From Clitopilus passeckerianus (taxonomy: Eukaryota > Basidiomycota > Agaricomycetes > Agaricales > Entolomataceae): a stretch of DNA of 64,000 nt. Position numbers and translations under genes: made by a program. The stretch covers positions 620,001 to 684,000 of the forward strand of contig CALYLX010000149.1 of assembly GCA_944990035.1 (NCBI GenBank). The letters run 5' to 3'. The stretch's first letter is position 1; each line of letters opens with the position of its first letter. Below, piece after piece: positions 1 to 64,000 of the stretch. Under the pieces are notes generated by a model that had not been told where the DNA came from, made no database searches, and saw nothing but the letters and a program-made list of their open reading frames with translations.

Positions 1-36
1 AAAGAGTCCGGGTGCGTATCCAAGGTAACTGTAACA
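1..36 (-). repeat. Edge of the 3' LTR (cut by window start)
   Basis: Bases 1-36 match 6520-6555 exactly and end in CA, as an LTR should. The adjoining internal bases 37-48 read as a purine-rich run on the minus strand (GAGAGGG core), a plausible polypurine tract for plus-strand priming. Confidence 0.85.
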
Positions 37-69
37 TTACCCTCTCGCTAGCGTTGAAGTCACCTGACT

Positions 70-949
70 TCAATTCTTCTTCTTGCCCCAGAAATGGCGG
101 TCTATGTTCTTCCAATAGCGTTGTGGACAGTTAACCGGGTAATGGCCTGGGCCGCGATGATGACACAGACGACAAACAAAACGAAAGCAATGGTATTGTC
201 GATGTCTGCCTCCGCAAACATAGCATCGGAAGTGTCTGGGCGGTGGTGGCTGGTTGGCAAGGTATCCGGTGCGCGGCGCCTTCTGTGACGAGATCGTTGA
301 GGAAGAGGGTTCACCAGAGTTGGCGAATCTGACTCTGGTGGGCTTTCGAATGCGGAGAGGTAAGGTGTCGGTGGGTTTGACATTTGGGTTGACGTTTTCC
401 TTGTCGCTATCTTGATCCTCGGGTGTAGTTTGAATGAAGGGATTGTGCTTTATCTTGGCGGCGGTAGCAAGGTTGGTGACGGGGGAATTCTTGGAGGGTT
501 CCTCGAACCTGACGTGCCGTGAGAATCGTCGGTTCTTCGGTGGTTTGATCTTCCTCAGGCCCCCAGGGATTGGCGGCAAGGGTTTCGAAATCTGTCTCCT
601 TCGGGTTGGGGAACCAACTTTGTCGTTCAGGATAGTGCTGATCAAGGAAGGCTGTACCTCCGGCAGCGAAGAAGAGGTCGGTGAGGGTTTCCTCCGTGCG
701 TTGGTCAGAGCTGTCAAGAGCTCGATCAAGTTCTTCAAGGGTTTTCGAATATAGGTGGCGTAGACGAGCCACTTCGTTGCGGAATTCGGTTCTTCGGTCG
801 TGGTAGGCTGAGCCCCGCTCTGCCACTTCGGTGAGGAGGTTGTCGTTGTTGCTCCAGGCAGTGTTCGTACGGAGCGTCGTAACAGCGGAATCGGTTTTGA
901 AGGTGTTAAGGATGATGGTGCGGTCGTAGGAAGAGACATTGGAGGACAT
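70..949 (-). pseudogene. Extra 3' ORF of the gypsy element (Cys/His-rich C-terminus), frameshifted
   Basis: A third element-encoded protein lies between the chromodomain and the 3' LTR. One frame runs from an ATG at 949 (MSSNVSSYDRT...) through a Glu/Arg/Leu-rich, probably coiled-coil segment to about 480. The C-terminal half continues in another frame to 70 and ends in a basic Cys/His cluster (CYVCGG...C..FVCRLCHHRG...NCPQ) resembling nucleic-acid-binding knuckles. The two halves overlap near 480-550, indicating a single frameshift. Position and composition suggest an accessory nucleic-acid-binding protein, but I do not recognise a named family. Minor ORFs on the opposite strand are treated as shadows. 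Confidence 0.6.
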
Positions 950-999
950 TATAAGCAAGATGTGTTTGCTTCGGCGAAGTGCTGTGGGTTGATGGAGAT

Positions 1000-1278
1000 T
1001 CACCGAATGTTCTTCCTCTTCTTATATGCTTCAAGGGTCTTCTTGGCGTTCTGGAGGTTTCTCACAGGTTCCCATGAGTTCTCCGATGTCGGATATCCTT
1101 TCCACTTGATCTTGTAAAGGATCTTCCCACGATGTCGTTTGTGTGCGACAATTTCTTCCACTTCCCATTCTTCTTCTTGATTGATGAGGTCAGGTGGCGG
1201 TTCTAGGAAATTGGGCCCATGTGTCTCGGTTTGTATGGTGTGAGGAGGGTGGCGTGGAACACAGGGTGAATTTTCCAT
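1000..1278 (-). pseudogene. Chromodomain at the C-terminus of Pol
   Basis: The 92-codon segment carries the chromodomain core EEEWEVEEIVAHKRHRG, then YKIKWKGYP and NSWEP with the aromatic-cage type residues, followed by a Lys-rich tail. In chromoviruses this domain is fused to integrase and directs integration to methylated-histone chromatin. Here it lies in a frame different from the integrase upstream: the integrase frame stops at 1203, and the matching sequence (TETHGPNFLEPPPD) is picked up in the chromodomain frame near 1235. One frameshift therefore separates the two parts. Confidence 0.85.
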
Positions 1279-3857
1279 GCTCGGGGTAGTTCTAATCTGT
1301 AGGTCAGCGGACCTAGAACTTCTTTGATCGTGAAGGGGCCTTCTCGTCGTGGCGTGAACTTCTTTGAGTAGTATGCCAGTTTTAGGTTAGTTGTTTCCAA
1401 CCAAACCTTCTGTCCTTGTTCAAATGGTTTGAAGTTACTTCGGACACGTTCGGCCATCTTTCGTCTCGCAAGTTCATGGGCGGCCGCGGCTTCGTCTCGT
1501 GCCTGTTGAAGTTCTTTCATTCGGGTTTCCGCAGCAGGGACATTGGTCTTCTGATATGGAAGGGGAATAGCACGTGGTTCTGCTCCGTTCATTAGGTAGA
1601 ATGGAGTTTGTGCGGTGACGGCATGAACACGTTTGTTATGGGCGAATTCCATTAGGGGAATTAGTTCTAGCCATTTCTCGGGGTTGTTGGCGCAGAATAG
1701 TCGGAGATAAGCGCCAATGTCTTGGTTGACGCGTTCGGTTTCTCCATCTGCTTGTGGGTGATATGCGGTTGTCAGGGAAAGTTTGATTCCTAGGAGTCGT
1801 CCTAGTTCTTGGAATACTTTGGATGCGAATTGTGGACCTCTATCGGATATCAGTTTGTCAGGAAGTCCGAATCTTCTGTAGACAGCATCCAGGTAGTTGT
1901 TGGCAGTGCCTAGGGCGTCAATGGTCTTCTTGCAAGGGATCAAAATTACCCCCTTACTAAGGCCATGGTCTACCACGACCATGAGTGAGTCGTAACCGTT
2001 AACCTCAGGAAGATCAGTGATGAAATCTGTAGAGGCAAGTTCGAAGGGTCGTGTGGCGGTAAATTTGACTGGGTTCAGGGGAGGTGCCGTGGGGTGTGTA
2101 TTGACCTTCATCTGTTGGCAAGGGGCACATCCATCAACGTAGGATTTGACAGTTCCAAACATTCTGGGCCACCAGTAGTGTTCGGAAATTAACTCCATCG
2201 TCTTGAATGCTCCTGGGTGCCCGGCCATAGGTGCGTCATGATACTTCTGTATGAGGCTTCGTCGTAGGGTAGCGTCATTAGGGACGTAGCATCGCCCTCG
2301 GAAGAAGAGGAGAGAGTTCTCTACTTTCCAGTCGGCTAAAGCCGATTTGATGGGGGTAGAGTGGTTCTTCAGGTGTCGTATTGCTTCCGTGAAGAATTCG
2401 TCTTTCATCATGTGTTCGGCAAATTCCGCCTTAAGTTCGGTGTCAATTGTTCGGATGAAGAGTTTATCAGGTAGCATGGTGATGTCTTCGTTGTCGGTGT
2501 CGTGGTCTAGAATGTGATCTGCTCGTCGGGATAGTTCGTCAGATTGGACCATCTGAGTTCCTGGTACATGGACTAGGTTTAGGTCATATTGGGAGAGGAG
2601 TAAACTCCATCGTGCCTGTCGTCGGCTAAGTTTCTGTGGCGTTCGGTAGTAGGTCAGGTTCTTATGGTCGGAGAATACCGTGACAGGGTGGGCTGATCCT
2701 TGTAGATAGTGTCGCCAAGTCTCCAGTGCTCTGACTATAGCGAGTAGTTCCCTGTCGTAGATTTCGTAGTTCCGTTCGGTTGGGGTGAAGGAGTGAGAGA
2801 TGTATCCACAAGGGTGCCAGTCGTTATTTTCGTCTCGTTGGCGTAGCACTGCTCCTGTTGCCCACTTGGATGCATCACATTCAATGGTGAATGGTTTCGT
2901 TGGATCGGGCATCGTGAGTACGGGTGTCTCCGCGAACCTTTTCTTTAGGGCTTCGAATGCTTCTTCTTGTTCCTGTCCCCATGTAAAGGGCTGATCTTTC
3001 TTGGTGAGATTGTTCAGGGGTCGGGCTAGTTCCGCATATTTCCCTATGAACCTTCGGTAGAAGTTGCCAAATCCCAAAAAGGACCGAACTTCTTTTACGG
3101 TGGTCGGGGTTGGCCATTTCTTTATCCCATCGAGTTTAGTCGGGTCCATGTGGATCTTGTCTGGCGATATGATCATTCCAAGGAATTCGACTTCTGTCAC
3201 GTTGAATTTGCATTTCTCAGCTTTGAGGAACAGGTTGTGTTCCATCAGCCTTTGGAGTACCCGTTTGGTGCGCTTCTCATGTTCTCTTGGGTCTTTAGAG
3301 AAGAGTAACATGTCATCCATGTAGATGATTAACCATCCTTCATCGATCATGTCTCTGAAGATGTGGTTCATCATTGCTTGAAACGTGGCTGGGGAGTTGC
3401 ATAGTCCAAAGAACATGACGGTGGGTTCAAACAAGCCTCGATTTGTTTTGAAGGCTGCTTTCCACTCGTCTCCTTCTTTGATCCGGACATTATGATATCC
3501 CCATCGGATGTCTAGTTTTGTGAAAATCTTTGCTCCTCTGAGTTTGTCGAGTAGGTCGCTGACTAGTGGTAAGGGTAGGCATTCTTGACAGTTCCACTGT
3601 TGAGATATCGGTAATCTTGGCAGGGTCGTAGTGCGTTTGCTTCTTTCTTCGCTACAAAGAAGGGTGATGCTTGAGGTGATTTCGAGGTCGGATGTATCCT
3701 TTCCGTAAGTTTTCTTCGAGAAATTTGTCCATTTCGGCTTGCTCCTTTGGGTTGAGAGGGTAGACCTTGCAGTCTTTCGGAACAAAGTCTGGTTTGAGAT
3801 CAATGGCGTGATCCCAAGGCCGAGATGGGGGGAATCGTTCTGATGCTTCTTTCTCAA
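1203..3857 (-). pseudogene. Pol: reverse transcriptase, RNase H and integrase (frame-damaged)
   Basis: The long open segment contains RT motifs (AKIFTKLDIRWGYHNVRI, then the catalytic YMDD box at about 3315), RNase H (ECDAS, YDRELLAI, FSDHKNL carrying the acidic residues) and integrase with the HHCC zinc region (GHPG...CAPCQQMK). The D,D,E triad is in STDFITDLP, SDRGPQF and DGETERVNQ. The true coding frame for RT begins only near 3560; a short stretch at about 3570-3690 encoding RT residues lies in a third frame, giving two indels between protease and RT. Catalytic residues are otherwise preserved, so the damage is probably fairly recent. Confidence 0.9.
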
Positions 3858-4725
3858 AGACTTTCTTGAATTCGTGGTATTCGGGGGGAATGAGGTCTTC
3901 GAGTTTCTTCTTGACCTCTTCGGTTTTCTGATGTTCTAGGGTCTGGGAGATGGACGTCTTGGCGCGAATCCAGACGTTCTGGGTCGGGACGAATCGCAGT
4001 GATCCTCTATCTCGGGTGATTCGGGAGATATTTGCAGCTCGGATTCTTCTGATTTCTGGTTCTCGATGTTCATTCGTCAATGGGGAATTGGCTCGTTCGA
4101 ATATCCCCATCACTGGCTCTCCTTTCACATAGGCAATAACCAGGTCTTGTTCGGCATTGGGTTCTTCTAAGGGTGTTTCAATGGGTTCGGGTTCGTTGGG
4201 TACATTGGAAATGTCTGGGCGTGATTCCTCTGTTGCAGCTAGTCGTCTGATCTGGACTCGGGCAAGGGCCGTGCGTAGCGGGGATGTCTTGACGCGTTTG
4301 GGATTAATGAATAATGTCCCCTTTTGCCAGTTGATTTCTGGATTTGTTCGCTTCAGCCATGGGAGTCCGAGGATCAGGTGTTCATTCCCTAATCCGGTGA
4401 CCAGGCACCGTTCTGACGCTTTGTGTTTCCCTATCCCTATATCGACCCAGGTGTAATGGGTGATTTGCCCTGTTTTGTTGATAGTGCCGTCAACATTCTT
4501 GGCAGTGAGAGGTTGTCGAAGGGGATGTGTTTTGATTCGATGGCGGGCGACGAATTCTTTGTCGATGAATAGTCCTTGAGCACCTGAGTCGACTAGTGCT
4601 TTGGTTTCAACGGTTCTTTCTTCATTCGGAGCAGAGACCTTAATGGGTAGACGCATAGATTTATCAAAAGGTTCTGCATACGACATAGAAGAAATCAGTA
4701 TTGTGGCGGGTTCAGACGTTGACAC
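3652..4725 (-). pseudogene. Aspartic protease and start of RT (gypsy Pol)
   Basis: The segment contains the retroviral-type protease active site ALVDSGAQGLFID (Asp-Ser-Gly) at about residues 43-55, then a linker, then the first RT residues ([37 protein letters not shown]). It stops at 3652 because of a one-base shift relative to the rest of RT. It follows gag with an 11-base gap and lies in a different frame from gag, a layout compatible with programmed frameshifting or separate translation; that cannot be told apart from mutation here. Confidence 0.85.
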
Positions 4726-4736
4726 TGGCCGCCGTT

Positions 4737-5887
4737 CTAAAAATCCTCATCGAGCTCATTCCAGAAGCTCTCCAATTCTTCCGCTTCCAACGCTCTAATG
4801 GTTCTGACAAGATCTTTGATGTTTTTCTTGCCATAGGAGTTGGTGTTGGACTGCTTTCCTCCTCTGCGTTCGGGGCATTCTCGAGAGCGATGTCCTTTCT
4901 TGAAACAGCGGAAACATTTCCCTTCCTTCATTAACTCCTTTCTCTTTTCAAAAGATAAGGCGTCAATGTCCATGGCGTTAGGGTCTGCTGTGGCATGGGT
5001 ATTGCGGGGATTTGCATGGGAAATAGGGGGGAGTCCTCTGTTGCGGCGGATGACGTTCTGTCCTCTACGCCATTGTGCATCAAATCGGGCAGCGTGTTCG
5101 TACCATCCGTTAATGGTGACGGGAAGAATGGGGAGGTTATAGATCTTTTCGATGATCTTGGAGTTGAGTCCTTTCTGGAAGAATTCAATCTTCGCCTTTT
5201 CATCGGTGATCCCGGAGGCGGAGATAAGGACTTTGAATTGAGATATGTAATCGTCAATTGGTCCTTTCTGCGTGAGAGCGTCTAGGGATGCAAATGCCTG
5301 TCCTTCTCCGTCTACTGGGTAGAAGGCGTTGATGAATTCTTTCTCGAATTGTTTGAAATCGGGGAGGATGATGTCGTTATCTTTGTTTGTGTAGTTCTGG
5401 CAGAAAGATCGTTTCCATGCCAAAGCGGTTCCTTTCTTCAAAAGGAAAGTGCAAAAGCGATTTGCTTGTTGTTGTTGTCGTAGATGTGGTCGTTCAGGCT
5501 TAGGTACATCTTGACTTCCAACAACCAAACTTCGGCATTTCTTCGGTCACCATCATATTCAAATGGTTGTCCCATTCGGAGTTCGGCGAGTTTCTTTGGT
5601 TCAGGGTTGGTTGGAGCCATTTCTGGTGGTTCTTGTTTCGGGGTTTGTGCGGGTGTCGGAGTCTGGGTCTGTCTGGGGGGTTCTGGTTCTGTTTCCGATT
5701 CTTCTTCGGGTTCTTGCTCTGTTTCCGATTCTTCTTCGGGTTCTTGCTCTGGTTCTGATTCTGGTTCGGGGTCTGGCTGTGGTTCTGGTTCTGGGTTCTT
5801 TACTTCTTCGGTGAAGTAGGCACTGCTAGGTAGTCGCCAAATCGATATTGTCGCGGGTCTTCGTCTTTCGGTACCAAATGTCTCCAA
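4737..5887 (-). pseudogene. Gag polyprotein (two overlapping frames)
   Basis: The N-terminal frame (5887-5438) has a Pro/Glu-rich repetitive head, then an internal Met (MAPTNPEPKK) and a capsid-like segment. The C-terminal frame (5528-4737) continues the capsid region (TALAWKRSF, FEKEFINAFYP) and ends with a retroviral CCHC knuckle, CFRCFKKGHRSREC, for RNA binding. The frames overlap at about 5440-5528, so a frameshift splits capsid. The knuckle's Cys and His are all present. Intact relatives would encode this as one protein. Confidence 0.8.
5690..5800 (-). repeat. Tandem repeat encoding a Pro-Glu-Ser-rich stretch of Gag
   Basis: A unit of about 30 bp (core gattcttcttcgggttcttg) is repeated almost exactly twice, with shorter degenerate copies after it. 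It gives an alternating Glu/Pro/Ser/Thr segment at the head of Gag. Confidence 0.75.
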
Positions 5888-6093
5888 CGGTTTGTCTTAA
5901 GGTCGAATTCTGAGTAAGTACCGTCGTCAAGTTGTACTACTCTCTGTCCCGGTGGGAGTTGAGGCGTTCGGCGGTCTTGAGGAGACGTGGTTCCGGTCGG
6001 TTCTGCAAGGGTAGTTGACTACTTTCAGTCAGGTGGTTTGGTGGTTGTGGCCTACGCTTGCGATGAGCGGGCTATCAGATCAGCTTGACCTTT

Positions 6094-6555
6094 TGTTAAG
6101 CTAGTATCGCTACGTGCTCAACCAAGTATCAAGAGTTCAGCTGCTTAGTCCTCTACCAGCCTTTGTAGAGACGAGCGAGAGTAATCGAGCGAGTCGAAGT
6201 TAAAGCAAATAGCGATGTATAGGCTTTTAGGTCAAGCTGGGGAAGCAAGACCGAAAGCGTGAAAGTATTTATACATGAAGAGTAGGGCTAAGGGTTGGGC
6301 ATTGCGCAGCAATGCTAAGTAAGCAAAAGTAAGTATGACTCGGAGTGAGTCAGAGTAAGAGTCACGACGAGTCATGGTAAGTAAATATAGTACAAGTATC
6401 CCACGATCGTGAGAATACTGAGTAATCATAGCTAAAGGGATGAGTAATGCGCAGCAGTACTGAGTAATTGTATAAACGTAAGCGGGGCGGGGATAGTAAT
6501 GGTAGATGAGTAAAAGGAAAAAGAGTCCGGGTGCGTATCCAAGGTAACTGTAACA
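6094..6555 (-). repeat. 5' LTR of the gypsy element
   Basis: The right edge (6555) is fixed by the match to bases 1-36. The left edge is placed at the TGTTAAG at 6094 because LTRs run TG...CA, giving about 462 bp. I could not recognise a convincing tRNA primer-binding site just inside it, so the left edge is tentative. Confidence 0.6.
6266..6273 (-). promoter_or_regulatory. TATA box of the LTR promoter
   Basis: The minus strand reads TATAAATA here, inside the 5' LTR and upstream of gag, where the LTR's own promoter is expected. Confidence 0.5.
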
Positions 6556-6556
6556 A

Positions 6557-7130
6557 ATCCGCCCCATTGAAGAGGTCAACATGCTGTTGCAGCGGGCACA
6601 CACGGCATCCATTCCTGCCATCCCCATCGCATCAGCACAGTCCCTTAATCTCCAAATCACCACCGGTTTGCAAGAGCAGCCCAGCACGGACCTAGCAAAT
6701 AGCTGGGAGGTCTCACACCTGATGGTGGGTAGTTCGATAGAGCAGGAACAACCAACTCGCATGTTCAAGCATGTCGAGCCAGCCTCGTTCTATGGCGGCA
6801 ATCAGCAGCATCAGAGCCAGGGTAGCAGCATGGCGACATCGTCATCAGGAACACATAACAAAGGAAAGCGTCGTGCAATGGAAACGGAGGCATCAGGAGA
6901 GGAATCGAGTTCAGCACAAGCGCCTGCAGAAAAGAAGAGAAGGACTCGGAAGGACCGTACCTGCATAACTTGCAAGCAACCAGATTGCGATGGTAGGTGG
7001 CAAGGTAATCCATGCCAGAACAAGCCTAGCGCCAAGCGGGTCACATACGGAAAGGTATTGGGTATGTGTTCTCTCCCGCACGGTTGTTTCTCGAGCTAAC
7101 TTGTTGATTATTTGATCAGGTCGACTATGA
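6557..7130 (+). pseudogene. 3' part of a host gene interrupted by the retrotransposon
   Basis: The reading frame is open right up to the LTR edge (IRPIEEVNMLLQRA...), so the element appears to have landed inside an exon. The remaining about 175 codons are Ser/Gln-rich, include a Lys/Arg-rich likely nuclear-localisation stretch (KKRRTRKD), and end with a Cys cluster CITCKQPDCDGRWQGNPC, which could bind zinc. One intron (gtatgt...ttgatcag) lies before the last few codons. I do not recognise the family; a transposase-derived or DNA-binding protein is possible. The 5' part lies outside the window. Confidence 0.55.
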
Positions 7131-7911
7131 AGAATGAGCTTCATTGACATTGTCCGCTTCGGGCTCGCGTAGATACGCGCTTATGACGATGTGCCTGGGC
7201 CCAGAAAGCTATTTCCTGAACCCTGAGATGAATATTTGGCCGAGAGATCCGGCTATCGTTTTTACGGTACTTTGCCTCATAATTAATTAATTAATTTTTT
7301 CTTCCTCTGCGAGGCCCCCATCCATAGTCAGACTGCCGCAGTACGAGTCTGTGCTGGCCCTTCCGGGCCGGTTTTCAGAGTATGATCCTTGCTCAATCAG
7401 TCAATGTCAGGAGGCTTTGGGCGAGCAATGAAATGATGATTTCGATCTCTAAAGAACGGAACAGGATTCCTAGCGTGTATAATGACCTTCCGCCCAACGG
7501 GATCTGTCATGGTCGGGCTGATGTTTGTGGCCCAAGCAACTGCATAACAAGTTAAACAACGCGTAGCTCATGATCCCGTCAAGTTGCGTCGCGTTCTTGA
7601 CCCTGTCCGAGTTCAACGTTCGCACTCAAAACACCTTCGGCCTGAGCTCCATATACAGGTGTTTGGTTTGGACTACAATTCTCTACTACTATTTGGAAGG
7701 TATATATTCAACAGACTTAAAGGGCGCTCTGGTCAATTTGCAATGCCAATTCCAAGACAGGAACCACTGGCGGGCTTGAACCATACTCTGAAGCCCTTGC
7801 TACACACAAGCCGTGATACTTACAACTTGCTTGGAAGCCTATAGAGAAGTTACCTCCATTTTTGACGAGTGTCAACAGGAAGTACAGAGTTTCACCGGTC
7901 ACTGGTACATG
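7131..7911. other. Intergenic, no gene seen
   Basis: Only short ORFs without family features are present. An AT-rich run (taattaattaatta) lies at about 7280. Confidence 0.5.
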
Positions 7912-8177
7912 TACATCAGCATTCCGTCGTGTGGCTTAAAAATGCTTGAATGTGCTTGAAATGCTCTTAAAGAGCTTTAAGACCATTTAAGACTGTTTAA
8001 GACTGTTTAAGCAAATTAAGACGATTAAGAGAACAAAAAATAGAGAAAAAAATTGTTCTCTTAATCGTCTTAATTTGCTTAAACAGTCTTAAACAGTCTT
8101 AAATGGTCTTAAAGCTCTTTAAGAGCATTTCAAGCACATTCAAGCATTTTTAAGCCACACGACGGAATGCTGATGTA
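7912..8177. mobile_element. Perfect foldback element (125-bp arms, TA borders)
   Basis: Bases 7912-8036 are the exact reverse complement of 8053-8177, leaving a 16-base AT-rich loop at 8037-8052. Both ends read TA followed by CATCAGCATTCCGTCG, so if TA is the duplicated target the element is a Tc1/mariner-type non-autonomous MITE of 262 bp plus TA. No protein is encoded. The arms contain internal short repeats (gactgtttaa twice). Transcription through it would give a long perfect hairpin. Confidence 0.85.
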
Positions 8178-9668
8178 ATCATTATTTCCCTTCTCGTTCG
8201 TGACTGGCTCAGAATCAGGCCTCCGGATGCGTTCCAACGGAAAGATAGATCTCGAAATACTTCCTGGAAGCATTATCGGACAGATATGAGGCAACGTTAT
8301 TCGCCGGGATGCTTCTGAACTCGATGATGTATGAAATGGCCATTATGGCAGATTTGTATACTTTTAGCCGAGCTGGAGAAATATAACACGATTGGGGTCC
8401 TTTTGCTCTTGATACGGGTTACTTTGTATGAATTTAGTATGTCCTAGACATCATACTTTCAATTGTTTGACGCACGTTTCCCGCCATAATCGCGTTTAGA
8501 ACGTATAAACCACCATTGACTGCCTTCGCTTGTGGCAGTGCTTCTGAGGCGAAGCACAACGCTGGATTCGCCCTTCCGGCGAGTGTTCTTTCAAATATAA
8601 CAACATGCTATGCTTGATATCTGCCACCAATGAGTAGCCGAAACTCCTCCCTTTAGCCTGAGGCTCTCTAGATGGAGATTACGGTGCCATCAAGAACTTT
8701 GAAGGGACAGTTTTTCGGCCTTATTCGCATTTCTCGTACACACCAGAGGTATTTATGACCATTTAGCTTGTCATATACATGAAATACATCTATCCGCACC
8801 AAATGGTACCCATAATACACCAGGACTTGACCGCCACTCTCCGAAAGTGCGACATTTACAGTTGATAGTAGGGAAGCAGCCACGAACCAGGATAGGATTC
8901 AGAAACCAGACGTCGACGAGGAACTCAAAACGTTGAACCCTGCAACGCTAAATTGGAACACTAAATTGTATGGCTACAAGTACAATGGACCGTGAGGAAA
9001 TCTAGCTATCCGAGGCTCAGAACTGTGCACAAACCTTCGCAGCGGCTGCACGCTGCTCAAGTTGTGCTCTTGCGAGTCGCCAGCCAACGGGAAATGATGA
9101 AATCAATAACAAGATCAAAGGCCATCAAGCCGAGGTTCTTGAAAAGGAAACGTTTCCTAATTCGGTTGTTTGCCAAGACAACGACGGAAATACAACGAGA
9201 AAACGTTTGTAAGCCAATGACATCGCGAGAAAACCACATAACAATTCAAAATTAGGTTTATTTTGATGGTTTAAATCGCGACTGTTATAAGTTCGAATCT
9301 TACGTTATCACCTCCAGACTCGTAACATGATCAGCTCGCTATGTGGAAAGCGAAATCCTACCCGGATTCCCCGTGCTGGCTGGTGGTGAACCAGTTCCAA
9401 GGCAGAAATAACGAAATTAAGAGAAAAACCAAGTTATTAAAGAGCACAAGGATCTCAGTGGAGGTGATATAAAGATAATTATACGAGCAGGCAGTTGATA
9501 CAGAGTTCCACTTGGCAGTCCCCAAAACATACGAAAACGTGACAAAAGGATCCGAATCTCGAAGTGTAGAAAGCAAAGGATAATAATAATCTAATCAAGC
9601 CATAAGGAGTAAAAGGAAACGAAAAAAAAGGACAGAAAGAAGTAGTAAAAAGCAAGAATATTAGTGGA
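8178..9668. other. Intergenic, no supported gene
   Basis: Only short ORFs are present. A 71-codon minus-strand frame at 8668-8883 has no ATG at its start and no recognisable motif. The part from 9480 to 9668 is probably the 3' untranslated side of the minus-strand gene ending at 9669. Confidence 0.45.
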
Positions 9669-10238
9669 CTACCGACCCCATCCACTGCCTCTTCTAGAGT
9701 TCCAAATTCTATCGCGATCGCGATCCCTGTCCAGGTCTCGTCCACGGTCGCGGTCACGGTCTGCAGAGGGGCCTCGAGGAGGAATTGAATGATGCCGACG
9801 ATCCTTATCGTCATCGCGGTCTTGGAATGAACGTGGGGGAGGAGGCACACGTGGGCGTTGTGAGAATGACGGACCGCTGCGATCCCCGCTATAGGGAGAT
9901 GACTGGTAATGGCCACCACTCATGCGCAGTGCACGAGGACCACTCGGTGGGGGCCGAGAGGATAGAGGCGGTCGTGCGGCCTGGGATTGAGGCATCCGTG
10001 AGCTGGGAGGCTTTTCCGGAGGTGACCTCTCTCTTGGCGGACTCAGAATCTCGCCTTCTTCTTGCGAAAGGTTACGAGAACTGTGTAGGGGGGTATGTAC
10101 GTCCGAAAGGCTCTGCTGGATGATAATACTTGACGCCGTGGCCTGGGTTGATATGCCAGAGTGTTGCCCGTTGCCTAGTTGCCCCAAGACCTGCTCAGGT
10201 GAAGGAATGGCTTGGATAGAGTATATCTTGAATGGTTG
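9669..10238 (-). CDS. C-terminal exon of a Pro- and Arg-Asp-rich protein
   Basis: About 189 codons are open, without an ATG at the start; the exon seems to begin after an acceptor (cagctag) at 10239. The sequence is disordered: SQEEGEILSPPRERSPPEK, then Pro/Ser/Arg segments, then an alternating Arg-Asp tail (DRDRDRG, DLDRDRDRDR) ending in RRGSGWGR. Such tails occur in fungal mRNA-processing proteins, for example THO/TREX or splicing factors, but the folded part is not visible and I will not name it. Upstream exons could not be found confidently, so this may be a 3' remnant. Confidence 0.4.
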   Translation of the reverse strand, partial: QPFKIYSIQAIPSPEQVLGQLGNGQHSGISTQATASSIIIQQSLSDVHTPLHSSRNLSQEEGEILSPPRERSPPEKPPSSRMPQSQAARPPLSSRPPPSGPRALRMSGGHYQSSPYSGDRSGPSFSQRPRVPPPPRSFQDRDDDKDRRHHSIPPRGPSADRDRDRGRDLDRDRDRDRIWNSRRGSGWGR

Positions 10239-10950
10239 CTAGCTGGTTGCAAGCAAATCGCACCTATACAACATGAGGCCAAAGTATATCAAGGATCGGT
10301 TTGCGTTAGCTCACCCTCTATCAGTAAAGTCTGCATCTGGTTCACTTTCTGGATCCCAATACCCAGCACGAACGTTGTACCGAGCATCGCACCGATAACT
10401 GTTCGCGAGGATGAGCATTCGGAGTTGTAAAAATAAAGCTTATTCACCAATCTACCCACCCATCTGTCGACGAAATGGTGGCGTTGGTGTAATGGCAACG
10501 TGGACAACCAGCATCCTCGGCAGGTGCCCTCCGAGATCGGTCTGAATTGGCTTGCTTCGCAATGACAACACCAAGCTGAAGGGATGTCATATCATCCAAT
10601 GCAGTCTTCCATTCGCGTTCGTGGATCCGAAGCCCGTTGGATCGAAGAACCGTGTACTGTCGGAGTTGTATGATCCTGCTGGCAGGCCCATCGGCAAACT
10701 GGATTCCCAAGACTGCAACAAACTTCTGCAGATACGATTTCTGAGTTGATCGTGCTTGCATCATGAAGGTAAGAATTACCTGGTAGTTCCGACATAAATC
10801 GATTGGGAGGCAGAATTGTTTTCCAAAGAAATCGTGTATTTCTATGTGGTGGGAAATTATATGTCGCTGGAGGTCTCCGAAACCGGAACAAGTAACGAAC
10901 AGCTTGAATCTACATAAAACTTTAGTCTTTTTAGTTTTTGACCTTCGAAT
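10239..10950. other. Unresolved region with short overlapping ORFs
   Basis: Minus-strand frames at 10289-10507 (one hydrophobic helix, VIGAMLGTTFVLGIGI) and 10444-10764 could be exons of the gene ending at 9669 or of another gene, but frames and splice sites do not join convincingly. A 65-codon plus-strand frame at 10552-10749 competes with them. Confidence 0.25.
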
Positions 10951-11568
10951 CTAACTGAAGACGTACAATATGTTCCGCATTCTCTCATGGCATGTCGCAA
11001 AAGCTTCATATACCCGCTTCATTCGACCCCGGGCTAACGTCGCCCACCAGACATGATTCCATACAATATCCAAGAGTTTGCGCCGCCTGGCAGTAATGGT
11101 GTGAGGGAAAGCATCCCGATAATCGCGGATTTTGAGTGAGATTTGGCTCAATATAGATCGGAGGCGATGGATTATCGTGTTTAATGATTGCATCTGCACT
11201 TTTAAGCTAGGTTGCTCGTAATAACGCACGCAGACCTCAAATAAAAGAGGTATAGTGGTTTCCAAGAACTCAGAAATTGCATCGGCAATTTTGAGAATGA
11301 GCCTTGGGGCACCTGCGACGTGATGGAACAACTTAGTGAGATCTTGGCCAGCCTTCTGAAGATGGTAGGCCTCGTTCAAGGCAGCTGAGGGACCATTGGC
11401 GGCGGAATGAATCACGTTCTGGTTCTGGCTCTTGGAGTCTAGGGACAAGTGAGGATTCGCTCCAGAGCCAGAGGTGTAGACATTGAAATTGGTTGTGGCG
11501 ATCACCGTGTTTGTCATAGATCCCTGAACGACATAGGAGCAGTGCTCCTGGGTTTGCGCTGCAGCCAT
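10951..11568 (-). CDS. Hypothetical protein, 205 aa
   Basis: An uninterrupted frame starts at ATG 11568 (MAAAQTQEHCSYVV). The N-terminal about 70 residues are polar and low in charge; the rest is predicted helical, with a basic C-terminal half (IIHRLRSILSQISLKIRDYR, ARRRKLLD). No catalytic motif or membrane segment is clear. I do not recognise a family. Lineage-specific mushroom proteins of this look are common. Confidence 0.4.
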   Translation of the reverse strand: MAAAQTQEHCSYVVQGSMTNTVIATTNFNVYTSGSGANPHLSLDSKSQNQNVIHSAANGPSAALNEAYHLQKAGQDLTKLFHHVAGAPRLILKIADAISEFLETTIPLLFEVCVRYYEQPSLKVQMQSLNTIIHRLRSILSQISLKIRDYRDAFPHTITARRRKLLDIVWNHVWWATLARGRMKRVYEAFATCHERMRNILYVFS

Positions 11569-12130
11569 GAGAGTGATATGGACAGGTTGTAATAAAGGGA
11601 AGGAATGTTCGTCGTTGGCAGAGTTGAAGCTGAGGCCGCCAGCGCTTGTTTGAAATCTTCGACACGTGTGGGCTGCACTGCATCGACTGCTTTACTGGGA
11701 GACTGGGACTCGTTCCTTATAAGTAGATAATATGATTGAATTACTTTCCATCTGTGAAAGTCAGTCGCAGAGTTGCGTGGTAGTGCCAGTGGATGGCGCT
11801 GCCAATGATCGGTCAACGGTACCTAGAGTTCTGTTCGGAAAGTGCTCTTACGGGGAAGTCTTCGTAGTCCCATTATCGACCCGTCGATGTAAGTGCTAGT
11901 GATAAATGGTTAGAAAGTCAACGAACTCGAAATCAAAGAAGGAAAGAAATGATAGCTGGTATAATTTTGACCCGTTTGTACTTACAATTGATCAGTAACC
12001 CCGAATGTATTCTTGTCTCACTTTCCATGTCTTTCGAGGTGCACATAATTTGTAGATTGGTTTACATACGAATACATAATTTGAGACTATTTTTCGAGGT
12101 CAAGAGTTACGTCTAGGTCCTGCCTTGGAA
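11569..12130. other. Intergenic, no clear gene
   Basis: It carries the promoter side of the minus-strand hypothetical gene and the 3' flank of the GH3 gene. A 100-codon minus-strand frame at 11514-11816 overlaps the start of the hypothetical gene and has no family features. Confidence 0.4.
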
Positions 12131-15100
12131 CTAGATGTTGATGGAACCCGTCAGGCGAATGTCCCTGCTGCTAGCTCCAATAGACACTCCTGTGGTACCT
12201 CCAGGGACTGTGAAGCGTTGATTGCCAACATTCCATTGCGAAAGGTCGTAACGGGACAGCTGCAAGGTCACCGTCTTGCTTTGACCAGGTGCAAGGTAGA
12301 CACTATCGAATCCTTTGAGGTTCTTTGCCGCAGAGTTGGTCGGCGCAGGAGGCGATGTGTACAGTTGGGGAATCTGGAAAAATAGTGAGTGCAGGTCAGC
12401 AAACATGCGAAGTGAACCCACCTCATGGCCTGCTACTGAGCCCGTATTTGTGACAGTGAAGGAAACAGTGATAACCTTCTGGTGCAACCTGATTTATGGC
12501 AGGGTTAGATACGCCTTCCTCTAAAGCGACGGGTTCAGCTCACCAAGAATCCAGAGCAGAACCAGTGGGAGCGGTACCCGACGAGGTCGAGCCAGAGATG
12601 GTCAATCCGGAGTAGTTGAAAGTGGTGTATGACAGTCCAAAGCCGAACTCGAACCTCGGCGCGATGTTACTCTGGTCGAAGTGGCGGTAATCCACGAAGA
12701 TGCCCTCGTTGTAATTGACTTGTAGATTTCCGCCGCCGTAGTTGACCTGCGCGGAGTAATCGTTGGTGTTCTTGCCAATGGTATAAGGAAGGCGGCCACT
12801 AGAAATGAATCAGAAAGCAGGCGTGAAATTATTCAGGCAGCAGTTACCTTGGATTGTACACGCCCCAAAGAACATCAACAAGTGAGTTCCCTGCTTCCTG
12901 TCCACCAAGGCCACTCCAGATGATTGCGGTCACTGTAAGATAAGGTAAGTGACAGCCCGAGGATACTAATACAGTGTACGGACCATTGGGATGGTTGACC
13001 CATGCTTCCGTGATGACTGGCCCAACACTCTGGACGACAACGATTGTATTTGCGTTGGTACCAGCAACCCTAGCAATTAGAGCATCCTATAATGGGCAGA
13101 ATGAGTCTAGGTTCCGGCATGTCGACCCATGATGCTTACTCCTCCGTGCCACAAGTTGAGGTTATTTCTATCGCCACCGTTGCCTTCAACTGTGATGTAT
13201 TCCTCGCCAGAGTCCGCTACGAGATGGGTGAGTATCTTGATGGAACATAGCAGGGAGCAATAATAGTAACCTGTTACGAATACAAAGGCGACATCCTTCC
13301 CAGAAGCAGCATTAGAGGCAGCGTTGAGGTCCGAGTCGCTCAAGGACGAAGTGACAGTTGCCCCAGTTGCCTTGGCTTTGATAGCGGAAAGAGGCTGCCA
13401 AGGCGGGAATTGTGAGCGTAGTTTGGTAAATTGGAACGTAAATTGTACGCACATCGACCAGGTATGGGTACTGGGCAGTCCCGCTGCCCCATCCTAAGCA
13501 GCATGATCAGTCTCGGGGCATATCAAAGTCTAGAAAGATAATTCACCCATCCCAAGGACGCCATCATCTCCACCGCGGTCGCCGTATCTAAAGCAATGTA
13601 AGACATCAGGCGGAGGCCTTCTGAGATATGTGCGCACCCGTTTGGTCCCCTTGAACCAGGACCACCTGCGTTGCCAACGACAGCAATAGTCCTGGGTGAC
13701 TTGATAGGCAGGGCGTTCTTAGTATTCTTTAACAGGACTGTTGAGGCTGCCCCAATGGTGCGAATCAAGCTAGGATATCAAGGTCATTAATTTGTGCCGG
13801 GCATCATAATGTGGTGTATAAAACCTACTTTTTGTGGTCGCCTTGAACGTTAGCATGGCTATTGCCGGGGCCATTGAGATTCCATGAGTTAAAGTTGACT
13901 GCCGGGTATCCAGAGTCTTGCTTAACCAGGTACCAAGCGGCAAGAATACGGGTGGCCACATCCTACGGAGGCTAATCAGAACAGAGCAAAGGTGAACATG
14001 GGGGCCGGAACGCGTACGGTGATTCGTGCTTGAGAAACCTGGCCTTGGTTGACAGCGTTAACCAAGTTCTGACCGAAGTACGTTGTACCGGAGCCAAACG
14101 AGATGTCGCCTATGGAAGTTGAGCTCCGAAAAACAAATGACCATTGACCTGAGCGTACCAGGCATGGTCATCTACAAAATGGGAGCGTCAGAACGGACCG
14201 TAAGGGATGCGGATGTTTACCTACGTCAAGACCCTTGTTGACAGATAAAGTGGAGTGCTATGAGGACCTGTTATCAGGCATGTGGATTAAAATGCGGCCC
14301 ATATGAGCTCACAGTTGCAGCCCAGTCTGGTTTCCAGGTTCAGTCAAGCAAGATGTACAGAAATAGAAAGATACTGACCGGACATGACGTCTGGGAGTGA
14401 AGATGTTGAGCACAGGAATGCATCAAAGTGCGAGACGACGACATACAGCCGGGGAAGCCAAACTCTCCTTTCAAGACCCCGTTAAGCATCTTGTCATTCT
14501 CACAGGCATAGCTGCCATTAACTGATAATGCGTCCTGTATCAGTGGGCGAGTAAAGTTCCAAAAGCTAGAGCCTCACTTTGATCTAGCAATCGCCAAACA
14601 AGGGTTAGAAGAGGACTGCAGACCTAGGATCCGATCTTACTGTAACTGCACATGACTGAGGCGACATTAGCTTGTACGCTTCGAAGGAACTGCGATAACT
14701 GGCATTAGTTCAGAATCTTGGGTCCCACCAATGGGAAAGGCGTACAGGTGCTAGATAGATTTCGTGGTTCTGGTGAAGACGGTCAGCGGTGAGATAGCGT
14801 TAAGTCATGTTTTGTAAATACTTACGGTTCTGTCATCCACATTCGACGACCCCGAACCGCGAGCGTGTTCTTGTTCGTTGTTGATGTAATGTTTCGCGCA
14901 CGCTTCATAGCACATCTGAGTGGTTGCCCATCAATACAATGGGGAAAGGACTGACCCTGAACACCCTGAGATTGAATACCTGTAACGATACTGTATGCTG
15001 CTTCGCCTGATAGGTAGGGATCGCCACCGAAGCTGTTTTCAATGATGAGACCATGAAGATCGTGAAGGAACTCAATGTATCTTACCCTTCCCAATTACGG

Positions 15101-15817
15101 CCGGCAGCGGGTGCTCGCATGATGTTCCTAGTGGATGTCAGCTTGTGTTCGCAGCGATGATAATGTTCTCCTTACATCATAGGTCCAAGCTGAACGTTGA
15201 TACCCTTTCCGCGGTGTTCAGCTCCCATGGCAGCACCGTTCTGTTGCATGAGAGTGCGGTTGAAGGTAGAAGCAACATTGATTGGACTGTCGGAAAATAT
15301 TGAGCGCAGTCACAGACGACAAAGAGAATAGGGCTGACGCTGTGAAGGCAGAGTTGTTGTCAACAAGCCTGACACCTATGGGGCTGTCTGTGGGGAATAT
15401 TCAATATCTTTCAATGCCATTTCTAGCCTATTAAACTCACCTTGCAAGCAGAGACCGGGGAAGCCGATGGAAGGGATGGCGGGAGTATTTCCAATGCAAG
15501 GTCCTGAGGACCCCCCGGTGAGTCAGGAGTAAATTTACAGATTTTGAGGCAAGCTTACCCTTCTGCCAGCCAACACCGGTGGCGAGGTTGACCTTATCGT
15601 TCAATGATAACTTAGCAACCGCTGCTTGGGCCTGTCGACAACGTTAATCGTAGTTCAATCATTGGGGAATATTTGACGTCACCTTAGTATACGCAGCAGC
15701 CCATTCAGGGGAGAGGTTTGCTGCTGAAGTGGCAGCGGAATCACGCTGGTAAACTGGCTGCTGAGCAGCAACCGCGCAGACGAGGCTGACAAGAACTGCT
15801 AGCTGCTTTGAGGGCAT
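12131..15817 (-). CDS. Secreted GH3 beta-glucosidase, many introns
   Basis: Family GH3 beta-glucosidases cut terminal beta-linked glucose from cello-oligosaccharides outside the cell. The start at 15817 (MPSKQLAVLVSLVCAVAAQQ) gives a clear signal peptide. Hallmarks in order are GFPGLCLQD and MGAEHRGKGINVQLGP near the substrate pocket; KHYINNEQEHARG at about 14890 (typical KH and NNEQE); and the nucleophile motif YVMSDW, assembled over three exons at about 14310-14460. After these come the C-terminal sandwich domain and a fibronectin-III-like end (VSFTVTNTGSVAGHEV). At least a dozen short introns interrupt it, including 12- and 14-nt micro-exons. Motifs look intact, so the gene is likely functional. 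Confidence 0.9.
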
Positions 15818-17146
15818 CTTCAGGTTGTTGAACCACTGTTGCCCTTCGTGGGGGTATTTAACGCATCCTCCAAACCCACTTAACCTCGGCGGAAAAGGTC
15901 GTCGAGCAGACGCCCAGCGCCCCATGAGGAAGCTACGGAGAAATACCGGTTCGAAATGAGTCGATTTCTCGCATGTCGAGCCTATGTATCCGCCAAAATG
16001 AAGGGCTCTCTTGAATTGTAGCTAGACCCATCATGCTCGTACAACAAGCATCCACGCTAGTCTTGCTCACCATTACGCAGGTGATCAGGCCTCGGAAAAT
16101 TTGCCCCACTTCGACAGTGACAATGCTGATAGTTCGTGTATTTTATGTCGTTGGATGACCGTGTCGCTGAAGCCTGAGTTGCCCACGGCTGTGACGATCA
16201 GCACAACGTTAGACTTGGTTCTGGGACAGTACACACCTTGATGCACAAATCACCATAAGGGCGGAAGGTCATCTCCTTTGGAACCCGGTACTCGGGCCGT
16301 CCAACAACCACCAGAATAAACCCACTCTTCGCCTACCACTGAGGCCACCCGTCATGCCTCGACCTTCTTCGTTCCCTCGGTACGCCCCCGAGAGGGATTT
16401 TCTGTTGTTCTACCAGATCCATTTCTCCGTTCTATAAAGTATCCGGTGGCCAAAGCGAGGCTTTATGTAGCCGCCGTCGCTCCATCCCAGCCAATATCGT
16501 TTGAATTGACACCTATGAAGGAAGTGGAGTCAAAATAATCGTGGTTGTTTCTCGGACATGGGATTTAGACATCGAGTTCTTGGGCCATTCGATCCTTGAC
16601 CGTCGACTTGACCAAGGACTTCTTCCGATAGTCCGGATATTGTTCCTAAGACCACACAAGCCCCAATGATTGAGACTTCTCGTGCTTGTGAGTAACATGA
16701 GCTGACAAGGTACGGATTCCAGTCTTCAGTAGTGTTCATTGACATCGTCATGGTTCAGAACGACGGAACCAGATTCGGGATTCGGAATCACTCATTTGGA
16801 GTCAGGTGACGCTGCATTTGGCATTCCGGCCCATCGGTCCGATCTCAGTTTTCTCTGAATTGAATTTGCTCCTGGCTCTCTTGCGAACCCTCACCCATTG
16901 TTAAGGCTGACAGGCACTGGCGGAATTTCGACTATTCATTTCACCCTACCAGACAAAATACTTCCCGTAAGCATCTTCAGCCCTTCCACGATCAAAACGA
17001 ATGAGAAACGGCGGGTCTGGGTATTCACATCTTATGCTTGTGTTTATTAGATTAAAGTTAAATTTGCTACGTACAACAAATGGTCTGGGGATGGATGGTA
17101 TGCCAAGAAAGGTAGAAAAAACGAATGAATCTATGTCTCAACCGGC
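15818..17146. other. Intergenic between GH3 and ATM1
   Basis: It holds the GH3 promoter side and the ATM1 3' flank. Small minus-strand frames at 16513-16751 have no recognisable features and I do not call them. Confidence 0.45.
15854..15861 (-). promoter_or_regulatory. TATA-like element of the GH3 gene
   Basis: The minus strand reads GTTAAATAC about 40 bases before the start codon. A GTGGGG at about 15847-15852 fits the SYGGRG pattern of Mig1/CreA carbon-repression sites, which would suit a cellulase-type gene, but a six-base match is weak evidence. Confidence 0.3.
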
Positions 17147-19729
17147 CTACGAACTATCACTCTCCTCCGCATCCGCACCGAAGCCTTCCAGTGAAGCCTG
17201 CTGTTGCCACATACTCCAATACAACCCACCCTTCTTCAATAACTCGTCATGTGTACCCTCCTCGACGACCTCACCGTTGTTCATGACGATAATAAGGTCT
17301 GCTTCAACGACTGTTCGCAGTCGATGCGCAATGAAGATGCTGGTGCGGTTGTTCGAGAGGAGCGTCGCATTGAGGGTTTTCATTAGTTCAGATTCAGTAT
17401 GTGCATCCAGAGCGGAAGTCTGTCATATCCGGGGGTGCAAATTCCAATGAGTCAGATAACACGCAAGAAAACCAAAAACGGAAGACGACATACCGCCTCA
17501 TCGAAGAACAAAATCGGAGGATCTTTCAACAACACCCTCGCCACCGCCAACCTCTGTTTCTCACCCCCACTTATCATCAACCCCCTCTCCCCAACCTTCG
17601 TCGCATACCCCTCCGGCAACTTCGCAATCGTCCTATCCACATTCGCCTTCCTCGCCGCCTCCTTCACCTCCTCATCACTCGCCTCCAGCCGCCCATACCT
17701 AATATTATGCATCACATCCGAATGGAACAACGGCGTATCCTGGGGGACCACCCCAATATTCCTCCGCAGCGAGTCCATAGTTATAGAATAGATGTTCTGG
17801 TCGTCAATGAATATCCGCCCCTCCTTTGGATCGTAGAACCTGTAAAGCAGCCTGAAGACTGTACTCTTCCCACACCCCGACGGGCCCACGAACGCGACCT
17901 TCTTCCCCGCCGGGATCGTGAAGCTCAGGTTCTTGAATATCGGGCGCTCGGGGTGATACCCAAAGGTGACGTTCTCAAACCTGATGCTCCCCCCTTTGTT
18001 GAGGGAGAGGGGCTTGGCGTTGGGAGCGTCCAAGGGTGGAGGGTTCTTCTCGACGAGGTTGAAGAGGACTTCCATGTCGAGCAGGTTTTGGCGGAGTTCG
18101 CGGTAGATCGTGCCGAGGAAGTTGAGTGGGAGGGAGAGCTGGAAGATGAGTTGGTTTACCATGACGAGGTCGCCGACTGTCATTGTGCCTGTATCCCGGG
18201 GACTTTTGTTAGGGATTGGAAGGGGAGGGAGGGAGGTGACGTACCGTTGACTACTCCTTGAGCAGCAAGAAACATAGCTGCCGTTAGGGCGCTCGAGAAG
18301 ATGACGTTCTGGCCAGAGTTGAGGTATGCAAGCGAGGTGGATATCTTCACTGAGGATTTCTCGTAAGAAGCTAGGTGTTTATCGTATTGCGCGACTTCGT
18401 ATTTTTCGTTATTGAAGTTCTGTTCCGAACCACGCATTCAGCTACTTCTGAAGACAAGAGAGAAGGAAGAGGACTGACCTTGACAGCCTCGAAGTTAATC
18501 AGCGAATCAACAGCCACGCTAGCTGCTTTATTATCCGCTTTGTTCGCGTCCCTTCTGAACTGGGTACGCCAGGATGTCGTGCGGACTGTGAACCAGGTGT
18601 AGGCAGCCATTGCGATAGCAGTGATTGCAGCGAAGTCCCAGCCGAATTTGTAGGTCTGGCCGACGTAGTCATTAACCTCCCCAGTTTACAAGAACAGGAA
18701 TTAGGACGGACTCACCAAGATACCGCAAACCATAGTGATCTCCAAAGCCGTAGGAACTATCCTAAACAGGACCGCTTGAAGTAGGAAAGTTATTCCTCTA
18801 TATTCCTCTCTTGTCAGCAGGTTCGGATAGGTCGTGCTCGTGCTCGCCTTACTTTGTCCCCCGATCAATAGCTCTAGTCAACCCTCCAGTCTGCCTCGTC
18901 AGGTGGAACCTCATATCGAGGTTCAACAGGTGTTCAAATGTCTCCCGGGCCACTTTGCGTACAGCCCGCTGTCCGATTCCGGCAAAGACTGCGTTGAGGA
19001 GTTCACCGAACACGGTGGCGCCGATTCTTGCAGCTCCGTCTGTTCGTAGTTGAGGGAGGTGGTTCAAGGTAGAAAACAGTGGAAAACGTACAGCCCAGAA
19101 TAAGAGACCCTGCTATGACCCATACTGTTGATTGGGAAGTCATGTCGATGTTCAATGAATCGATGATGTCTTTGAATATCAGCGGGACTTGGACATTGAG
19201 CACCTTTACAGTGTTTTAATTGACATAAGAAAGAAGAATACAAAACACCTACCTTTCCGCCTATCAACAACGCAAACCCAAGCAACACTGTTCCCCTCGT
19301 CTTCCAGTCATTCTTAGGCCACACATTCACCATCAACTTCTTCACTATATTCCAGTCTATCCTTCTCTGTTCTTGAACTGTCGTATTCTTCGTCTCCAGG
19401 GGATTGCTTGGCTCCGCCGCCGGAGGTGGTTTCGCTGGGCCTTGTGATTCCTGCACCTGCGGTTGCTTCCGTGCTTGTGGTGGATCCGGCTGGCCGGCTA
19501 GGTGCTGGAACCGTCGAAGCGGGAGACTTGCTGGTCGGTCATGGCATGCTAGTTTTCCGAGGTTCCATTCCTTGCGAGATGTGGAATGGATGGGTCGAAT
19601 CGGAGCAAGGAGGGAAGGCGCATGATTGACTCGTTGCACGAGCCGAGCCGAGGTTGAGGTTGAAGCTAGTAGGCTGGGTGCTCTCAAGCTAGTGTTGCAT
19701 GTTGCTCTTTGGAGAATTGCTCCGAGCAT
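17147..19729 (-). CDS. ATM1: Mitochondrial ABC transporter Atm1
   Basis: Atm1 is the half-size ABC exporter of the mitochondrial inner membrane that exports a glutathione-linked sulfur compound needed for cytosolic iron-sulfur protein assembly. The N-terminus ([20 protein letters not shown]) is a basic presequence. The membrane half follows ([39 protein letters not shown], then [23 protein letters not shown], characteristic of the family). The nucleotide-binding domain has Walker [11 protein letters not shown]-loop VPQDTPLF, signature [10 protein letters not shown], Walker B ILFFDEATS split by an intron, and the H-loop FIAHRLRTV. It ends [13 protein letters not shown]. About seven introns. 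Confidence 0.95.
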
Positions 19730-20481
19730 TTGGGGTGTTTGTTGCTAGCCCAGAGCTCGTGGTCGTATTATAGGATTGCGCGATATTGTGGAGGAGTGTT
19801 GCGGGATTAAATGGAGAGCAGAGTACTGAGTAGACTGCCGACAAGCGACGCGTTCGGATTTTCCGTTTGGGATTGCGTGCTCATGGTTACATCTTATCAG
19901 ATAAGCGGCTGCATGCCGATGACTAACACGGTTCTTGTCAGCAAGCAGATCTCGAGCAAGGACCTGCTTGAAACAGGGTAATCAGTACCGAATGCGCTAG
20001 AATCTATCTTTTATTCGAGCAGACGTCGAAAATTAGGCTACAAGCAGCAAGAACAAACTTGAACTAAAGTTGAAGTTGGATACAGAGTAACGCACACATC
20101 ACTCTACTTGATAGGTCTTCACAAGTCGTCTGAATCGAACGGGTGGCATTGATTTGAGGTTGATTTGTAGGAACGCGTCAATGTATTTTTCGACCATTTG
20201 AAGTCTGGAAGCTGAGATGGCCTGCTGAACTCTTTTGAAAGCTTGCAGCGTAAGGCGCAAACTGCACGTTGACCTTTCTCTCATCGGAATTTCTCACGGC
20301 TTCTACGGCACGGTCATCTGCCAGTGCTAAAGAACTCGAACAATGACTTTGACGAACGCTTCAATTGGCTTCGTTGATGATCAATACTTTACATCCGTTC
20401 ATGTGGACACAATGGACCTTCTCTATCGGATAGGCCGCGAAGCCAGAACCACGACTCCTGGGTCCCTTCGGACCAGCCAGC
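19730..20481. other. Shared upstream region of ATM1 and kelch-MYND copy A
   Basis: The flanking genes point away from each other, so this stretch should hold both promoters. A 61-codon minus-strand frame at 20099-20284 has no features I trust. Confidence 0.45.
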
Positions 20482-23144
20482 ATGCCAGGCTCAACGCAGC
20501 CATCGACAGGACCAGTATTCCTATCGTTCTCTCCACTTCAAACACCTCCTGAACAGATGAACAACCAAATAATAGTCGAACCCCCCAGTAGCGGCTTCGA
20601 TCTGGCTGCAATGAGAGCCATGATCGACGAGTTCAAGTTGGTGGAGGACGACGCAGATTCTATCACAGACGACCCGGAATACTTCGACTTATGTTCCAAA
20701 GACGAAATGTACGCTATTTTCCCTTCTCCGTAGCTTTTCCTTCTCATCCCACATTTCTTGATCTCCAGCATGGCTAGATGCAAAGAATTGATGACGGACA
20801 AACGATACACCAAGGTCGAAAAGCTAACACTCCTGTGCCTTAGAAAGCTGTATAAAGGCCGGCGTTACCCCACAACTGGCAATGTTCCACTGCTGTCTGA
20901 GTATTACCAGAAGATGAGCCCAAAGGACGCATACTTCCTTACGGAATACCTCTGCTGTTTGGCGCGCTCGAAAATCTTGTTGGACTGTGATCCCCAAGAG
21001 GCGAGTTGTACCTCCGCCGCACCTCAATATTTAATCTCATCTTCACTTCAGGTCCTGCTCTGGCTGCAAGAACTCGACATCCTTTACAGAAACCAATGGT
21101 ACTCAGAACCTCTATCTCGAGAGCACGGTACGCTCTTCCCTCTTCCAAAGCTCTCCCATCCCTAACCCTCCTTCCCGACCAGAATGGGCCCACTCTGAAT
21201 GGATCTTCAAAGACTATGGAGAAAACGTCGCCACACATTTCAGCAACCTCATCTCTACGGCTCGGGTCTTCAAAAGCCTCGACAACACAGCTGCCTATGC
21301 GTATTACCTCAGTCTCGCTCAGCGTCGTTTGATCCAACTACCACACGCAGCGGCCGAAATAGCCTTTGAACAGGTCGGCCAGGAGCTTTTGGCGCTCCGA
21401 CACTTGCGACATCCAGATCCTGCTTTCAATCCCAAGTCTAAACTCAACTTTCCCGAACTCCAGATTCGAGGGTTATGGCGGAAGCTCTCTGTTAAAACGA
21501 ATGATACGATGGGGTCCAGGCATAGTGCAGGTAGCTTTATCTGGAAAGGTGATTTATCTACCCCTCGCTCCAAATCTCGCTCGGAGAACTCATCCTGGCT
21601 AACTCAGGTTACTTCTACATTGTCGGAGGCATGAAAATGGGAACCTTCAGATCAACGGCTCCAGATTGTAACGACATCTGGCGGCTCAACCTCTCCTCCC
21701 AACACTCCTCAGGCTGGGAATTCGTCTCCCGCTGTCCCCCCTCCATCGTCGGCTCCAACGGTGTCCGCATGATGATCCCCGGCGGCTCGCGTCTCTACAA
21801 AGGCAAGATCCACATCCCCCACGGCCACCCCCGCCTCATCATCTTCGATCTCACCACCTCAAAATGGTCTGCCTCCCTCACCTCCTTCGTACCCTCCGCA
21901 ACAGACAAAAGGGACGGAATCAAAACCTGGCCATGGCATTTCCAATTCTGCCAAGCCTTCTGTTTAGAAATCATCCAAAACCGCCTCTTGGTGTTCGGTG
22001 GGACGAGTTATTGGAGTTCAAGTGGGAACGACCTTTTCATGGAACTTAACCTCTCCACTCTGAAGTGGAGGCGAATCAGTGGGCATCCTGCGATACAAAG
22101 GCATAATAACCCAAATACGCCTGGGCCGAGGCATTTTGCGGCGTCGTGGGTGGGGAAGGATGAGAGGTTTTATTTGTACTCGGGCGTGTGTGACAGTGAT
22201 AGAAAGATGGCTGTTATGGCGGCGAATCGATATGCGCCTGAGGAGGCGTGGGTGTATGATGATTTGTGGAGTTGGGGTACCGAGACGGGGAAGTGGAGGA
22301 GGGAGGTGATGAGAGGGAATGTGCCGGCTCCCAGGTCGGATGCGGCTTATGCCTATGTACGTTCTACTGATTGAGGTCGTTGACTTTACGGCTGACTTGG
22401 TGTCACAGAACGAAAAACTGGACCAGTTCGTCATCTTCGGAGGAATCAACTCAATGTGTCCCTTCGAGCTCGAGGGTGCTCCCAACCACTTTACCTCATC
22501 TTGCTACGCCGATACCTTCATCTACAGTAAATCCCCTTCTACCACCGGCTCAAAAGACCGAGACCAGCCCTACCGCTGGCACCACATCCTTACCCCCAGC
22601 TTCCCCTCCTACCGCCAAGCTGCCCAACTTGCCTGCGACCCCTCCACCGGTTCAATCTACATCTACGGAGGCGAAGTCGCAGCCGTCAGCTCTCCTTACA
22701 AATCCCTCACCGTCTCGCAAGTCCTGAAGCGCGAAGCCGAACAACCGACACTTCTTATGGACAGGGCAGCTCTAATAGGCATCACCCCCGAGCAGGCAGG
22801 GCCTGCGGTGGCTAAGCCTGTGCTGAATAGGATGTTTGGGGACGTGTGGCAGCTGTGTGTGGATGTTCCGGGTGGGGGGTTTGAGGGGGTTGATCTGGAG
22901 TCTGAGGTGTCTAGTGCCCTGGTGGGGCCGTGGCAGAGGTGTTTTGGGTGTAAGAATTTTGGGTTCTTCAAGAGGTGTGGTGGTGAGTTTGGTTCTTGGT
23001 GTCCCCGGTTGTTTGATAGTGTTTTATTCAATGTGGTGATTGATAGGTACTTGTGGTGGACGGGCGTTCTTCTGCTCGACTGATTGTCAGAGGAAAGCGT
23101 GGGGTGAACATAGGCGGTTGCATTCGTGTAGGAAAAAATCTTGA
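20482..23144 (+). CDS. Kelch-repeat plus MYND-finger protein, copy A (intact)
   Basis: Seven exons splice to 773 residues in frame: 20482-20708, 20769-21000, 21052-21127, 21183-21548, 21608-22356, 22409-22982 and 23047-23144. The N-terminal helical region includes MRAMIDEFKL and KRYTKVEKLTLLCLRKLYKG. Kelch-type blades follow (YFYIVGGMK, LLVFGGTSYWSSSGNDLFME, WVYDDLWSW, FVIFGGINSMCP, IYIYGGEV). The last exons build a MYND zinc finger: CFGCKNFGFFKRCGG, then CGGRAFFCSTDCQRKAW and EHRRLHSC. Both domains bind proteins; no enzyme activity is expected. Intron 2 uses GC-AG borders. The start could instead be the Met at 20557. Confidence 0.85.
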
Positions 23145-23203
23145 TTTCGTTTTCACTCCTTCAGAAGTACGTTATAACGTTCTGACCTAATAATAAATGC
23201 AAT

Positions 23204-25967
23204 TCAGATACAGTGTCGATTAGAGCTTTTCCTACACTCGTGAAGCCTCTTATGATCAACCCAACCCTTCACCTGACAGTCCCTAGCTCATGTTCTGTCA
23301 ACACCAATCATCGAGCATATTGTGAGAAACACACGTACCTCCACATTTCTTCAAGAATCCCACCTTCTCGCACACAAAGCATCGCTGCCACGGCCCTGGC
23401 TGCGTTGTCCGAATTTCATCCTCCTGGTTTATCATCTCGAAATCACCACCAGGAAGGTCAATATGCAGCTGCCACACGTCTCCAAACACAAGATAACTTT
23501 GTTTCTCCTCTACACCTCTGACAGCATTCGATCCGAAGAAGTATGCAGAGGATTTCGCAAAGGTGGCGTCGTATTTGGCGTCATGAAGAGCCATTTCCTC
23601 TGTGCGATACCGGCTTGGTACCGTTTCCGCCCTTGCGTATCCCCCATAGAGGTAAGTCTTGCCAGTGTCTGGGTCGCAAACAAGCTGAGCCCTGTAGCGG
23701 TAAGTGGGGAAGCCGCACGTCATGACTTGTTGCCATCGGGACTCTTTAATGATGGGTTGCACCGTGAAGCTGGGTACACCATCATCGTTCTCTTCATCAT
23801 GGGCTGGATATCTGGCGCTTGCACCAGCCCCGGGAGGGTTCCAGATGAAAGTATCTCCATACATGAGGAAGTCCATCGTGTGCGACGTGTTTTGGACGTG
23901 ATACGGGCACATGTGGTTAACGCCTCCGAAGACTATGACCTTATCGAGCTTCAAGTTCTGGAAGAACCGTGTCGGTGTGCAAGAGATGATCTAACAAAAG
24001 CGTGACTTACATACGCGCAGCTCATTGCAAACCTTGGCGAAGGAGGATTGCCAGTAACTCTCTCCCTTCGCCATTTCTCTTTCTGAATATCCCAACTCCA
24101 CATATCATCGTACATCCAGGGGGTCAACGGGCCAAATGCGTTTCCCAGACCAAGCTCAGGCCGCTTCCTATCACATGCGCCATACAACAAATAGAATTTC
24201 TTTCCGTTCCCTTCCACCCATGATGCGGCGCCATGCCGTGGACCCGGTAGGTTCTGCTCATTTTCTGCTGAGGGAACGTATACCCGCTTAGGCGCCTCCA
24301 GCGCAGGGTCTTCAGGTCGAGCTCCATAAAGAGGTTGGAGCCAGCAATGGTAGCACCATTTTTCCCACCGAACACAAGCAACCGATCTCCAATAATTTGC
24401 TGAGAGGAGGCTTCGCAGATGTTGCCAGGCCAAGGCCATCTGAGATCGATTCCGGCTCGCCTATCGTCTAGTGTAGACTGATACGTCGTGTTCACAGATC
24501 CCCAGATACCGGTCTCTAGATCGAGGAAATCAACTTGAGGTCGACCCGTGAATAGGTATGCCCTATTGCTATACATCCTCATTTCCTGGTTTAAGAATAG
24601 AGGATATTCCTTCGTCGATTGCGGGTACTTAGAAACAAACTCCCAAGCAGTGGGATCCTCGAGCTTGAGCCTCCAGACGTCACGAGGGTCGGAGCTCGAG
24701 TGGCTTTTCGAAGAATAGAGGAGTCCACCAGTGACATAGATGTGTCCTAAAAGATCAAAATTAGCACACGAATTCCAAAAAAATAAAAGGCAGACCTTTA
24801 TGGATGAAAGCGGAACAGCTATGCCGCTTGCCTACGGCTTTCCTGGGCTTTGTGAGAAGCTTTTTCCACGCTCCGGGAATTTGCAACTTTGGGTTGCAGA
24901 GTTCAAATCTTGGGTTATGTCCTGGCTCTGGATGGCGGCTCAGTTCAATCATTCCCTTCCGCATCTGTTCGATTAGAACATTCTTATCGACTCCATCGAT
25001 ATTTGCACCATCAAAGCTACTGAAAAATAGTTCCACCAAGACCAAACGATGATGAGCAAGCCCAGTGTTGTTCAGTGCTAGTTGAAAGAAATGTGCGCTG
25101 CTGTTCAGTCCGTACATGATGCTTGCTTGGACTTGATTGATATTCATGCGCGGTCGCTCCCATTCTAAATACCCAGGATTGCTGGCCTTCAATATAAGAG
25201 GGTTCGGCGAGCACACTGACGCACCGTGACTTCTGATGGTGCGTCCTCCGACTTCCACCTGGTACTGAATACTCCTGCACATCACGTCAACTTCCTCATG
25301 CCATGGTAAAATCTGAAAGAAGATTGACATGGGCATGTCAGCCTCAGGGGTGGGTGTTGGGACTGAACTTACAATTTCAGGGTGCAAGTGTCCTTCATGA
25401 ATAGTCGCTTCTGGGATGCCAATATAACACTGTAGGATCAGGTGCCGGTCCTCGACACTTAGTTCGCGGTAGGCCACCTCAGCATCAAAACCTGAATCTT
25501 CTCCGAGCATGAAGAAGCCCGGTCCAAGTAGGAATCGTAGAACATATCCCATTAAACTGCGCTCTATATTATATTTCTTTTGATCTCTGAAAGAGTGAGC
25601 CATTGCCCTATGTCATTTATTCAGCATTCCATTTTGAATCCCGATTTTGGCCAGCTCAAAGTAATAGAAGAACTCACATTGCTTTGTGGCAAAGTTTGCG
25701 AGAGAATCCTAGATCTAAGTCTCCATCGTTCGCGCGTCTGTTTGGGTTGCTGATTCCCTCTTCTCTAAGTTCGTTCATAAGCTTTCCTTCGGCCTCCCTC
25801 ATCATTCCAGGTCTAAAGCTCTCGGGGATTTCTGCCATTCTGGACCACGGTGCGCCTGGTTCTTGAATACTGGATACAAAATTATCCGCTAAGTAAGCAC
25901 TAGCCATGGAAATGTACAGTTCAACCGTGCGGCGTGCCTCCTCGGCACTGACTCGCGGAGGGGGCAT
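23204..25967 (-). pseudogene. Kelch-repeat plus MYND-finger protein, copy B (damaged)
   Basis: This divergent paralogue begins at 25967 (MPPPRVSAEEARRTVELY). It shares the exon plan of copy A: a helical N-terminal part, FHxx-type segment with HPEPGHNPRFEL, then kelch motifs (RLLVFGGKNGATIAGSNLFMEL, WMYDDMWSW, VIVFGGVNHMCP). A one-base shift in an A-run at about 24258-24265 breaks the kelch frame between YTFPQQ and NEQNLPGPRH. The MYND finger is incomplete: CFVCEKVGFLKKCGGTC is present, but the middle Cys pair is gone and only a tail matching DCQ...DHKRLHEC survives out of frame near 23204-23260. It is a pseudogene unless a sequencing error explains the shift. Confidence 0.7.
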
Positions 25968-26597
25968 GATCGGGATTCAGGGTTGCCGGCAAAGTGCAGC
26001 GCGAAGCTGTATGTGACTACCGTAGTCACTCGAAAAGTGGGTGTCGGTTTCTCTTGGGGAACGTATGAATAGCCGATGTGAATGGGATTTCTAACATGTT
26101 ATGACAAGCTGGTAAAGGTCAAAGCGTGAGCTTATACCAAATAGGGTCTGCATCATAATACACTCAATTCGGCAAGGACGAAGCACATTGACCGTTGGTC
26201 TAGAACTGTGTGGCTTGAGGAGGCAAAGGGAACGCGGACCGAGAAGGCACCGGCAGTCAAAGCCAAATAAACAGCCGAATTGGGCGAACCGTGATGGCCA
26301 GATCTGGGCCAGACCTTTTTCGGTCACGGTATGGCATACTTACTCTACACTCACACTGCTGTGAATTTTTGACTTGTTCTAACACGCTAGGAAAGCCATG
26401 GTACTTGCGCGTGGCAGCGAGGCCCCCTGCTTAAATATGTTTGAGGACACCCACTCACTTCTCAAGTTCCCCTTCTTCATCCCGTTGCCCAACATTCGGC
26501 CCCCATAGATCTTTGAGTTAGCTCTGAACTGTATCTAAATGACGAGGGCAGGTCTGAGCCACATGGTGAAAACGGTTCTTCTTGAGGAAGCATTTTC
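25968..26597. other. Intergenic between kelch copies B and C
   Basis: The two copies are divergent here. A TATA-like taaatat lies at about 26433 on the plus strand. No further gene is seen. Confidence 0.4.
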
Positions 26598-27884
26598 AAA
26601 CTCACGGATCGCATAGGAGGTCGTTCACCCAGAGAAGATTTCCAAACCATCTCGGAGAGAGCCAAACCAGCGGCGACCAGGGAGGAATTAGCCGAATTCA
26701 GAATCATCGCGGCTCTCAATCTCGTTCCTCCAAGTGACAGTAACTATGTTCAGTATGATCCTGAGAAAACGGTGCGGTAAGCCTAATATCCTTTGATATA
26801 TCTCTGATACAGACGTTTGAACTAACACTTCGACTAGGCGATAGTCCGAAGATTCATGTTGCACAAGAAATGCTGGATAACTAAACAGCTCTGCACTCGA
26901 CCCGCTTGGTATCTAGATGGAATTAAATCTTGGATACCTCGCGGAAAGGATGCCGAGGCCTTCAGAAACATCTGCGACGGCCTGAAGGATGTTACCAGTC
27001 GCCATCCTGACCCAAGCTTCAACTCGAAATTCCAGCTCATAAATCCGAAAGCTACAGGTCTGCGGGGCATGGAAGCAACCGATGATTCATTCGGGCTAGA
27101 CTATCGGAAAAAGAGTGAATGCTGCTTCATTCATATGGAAAAGTTCGTACGTTCCGATTTTGTGTTGGTATTAGTCTATTCTAATCCACATGCGGGTTCT
27201 TTGTACGTCGTGGGCGGTTCTGCAGAGGGCGATAAAGAAGATCGGAAGCCGTCAGATCCGCGTGACCTTTGGCACGTCGGATTGGAACCTCACGGCGAAT
27301 GGAAGGTTGCTTCGAGATGCCCCGTTTCCAGGCGAGACTTCCCAATAAGATCCATTCCTTGAACGATCCAGGTCTCCAGCAACAAGGCCTACCTATTCCT
27401 TGGGAGACTTTGGTTGGACGTCCGTGATCTCAAGACAGGCAGGTGGGAAACAGCGAAAACAAGATACAAATGCACGGCTGCAGACAGGCTTGCTAGCATT
27501 GGGTCTGATTGGCTTTGGCCTGCGAAATTCGTCATAATTTCTGCCCAGCATATCATAGGGGACCGTCTACTGGTGTTCGGGGGTTTGAACTCCAATAGAG
27601 TGGGTTCCAACTTACTCATGGAGCTTAACCTAAACATGATGCGAAGGCGGCGCCTTAGTTGTGCTGTTCATGCACAACAGCATAGTGACCCGTCTGGTCC
27701 TGGTCCACGTTACAACCCAGCCTCGTGGGTGGTACTGTATGGCTCATGTGATCAGAGGAAACCTGAATTCGGCCAAGGTAACAAGTTTGGCCCCACCGAA
27801 TGTTGAGTATATGACGACTTCTGGACCTGGGAAATCATCTCTGGTAACCCTCCCGCACCCAAGTCAGATATGAGCTATGTCTAT
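26598..27884 (+). pseudogene. Kelch-MYND family, copy C (truncated, with stops)
   Basis: Exon pieces match the family: ELAEFRIIAALNLV...YDPEK, then VTSRHPDPSFNSKFQL and kelch-type segments (LYVVGGS, AYLFLGRLWLDVRDLKTG, RLLVFGGLNSNRVGSNLLMEL, PGPRYNPASW). Two in-frame TGA codons interrupt the kelch part, at 27360 and at about 27804; the second replaces the Trp of the family's WVYDD motif. The section between the N-terminal helices and the HPDP motif is shortened, and nothing of the last kelch blades or MYND finger follows the donor at 27885. Clearly a pseudogene. Confidence 0.75.
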
Positions 27885-28090
27885 GTGAGCTTCCTTTGTA
27901 ACCTCGCATCCCTATATGATAAAGGTTCAACATACGTTACTCTATTTCTGACGTTTTATTTGTTCTTTGGTACTCAAATCACTTCTGAATTTCAACCAAG
28001 CCCTAATGTTCACCGTGCATATCGTACAATAACTCTATGTGAATTACGATGTGTCTTTGATTGCACGTATGAAGGCTACCTTGGTTTCTG

Positions 28091-29436
28091 TTACCGCGAG
28101 TTTCCATTGCCCAGTAGCGATGTTCTTTCATCGTCTGCTCCATCTCCATGGTACATTCTTCTCATTTCCCTGATTCTCTTCGTGCCCCAACCTTTGGTGG
28201 CACTGTATACAGAACTCACCCCGCTGCCCATACCCTTTCCGACCGCTTCCTTGAGCCTTACAAGTAGATCGCCTCCCTCTTGAATCCTATCGTCCCGTAT
28301 TCTATATTCACTATCCACAATAACAGCTACCGCGCTTAGTGTGGTATAGACCGCTGCTAGTGAGGTTGATGCAGATATCATGAATTGAATGATAATCTGG
28401 AGTTTGGCAGCCTGCTCAACAGATGCACCTCCAAGGATGGCACCAGTCATCATTCCCGGAATCGAAATAATACCGAGAACACTTGTGCAGCGCCAATCTC
28501 AGCAGGCGTCGCTGTAGGGAAGTGAAAGAACGAACCTCATATTATTTATACTAGGCGTAAGGGCCGTCCGTAATGCCTGTCGGACAATCGGACGACAGGC
28601 TTCCATCCGGGTAGCCCCAAATGCCAGCATCACCTCTACCCTTTCACGGTTTTCGCTGGTGAACCTCAGGAAGATATTTCCACGGCGGAGAGATGACGGT
28701 ACCACATACCTGAGCTCTCTTAATACATATCCCACAGCTATTCCTATACCCGAAATAGTGTTTCCACAAAGCATCCCCACGATTGGAACTAATTTCGTGG
28801 AATAGGTTGAGGACTAGCCGTCAGGTACAAAAAATGCAGAGGACCGTACTGAATTTAATCGGTTTCCAAAACGGCTCATTTTCAATGGCGACAATCGAGC
28901 CTATGATCGCAATCGGTATCGTAGAGCCCGCCATAGCTACAAGGACAGAAAGGAACTGGGACCGAGGTTCAGGTCATCCATCGATACTCTTTGACAAAGC
29001 AGGAAACGCACCATTCCGCTGTATCTTCGGGTTGAGTTGTTGACAACTGCGCTGCGCCGAAAAGGTGAATAAAAGTCATGGTTGTCCAGTGGTCGAAACT
29101 TGCCGATTTCGAAGGCCCCAAGCGTATTCAAGAGTACTATAGATAAGAGCATGTTACGACTTTGTTTGGAAATGGCAGCAATAGCAGGCGGTGGAAGTAC
29201 TCACGTGCGATACCTGCAGTTATCCATGGATTTTCGTATAGGAAGACTGAAGCGAGAACAGTAGCCACTAATCCAAGCTGTATGATACATCTTGCCGCTG
29301 CGATAGCCAGCGAAATGCCAACGCCCAATCCCAGTGCACCAGAGATAATAACATTGAACCCAATGAAAGAGAGGGCGAACCCAACGTTAATCCATGTTAT
29401 GTTTGTCGGAGAGTTGTCCGGGCCGCCTGAATCCAT
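28091..29436 (-). CDS. UPF0014 (FetB/YbbM-like) membrane protein, copy 1
   Basis: The UPF0014 family includes bacterial FetB, an iron-export permease, and plant STAR2/ALS3, all polytopic membrane subunits. The protein starts at 29436 (MDSGGPDNSPTNITW). Helices include VGFALSFIGFNVIISGALGLGVG, IPIVGMLCGNTISGIGIAVGY and IIQFMISASTSLAAVYTT. The family signature ENRERVEVMLAFGATRMEA, then ALRTALTPSINNM and GIISIPGMMTGAILGGASV, are all present. About seven introns keep the frame open; one has GC-AG borders (29047-29103). The C-terminus is charged (DDERTSLLGNGNSR). Iron transport is inferred from bacterial relatives. Confidence 0.85.
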
Positions 29437-29884
29437 CTCGTCCGAGTCGTCGAAGTGGGCAGAAACTAGTCAGAATAGCCCGGCGTATGATTGGTTGGGA
29501 TACCGATCAAATGGCCGAATTTGGTATGGATAGACTTTGCAGGTACCACCACAATGTCGATCGTTTTCGAGTCTTGACACGCCCTGTCATCCGAACATGA
29601 AGGAAGGCTCTAATGGAGAATAACAAGAAGAATCGGCCGTTCTTCTGGCATTCTTGACTGTAGATATGGACAGGTTCTCTATGGGCACCACTCGAAATAC
29701 GGCCGCGTGCTATCGTTGCTTTCATACACCACATTTCACTTTACGACTCGGACGTTCGGGCGAGGGTCCAACGCTAATTGGTTCTATGTATCAATTAGTT
29801 AGGTGTACGATACCGATCGTACAATGGCTCTATGATTTACGATGGGTCTTGATAGCACGTATCTATATTGCTTTCGATTTCATC
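29437..29884. other. Spacer between the UPF0014 copies
   Basis: It contains the promoter side of copy 1 and the 3' side of copy 2. No gene is seen. Confidence 0.5.
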
Positions 29885-31253
29885 TCACCGTGAGTTCCCA
29901 TTGCCTAGCAGCGACGTTCTTTCGTCGTCTGGCGCATCACCGTGGTGCTTTCCCCTCCTCGCTTTCATCTTGCTTTGCCCCCAGGTTTTGAACGCGCTGT
30001 ATACACAACCTAGCCCGCTCCCCATGCCTCTTCCAACCGCTTCCTTGAGTCTCACAAGCAAGTGGCCTCCCTCTTGAATTCTATCATCACGTATCCTGTG
30101 TTCACCGTCCACGGTCACGGCTACTACGCTCAGGGTAGTGTAGACAGCCGCTAGTGCTGTTGACGCGGAAATCATGAATTGAATAATCATCTGGAGTTTC
30201 GCAGCGTGCTCGACTGAGGCACCTCCGAGGATTGCGCCAGTCATCATTCCTGGAATCGAAATGATACCAAGGACACTGTTTCATACGTAAAAGAATTCAG
30301 TAAGGCATGGTAGGTGGTAGGGCCAAAGTGGATATTTCAACCTCATGTTATTTATACTGGGTGTGAGGGCCGTTCGTAGAGCCTCCCGAGCAATCGGACG
30401 ACACGCTTCCATCCGCGAAGCACCGAATGCCAACATGATCTCGACTTTTTCTCGGTTTTCACTGTAAGATTGTCGGCCTATCATTGAGCATGACTTCTCT
30501 GAGACGGGGCGGGAACGCGAAACTCACCAGAGCTCTTTCAACACAGATCCTACTGCCACCACGATCCCTGAGATGGTACTCCCGCAAAGCATCCCAACGA
30601 TTGGGACTAGTGTCGTCAGAATTGCCCCGGCAGCTTCAAAGGTAGGGGACCTTACTGAATTTGATCGGCTTCCAGAACGGGTCATTTTGAATTGCAAGCT
30701 TGGATCCTATCACGGCGATGGGTATAGTTGAGCCCACCATAGCCACAAGAACAGAAAGGAACTGGAATACCCCAATGACGTCGTCAGCCCATGCAATGTT
30801 GGTATACGGATTCGCGAACGCACCATTCCGCTATATCTTCTAGGCGACTTGTTGACGACTACACTGCGCCGAGAAAGTCAGTCAAATATCCCCTGACTAC
30901 AAGAGATCGAGACTTGCCGATTTCGAAAGAGCCAAGGATATTCAGGAGTACTAAAGGTGACAGTACGTCAGACCCTTCTTGTCAGGGCGGAAAGAGAACT
31001 GTTCGTAGTAAGAGGACTCACGGGAGATACCAGCAGTAATCCATGGATTCTCGTGCATAAAAACTGAGGCCAGCACTATCGCGACTAAAGCGAGCTGAAC
31101 GATGCATCTTGCTGCTGCGACCGCCAGCGAGGTGCCAACCCCCAGGCCCAGCACACCAGATACCACCACATTGAAACCGATGAAGGAGAGAGCAAGCCCA
31201 ACGTTAGCCCACGTAATGTTCGTTGGAGGATTGTCTGGCCCGCCTGACTCCAT
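29885..31253 (-). CDS. UPF0014 (FetB/YbbM-like) membrane protein, copy 2
   Basis: A tandem paralogue of the gene at 28091-29436, same strand, same exon plan, and strongly similar throughout (ENREKVEIMLAFGASRMEA, ALRTALTPSINNM, GIISIPGMMTGAILGGASV, end DDERTSLLGNGNSR). ATG at 31253 (MESGGPDNPPTNITW). Splicing by eye gives an open frame across all exons, including the same GC-AG intron (30859-30917). Differences cluster in the loops and the C-terminal tail. Like copy 1 it is expected in a cellular or organellar membrane; the transported substrate is unknown. Confidence 0.85.
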
Positions 31254-31719
31254 TGTCGCGTCGTCGAAGTGTGAAACCAAGAATTTGCAAAAATTGGTTG
31301 AGAATAGGCCCCGTATGATTGGTTGGAGCGACTCGGCGCAATGGCCGAAATTGGCAATTTATTGACGTCCGGTGTTTATTCTTGGCGCTATCGCTAAATA
31401 GTGCGCACCGCCACATTGTCGATCACTGAGGATACTCCTCAAGGGACCGGCAGATCCCGAACACCTCTCAGAGCGTCAGCAAGTCGACTGGTTCTACACT
31501 CTAGGAGTCTGGCTCATAACCATCCGTCGTGGGCTGATACCGTGGTCTTGATCAAAACCTTGCATGTCTAGTGTCCAGGACGTGGACTCAGAGTGACCTT
31601 TTTACCCAGATACATGCCAACCATGCTACGTGAGCAGAACCGACTGACACTTTGGTCTATCGCTCTATAGGCTCCCGAAGCTCTTCATCTGCTTAATTGA
31701 AACTTGCCCACATTAGAAA
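31254..31719. other. Intergenic, no gene seen
   Basis: Upstream side of UPF0014 copy 2. No ORF with features. Confidence 0.5.
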
Positions 31720-32211
31720 TGACCATTGGATTCAACTCTCGCCCCAACAGACTCGGACTCGAATGCGAAGTTCAAGGTACTTCCAAGCTTCTCCTTCCTT
31801 TGATTTACTCAATACTGACGCTTAATGATGTCTTTCTTCGTCATTAGTGGAGATTAGACCGTGTCTCCGGCACAACAGGCATGTATACCATTCGACCTTC
31901 GTGTCTGATCTCTGGATCGGTATGGCCCCATCCTCAAGTCAGCCTGGCAGCGACAAATAGACAAGAGGATCAAAAGCCGGGTGTCAAATGTAGCGGGGGT
32001 GAGAGTCGGGCAGGAAGAGGTGCAGGGTAAGGGAGATAGGATTCTGGGGCCTGGAGAGAAGGTCGTGAGGTTGAAGAAGAAAGGTGTTGATGAGGTTGTG
32101 CTGGTGAATGGACTTGAGGAAGGAAGGCGATCCGAGGACGCAACGTTTGGGACGAGACCTGTGGCACATGTTACTACTCCTGGGTATGGGACACCTTGTA
32201 TAGTCGAGTAG
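31720..32211 (+). pseudogene. Internally deleted copy of the trefoil-GMC gene at 38021-40938
   Basis: Bases from 31723 match the end of exon 1 of the larger gene (CCATTGGAT..CAACTCTCGCCC); 31855-31965 match its second exon (WRLDRVSGTTGMYTIRPS). The sequence then jumps directly to the last about 80 codons (SNVAGVRVGQEE, LKKKGVDEVVLV, HVTTPGYGTPCIVE). The whole flavin-binding region is missing, and the second exon is frame-disturbed. The orientation is opposite to the parent. It is a relic of a segmental duplication rather than a working gene. Confidence 0.8.
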
Positions 32212-32611
32212 ATTGGATGAAGTTATTCAGAGACGTATTGGTATTGGTTATTATAGCCGACAGAATCCAAGAATCAGCATCATAAATTTCTCATTTGAGG
32301 CTTGGCGTTACAACAGCCAGGCTGCTGGAGCACCCAATGGATAAGAATACCAAGCAAAGCTGGCGGCTCCTAGCCCCCAAAAATCTTGTAAATCTAGAAC
32401 CTACTTCGAATGGACTTTGGATGCAATTGACGTTCAATTCAGGGCGAATGTATACGAATTCATTGACGCCCAAATTACGACTCGGATCGTAATAAGAGCA
32501 AGGTTCTTTGTCCATTATTCATTACTATACGATACTTCCATCTATGTATTATAAATCCAGCTCATCTGAGACACCTGGACAACCCTCTTCTGCCAACCTC
32601 AGCACAGTCGG
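32212..32611. other. Intergenic, no gene seen
   Basis: Convergent 3' flanks of the GMC relic and PGS1. Confidence 0.5.
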
Positions 32612-34654
32612 CTACAACATCCCCTTAACCAACCACACAATAATCTTCGTCAAGAACCTAACCGGCCTCTTATCACCCTTCCACTCGCTTGCATGCTCCC
32701 TAATCCTCTCCAGCTCCTCTCCCAACTTCAGTCGCAGACTCTCTACCGGTGAGACCGGGGTTTCCTGTGCAGAAGCAGCTACCACACCCGATGATGCACC
32801 CGAAGCGTGGACAGGCAACACTATGACGAAACTCAACTCGGTATCGATATGTGTTGAGCGAGCGTTGAGGTTCGTCGATCCGAAGAGCGTAGCCACTGGC
32901 GGCTCCGGCCTTCCCCCTAAACGCCCATTCCTGCTCGAAGAACTGGGGGAGCCAGGGGATACCCATATCCCCTTGGCATGATATGTCCATCCGTCCTTTC
33001 TCCACTCCTCCAACTTCACTCTTCCTCCTTCCCTTCCACTAACACTCGTTTGTGAATCCTCTTCCGGCGCCTTCTCTTCTCCCCACCACCTCCCCATCCT
33101 CCTTACTACCTCCACGAACCGCCTCTCCTTAAAGACATACCCCTCCGGAATTCGTCCACTGATGCCTTTGCTCCCATAAAACCCATTCGCTTCTGGGGCT
33201 GCGACTACGATCCTGGTGTCGGCAGGAGAGTAGAGAACGTGTGATTGGTATGGCTGGTAGAGGGAAAAGTAGCCTGATGTTAGGTCGATGAGTGGCTTGG
33301 GGCTTGGGGATGAGAGGGAGGGGGAGGAAGCGGAGGAAGAGAAGATGGCAGAGAAAGCAGACTCTTCCTCGCGGATGTTGAACTGGCCGGCTTGGATGAT
33401 TGGGAAGAGTAGTACTTCGTCCTTATTCTTCTTCTCTTTGGAATTTGGGGGAGAGTTTGTTGTGGTATCCACTGCTATTGAATGGACATCTCTCTGCTTT
33501 GACTGGAATCCAGCTAACGCGGTTTCGGCTTTCTTCTGGATGTGGTGTGGGTGTGTGGATGGGTCAGGCCAGTGCAGAGTGTAGTCGTCTCGTCTAATGG
33601 TGTAGATGTTGGGCTCAAAGGTTGTTGCGAATGAAGGCGCCGGTGGAAGAAGTCGATACGAGAATGCCGACACAGTCTGTAAAAAGTCGAGACAGTACTG
33701 AGCCAACGTAGGCTGCGAGGCGAAGTGAATGTATCGGTCTTGTCGATTTGTGAAATACGACTCGTTGAGATTGGCTCTATGTGCCACAAGGGTTAATGCT
33801 AGTCTGAAACCTGGTCTCCAAGATGGAAGGTTGTACTAACCCACTAATCATCACTTCCCCATCCGCGCCATACACCTTCGCATGCCAGGTTCCCCAGCCC
33901 TCGTTAAACCTCGGTGGGACCAGCTTCGCCAACCACCCTCTCAGGTGCGGACTCCGGAACATTGATACGTGCACTCTGTCAGGAAACTGTTGCAGGACCG
34001 GGAGAAGGAGGTGAGCCGTGGACGAGGAGGGCGAGGACCCTGGACGTGTGGAGCGGTTGAAGTCCAGTGTGAGGTAGAGTTGCAAGGAGGGGTTAGAGGA
34101 GAGGGCGGTGTGGAGAGCGGATATCTAGAGTCCGCAAGGAGGAGGGCGGGTTAGTCCATGGAGGAGAGAGCAGGAAGAAGCAGACTGGCCAGTCCTTTTT
34201 CTTTCGAGCCAATGTACAGAGACGAGATGAATATCCTTTCCTTCGCCCGGTAGATCATCTCCTGCGTGTTTTGTTGAGATCAAAGATGTCTGTGGGTAAT
34301 GGTAAGGGGGACAAGACGAACCAGAAGACGCTGATAAAATTCGACTGGGTCATTGAGGATTGATATGCTCTCTGCTGGCAGGCTGAACCCAGGTTGTTTT
34401 TCAGCTAGATGTTCTGTCAGAGAGAGAGAAATAGGGTGTATTGAACTTGAGGCAACGACGTTTGTCGAATACGCCCGACATGTCAATAGGTTATGACTTG
34501 AACTCCTCGACGTGGTTAATCTGTGGAGGTTCCTGCAGGTTGCAGCACGGGGTGTAGGGGCCGTTGAGCATTTTCGACGACATATAGCTGAGACTGTGAG
34601 CTGCTGGCTGTGCTTTGCGAGGCTTGTCAGTTGGACGCGGGAGGCGGAGAGCAT
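32612..34654 (-). CDS. PGS1: Mitochondrial phosphatidylglycerophosphate synthase (PLD-type)
   Basis: Pgs1 joins CDP-diacylglycerol and glycerol-3-phosphate to make phosphatidylglycerophosphate, the committed step to cardiolipin in mitochondria. The start at 34654 (MLSASRVQLTSLAKHSQQL) gives a basic mitochondrial presequence; an earlier in-frame codon exists but fits less well. The two phospholipase-D HKD motifs are visible: WHAKVYGADGEVMISGANLNES around 33840, across an intron, and YHAKGIWVS...FGSTNLNARS near 32900. Also typical are RIFISSLYIGSKEK and PSLQLYLTLDFNRSTRP. A Ser/Pro-rich insertion lies between the two halves. Four exons. Confidence 0.92.
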
Positions 34655-35051
34655 GGATTGACCAAGGCAGAAGCAGGTTGGCCGACGTCGGGTCTCAAAA
34701 TGGAAGTCGTGATCCCGACTCAAACTTTCCCACGTTATGTCCTGCCAACACTTGCTAGTGACCAACACACATTTCCTCCCGCTCAATCCCGAATATTGAA
34801 CTGTAGGACTGCTCTTCCGTCGAATGCAACAGAAAGACCCTAGGTGTCACAATCAAATCCGCGGACCGTTAATCACCGAACGACTCCCTGTTTGAATCAC
34901 AAGATGCCATCGTTCAGCGACGAATGTTTGAATTGGAGGACCATGTGGCCTCATTGGACTTAAGGAAGTCTGTCTCTTATATAAGACCAAACTCGTAGCC
35001 AAACCCACTACAACAGCTCCCAAAATGCAATAGGATAGCTTATCGGGTCCA
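34655..35051. other. Shared upstream region of PGS1 and kelch-MYND copy D
   Basis: The flanking genes are divergent. No ORF with recognisable features. Confidence 0.45.
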
Positions 35052-37650
35052 ATGAAGGTGACAAGGCATGAAGTATTTTCGTCACTTTCTAGGCTGCAGA
35101 AGGATATGGCCGCCAAGAAGCTTAATGAGGAGAGCCCCAACATTAGTGCCGTTGATATCTCTGCGATGAGAGCTTTCATCAACAAATTCAAGCTGAAGGA
35201 TGATGATACAGATTCAATCGCAGACGACCCCGAATACTTTGAATTACTTTCTGGTGATGAAATGTAAGTCTTCGTCTTATTTTACTGGCTATCTAGCTCT
35301 TATTCAACCCACCTTCAGTATGACTAGATGCAAAGATTTGCTTGCCGATGCGCGTTGGAGCAAGGCAGAAAAGCTGTTGTTCATGTGCCTCAAAAAGCTG
35401 CACAAGGGTCGCCAATTTCCTGCCACCGACCATCCTGGGCTCCTGTCGGAGTACTACCAGAAGATGAACCAAAAAGATGCCAATCGCTTAGCAGAATGCT
35501 TCTCTATGTTATCAGAATCGATGCACTTCCAGGAATATAATCCTGACAAGGCGATATTCTGTCTCTACTTCGGTGAATACTCATCTCATTTCTGTCTTAG
35601 GTTCTGCCATGGCTCCAGGAATTTGACGTCCTTATCAAAAACCAGTGGTATGCTCAACCGTTGTCTCTAGAACACAGTGCGCTCTTCAACCTTCTAAGCT
35701 TCACCACTGCCCTTACACCCTTTCATAGAATGGGCACATTCCGAATGGGTCTTTCGAGAACACGGAGAGGACCCGGCTAGACGATTTTTCCAGCTATTTT
35801 TCACCGCTCAAGCCTTCAAAGAACTGCATAACACAGCAGCATATTCACATCACACGTTTCTTGCACTGTGTTCCTTGGCGGCATTACCACCAAACATGGT
35901 GCCCAACCTGTTTGGTCTGATCGGCGACGATTTCTCCTCTCAAGCGCCTTCGACACCCAGATCCTACATTCAATCCCAAGTTCCGACTTGACTACCCCAC
36001 ACTGCAGGTTCAAGGCTCCTGGAAGCGGCTCGCCGCTGCAGCGAACGATACTCTGGGCTCCCGACACACTGGATCCAGCTTCATATGGAAAGGTGTGATA
36101 TCCGTTGATCGATAAACGTCGGCACTGACCAAAACTAGGCTATTTCTACATCATTGGGGGCATTAAAACTACAACTCTAGAAATTTCAGAAGAAGGTCCA
36201 GACACCGATGTCTGGCGCCTCAATCTTTCAAAACTCAAAGAGTGGGAATTTGTCTGTCAGTGTCCCAAAACTCTCAAGGGGGGCATCCGCATCGGCGCGA
36301 ACCGAAGCATGCGAGTCTACAAGGGCAAGGTGTACCTCTTCAGCGGACACCCTCGACTCCTCTGCTTTGATCTGAAAACCAATAAATGGAGCGCACTGGA
36401 GACTAGTTATCGACCAACTGCCGCCGACCGAGCAGTAGGTCTTATTGACTGGCCCTGGGTTAAGATCGGATGCAACGGCTTTTCGCTAGAAATCATCCGG
36501 GACCGGCTGCTTGTATTCGGTGGGCTCAGTTTCTGGAGCATAGGTGGCAGTAATCTGTTTATGGAACTCAGCTTGAAGACACTCCTGTGGAGGAGAATAA
36601 GCGGCCACCCCGCTATCCAGCAACACAACGATCCGCATCTCCCCGGGCCACGCCACTCCGCAGCATCGTGGGCAGGCAAGGACGGAAGATTGTTGGAAGC
36701 TCATTTGAAAAGCTCTGGCCCTATCATCCCCCAGAGCCGTGGGACTACGATGATTTGTGGAGCTTTGATGTCGAGACGGGAAGATGGCGCCGGGAAAGGC
36801 TCAACGGGAATCCACCCTCTCCAAGGTCACAAATGTCCTGTGACTATGTACGTATTGCGGATATTTAATTCTCTCACTACTAATGGGAAATGCTTGGTTT
36901 CACAGAACGCGAAACTTGACGCAGTCGTTATCTTTGCAGGGCTCAACCAGATGTGCCAATCTCAGATAGATGATACCAGTTACCTGATCAATGGATCATG
37001 CTATGCAGATACCTTCATTTATACTCCTCAAAGAAGGACCACAGCTTCAGCGGTCGAGGGTAACACGACAGCCCAATGCGAGGAGATATATCAGTGGAAG
37101 CAAGTCATGACACGCGGATTCCCACCATATCGCGTTTCTGCTCAACTTGCATGCGATCCCGAAACGGGCAAAACTTACATGTATGGAGGAGAAGTGCGGG
37201 GCGAATTCTCGCCCAGTAAGACTCGCACGGCCGAGCAAGCTGTGAAGCGTGCGGAGCCGCCAACGGCCCTCATGAAGCTAGCAGTCAGACAGGGTTATTC
37301 CGTTGAGACGCTTGGGGAAGTGACCCGAGCTTCGTTCAGTCGGCTCTTTGGAGACGTGTGGCAGCTTGATATTGACATTCCGGGAGGATATTTTGGCGAA
37401 ATCGACCTAGAAGACGAAGCACGCACGGCCACCGTGGGTCCATGGCAACGATGCTTTAGTTGCAAAGACTTCGGCTTCTTCAAGAAGTGTGGTGGCAAGT
37501 TCTTTATTTCCTATTATCGCCTCACTCCTTTCGTTTCTCATGCAATGCCTTCTAGGTATATGTGGTGGGCGGCCATTCTTTTGTTCGACCTCATGTCAGA
37601 AGGGCGGGTGGGGGGAGCACAAGCGTATGCGTTCGTGTAGGAAAGCGTAA
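35052..37650 (+). pseudogene. Kelch-repeat plus MYND-finger protein, copy D (one frameshift)
   Basis: Close relative of copy A with the same exon plan: AMRAFINKFKLKDDDTDSI, then RWSKAEKLLFMCLKKLHKG, WAHSEWVF, kelch segments (YFYIIGGIK, LLVFGGLSFWSIGGSNLFMEL, VVIFAGLNQMC, MYGGEV) and a MYND finger (CFSCKDFGFFKKCGG, CGGRPFFCSTSCQKGGW, EHKRMRSC). One extra base (or two missing) at about 35932-35940 shifts the frame between IGDDF and the conserved RLRHPDP block. In the finger's last motif, copy A's RLHSC reads RMRSC. Two introns use GC-AG borders. Start may be 35052 or the Met at 35106. Everything else is open, so the shift is recent or an assembly error. Confidence 0.7.
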
Positions 37651-38020
37651 ATATAATGTATGCCTAGTTACTAGCCTACAAAGATGAAACCCAGGAAGAG
37701 CCAACGAGTACACACTGTTCTCCTTCGAGATATCAATCCATTGTGCCATTTCTGTTGAACCCGATGGACAGTAAATTTCAGTTAGAATCTAACTCCTCAA
37801 CGCGGACCATTTTGGTAGTGGCCAGAGGCATGCAGTTGGCCATTGTCAACGAAATATAATTGGAACAAGGAGTCGCTCGCTTTGTTTTAGGATTCTTATA
37901 CTGGATGGGCGCATAGATCCTCCAGTTTATCTGCATTGAGGCTTCAAATAAAAAACTTATGACGCGAACTCTTTTATTCTGACGGCACGCCCAATACGTC
38001 TTAGAATGATTTCACCATTT
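37651..38020. other. Intergenic, convergent 3' ends
   Basis: 3' flanks of copy D and of the GMC-like gene. Nothing else seen. Confidence 0.5.
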
Positions 38021-40938
38021 CTACTCCACTATACAAGGCGTTTCATACCCAGGAGTAGTCACATATGCCACAGGTCTCATCCCAAACTTCTTTTCCTCGG
38101 GTGTCCTTCCATCCTCAAGTCTATACACCAACACAACCTCGTCAACACCCTTCTTCCTCAACCTCACAACCCTCTCTCCAGGCCCTAAAACCCTCTCTCC
38201 CTTATCCTGCATTTCATCCTCCCCAACCCTAACCCCCGCTACATTCGACACCCGGATTTTGATCCTCTCCCCGGTATGGTTTACAACAACCACAGACCTC
38301 TTCGAATCAAGCTGATCCTGGTATGATAGCGTTGAACGATCGACCTCTGGTTCTCGTGGGTGGATGGTCCGGGAGAGGCGGAGTGCAAAAGCAACGAGTG
38401 TCAAGGATGGATCGACACCCGGAGAGAATGGGAATAGGGAGAGGTCGCATACAAAGATGTTAGAGTGCCCACGGAGTTGGAGGTTCTGCTCAAGGCAGTA
38501 GGCTTGGAGTGAAGAGGTACGTCCGGCACTGGTGGATTTGAGTGGGATCGTTCCGACCCCGTGCCCCGGCTCAGGGCTTCCAAGGTCGAGGGGTGTGAAG
38601 TAGTCCTCGTCGTCATTGTCATCCGCATCTACATCGCCGTGTATGTGGATACGTAACATCTCCTTCAGGACCTTTCGTGCTACTTGGTCAAAATCACGAA
38701 GTTCTGCAAGGTCGCGGTCGCGGTCGGCACGGCTATAGGGCGATTCACTCCCTGCTTCCGCCTCGACGACAGGTTCGTCCTTGAAGTTGAGTCTGATGGT
38801 GTTATTCCTATTCAGCGAGTCTGGTAGGGTAAACGTGCTAGTCAACCTGCCACTAGAGGCCCGGGAGCTACCAGAGGGATCAACCTCAATGGATATGATC
38901 GCCAGCGCGACTTGACCAGACCTGAGACGAACATAACTCTGCAACTTCATCGACCCCGCTTTCTCCCGAGCGCTCTCATCCAGGAAATGGATCCTTGTAC
39001 TCCTGACACGAATATCCGGGGAGGTGAGGTGTAACCCTCCGTTATCCTCCAAGAATCCATCAAGGCCACTACGCATGAGGATGGCCGGACACTCTAGGCT
39101 ACCGGCGCCGAGGACGAGGAGGCCGGTGGGGGAAAGGCGGATGGTGGCCGCCCTGCCTTTGCGGTCCCGAATGAGGACACCAGTAGCCTTAGCCTTCCCA
39201 GTCTGCCCGTCTCCCCATTCGATAGAGCGAACCTCAGTGTTGGCGAGGGTTTTGAAGTTCGAGTGTTCAATCAGTTTGAGAGTGGTAGAATCTCGTTGTT
39301 TGCTTGTTGCGATTTCTGGAAGTCGGTCGATGGGGTTACTTGAGGCTAACCGTGCCCATCCCCACAGGCATCCCCGTTCACCGTCCCGCCCACCACACTC
39401 CATATCGAGCCTCTCGATGATTCCTAGCTGTAGAGCATTCGTTGGGGGTAGGGAAACATCCATGAGCTGTTCGGCTTCGGTGTACCACTTTCTCGAGAGC
39501 TCGGTGTAGAGAGCTGACCCAAGTTGGGTTTGGAGGGTAGAGGGTTCGATGCGTGTGGCAGAATGGTGGACTTGGGGAGAGATGTTGAGGCGGTGGGAAT
39601 GGGTCGACGCCTTGCCTGGGACTGGGCAATTTTCAATGACGAGAACGTTCTTGGATCCTCCGGGCCCTAGCTTAGTGTTCGTAGAGAAGAGGTCGGTAGC
39701 AAGGACGCTGGCGCCTAAGGTGCTTCCGATTATGATGATGTCGTAAGTTTCCTTGGCTGCTGCCTCTAGTGTGAATAAGGAAAGGCCGGATTGGAAGGAA
39801 GGCCGTTCAGAACGGCGAGTCGTACTGCTGGTGGTGTTTTCGGTATCGCTTGCATCCCACCGTGAAGTCAAGGAGAGAGTACTGGTAGAGGCTGAGGCTG
39901 AAGTGCGCTGGCGTGATGAGTAGTCAGCGAGGCTGGTATTGTTGGAGCTCAAGCTGGTTCTTCTGCTTCTCCCAGTATATGAAACGGAGGATACTGCCTC
40001 GTCGCCATCAAGGCCGATCCCACCGCCTGTGCCAGTGGGGCTGGTGATTCCCCAGTCTGACGAGGTGTCGCTGGGGCTGCTTAAGCTTGAACTCAAGCTG
40101 GTTCCTCTGCTGCTGTTGAAATCGGATATGGTTCCTTGATCATCCCTGTCGTAAACCTCTGCAGCAACGCCGGCGGTGGTATTACTGCTAGTGTCGATGC
40201 CAACCACATCGTCCAAGGACTCGAAAACATATCGTTGGTTTGGTGCGTCCTTGATACGAGGGTTCAATCTTCGGGTGTTCTGATCAAGAGTAAAACCTTT
40301 GGCTCACGTCTTGGACAGCCCAGAGGTGGAGGCGGCGATCCTACGGAGTCATTGGATTAGAGCTGAATATGTAGGTCAGGGCGGGAGAAAATCCTTACCT
40401 CAGTCTCATCACGGCAGTCGACTGTAAGGATGGCAGACTCATTCATAATTCTAGTAGCACAATCAGAATTTTATGAACACCGGTGAAAGGTATAGACTTA
40501 CCTGGAGTATAGCCCATCTTGACTCTTTTGTATTCGCCAGTTGGCGGCGCTAGCCCATCGTCCCTCGATGGTTCCGTACGATTTGTCGCTACCAGCCTGG
40601 CCTGAGGTTGGGACCATACCGATCCACAGATCAGACGAGGGCCGGATAGTATACACGTCCGTCGTGCCAGACACGCGGTCCAATCTCCACTAAGGAGAAG
40701 AAAGGAACCATCAAGAGTAAGTATTGAGTAAAGCACAGGAAGGAAAAGAATGGAATACCTTGAACTTCGCGTCCGAGGCCGAGTCTGTTAAGGGCGAGAG
40801 TTGGATCCAATGGACGTTCCCGGTGTGGACATGTTTCAAATAAGCAGAGGAAGAGATTTGGGAGCCTGGGGAGCGATAGACCTCGATTCGGTAGGTCCCA
40901 CTCGCCGTGGGATGGGGCTGGCGTGGCAAGGATGGCAT
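38021..40938 (-). CDS. Beta-trefoil-like domain fused to a GMC-type flavoprotein
   Basis: Exons 1-4 (ATG 40938, MPSLPRQPHPTASGTYRIEV) encode about 150 residues with repeated patterns (GTYRIEVYR, WRLDRVSG, NWRIQKSQDG, LHLWAVQD, PNQRYVFE) that resemble a ricin-B/beta-trefoil fold. A long Ser/Thr-rich linker follows. The large exon then has a Rossmann start YDIIIIGSTLGASVLATDL and a C-terminal block (GTIPLKSTSAGRTS, LQLRGHSNIFVCDLSLFPFSPGVDPSLTLVAFALRLSR) resembling glucose-methanol-choline oxidoreductases. The dinucleotide motif is degenerate (GSTLGA rather than GxGxxG), so activity is uncertain. A further C-terminal domain (SNVAGVRVGEDE...) is duplicated in the relic at 31720-32211. Confidence 0.75.
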
Positions 40939-41749
40939 GGATGTTGGTGAAAAGATTACTCTGAGTCCACGTCCTCGTCACTGAGCATGCAAACACTGAG
41001 CACGGCCAAGAGATGTGTCGAAACGAAACGTCGAGTGATGATCATGAGATTGTGATAGTGTGAAGTACCAGCATAGGCGTCGGGAATTGATTGCTTCGAT
41101 GTTTGTGGGAGTACATGAGCTATACACCAATTCCAGATCCTGCAAAATGGACGATGGAACAGGTGGCAGAAATGATCTGTGTTAATGAGCTTGACCGTCT
41201 GGAGAACGAACAGTAAACGCACGATTTCAGGTTAAATTGGATTTGCGACGGCGTCAAGCATTCAATATGGCCTCGAATAGTAATACTTGTGCCAGGACTT
41301 TGGAAACCATGTAACAAAGCAATTCATACGCCTGTGATGACCCAAGGTTTCAAGTTGCTCGACTTCAATTCACCACTGGTTTTGAAGAAACCAACGTCCT
41401 ATCGAGTTCTTCCTCAGAGCCTGTCATAGCAAGTGGATTTCAGCAGGTCGTTGAGCCCAGGCCGTTAGGCAGAAGAAGTTCGCTGTTATTCTCACGCCTC
41501 GGCAAGTTCGATGGCTGAGTCAGCAGTCATTGTTAACCTCATTTATGTAACTTTTAAGTCTTCCAATCACATTCAAACTGCTCGTGTACCATGGCATTAT
41601 ACCTGTTTTTCGAGCTGATATTGGCCCACATCCATTCATCGCCCCTGGGAGACAATGCCAAATGAAACTCGATTCCGAGATCACCGATTGTTAATCCCAG
41701 TCCGTGTCCACTTCCCGAACTGAATGAAGTGTAATCTGCTAGTGTGTCA
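40939..41749. other. Intergenic, no supported gene
   Basis: Upstream side of the trefoil-GMC gene. A 74-codon minus-strand frame (41554-41778) has no recognised motif and overlaps a family relic, so it is not called. Confidence 0.45.
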
Positions 41750-42373
41750 TTTGGAGACGTGCGAACTGAACGCCACATTATTCCTTACATCAGCAAAAGC
41801 TGGATTTACGTTTTCCTGCTTTTCCTACTTTTTCTGCTTTTTACAAGCAGAAAAAGCATGAATTTTGGGGTGCTTGTTTCAAGTAGAAAAAGTAATCCCC
41901 TCTACTTATTTTCTGCTTTTTCATACTTTTTTGCACAAAAACATCAGATTTTCACTGCTTTTTTCTGCTTTTCTTACTTTTTTGCTCTGCTTTTTTGGAA
42001 AATTTTATGTTACTTATTTGGATGTGGGGTAAAAAAGTAGAGGGGATTACTTTTTTCTGCTTTTTCTATCTCCTGAAAAGTAGAAAAAAGCATGAAAAAG
42101 TAAATCCAGCTTTTGGTGATGTGGCCTTGAAGACGACACCCGTACGGCTTCTGTGGGACCGTGGCAACGATGCTTCAGTTGCGAGGGCTTCGGTTTCTTT
42201 AAGAAGTGCGGCGGTAAGTAACTCATCTCCAACCATTGTTTCCTCTGGTTCCTTATGCTACGACGGGATGATTTGCAGGTACCTGCGGTGGCCGGGCATT
42301 CTTTTGTTCGACTGAATGCCAGCGGAAAGGGTGGGAGGATCATAAACGCTTGCATTCGTGCAGGCAAACCTGA
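41750..42373 (+). pseudogene. Kelch-MYND family relic, copy E, split by a MITE
   Basis: After the inverted-repeat element, 42122-42373 reads LEDDTRTASVGPWQRC, then CEGFGFFKKCGG, a normal intron (gtaagt...ttgcag) and CGGRAFFCSTECQRKGWEDHK ending HSCRQT and a stop: a complete MYND finger of this family. Left of the element, 41750-41786 can be read FGDV...IIP, in line with the preceding kelch segment of copy D (FGDVWQLDIDIP). Everything further 5' is missing. The relic therefore seems to be the 3' end of a copy into which the element inserted. Confidence 0.65.
41788..42121. mobile_element. TA-type MITE with CATCAGC termini
   Basis: The left end (TA then CATCAGCAAAAGCTGGATTTAC) and right end (GTAAATCCAGCTTTTGGTGATG) form a 22-bp inverted repeat with one mismatch. 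The interior is built of inverted and direct repeats around aaaagtagaaaaag and a second pair (aatcccctctac / gtagaggggatt). The left flank is TA; the right flank now reads TG. No protein is encoded. The termini start like those of the foldback at 7912-8177, suggesting the same transposase family. Confidence 0.75.
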
Positions 42374-42594
42374 CCCCTTCCTCGGAAGTATCTATAGCAC
42401 CGTATACACACACAATTATCACTTGCCTGCCAGGATATAACTTAAAATAAGAGCTGATAATGAGTGGAGATTAGTGCCTCTCGAGTACGAACGCTTCTCA
42501 CGGGTCGGAAAATGCCCGGATCTCATCCAGCCATTCGTACATCAACCCTAACTTATCCAACCAGATCCGACTACTAGAGGATACACCTCTGACA

Positions 42595-42912
42595 ATGACT
42601 ACACACTCTGGAGACACTAAAATCGGCGATGATGCTGTCGTTGAAGGCATCAACACGATTCTCGCCGACAAGATGATTTGCCAGCTGAGCGATACCGAGG
42701 TCGAGCGTCTCTTTGAAAGTGCTGGAATCACTAGTAATGCACAGGCGGGGGTCAAGACGCTAGAGACTGATCCCTCTGTCGATGGGAGGAACCTCGCTGT
42801 GAAGAAGTAAGTCCCTTGTTTCTATGGTGGTCCTCTCACCTGAAGGATTGGGGTTACGGCTTCTGACTTGACCGTCGAATGTAGGGACCGATGGGGATTG
42901 GTTCAGATTTGA
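42595..42912 (+). CDS. Small hypothetical protein, about 80 aa
   Basis: Two exons joined by a good intron (gtaagt at 42807, acceptor tgtag) give MTTHSGDTKIGDDAVVEGIN... ending DRWGLVQI and a stop. It is acidic, probably helical, with no Cys motif or membrane segment. I do not recognise it. The well-formed intron supports it being a real gene, but at this length chance cannot be excluded. Confidence 0.4.
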
Positions 42913-44412
42913 GCCCGCAAGCAGCCGCATTCCGGATTCAGGGAACCGCCTGAGAATGTTGCAGTTACTCGTAGTACCTGCTCAATATGGCTGTAACAGC
43001 AAACACATGCCTATGGTCTTGACTGCCAGATTACACGCACGATGGAGCGGACGCGCATCGAGGCTACCCAAACCTAAGGTGCAATCGTACCACATTCCGC
43101 AAATGAATTTCCCTCATACAGCGGCTTCTCGAAATAATACCGGTCCACATGGTGAAGGTCACTGATCTTTGCTGGGGTCTGAAAGTGCTTTGGTTCGCCT
43201 CGTGTAAGACGAGTGTTGCGAGGGTTTGAAACAATCGGGACAGTCACGTAAATTACCTCCAAGGAATATCTGAAAGCCCAGAAATTGCAAAGGTGATCCG
43301 GGGCAGCATGCTGAGTGGGTTAGAATTAATGGCACACGAAAAACCGGTGTCACCCTGAATAATTCCAGCACGGGCGTTCTCCCAATTCAACCAAAAATAT
43401 GCCTTTAACTGTGACGAGAGGAGGGCTCGGAATCAATTGAGTGAGCATACTGTATAAAAAGTTCTAGCTGGTAAGGAAACCTCAAAGATAGTGTTTAAGG
43501 ACTAGCTTTCTCCACTGAAACCCTAGGGCAGCAATTTTTTCTGTGTTAGTCAGCGGGCGAGAGGATTCAACATTGCGCTGGCCGGATGCACTTCCATGGA
43601 GTTTCAGACACAAAGGGAATGTTGGGGTCGATAGTACATAGGGAAGTTGCTGTGGATGCGATTTTAGGATTGCGAAGCAGGGATGTCTGTATGACCCACC
43701 AGGAGGAGAGGAGCCTTACCCTTCCAAGCTCTTTCAGTTCTAGAAAGGTTTTCACACTACCATGCGCCCTCGGGGAGTGGTCGGGCGAACACCGAGGAAC
43801 CCGTTAACATTCAGACTAAATGACGACAAAAACAGACCGTGGCTATCTATTATGATACCGCTAATCAATATGGGTCTGTCCATCAGACGTACCGGGCTCT
43901 TATATGAAAACCATACACTTCACAGCAGATCCAGTCCCGTCCGGTGAATATAGCTCACGATCAGAAACGTGAAAGAATGAGCGGAGAGAAGGGGGGTTCA
44001 TGACGCTAACATGAGGCTAATTCATCCAAATTTGGCGAATGCAACATATGAACAGAACAAACGTGTATTCCCAGGTCATGACGCTAATCTAAGGAAGAAT
44101 CTGGAGCCTAGACGAAGCGAGATATGCATCTGGACCACTTGCACAGCACTCTGGTTCGGAGAAAGCATAAGAGGCAATCTCAGATTCTGCACAGCTTGCG
44201 ACCACAAAGACCCGCGATAAGTTCTACTCTCAATTAGCGTAAAATGACTGGAGAAAAGCATGCATTCACATAGGCATATTTCTTCGTAGATATCGGGGTT
44301 CCGAGGCGGCCACGCAGCAGACCTCGGATATAATAAGTATCATGACAATCAGATACAGCTCAAGCTTGCCGAAGTCTGGTGACGCAGATTGAAGACTCAA
44401 TAACCGGCTGCT
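42913..44412. other. Long stretch without a supported gene
   Basis: Only ORFs under 75 codons on both strands, none with family features or splice sites that join them. I see no repeat of note. Confidence 0.45.
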
Positions 44413-44970
44413 CTATCTACTGGATAACATCACGACGATTCGCATAAGTCCAAGGACAATAAGGAGCAGAAATGACAGAACAGAGAAACAAATCACGGGT
44501 CCACAGAAAGCATAAAAAGCCCCGAATGAGATCTTTCCCATATCCCATCCTTCTCGAACTATTGCACCCACTCCGCTTGCTGCCACGTTGTAAAGGGTCT
44601 CCATTGTGAGAAGAGATACCGCGGTTCGAAGACTAGTCCGGAGATTCCATAGGTCGGTGACTTGATATTCGACATCCTGCGCTTTCGACGGAAGTAGTAA
44701 GAGATAAGGGATGGTGAAGATTGCGCCCCCAGTGAAGCCCCAACTTGCGGCCGAAGCGACAGTAATGTCGTGATTATGCCCGCGCAGAAGGCACAGAACG
44801 CCATAATAGCCGATGGTCTGATAGAATGCGTACTTTACCGAGGTTAGAGAAACCTCGAGAAGAGTGAGTGGATCGACGTCGGAGAAGTTGAAGTAGTGAG
44901 GGCGCTGAGTTCGTGTTATGCTCTGACCCTCTGTGGGGGAACCTGATCGCGGAGAAACCCTTGTCGGCAT
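44413..44970 (-). CDS. Putative membrane protein, 185 aa
   Basis: One open exon from ATG 44970 (MPTRVSPRSGSPTEGQS). After a polar head there are four or so hydrophobic stretches (FYQTIGYYGVLCLL, GFTGGAIFTIPYLLLL, a Leu/Thr-rich segment, and FYAFCGPVICFSVLSFLLLIVLG), ending in a short basic tail. This fits a small integral membrane protein. I recognise no family or transport motif. Confidence 0.5.
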   Translation of the reverse strand: MPTRVSPRSGSPTEGQSITRTQRPHYFNFSDVDPLTLLEVSLTSVKYAFYQTIGYYGVLCLLRGHNHDITVASAASWGFTGGAIFTIPYLLLLPSKAQDVEYQVTDLWNLRTSLRTAVSLLTMETLYNVAASGVGAIVREGWDMGKISFGAFYAFCGPVICFSVLSFLLLIVLGLMRIVVMLSSR

Positions 44971-45934
44971 GGTTCTAGGTGGGAATTCTTAGTCGACATG
45001 CTAATAAGCGGGCAATGGTGGTCACCTTTCCTAAGCGCCAGTGTATGAGGTATAACTGTGTGGCAAAGGAGCTGCTCCTGGTTTTCGAAGCTAGCGGGGT
45101 TGAGGTGAGCGCAAGTCGGAGTCTTATATACCTACAGGGCCTTCATATGACGTTCACGGGTTTAAGCTCAGGGATATCCGAGAATGTCTGAATCAGATCT
45201 GATCATGAGGGAACTGAGTGGGCAATATAAACGCAAGTAGGAATCTTCCGTACAGAAATTGCGACGGTAGTCACTGCACAGAACCCACCGAAGGAAAAGG
45301 CGACAAGCTGACTTCCGGTTGGCAATCATAGATCGACCCTTTTCGGTCACCCTGCCGAGGTAGTAACAGGGATGAGTATCAGACGGACTGTGGACCGTGG
45401 TACAGCCAATCCCGTTACAGAACGCGTGGAATATGGCGAGACCGGTACCACAATTGTAATCAGGGAGGATTAGATTTGATTTGCCGAAACTTCATTGTCA
45501 CCGCGTCATATTGGCGGGTATTGAAGCTGCAAGATGAGGGCCCGCATCTCAGGCGTAGAACTGTGACTGTCCTTCCCAACAACAGATAACCAGGAAGCTT
45601 CTCTGGACAGAATACGATAGCTCATCCATGAGTTGGCATCCTCGGAGAAACCTATACAGTTAGATCACAATATCCGATTGGAGACGATCGCCCATCAGAC
45701 AAGGTGTCATGGACTCGTAAGTGGCGGAACTAGGCCCCGTCTCGTGCGGCACCAGCTGGAGGTGAGGTGGTGGCGTTGAGGGAGCTCGAGAACTGAGGCA
45801 GGTGGAAGACGTGAGGGCTGATAGCACCCGAACGCAAACTTGGCGTCCCACAATAAGGGAGGAACAAATGGGGTGCCTGTCAAGCTATAATTGCATAAAT
45901 TATGAGGAACGTCGACATCGTATGAACCCGCACA
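44971..45934. other. Intergenic, no supported gene
   Basis: Upstream of the membrane protein and downstream of COQ4. Short ORFs only. Confidence 0.45.
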
Positions 45935-46925
45935 TTAAGAGCTGGTCGGCTTCTGAGCGTCTAACCGTCGTTTCTCAGCTGCAAGTTTCGCCTCACTCAA
46001 TGGCTTGCGCCATTTTGCCTCTGGTGGGTCCCAAATTCCAAACTCTCTCTTCATTTCCTCGATGTTTTGGTCCCATCGTCGTTCCCAATAGACAGTAATG
46101 AGGTTTCGGGCCGTGCCACCACACTTTAACGCCCAGGGAACATATTCCGCGTATAGCCTCGCGCGCTTGCCGTTGTTGAGTCGAAGCGGCCCGAAGATTG
46201 CAGATATTGCCGTCATGGGAAGCCCGAGATTTGCAAACTCGAAGTATTTGAGTGCTATTTCGTACTCAACAGCCACCGGCATGTTGCAGATGCAATGGTA
46301 AAAGTCGTGGCATTCCCGGTATCGTTGCATGACGTAGGCTAATTCGGGATCATCGATGTAATGAACCTAATGGATTCCGTTGAGCTAGGGTTAAAATGCA
46401 AATTATCACGACATACGGGTTCTCTGGTGTCTGGAGTAACGCCACACCGTTCGAGCCAAGTGACATAAGCCCTACCGAAAGTACCCTCGGGATACTGGGC
46501 AAGCTCGTTCATGTCGATAGTGGATGAATTGACTCTTGGGCGCTCCTTGAGTATCGCCCGGCCTTCTGGGTGTTCCAGCATAGCATCACGGAGTCGAGGT
46601 AAGCTCGGGCCTGCCGTGGTTTCCCCCAATGCGGCAACCATGTCTGCACGTCATGTTCAGCACGAGTTTTAGGCTACATTTCTTAATAGATCTTACCGCC
46701 TCTCCTGGGATTCCTGAGTGACATGATTGCTGAACCAGCAGCAAGAAACGCGTTTTCAAACCAGTTTAGAGGAATGTGGCCATTGTAGGCGGGTGTGGTG
46801 CTTGAGAAACGCGTCAAACCAGGGGTGTCGGTGGAGTAGGCCCATGAACGCTGAACGAGGCATCTTGTTGGAAAGACATGAGGGCTTCGTAGCACCGCTC
46901 TCGTCGTTAAACGTGCTATCAACAT
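45935..46925 (-). CDS. COQ4: Ubiquinone biosynthesis protein Coq4
   Basis: Coq4 is a mitochondrial matrix-side member of the coenzyme Q synthesis complex. It has been linked to organising that complex and to oxidative decarboxylation at ring C1. Three exons spread over 45935-46925. The start at 46925 (MLIARLTTRAVLRSPHVF) gives a typical presequence; an in-frame ATG at 46952 is also possible. The core has YNGHIPLNWFENAFLAAGSA, LPRLRDAMLEHPEGRAIL and the family's metal motif HDFYHCICNMPVAVEYE (HDxxH...E), then NLGLPMTAISAIFGPLRL. All motif residues are present. It is divergent from the C2H2 gene across about 400 bases. Confidence 0.93.
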
Positions 46926-47323
46926 CGTCGTAGTAGTCCTTGAGATTGGCATGTCGGACAATGCCGGACAACGTCAAAGGCGTAGCCCATGGTCACGATC
47001 TGTCACAGCAAGTTACATTCATGCCTCGACAATGACCATTGTTTGCTTTCCAATGCATGGGATTTCGCTGGGTTGTCCTGGACCTTAATTTTGAAACTAG
47101 TGGCAGGGATACACAATGACTCATGGCCGCGTTGCGGGTGACTGAAGAACACGTTTCTGAACACAATGCGCCCCGATCATTCGTCGGTGTGCGCTTCGGA
47201 CTCACAGAATCATTCACGATCATGGCCACGGCTCAACCTCTGAGGCCATTCAAATCCAGCTGGTATATATACTGACAAGCCGGAATAAGCCTCCCTAGAC
47301 TCCCTACACCTCTCCTTCTCTTG
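46926..47323. other. Shared upstream region of COQ4 and the C2H2 gene
   Basis: A TATA-like tatatata lies at about 47263, roughly 60 bases before the C2H2 start codon. No gene is seen. Confidence 0.45.
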
Positions 47324-48229
47324 ATGGATCCTCAGGATACAGATGGACTTCTGCTTGGCTATTCTACCTCTCCAATGAGACGGATTCAACGCACACGACC
47401 TTTGTCTCCGATTCAGGACCGGTCAAGACGATATGGAATTTATTTTCCCCTGGAAGCTAGCTTCGAATCCATGTGGAATCTGGCTGATGACGGGAGCACA
47501 TGGGAGTTCTTCGCCCCGGTGGCGCCAATCCTCACGAAATCGTCCAGTGGATATTCGAGTGGACATAGCTCAAGTTCTTCCTCCAGCACCCCGGCGCAGC
47601 AGATTGCCATCCGCTACAGAGTAGGCGTGGACTCGGTGCTTGGATCGGTCTCATCCTTCGGGTCCGAGTGGTCAAAGTCCTCATGGGAAACTGCGCCTGT
47701 CCCAAGCGACATTGAACGTGTTCCCTCACTGATACCCTCCCTGGCGGAAGAAAATAACGTCAAGGCCATTTATAGGCAATCTTGCACTGAGTCATTAGCA
47801 ATGGCAGTAAGCCCCTTTGTCCCCTCGTTCTCAGAGTTATTTTCATGACCCTGCTTTGCTTTCAGCGCCAGGAGGTCTCAAACTTCTTGCGGGACCAGCA
47901 GACTCATTTGAAAGACGAGTTGTCATGTGGCCGACCTGGATGTCGAGACACTCTCCGAAATGCGAAAGCCTTGACGTATCATCTTCATATCCATAACATA
48001 CATGATCGGTATGGTTCTAACGTACCCTGAAACTCTTTCATTTTTGCTTACCCCTCTCCTACTTCTTGGGAACAGGACCTCAACCTGTCCCTCATGCCAA
48101 AAGCGGCTCAGGGATGCGGTTCGCCTGAGGTACCACCGTTGCGAGGAACGAGGTCACTCAGAGCCTCTCCGGGCACTAAGTCCTATCCGAGGCAAGTGGT
48201 TCAGATTTCTAGTGCCTGTCGCATGCTGA
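47324..48229 (+). CDS. C2H2-like zinc-finger protein
   Basis: Three exons from ATG 47324 (MDPQDTDGLLLGYSTSP). The first about 160 residues are disordered and Ser-rich (a run of Ser near residue 85). The second and third exons carry two Cys/His units: CGRPGCRDTLRNAKALTYHLHIH, and CPSCQKRLRDAVRLRYHRCEERGH, split so that the intron lies between the fingers. It ends GKWFRFLVPVAC. A DNA- or RNA-binding regulatory role is inferred only from the fingers. Start chosen because the codon three bases upstream is TTG. Confidence 0.65.
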
Positions 48230-48677
48230 CGTCTGACTTAGAAGGATTCCAAAGGGTGGTCAAACGCTTTAGTCGGTCATGAATCATGTCAATCCCCACT
48301 TTCTTCCAGCAAACATCTTCGAATAACACGCCCCAAAGACTCTAGCAGCAGCATCTCAGGACATCCGGCATCAACTGACAGCTGTCTAATTTGTATACCA
48401 TCGCACGACATACCCTAGCCGCTTCATTCATTCTACGGAATCATAGCATCCATTGTAGCATAACACATTGCATTCATCTATTCATTTCTCTCGCTTACAC
48501 CCACACTAATTACATACACAAGTTTCTACACGGCAGACCCTTAAGCTCGCCAATAACTTATTCTTATATTAATGTATCTTAGTCAACCACCATGAACCTC
48601 GAGTGACCATCCTACGTAATAGATATATTATTTGCAGAAACCGGAAATTACTGTACAAGAGATGATCGATAGTGGCA
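48230..48677. other. Intergenic, convergent 3' flanks
   Basis: AT-rich, with short ORFs only. Nothing supported. Confidence 0.5.
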
Positions 48678-49627
48678 CTACTGCCCGCTCTTCTTCGTGG
48701 CCTCGTCTTTGCAAGTTCGGCTGCAGAAGTAGTCTTTATCGCTCTGAGGGAACTTTCGGCACATGATGCAAGCCTCAGCCAACCCAGAAGTAACGGCCTC
48801 TCTAAAGATAGATTATCTGTTCATTGGCGTACTCGACAATAGGAGGTAAAGAACTCACTCTCTGTGCCTCTTGGAGCAGTAATCGCTTGTCTTCGCTCCT
48901 TTCGCATCAACGTGAGCGGGTTTCCCGCAGCCAGGGATGAGGCAGGTAGTGTTAACGGCGGGGGCAGCAGCTTGACCAGAGGCAGTAGCCGGTTGGAGGT
49001 TCGATGCAGCAGGTGTCGCGGTTGTGGAAGTAGAGGCGGCACCAGGTGCTGGCGGGACGATCTGGCCTGTCTGGGGATTGACAGTGGCGAAATATGCTTT
49101 CATCTGCGGAAATTGTGAAGCGAGGGTCTCTGGGCACAATTATTTGTTAATGCTCGAGTGGTCTCATGGATGGTTATGTGATGCGGACGTACGAGCCATC
49201 TGTGCGGGATTGAACCCTGACGAGGCTGGTGCAGGCTGCTGAGCCGGTTGAACGCCTACATTCGCGGGGCTAGCAGCTGCCTGTGCGGCACAATATTTCC
49301 CGCAATAGTCGAAGTTGGTAAACTTCGGCTTGCTTTGGCAGTACTAGTGCACAGCGTAAAGTCAGACTACGAATCGGTTCTACAACAGTTGGCACTGACA
49401 TTGCAGAGGGTACTTGCGTTGCTTGTTGGCGCAGCAGCAGCAAGGGCAGCGGGTATGGATGTGCCAGCACTAGCAGCACATGTCTTGGAGCAATACTTAT
49501 GACCCGAGTGTCGCGGCTTTAGGTGACAGAACTGGCGAACATTTGTGAGCTTCATTCAAGATATGCTTTTGGAGGCTATCCGGCCTACCTCACAGAGCTG
49601 CGTAGTTGATGCCTGAGTACTGAACAT
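48678..49627 (-). CDS. Free-standing Cys-rich module protein, kin to the PARP N-termini
   Basis: Five exons from ATG 49627 (MFSTQASTTQLCE) to a stop at 48678. It has four Cys-rich units of the form C-x2-C...YC-x3-C: a split CEFCHLKPRHSGHKYCSKTC, then CNYCQSKPKFTNFDYCGKYC, then CLIPGCGKPA...SDYCSKRH, and last CIMCRKFPQSDKDYFCSRTC. They are joined by Ala/Pro/Thr-rich linkers. The same unit occurs N-terminal to the PARP-like domains at 56305-57839 and, in variant form, at 53706 and 58251. No catalytic domain is attached. A zinc-binding adaptor or target-recognition role is inferred. It lies about 270 bases downstream of NADAR on the same strand. Confidence 0.7.
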
Positions 49628-49896
49628 CTTCTGGGATTTATTTAAAATGGGGAAGAATGTGAGGGCTCAAGATCGTCGAATATGTCCTTTATATCTGAGA
49701 GACGCCTGATCGCGATACACGAGGCAACGTTCATGCAACCTAAAATTCCGTTTCAAAAAATGAGATGCTGTCTTATCTGGTGATCGCAATAGCCAGGCGG
49801 ATTGGGCCTGTAGTGACAGTCTGGTCATGGCAGACACGGATGAAACGTGTTGGATTGTGACGATAAATATTGTAAGTCGAATCACATAAACATGCA

Positions 49897-51007
49897 TCAA
49901 AGGCGTGCTTTAAGCATGTCTCGAAGCCTCTCTAGTGCCTTTCCGAGCTCGTTACGGCCTTTCCCATCGGCACCGACTCCCCAGAAGGCATCTTTGTCGG
50001 AGTCCTGTCAGGATGTCAGATCAAAGGGAGAAAGCAAGAAGGATTGGTTCCATACCTCAACAAGTTCAGCGTCACCTGTAGAAAGAAGTTCTTGCTTCAA
50101 ATCTTGGTGCTGGGTGAATTTGTGCTCTAGTGTGATGTCCATCTGATTTACAAGAGACTATGAGACCAGTAAATATCGCATAATCAGAATTGCTCACCAT
50201 CGCAACGTTCACATGCTTCCAGTCCGGTCGAACTTCAGGCTGAAATCTTCGAGCCTCAGAGAACGCAACACTTGGTCTTTCTGAGCACGTCCGGATATGT
50301 TCAGCTAAGCCGGGCCGGTGGCCATGGAACTGAATAGAAGACGATGATAAGTAACTGGGTGTTTTCTAGAAGGATCTTCGGATACAAACTTTAAAGGACT
50401 GGAAAAGATGTTCGCTGGTCGGGTATCGTTTACCCTGGTAAATGACAGGGTGACTTGAAAAATTAGTGAATCCATAGTGTTCATCTTGTTTATGGTAAAA
50501 GAGGATTTTCGCCCGAGGACGTGGAATGAACGTCGAATATCGTGGGGGCTCCTGAATGATCGGAGACCTTGGAGACGGATTGAAGTTGGATAGTCGTCGC
50601 GATTTACGGGACTCTGCCTTACTGATTTCTGGCGGGGGCATCTCGTATGCGGGGTATTCTTCAGGCGTATGAATTTCCGGGATCTTCTCCAATGGCGGCA
50701 TGGCTCTTGTTGGAGACGGATAATCAGGTTGACCACTGCTCGGTGCTTTCGGGGGAGACAGGCGCGACTCTGAAGGCTGCCTAGGGCGAGATCCGGGGCT
50801 TACTCTGGAGATTTCGGCAGATCTCACTACAGAGTGAGCTGAGCCATAATAAGATGGCTCAGCAGGTGTCACTGGAGCGCTTATGGGCGTGTAGAATGCG
50901 GCATCATCAGGGGTGGGGAGACCACTCGAAGAGGTACTTCGCCAATAGTTGGTATCCAAAGCGCTGAGACGTTTCCTATCCTGATGAATATCCGAGTATG
51001 TAGACAT
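49897..51007 (-). CDS. NADAR-domain (YbiA/DUF1768) protein with disordered N-terminus
   Basis: NADAR domains act on ADP-ribose and related N-glycosidic compounds; in bacterial DarT1-NADAR pairs they reverse ADP-ribosylation of guanine. About 165 disordered Ser/Pro-rich residues (ATG 51007, MSTYSDIHQDRKRL) precede the domain: ILFYHKQDEHYGFTNFSSHP, IYQGKRYPTSEHLFQSFKF, then RTCSERPSVAFSEARRF, MMDITLEHKFTQHQDLKQEL and DAFWGVGADGKGRNELGKAL. The conserved Glu of SEH, the FxxF/N entry motif and the FWG segment are all present, so it looks active. Four exons, about 310 residues. It is divergent from the first PARP-like gene, which suggests shared control. Confidence 0.85.
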
Positions 51008-51838
51008 ATCGTGGGGTATGAGCGAGAGGGCCGCAATAGAGATAACTGGTGTTGGGAGGTAAAATAGGGTCGAGCCAAGATCGTGGATATCGTTTAAATG
51101 ACAACTCTGATCAATGCCTAATGAACCGCATGTTCTACGCTTAGACAAGCAACTATAGCCCAAGTAGGTCTAACGACGAGTTGATTATCGGAAAACAAGC
51201 ATTGTGTTACCCAAACGCGTTGTGGTTTAAGCATGGAGGCCACGAGTAGCTCTGACGTTACTGACACTGCCTACGGCGTGACAGCCCCTGGCGTGATGCC
51301 GAGGTCATTGTCGACAGTCACACACGATCTCCTACGGTCTCTCCATGATCATCACCTTTCGACTCGTGGTCGACGTCAAGAATAGTCAGGCGGTTGCAAT
51401 GCTCAGGCAACACGATACAAGGGTCCTTAGATATTCGATTTGGAGGCTGGACTTGCTCTAGATACTTGGCTTGAGTCATAGAAACTTGGGACTTAAGAAA
51501 GCTGTCCCGGTTTCGGATGTTTGTGCTTGTTCAATCAGCAAGAGGCCACGTTTTTTCGCCGGACAGGTACCTCGAACGCTGTCCGTTCATCTGGAGGAAA
51601 TGAGGGGATTGATGCGATTCGCTATATTCAGCAATGAATGATAGCTTCGCACCAGCAATAATCTCGGTCTCTCACACACTGAGCCCTGAACGGTTTCATA
51701 TCAGCGCACCCATGCCGCGTTTTGACGTTTTACTTGACCACCCTGTTCCCGAGCCAGATTGGGATATTACAATTGTGGAAAACATTTATATTGCTAGGCT
51801 TTCGACAAGGGTTGACTGTGATACTTCATAACTTCATA
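51008..51838. other. Divergent spacer between NADAR and the first PARP-like gene
   Basis: Should hold both promoters. Plus-strand frames at 51634-51831 and the upstream extension of the PARP frame lack a convincing start, so I keep the PARP start at 51839. Confidence 0.45.
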
Positions 51839-52872
51839 ATGCTGGCCGACGACTACTTCACAATTGGTGGCTCAAACCCACATGCTGAAAAGGGCAGCCG
51901 AGTCTCCCTACTGCCACGTTCAGTGAACTATCACTCGATTGGTAAACCCCTTCATCCTTGGGCAACATCCAGTGGCTGACGTCTCTACTCCACAGTCGAG
52001 GAAAAGTTCAAGCAGGGTTGGAAGCACCCTGATAAACCTGTACCTCCCATCCATGGGATCTTCACAGTTCAGTCCAGTCCAGATATGATGAGCAGCTACA
52101 AACGCTACAGGTCAGTCGTCTCTGTTAGCCATCTCGACTTTGATGCTGAGAATCAGCCAGAACCAAGGTTGGTGCCACGATGGTTCACAAAAAGACCGAC
52201 TTTTTCGCGAACGAACAACTATTATTCCATGGAACCAACCGATGCTGTCTTCTCGGCGAAGACACAAGAAGTAATCGTCCTTGCGAACTCCCTGAGTGCA
52301 ATCTATGTCGCATAATAAAGGGGTCCTTCGATGTCGGAAAGTGTGGTAAGCATGCTGAGCTCATTACTTTGGCCCCCATTCTGACTGTTAATAGGTACGA
52401 AGAACAAATTTCGAAGATTTGGGACGGGGATCTATACTACAACTTGTTCATCGAGTGAGTGCAAGCGCCAACCTCCGAACGTATGAGTTCTGACAAATTT
52501 TACAGAGGCTGACGACTATGTTCTCAATCGAACAAAATCGTCACACCTAAGAGTCATGCTGGTCAGCCGGGTGGTAGTCGGCAAGCCTCTTGAGCTACGG
52601 CTGAACAACACAGAGTTATTGGAACCCCCATCGGGTTACCACTCCGTACGTCATCTCCTTTCCGTCAATGATCACGATTCTGACTTGATGGGTTACTGCA
52701 GGTAATAGGCAAGCCTGGCCCTCAATTAAACTACCCAGAAACAGTCGTATACGACAATGATGCAGTACGACCTGTATTTCTGGTGGTATACGGTTTTCCA
52801 CCAGAAGACGAGTCACCATCTGGGGTAAAATCAGCGATTGCTAAGTTATTCAAGACACCACTAGTATCGTAG
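51839..52872 (+). CDS. PARP-like ADP-ribosyltransferase 1 (H-Y-E triad kept)
   Basis: PARP-fold enzymes transfer ADP-ribose from NAD+ to targets. Spliced exons give the head MLADDYFTIGGSNPHAEKGS, then VEEKFKQGWKHPDKPVPPIHGIF and the catalytic domain. His is in QLLFHGTNRCC; a family Cys pair in CELPECNLCRII; Tyr in RRFGTGIYTTTCSSS and DDYVLNR; then SRVVVGKPLEL and GYHSVIGKPG; Glu in LNYPETVVYDNDAVRPVFLVVY. All three catalytic positions are kept. Exons 51839-51941, 51996-52110 and from 52161 join in frame. Unlike its neighbours it has no Cys module at the N-terminus. Start could lie further upstream. Confidence 0.8.
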
Positions 52873-53705
52873 AGTATTTGGATTTAATGGAATAAACATA
52901 TACCACGGACCTGGACATGCCTACTAGGCTTTTAACGTTTGGATTGATGTGCACTCAGTTCCACCTTACTTCTTTTATGACATTCGGGGTTCCGTTTATC
53001 TTAAGACCGTTATGAGGACATCTGATCCCATCCCATCCATGAAATTGCGGAGTGGCGGGTTTGCGTACCCATCGGGTTAACCGAGTTAACTGCCGCCCAG
53101 TCTTGTCTGAGATCAAGAGAGATGAGTACCCGTTCCAACGGCAGAGGAAACAACCGCCGGCCAGGCTGATTCTGGTTCAAGATGTACCGACAACCTCAGG
53201 TAAGGTAGTTTTTTCGGACGGTTGCACTCCATGTGCCTTGATGACGATCCTTGAAACTGTGAATCCTTAACTCCAGTGGTCGATTTAGGTACTTTTCTGA
53301 CTTTTAGAACAGCGACTTGAGGATGGGTTGAGAGGGACGACCTTCTCATCATGATCATCTGCCACGGCCCTTTTACCAAGGCACACACAAGCACGTCATT
53401 CCAGACTTGCAGGACATCAATACTCCCGAGCAGTGGTGATTTAGGGGGGCATATGGGGGAAACAGTGTCAGTAGCTATTCGAATGTGCCGCAGGTTCTCA
53501 GGTTTCCGACTCTCGCGCTGTAAATGAAACCTGCTAGTGTCATCAACGTGGCTGGTCTTCACGTCGAAAGTGACAGTGAAGCAGGGTTGAATCCACGTGA
53601 AGACAATCCAACGCACGGAACACGTTCAAGCCGCGTCGAGGGAACTAAAAGCATGGCTGAAGGCATATGAATTGTCGATAGAACCCGCACTGTTGAGCTA
53701 CTGCT
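52873..53705. other. Intergenic between PARP-like genes 1 and 2
   Basis: A 167-codon minus-strand frame (53113-53616) is open, but it lacks a recognised motif and sits in a spacer of a plus-strand array. I do not call it as a gene. Confidence 0.4.
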
Positions 53706-54978
53706 ATGAGACGCTACACAATCTTTCCCTTAAGCTGGTTTGGGGGCAATACTAGTAATATAGCACTGGGAGCTGCTTTATGCGAGGAAAGTGTTTCTCT
53801 GTGACTATTCCGGCGTTCTGTTGACAGAATGGGCTCATCAGGTTTGTGGGATCAAACCGAAGTTCGTCGAAAACGGCTTCAAGCATCCTTACTGTAGCAG
53901 GACATGTGCGCGCAACATAACAGGGCATAATCCGCAACCTTGTCAGACGAGGTCTTGCCAAGCGACGGGCAAATCAAGTCACGGCGGATACTGCAGCCCA
54001 CAACACGCGAGGTACCGTCGGCATGTCAGTCTCTAACCGTGACAAAAGTCTAAGCGGCACGGTATCCAGAGAAGCCGCAAGAATGAGCAGAGTTCTGCAA
54101 ACATGCCAATTGTGTGGATCGCAAATCAGGTCTGGGGGAAACTTATGCCCCTCCTGCTCACGGAAATCAGTCATGCCCCCTTTGAATGACACCGACGTCG
54201 GATTACGAGAGGTTGCTCCACATTTGAGGGTTTTTGGCGAATGTATGTGAACACCATCCTAGCTATGGCGTGCGGCTGACGCGCAACTTCAGATAGAGAT
54301 CGATTCTTGAAGCAGTGGTCCTCGGCTGAGCGGCTTGTACCGACGGTCGAGAGGATATTCGAGGTCCAGGTACCCTGGACCAGCCAAGTAACACATGAAG
54401 ATTATCGGTACGCGGGCGTAATACCACATCCGCGAATGGACATTACGAGAGTACTGATTTCCCATATTTAGCAAACGTCTACCGGGGTCGACGACTATAC
54501 GGACATACCATAGCTCACAATGCATCTGTGACTTCGGGACGAAAGCTACTACCGAACTATGCGGATTTCGCTCCTGCGGTATCTGCATGGCCGTCAAGTC
54601 AGCCTTCCGCTCATTCGCATTCAAAGAGCTATATAATGTTGGGAGGTACGGTTCACTCACCAAGTAGAAGCGCCGCATACTGATCGCTTGACGGAGAAAG
54701 GTTCGGCCAAGGGGTATATTCATACTATAACTCGGCGCTGGCAGACCGATTCGCGACGTCGTGCACTACTTCTCCCTATAGAGTCTCGGTCGAATGCTCC
54801 ACAATAGTGCGACCCGGCTCATGTGGCACTACGCAGGTAAATATATCTTCCTGTCATTGTTGAAAAGCTGCCATGTTAATCTTAAGCATCCGGTTAGGCG
54901 ACTAGTGGGGAATCTGTTTTTGTCGAGACAGCTGATGCGATTGTTCCCGTTTGCATCGTACTGTATCGAAAAGTGTGA
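53706..54978 (+). CDS. PARP-like protein 2, Cys modules, catalytic Glu lost
   Basis: Exon 1 (ATG 53706, MRRYTIFPLSWFGG...ALCE) should join a Cys module CGIKPKFVENGFKHPYCSRTC, then CQTRSCQATG...GGYCSPQHA, and a second unit CQLCGSQIRSGGNLCPSCSRKS. The PARP-like part follows: DRFLKQWSSAERLVPTVERIF, then TYHSSQCICDFGTKA (His kept), CGFRSCGICMAV, RFGQGVYSYYNSALADRFA (Tyr kept), SPYRVSVECS and finally GESVFVETADAIVPVCIVLYR. The position of the catalytic Glu in active copies holds Ser here. The donor after exon 1 reads GAGgaaagt instead of GAGgtaagt, which may impair splicing. Otherwise open. Confidence 0.65.
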
Positions 54979-56304
54979 GAGGAAATTTAGTGGAGGGTAT
55001 GCTCGGAAGAACAGCTCACCGTAGCCAGTCGCTGGTGCGGTTGACCGCGTAACATTATCTCAATACATAGAGGCTTCGTGACCATTCGCCTGAATCGCGT
55101 TCCTGACGAGATATGAGTGCCTTGACGCAATGAGGTGCCTCCAATACCCTCACAACACATATTCGATATGAGCTATAGCTCGATTGAACATTGGGAGGTT
55201 CCGGTGATCTGGAATGAACCTTAAGGATTCTGCGAGGATTTTGAGGTCTGTTTTCACCTCTCCGATGAGATGAGGATGCAATGTGTAGAACACGTAACGA
55301 TAGACGTAAGTGACATCCAGCGTATGCTTTCACGTCACTTCTAGACCCTGAACGCTACACTGTAAGGTCCCAGACGTCAGAAGACTCAGACGCTTGCTGA
55401 ACGATCAGCTGCAAGAATCCTGCCCCGATAGGTGGACACTAGAGACAGGTGCGTATACCGGTGCTCTGAGGCAAGTCATGAATTATCCGATGATACAACG
55501 AAGAAGTGGCAACCACGACGCAGATCAACCTGAGACCATGGCCTGCCTGAGAGTCCTAAGAAAATAACGTGTCACAGGCAGTCTAAGCCAGGTTAATTCC
55601 TACTTAAGGCGGCAGTGTGAACACCCTAGGACAGCAGGTGTGGACTTCACGATTGGAAGTGTGAATGTGACCTGGCATACGGTCGAGCTTGCTCTGTGCA
55701 CATGCCTGTACTTCAATGCTCCGTGAGGCCGTCATTTAATGACAGAATCAGTTGCCGAGATAGAGTCAGAGAATGGCGTGCCCGGTGGTGAATTTAGAAG
55801 CTGGGAAGCCTGAGTGAATGTCATTGAAAGCAGGCAACGTTTAGGTTGGCGTGTATTCGACCACGCCAAAGCCGTACAGAAGGCAATCGACCACGTCTTT
55901 CACAGGAAAGGACCAGGTTTTTTGCTACCTTTCGCGGCCCCGTTAGGGTCCACCGGTCCCGACTCAGAATGAGGTCCTATTCTCTGGACGAAGAGAAGAC
56001 CAAAAAAAAGGAGGGCTTGCAATTCAGACAAGCAAGTGCAAACAAACACCTTCAAACCGGCAGTCCGGAACGTGCCCTTCCCATCACGCAGTGGCGTTTC
56101 TGCAACGACTTCATTCTTCACCGCGACAGCAGAACATGTGTTTACGAAGCAGGTGCATGGCCGTGTACCCCAGATCGTTTCGAGTGCCAGATATCGTGTC
56201 CATTTATGACACGGGGATCACACTTAATAATATGGCTCGCTGAAAACCCTACATATCGACCTTGTCAAATCAATCTATAAACCTCGTCTTTGTGACTAAC
56301 TTCT
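54979..56304. other. Longer spacer between PARP-like genes 2 and 3
   Basis: A plus-strand frame of 144 codons (55846-56280) has no recognised motif. I looked for a decayed PARP copy here and could not find one. Confidence 0.4.
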
Positions 56305-57839
56305 ATGTCGTCCACTCTCTGCGAGGTGAGTACATTGACAGGATATCTTACCGGATAGCTTGCTTAGATGTGAGGATAGAGCTGTCATCTTCGTCCTAAG
56401 TACTCCGACGGTACCATCACACACTCCTACTGCAGCAAGACTTGTGCAACGAATAAGCAGAACATCGCACCAGCAATGCCTCCGGTCACGACAACCTCAT
56501 CACCCACATGCGAGGTGAATATATAGTTCTTGCTCTCCGAGATTGTCCTAACAACTTAACTCAGGTGTGCAAGACGAGGCCAAGGTATCAGGATACGTCT
56601 GGAAAGACGCATCCATTTTGTAGCAAAGGATGTGCAGCCTCTGCCGCCGCCGCCGCCAGTACCTCGTCGTCGTCGACATCATCGCCGAAGAAACCCAAAG
56701 GTATTGTCCTGTCTCCATTGTGTCTGAATCATTCTGACAAGAGTATCTCAAGGTACCTGCAAGGCACCGAACTGCACCAAGCAGGCGTTCGCCAGCGCAG
56801 ATGGTAGCCTGGCAGATTTCTGCAGCTTCTCTCATAAGAAGTAGGTTTATTCTTCTTTCCCCGAAGAGATCAGTGGCTTATGGCTCTTCAGACTCGGGGA
56901 AACGCTTTGCTTGATGTGCCGAAAGGCGGCAAGAATGCAGAAGAGCCACTTCTGCGGACAGGCCTGTGAGGCTTTGGCGGAACAGAAGGGGCCAGTGATC
57001 CTCGAGGTCCCAAGGAACCATGTCACCTTCCGTAGCGGTTCGTATTACTACCTCCTCTCTTCGATCTCCTGCTCATGTCCTTTTGCAGTCGAAGAGCAAT
57101 TTACCGCGTCTTGGAGACACTCAGGCAAACATTGCCCTGGCGTTCGCCGTGTCTACAAGATTGTCTCGTCTCGACAAGCTTTAGATGATTACAACGCGTA
57201 TCGGTAAGGTCCTCGGCTGTTGCTTGATCGAACCCAACTGACGCCCTGACAGGGCAGACGTTGAATCTCGAGGCCACTTCGAGGCGACAGGTCGCTCAGC
57301 AGGAAACGAGAATCGCAGATGGCACGGGACACGCCGCGAATGCAGCGTGGGTGACAAGGGCCAGACATCACTATGCTCGTCCTCGAAATGTTCCCTGTGC
57401 TCCATCATCAGAAACTCGTACGATTTGAACCTATGGGGAACTAACACGAAGTGGGGGAGATTTGGGAAGGGTATCTATACCTCAGCCACTGCGTCGAAGT
57501 AAGCCCAAAACCTTGGTTCCTTTGAAGAATCAGCACGCTAATTACACAACAGGTCGAACGATTATTCCTGGAATGGAACGCCGTCGAAGCTGAAGGCGAT
57601 TTTGCTGAACAAGGTCGTCGTTGGCAAGGGCTATAAGATGTACAACGACGATACTACTCGAACTGCACCACCCACAGGATATGACTCGGTAAGCAAGCTT
57701 CTCGGTTGTCTCGATTATTTACTCATCCTTTCCTCAGGTATTGGCCGAAGTTGGTGGGAGCTTGAACTACGACGAGTTGGTAGTTTATACCAACAACGCT
57801 ATTCGACCCTCTTTCCTTGTTATGTATGACGATTTGTAG
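56305..57839 (+). CDS. PARP-like ADP-ribosyltransferase 3, Cys modules and intact triad
   Basis: The N-terminal half has several Cys units: a short MSSTLCE exon, a piece with YSDGTITHSYCSKTC, CKTRPRYQDTSGKTHPFCSKGC, an Ala/Ser-rich linker, CKAPNCTKQAFASADGSLADFCS, and CLMCRKAARMQKSHFCGQAC. Then VEEQFTASWRHSGKHCPGVRRV leads to the PARP domain: His in RRWHGTRRECSVG, Cys pair CSSSKCSLCSII, Tyr in RFGKGIYTSATASKSNDYSW, VVVGKGYKMYNDDT, GYDSVLAEVGG and Glu in LNYDELVVYTNNAIRPSFLVMY. This is the most canonical copy. The first intron's acceptor is uncertain because the module after it lacks its first Cys pair as I spliced it. Confidence 0.82.
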
Positions 57840-58250
57840 CTATAGAGACTGTATCTATTATGAATGAAACTGGATTTCTTCGCTTGGAATCATACCACTT
57901 GAATAACGAACGAAGCGAAAGTGTCGGATTGGGCACTGCCCGACCCACCTCGTGGACAAGTCATTTCTCGGCTGGGTGCCGACTTTAAACGCCCATCCGA
58001 ACGTATACATGCACGCATGCCATCAGGGTGAAAGGCGTTCAGTGGCTGGGTAGCGGACACTCAGGCTAGTAACTTTGTGATTGATGTAGAATTACAACAT
58101 AGTTGATGTCAAACTTGCCCTGAACGCCAAACCAACGAGGCAGCCACGCTCCCTGCAAACGCCGATGCGAAACAATAATCCAAGATACAAAGGCGTCAGA
58201 CGAAATGCAACTCTGCCCAGTTTCACCCTTTCATTACCTCGTAGTCCTCG
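57840..58250. other. Intergenic between PARP-like genes 3 and 4
   Basis: No ORF of note. Confidence 0.5.
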
Positions 58251-59440
58251 ATGCCGCAAGTCGCCATGATCCTGCTCTACGACACAGACAAGAATGATTT
58301 ATGCAAGGTAGCGCGAATTTAGAACTCACGATCCTGTTTACCATTCTAACAGCCAGAACCAACTCTAGGTTTGTGGGGTCAAACCCAAATATGTAGAGAA
58401 TGGTGTCCAGCACTCGTACTGCGGTAGAACATGCGCACGTAGCGTGTCCAAACCTTCCAAGTGCGTTGTTCTTGGACTTTGTATGGCTTCTGGGCGCTTA
58501 ATAAGCCGTGAAGGATCTCCTCAAGGAGTCCAAGTGAACAAGGCAAAGCATGCCAACTATGCGGTTCCCTCACAAGATCGACAGGTGGCCTCTGCTCCCC
58601 CTGCGTGCGCAAATCGCGTGTGAGCCTATTTGTCCAACCTACGATGGATGCTACCATTCGAGAGGTGCGATTAGAAGGAGGGAATTTCAAGAAGCGTGAG
58701 TACGATCCGCCTACGCGATAATCTTGGATTTACGGGGCTGATGTCTACGTATCTCAGATCGAGAAAGGTTCCTAAAGAATTGGAAAAGCTCTTCGGACAA
58801 CCTTCCTCAGGTCGAAAAGATTTACCAAGTTGAGGTGCCCCGCAACTTCCGCGATAGCTACGAGGCACGTAGGTAAGTATCGGCTGAGAAATTAGGGACG
58901 GGCTTTCACTCATGCCTCCCCTCCTTCTCTCCAGTGCATGCCTTCCAAACGCTACGGAAGTGCGAACCTACTATAGTTTCCAATGCATATGTAACTTGGG
59001 GACGACCAATGCTGAGCTTTGCGCTTTTCCGTCATGCGGAATCTGCATGGCTGTCAAGTCGTTATTCCATACTTTAGCTTTCAAAGAGCAGTTCCATACA
59101 GGAAGGTCAGTACAGGTTGATTGGCTACTATCGGATTATCATTCTAACGTTGCTATTGTTTCTTTCACTAGATTTGGCCGAGGGATATACTCCTACCGGA
59201 ATTCATATTTGGCGGACAAGTATGCAACTTCATGCATTACCTCCCCTTACAGGGTATCAGTCGAATGCTCTGTCGCTGTTTCCCAAGGAACGGATGGTAC
59301 TACCCTGGTAAGTTCGTCCCAATTCAACCGTAACATATTTCTGACGCCAATTTCCGCAGGAGACAAGTCAGAATTCTGTCTTCGTTGACGTAGCAGAGGC
59401 AATTCTACCAGTCTGCATCGTAATTTACAGAACAACTTAG
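58251..59440 (+). CDS. PARP-like protein 4, likely pseudoenzyme
   Basis: ATG 58251 (MPQVAMILLYDTDKNDLCK) joins CGVKPKYVENGVQHSYCGRTC, then CQLCGSLTRSTGGLCSPCVRKS and RERFLKNWKSSSDNLPQVEKIY. The PARP-like domain follows: VRTYYSFQCICNLG (Tyr where the catalytic His should be), CAFPSCGICMAV, RFGRGIYSYRNSYLADKYA (Tyr kept), SPYRVSVECSVAV and NSVFVDVAEAILPVCIVIYR (Ser at the Glu position). Six introns with normal borders keep the frame open to the stop at 59440, so the gene looks expressed though probably without transferase activity. It is closest to copy 2. Confidence 0.75.
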
Positions 59441-59676
59441 GCTATGCGAAAACACAATGCGAATATATTATTTGATACGGTAGTCCATCTTAGTGTATAA
59501 TATTGAATTGAATTGCTGTGTAACGACGGTGGCAACGCATAAACGGACGACATACGAGACAATTATTAACTCAGGATATGCCTACAAGTACAGTTCGAAA
59601 CGGAGAAGAAGCCAAAAGTCTGTGGGCGAATCAGTATCAAACTGGAGAAGGTTTCATATCCTTCGGAGGGGCATCG

Positions 59677-60703
59677 TCATTGTAACCTAGCTTGCTTCTT
59701 GACATCGACAGTATGAGCCATATTAGAGCAGCCATTCCACCTGTCAAAATACAACTATTCAAAGTCATTCATAATTTCCGACAGCGTAGAAAAGAACACA
59801 AGAACTTACATTTGTATGACAGCCAGTGCTATACGAGATTTGGATGAGTCAGAAATCCAATCGCGGTTCATCAAAGAAATACTAACCAAAGAGCCCCTGT
59901 ATCTGCGAGCAGAAGACCACTCCCTCCTCACATTTCCTCCCGTCAATCAAGGCCGGAAGTGCTCCATTGAGCATCCCCGCACCAATTATCCAGAGCAGCC
60001 AAGTCACGAGCAACCATATCAACTGAGCGCCTATAGACGCTACTGGGAAGAGAGCCCATGTGGGATGTAGGAAGAGAATGCTATACACGCCGCTAGTCAA
60101 AGCGCTCCAAGCGGAATCAAAGCTGGGAAAATGTGAGCGAATTAGGGTTGAATGTGTCGGAGACTCGGATGTGAACGTACATAAGGAAGGTGGCAGCAGA
60201 AAAGGCCTGCCGATTAGGAGCGTCGAAGTAGTAGGTGTACTCCAGGACGAGCCAGCTCGCCAAGGACACCTGTTGAAACAAAACAAACCGCAAAGCGTGT
60301 GTAAGTGAATCTGCGTGGATGAGGAAATTGCGACATGGAGCGCAGTCTTGCCTCTATTAAACTAGTAAGCACCACAAACATATAAAAGGCTATGTACCAT
60401 AGGAGTCAGCCAGTCAGTCATCAGAGACGGGGGGTAGGGAAGGCACCTACCAGGTCCCCATCGTACCAGCAAGTCACCACTCTTACTATTGACGGGCCGA
60501 GGATGACTTCGTGAATACCTCCAAGTCAAGGTGACCAGACAGAGATATGCAGCAAAGAAAAGTGTACATCCAAGTGCAACGAGTGGCGTGATGGCACTAG
60601 AGTATCCTCTTGGATTCAGATTGGATGGGTCAAGGTTCGTTGAAGAGGTGGGCGAAGCCTGCGTAGAAATAGAAGGAGAAGAAGTGAAGCTTTGGGAGGC
60701 CAT
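59677..60703 (-). CDS. MARVEL-like four-helix membrane protein
   Basis: ATG 60703 gives a Ser/Thr-rich head (MASQSFTSSPSISTQASPTS), then a helix (AITPLVALGCTLFFAAYLCL). Later exons read FVLFQQVSLASWLVLEYTYYF, SALTSGVYSILFL and ALFPVASIGAQLIWLLVTWL, then a C..C loop (GRKCEEGVVFCSQIQGLF). This resembles fungal MARVEL-domain proteins of the plasma membrane. Exon joins around 60300-60440 and the 3' end are uncertain: the protein may stop at 59806 (AVIQM) or continue through a further intron to about 59677. Confidence 0.5.
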
Positions 60704-61116
60704 TCCAGTGGCACAATCAAAGGAAAAGAAACAGGAAGAACAATCGAATAACAGACTCGGACAGCGAAAGAGGGACAATATGCAATTGGGGAAGAGAAGG
60801 CGCTGCGCGCCGAGAGCACTGAACCCCATGAAGCCTGCCACACCGAAACAGCATGTTGCTCATGTGCTCAACTTCGAGAAAGCACATCCTCTGGAGCGCC
60901 TAAGCGGGGTCTGGGGTATGCCTACCACGCGGCTAGCACATCCGGTATCACGTAGTACATGGGAGGAGTTCATAGCCATCACTCAGACTGCCGACTTGAT
61001 CGACTTTGCTATTCGTGCATGTGAATCATATATCATTGGTGTAAAGCATGCAGCACTCAGAAGTACGAATTCATATCCCTGATACATGTGGAGGTTGCAG
61101 AAGAATCCCATCACTT
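60704..61116. other. Intergenic, no gene called
   Basis: Upstream of the MARVEL-like gene and downstream of RPL4. A 183-codon plus-strand frame (60531-61082) lies mostly antisense to the MARVEL gene and is treated as a shadow. Confidence 0.4.
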
Positions 61117-62508
<1,392 letters not shown>

Positions 62509-62772
62509 CGTTGGCGATGTTCTTGAGGTCGGGATTTTTGGTCAGCTCAATGCCACTCACATTGCGAGGCGCAGAATTAGGCTTTTGCCGAAGTCCTGTA
62601 CAGTTGATTGATGGGAAGCTTGACTTGAGATGATTGGCAGAACACTGAGGACCAAACAAAGGTCGGTAACTCGGCCCGATGATAGCTTCCATGTGACGTC
62701 GATCTGCCGAAGTCTGGAGCTTGCCTGCAGTTGTTGCCGTTGTCCAGCGCAGTGATTAGCACTCATTGAACG

Positions 62773-64000
62773 ATGCTGAGGGCAGGAAGGGCAGCGTTGA
62801 GCTCAACAAGGTTGAACTCTTTGAAGGCAGGCAGGAGCCTGCACACGTCGCTAGCCCGATTTAATATCTCCGTAAGTCCCATGAACGCCCTCCTGATAAA
62901 GGCAGCTTCATTAATTTCCACCACTAGGGTCCACTCGGGACACCCGAGATTCCCAAATGCTTGGGACAGCAGCTACGGAACGCAGCATCTGCAGCATCTT
63001 TGCGCTCTGTTGGACTAGGAATAGAGCAAACTACACCAGTGCTCGACCTTGAATCAAGAGACGATCTTCCCGTCACCAGTCTCAGCGAGCGCAAGATTGC
63101 AATAGGCTGGGATCCTGGCACTTGGTCAAGATTGTATGTTCTCATCCTCTGCCTCGAATCTGTACTAATGCCTTGCTTGAAACTGACCATTCAGTCATAA
63201 TATCTGGCTTCGTGATCACTGCCGTTGTCCCAAATGCTTCCACCCAATCACGAAACAACGGTTATTTAATACTTTCGAGGTAGGTCGCCACCAGAAAATC
63301 CTTGGAGTATTTCTTTGCGAATGTTTGCTCCCCAGATACCTCCAGACATCACTCCTGTTCGTGCCGAATCGACGATAGATGGCTTAGAAGTTACCTGTGA
63401 GTACCGACATCAACGCTTTCTCTGACGTGTTATTGAAGACTTCGTGCAGGGCCCGACTTAGACTCTCATGTCTCTTTATACCCTTGGTCTTGGCTGAAGC
63501 AGAATTCTTATGATCCCGTTATCACAAAACACGAGTCAAGCAGGTATGTCAACATCTAGGACGTCTTTTCTCTCAGTCTAATGATCATCACTTCTATTTA
63601 GCAACAAGATTTTATGGGGCTCAAAAATTCAGCAATCTCCGCCAACTGTATCCTATGAGGAAGTGATGGAAGATGGTGATAGAGTTCTTTTCAAATGGTT
63701 ATCAAACGTTGTACGTTCTACCGGACTGTTATCCCTGAGCGTCCCACTAAGAGCACCTTTCTCCAAGGATACCTTTGGATTTTCGTTCGTCAATGGGGTA
63801 CCGCCGACACCGGAAGCTACCGAGGAACTCTGCAAACGTATAGCGTTCATAAGAGAAACACAATGTATGTGGCTTCAACTGGCGCATCCTCCTGTCACTC
63901 TAACCGATACCTTGTACAGACGGACAGTTCTGGGATTTCACCTCTGACCTTGCCAAGGGAGATACAGCATACACAACGCTTGCCCTTGGTGTTCACACGG
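62773..64000 (+). CDS. Trimethyllysine dioxygenase-like protein (3' end outside window)
   Basis: Trimethyllysine dioxygenase is an Fe(II)/2-oxoglutarate enzyme of mitochondria and the first step of carnitine synthesis; gamma-butyrobetaine dioxygenase is the close alternative. ATG 62773 gives a basic presequence (MLRAGRAALSSTRLNSLKAG). Then come the N-terminal zinc-binding domain (NIWLRDHCRCPKCFHPITKQ), RLFNTFEIPPDITPV, DSHVSLYPWSWLKQNSYDP, GVPPTPEATEELCKRIAFIR and, at the window edge, GQFWDFTSDLAKGDTAYTTL followed by ALGVHT, just before the expected HxD iron ligands. Several short introns. It is divergent from RPL4, with 264 bases between the start codons. Confidence 0.85.

Follow-up and report, generated by a model that had tools for sequence, protein, structure and literature searches.

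A fungal cluster of Cys-module PARP-like genes with an embedded NADAR gene: a plausible ADP-ribose writer/eraser locus in Clitopilus passeckerianus

Introduction

Two activities have been described for NADAR enzymes, one on guanine-linked ADP-ribose and the other on riboflavin intermediates, and the eukaryotic NADAR of P. nicotianae hydrolyses guanine-ADP-ribose (PMC11543638). NADARs of the YbiA subfamily are recognised by a Glu that corresponds to P. nicotianae E125 (PMC11543638). NADARs that are not linked to DarT1 may physiologically act on something other than ADP-ribosylated guanine, and Schuller et al. (2023) describe their targets as unknown. For the transferases, the sections cited here of the survey by Citarelli et al. 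(2010) record only Clade 1 and Clade 6 PARPs in fungi and place tankyrases in animals only.

Among described systems, bacterial DarT1-NADAR (DarTG1) resembles the locus reported here in that a gene of the ARTD fold adjoins a NADAR gene. Unlike DarTG1, the fungal locus is eukaryotic and contains several spliced ADP-ribosyltransferase (ART) genes, which are of PARP/tankyrase type rather than DarT genes. Its NADAR has the YbiA-subfamily Glu (E279) where DarT1-linked NADARs, of the BC4488 subfamily, have Asp, and a DarT1-type antitoxin is thereby ruled out.

Results

Organization of the locus

Splice models place six genes in the window, that is, the whole 64,000-nucleotide stretch of DNA analysed. 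Two are on the minus strand: CYS (48678..49627; 238 aa; five exons, 49589-49627, 49400-49531, 49193-49343, 48859-49129 and 48678-48801) and NADAR (49897..51007; 314 aa; four exons, 50390-51007, 50198-50329, 50056-50142 and 49897-50004). An 831-bp divergent intergenic region (51008..51838, no strand), a candidate shared regulatory region, separates NADAR from the four plus-strand genes. These are ART1 (51839..52872; 257 aa; exons 51839-51941, 51996-52110, 52161-52345, 52395-52454, 52506-52645 and 52702-52872), ART2 (53706..54978; exons 53706-53792, 53842-54011, 54070-54242, 54293-54407, 54472-54645, 54701-54836 and 54898-54978), ART3 (56305..57839; 374 aa; exons 56305-56325, 56380-56514, 56565-56700, 56753-56840, 56892-57037, 57089-57203, 57253-57498, 57553-57688 and 57738-57839) and ART4 (58251..59440; exons 58251-58307, 58369-58480, 58543-58695, 58758-58872, 58935-59105, 59172-59307 and 59360-59440). 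The N-terminal exon of ART2 is uncertain, and the other haplotype has no GT donor for the first intron modelled here.

An earlier note, written from the letters of this DNA, had given the same gene starts and the same limits for a minus-strand NADAR-domain gene with a Cys-module gene beside it, and the models agree with these coordinates. The six genes lie where it put them, but the cluster continues past the window, with a fifth paralogue, ART5, about 15 kb beyond ART4 (C146:694474-696140). Another, more diverged family member on contig C110 rules out an ART family restricted to the cluster. ART5, a fusion of Cys modules with NADAR on another contig and the low divergence of the NADAR/ART1 spacer are additions to that note.

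Transferases with intact and altered sites

PF00644 (cut-off 26.7 bits) was passed by three of the five ARTs, namely ART1 (52.1 bits), ART3 (52.3 bits) and ART5, and was not listed at E<=1 for ART2 or ART4 in the Pfam search. The same three hold the H-Y-E triad, which in ART1, a PARP-type ART domain without Cys modules, is H96-Y148-E214 and in ART3, where four Cys modules precede a PARP-type ART domain, is H238-Y289-E354. Their triads are in register with that of tankyrase, the Tyr-Glu part of the alignment being significant and the His part a weak separate segment. ART1 matched tankyrase-1 at E 3.1e-8; ART3 matched human PARP4 at E 8.8e-7 and, using the family profile, tankyrase at E 6e-10. 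The alignments of these three proteins with tankyrase and PARP4 take in the His of HG[ST], the Tyr of GIY and the strand that bears the Glu. Unlike those two, the fungal ARTs have no Pfam-named ankyrin, SAM, BRCT or vault parts and bear Cys modules at the N-terminus instead, and a Cys cluster lies between the His and Tyr of the ART domain. Pfam listed no ankyrin or SAM family, the mark of tankyrases (Clade 4), for any ART.

In ART2, where Cys modules precede an altered ART domain, the triad reads H195-Y246-S291 and HSS replaces HGT; in ART4, likewise built, it reads Y159-Y209-S254 in both haplotypes, with the His missing as well as the catalytic Glu. MAFFT places a gap at the Glu strand of both, and the segment read ungapped from the conserved last intron gives Glu to Ser; the Glu is absent either way. 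Both proteins nevertheless match ART3/ART5 over their full length (blastp E as low as 2.6e-18; hhalign 99.7 probability), and this homology makes them PARP-fold genes by descent whose sites have been altered. ART2 is 49% identical to ART4 (E 2.6e-87) and matches ART5 at E 2.6e-18. Four PARP-type catalytic folds had been proposed; PF00644 bears this out for ART1 and ART3, whereas ART2 and ART4 miss the family and are members by descent only. A substituted triad also occurs in animal PARP13, in which, according to the cited part of Citarelli et al. (2010), Val replaces the Glu.

Scans by short peptide patterns, which work best for close relatives, confirmed no relatives of ART3 or of the NADAR fusion in viral contigs and none of the ART profile in bacterial or archaeal genomes; none of ART5 were confirmed in phages and plasmids. 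Given that such patterns reach close relatives best, the viral and the bacterial/archaeal scans simply give no hint of an origin in prokaryotes or viruses.

The Cys modules

N-terminal Cys modules are present in four of the five ARTs, while ART1 is an ART domain alone and CYS consists of modules alone, four in number, with no recognised catalytic domain. CYS resembles the N-terminal half of ART5 (E 3.8e-15); no Pfam family exceeded its cut-off for this protein and nothing named was better than E 0.46, and "reader-like", as the earlier note called it, is a guess at what it may do. The modules of other family members are weakly zinc-finger-like, with matches below cut-off in both cases: ART5 to PF19114 (E 0.0023) and the NADAR fusion to the FCS/MYM-type zinc finger PF06467 (15.4 bits against a cut-off of 22.4, E 0.017), a resemblance of pattern only. 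A phase-0 intron between the inner CxxC residues is common to the first modules of ART3, ART4, ART5, CYS and the fusion, and to the second modules of ART3, ART5, CYS and the fusion.

Several zinc fingers before an ART domain are also found in animal PARP12 and PARP13 (ZAP), as described in the part of Suskiewicz et al. (2023) cited here, a likeness to the zinc-finger-like pattern of the Cys modules that is an analogy of design only. In contrast to the CCCH and WWE domains of those proteins, the fungal ARTs have FCS-like modules, and the relation to ZAP (4x52) was seen in the ART domain only (E 1.3e-4).

The embedded NADAR and its fused paralogue

The NADAR domain spans residues 170-311 (PF08719, 126.2 bits against a cut-off of 35.1); the N-terminal part of the protein had no Pfam match. 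Its nearest solved structure is E. coli YbiA (2b3w, E 3.1e-26), followed by the NADAR 8bau (E 7.8e-7), which we infer from its residues, at an offset of 2, to be the P. nicotianae protein. Two other NADARs of the genome are nearer 8bau. Residues E199, K206, R233, W243, E279, D284 and W287 are the equivalents of residues that surround ADP-ribose in P. nicotianae NADAR, E279 standing at the E125 position, whereas four of the 11 residues named in that study (K75, Y84, D86 and R93; PMC11543638) are not conserved. YbiA has the same seven in the alignment, and because this riboflavin-pathway N-glycosidase retains them, they cannot decide the substrate. Unlike YbiA, the window NADAR is embedded in an ART cluster and has a paralogue fused to Cys modules.

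This paralogue, the closest of the embedded NADAR and encoded on another contig, joins a NADAR domain (PF08719, 132.2 bits) to three Cys modules, which share homology with the modules found in the ARTs and in CYS (HMM E 4e-6 and 8e-6 in the two haplotypes). In the shuffled control, the best of five sets reached 11.9 bits against 25 for the fusion. The gene is intact on both haplotypes (dS 0.23, dN 0.012), and residues 60-169 (330 nt, nearly all of the modules) show 17 synonymous and no non-synonymous differences.

Constraint between haplotypes

Across 22 kb, positions 42125-64000 of the window are 94.3% identical to the second haplotype (contig C152), on which all six window genes keep their reading frame; in ART3, balanced indels within the linker leave the frame intact. 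Non-synonymous change is depleted in all six (Fisher p 1.1e-5 to 1.3e-16), and omega between the two haplotypes ranges from 0.06 to 0.18 (CYS 0.12, NADAR 0.09, ART1 0.09, ART2 0.11, ART3 0.06 and ART4 0.18), indicating purifying selection. The expectation of several PARP-type writers, two of them altered, thus holds for genes that are all intact and constrained, and pseudogene status is ruled out for ART2 and ART4. The NADAR/ART1 spacer is the least diverged of the spacers compared: 18 of its 831 sites differ (2.2%), whereas six further spacers or flanks together have 262 differences in 3934 sites (Fisher p 2.4e-8).

Discussion

From its sequence, a eukaryotic ADP-ribose writer/eraser pair at this locus is plausible. 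We put at somewhat under an even chance the full proposal, a fungal cluster of Cys-module ADP-ribosyltransferases with an embedded NADAR N-glycosidase that would work as follows. The Cys modules would be an address label, as zinc fingers for nucleic acid or protein, directing the transferases to a common target, along with the hydrolase in the case of the fusion. There the H-Y-E enzymes would add ADP-ribose from NAD+, and NADAR enzymes would cut an N-glycosidic bond, most likely the one that joins ADP-ribose to guanine or a related base. ART2, ART4 and CYS may bind, probably without transfer, and compete for or scaffold the target, while NADAR and ART1 could be co-regulated from a shared divergent promoter. 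A more specific version, in which guanine of nucleic acid is reversibly modified by Cys-module PARPs and cleared by NADARs with their own or borrowed modules, altered PARPs and the module-only protein competing or reading, seems rather unlikely. Against the full proposal, ART3-type writers might act on protein, at odds with the guanine-linked ADP-ribose and riboflavin intermediates described as NADAR substrates.

Because the closest NADAR paralogue is fused to ART-type Cys modules, the writer/eraser reading, which had been offered from gene order, rests on shared domains besides proximity; this fusion and the conserved NADAR/ART1 spacer speak for it, but the substrate may be a riboflavin intermediate and the linkage chance. 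It also has to accommodate a fusion gene without ART linkage, an embedded NADAR without Cys modules, and NADAR loci of which four in five lie away from the cluster, on contigs without an ART match. On the earlier note's refuting condition, a NADAR gene just as frequent away from PARPs, the genome is mixed: those four loci are unlinked, yet the nearest paralogue bears Cys modules of the ART family. The embedded protein is compatible with a riboflavin-intermediate N-glycosidase of the RibX/YbiA type, and its YbiA-like character makes such an enzyme, or chance linkage, possible. A fusion-type copy of a riboflavin damage-control gene could have landed by chance in an unrelated tandem ART family and stayed there, an unlikely but serious alternative. 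It would account for the closer match to YbiA than to 8bau, for the two other NADARs nearer 8bau and for the four-to-one excess of unlinked loci, and Schuller et al. (2023) put YbiA-like NADARs close to those that serve flavin biosynthesis in plants and fungi. It leaves the ART-family Cys modules of the sister gene without an obvious role in riboflavin metabolism, leaves the spacer unusually conserved, and asks for a landing whose a posteriori chance is below 0.5% (about 0.2-0.4% for one of five NADAR loci within the cluster).

Readings without a macromolecular mark or with a toxic one fare worse. That the ARTs consume NAD+ and the NADAR salvages ADP-ribosyl or nicotinamide-riboside-like side products would suit enzymes whose flexibility, as described, extends to nucleoside derivatives (PMC11543638), but a macromolecular target is suggested by the multi-module arms that a NADAR has in common with the writers, and no NAD+-pathway gene was named among the 20 ORFs scanned out of the 53 that reach 140 aa; we consider it improbable. 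Nothing seen points to the NAD+ control that the earlier note had also raised. A toxin-antitoxin-like or defence module, in which ARTs poison the cell or an invader and the NADAR protects, has a precedent in bacterial DarT1-NADAR, an ART/NADAR pair in that role (PMC11543638). Against it stand diverged paralogues under purifying selection on both haplotypes, the presence within the extended cluster of a gene for ribosomal protein L4, the excess of five ART genes over a single NADAR and the PARP/tankyrase-like nature of the ARTs; we regard it as very unlikely. The defence or self/non-self role once suggested for the locus likewise gains no support, the two alleles of the six window genes being under purifying selection with no sign of diversification.

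To our knowledge, the sharing of one targeting domain proposed for this cluster has no counterpart among writer/eraser pairs outside bacteria. Candidate NADAR partners are offered twice, by position among PARP-like genes and by the Cys modules shared with the NADAR fusion, and the question of who writes the mark removed by eukaryotic NADARs would be reduced to a short list of candidate enzymes. Furthermore, the locus points to a family of Cys-module PARPs in this fungus; for fungi the 2010 survey, in the sections cited, had only two PARP clades. The two pseudo-transferases of the locus that are under selection, ART2 and ART4, may serve as material on the use of inactive PARPs.

Results

The ART/NADAR cluster, in which a minus-strand NADAR (PF08719) gene lies with four plus-strand PARP-like genes (ART1-ART4), is real and under selection. 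The assembly (160 contigs, 64.8 Mb) appears to comprise two haplotypes, because C152:211539-233418, on a contig of the second haplotype, aligns with window positions 42125-64000 at 94.3% identity and NADAR loci occur in pairs. Window positions 35957-41447, which include Kelch-repeat and GMC-oxidoreductase ORFs, match the other haplotype at only 71-89% identity with a partly changed order, against 94% at 42-64 kb; Ty3-type retrotransposon ORFs (RT, RNase H, integrase, gag and protease) occur on the minus strand at 1206-5546. Splice models were made by hand from genomic DNA alone, using anchor peptides and GT/AG scoring, and the gene coordinates proposed in the earlier note agree with them. The predicted proteins comprise 314 aa for NADAR (49897-51007; four exons, three phase-0 introns), 238 aa for the minus-strand Cys-module gene CYS, and 257, 311, 374 and 274 aa for ART1, ART2 (N-terminal exon uncertain), ART3 and ART4, respectively. 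In the second haplotype, the first ART2 intron as modelled lacks a GT donor, one NADAR intron begins with GC, and ART3 carries an Ala/Ser linker with balancing indels.

Codon-wise Nei-Gojobori comparison of the two haplotypes revealed depletion of non-synonymous change in all six window genes by Fisher test: NADAR (dS 0.123, dN 0.011, omega 0.09, p 1.2e-10), CYS (0.138, 0.017, 0.12, p 3.8e-8), ART1 (0.094, 0.009, 0.09, p 3.2e-7), ART2 (0.077, 0.009, 0.11, p 1.1e-6), ART3 (0.155, 0.010, 0.06, p 1.3e-16) and ART4 (0.104, 0.018, 0.18, p 1.1e-5). The depletion in ART2 and ART4 indicates that these predicted altered transferases are being maintained at the protein level rather than decaying.

The PARP-type H-Y-E triad was located in ART1 (H96-Y148-E214), ART3 (H238-Y289-E354) and ART5 (H252-Y303-E368), and all three pass PF00644. 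ART5 is an open 388-aa paralogue, 68% identical to ART3, at C146:694474-696140 (within extracted stretch L050, C146:694201-697000), approximately 15 kb past ART4 and beyond the window end; its allele at C152:199.3-201.0 kb retains one intron in frame as modelled. Searched against solved structures, an ART1+ART3+ART5 profile gave 61 sequences under E 0.01, with tankyrase-type chains as the best relatives (top E 5e-10). In the three alignments inspected, the score was about 33 bits for the Tyr-Glu segment and about 8 bits for the His segment (NE..xHG[ST]), which is weak alone but in register. ART1 alone found tankyrase-1 (E 3.1e-8), and ART3 alone found human PARP4 (E 8.8e-7). The triad is altered in ART2 (H195-Y246-S291) and ART4 (Y159-Y209-S254), and the motifs of ART1-ART4 are identical between haplotypes. 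Neither ART2 nor ART4 matched a Pfam family above cut-off, and their joint profile found no relative in the PDB, where one metallothionein match was at chance level. Both align to ART3/ART5 along the protein and share the phase-0 final intron. A Cys cluster between His and Tyr (C-x10-C-x4-C-x2-C in ART3) is mostly retained in all four window ARTs.

A genome search with ART3 returned 27 exon matches, 26 of them on C146/C152 and one, weak, on C110. The latter marks a diverged family member (C110:1115.3-1116.3 kb; L052:1320-2330), read from the unspliced stretch, with one Cys module, Arg at the His position (FRSE where HGT is expected) and a shortened Glu strand in the alignment; it is possibly another altered transferase. 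Contig C111 carries a PF00644 gene of much stronger score (102.9 bits). With ART5 included, the cluster extends over about 27 kb; at least one housekeeping gene, that of ribosomal protein L4 (61471-62073), lies in it.

Profile searching of the genome gave PF08719 matches in 15 stretches on 9 contigs, grouped into five loci (C14/C115, C35/C34, C82/C142, C146/C152 and C127), with pairing confirmed by alignment for C146/C152 and C82/C142 only. With five loci in about 32.4 Mb (half of the assembly), the a posteriori chance that one lies inside the window cluster (11 kb) is 0.17%; for 27.5 kb it is 0.42% and for 51 kb 0.8%. By eye, the C127 gene (L023:4270-4752), with a proline-rich N-terminus, has lost both active-site Glu residues (SALH for TSEH, LVY for LVE) and is a candidate pseudo-NADAR.

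The window NADAR shares 63.8% identity across 149 aa, and three phase-0 introns in the NADAR domain, with its closest paralogue, a fusion protein of 376 aa with three N-terminal Cys modules, encoded by eight exons on the minus strand at C82:857131-858765 (L017:5131-6765). Its allele lies at C142:1006.6-1007.9 kb (L020); the gene is open in both haplotypes, with exons gap-free between them (dS 0.23, dN 0.012). Almost the whole module region lies in residues 60-169, where 17 synonymous and no non-synonymous differences occur; one Met/Leu difference falls just ahead. An HMM built solely from the modules of ART2-ART5 and CYS, searched against 11,149 overlapping ORF pieces from the window and extracted loci, detected the first fusion module at E 4e-6 and 8e-6 in the two haplotypes; the next unrelated match had E 0.83, and five shuffled sets reached at most 11.9 bits versus 25 for the fusion. 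Pairwise blastp without composition correction matched the fusion to ART4, CYS and ART5 (E 1.2e-6, 2.6e-6 and 1.1e-5). A whole-genome search with the fusion at E 0.1 did not list the ART genes, so the module is detectable only by profile or pairwise comparison, and further Cys-module genes may therefore exist. In ART3, ART5, CYS and the fusion, the first and second modules each have a phase-0 intron between the inner CxxC residues; ART4 has it in its first module, and ART2 as modelled differs. Because of this common position, the modules are taken to share descent.

Discussion

The 831-bp NADAR-ART1 spacer has 18 differing sites between haplotypes, versus 262/3934 in six other spacers and flanks (p 2.4e-8); its divergence is below each of the six, with p 0.056 against the ART3-ART4 spacer. 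Synonymous divergence of the flanking genes is not low (NADAR 0.123, ART1 0.094), and introns of the six window genes differ at 3.6-9.3% of sites. The pattern fits a bidirectional promoter under constraint; a local coalescence effect could also produce such low divergence.

The chemistry of the window NADAR can be approached through the 11 residues around ADP-ribose named for P. nicotianae NADAR by Schuller et al. 2023 (PMC11543638). We take structure 8bau to be this protein because the named residues match its chain at offset 2. In the alignment with 8bau, seven are retained (E43, K50, R79, W89, E125, D130 and W133); K75, Y84, D86 and R93 of P. nicotianae are not. The same seven are kept in YbiA (2b3w) in that alignment, and thus do not tell the two known NADAR activities apart: according to the same paper, guanine de-ADP-ribosylation is reported for a eukaryotic NADAR and YbiA is an N-glycosidase on riboflavin intermediates. 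Its authors add that NADARs not linked to DarT1 may act on other physiological targets, which they describe as unknown. YbiA is the nearest solved structure to the window NADAR; the C14 and C35 genes score E 6.2e-16 and 2e-13 with 8bau versus 0.0087 and 3.3e-4 with YbiA.

Fungal PARPs, as described by Citarelli et al. 2010, belong to Clades 1 and 6 only, with tankyrases restricted to animals; judged by architecture, the ART family here resembles neither clade. Its nearest design analogy is PARP12 and PARP13, presented as multi-zinc-finger ART proteins by Suskiewicz et al. 2023. An ADP-ribosylation writer/eraser system is the best supported reading of the cluster, held tentatively at somewhat under even chances; the boldest, in which the mark is on guanine, is rather unlikely. 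The fusion, through modules of apparently common descent, offers the strongest evidence here that the NADARs and ARTs of this fungus belong to one functional context.
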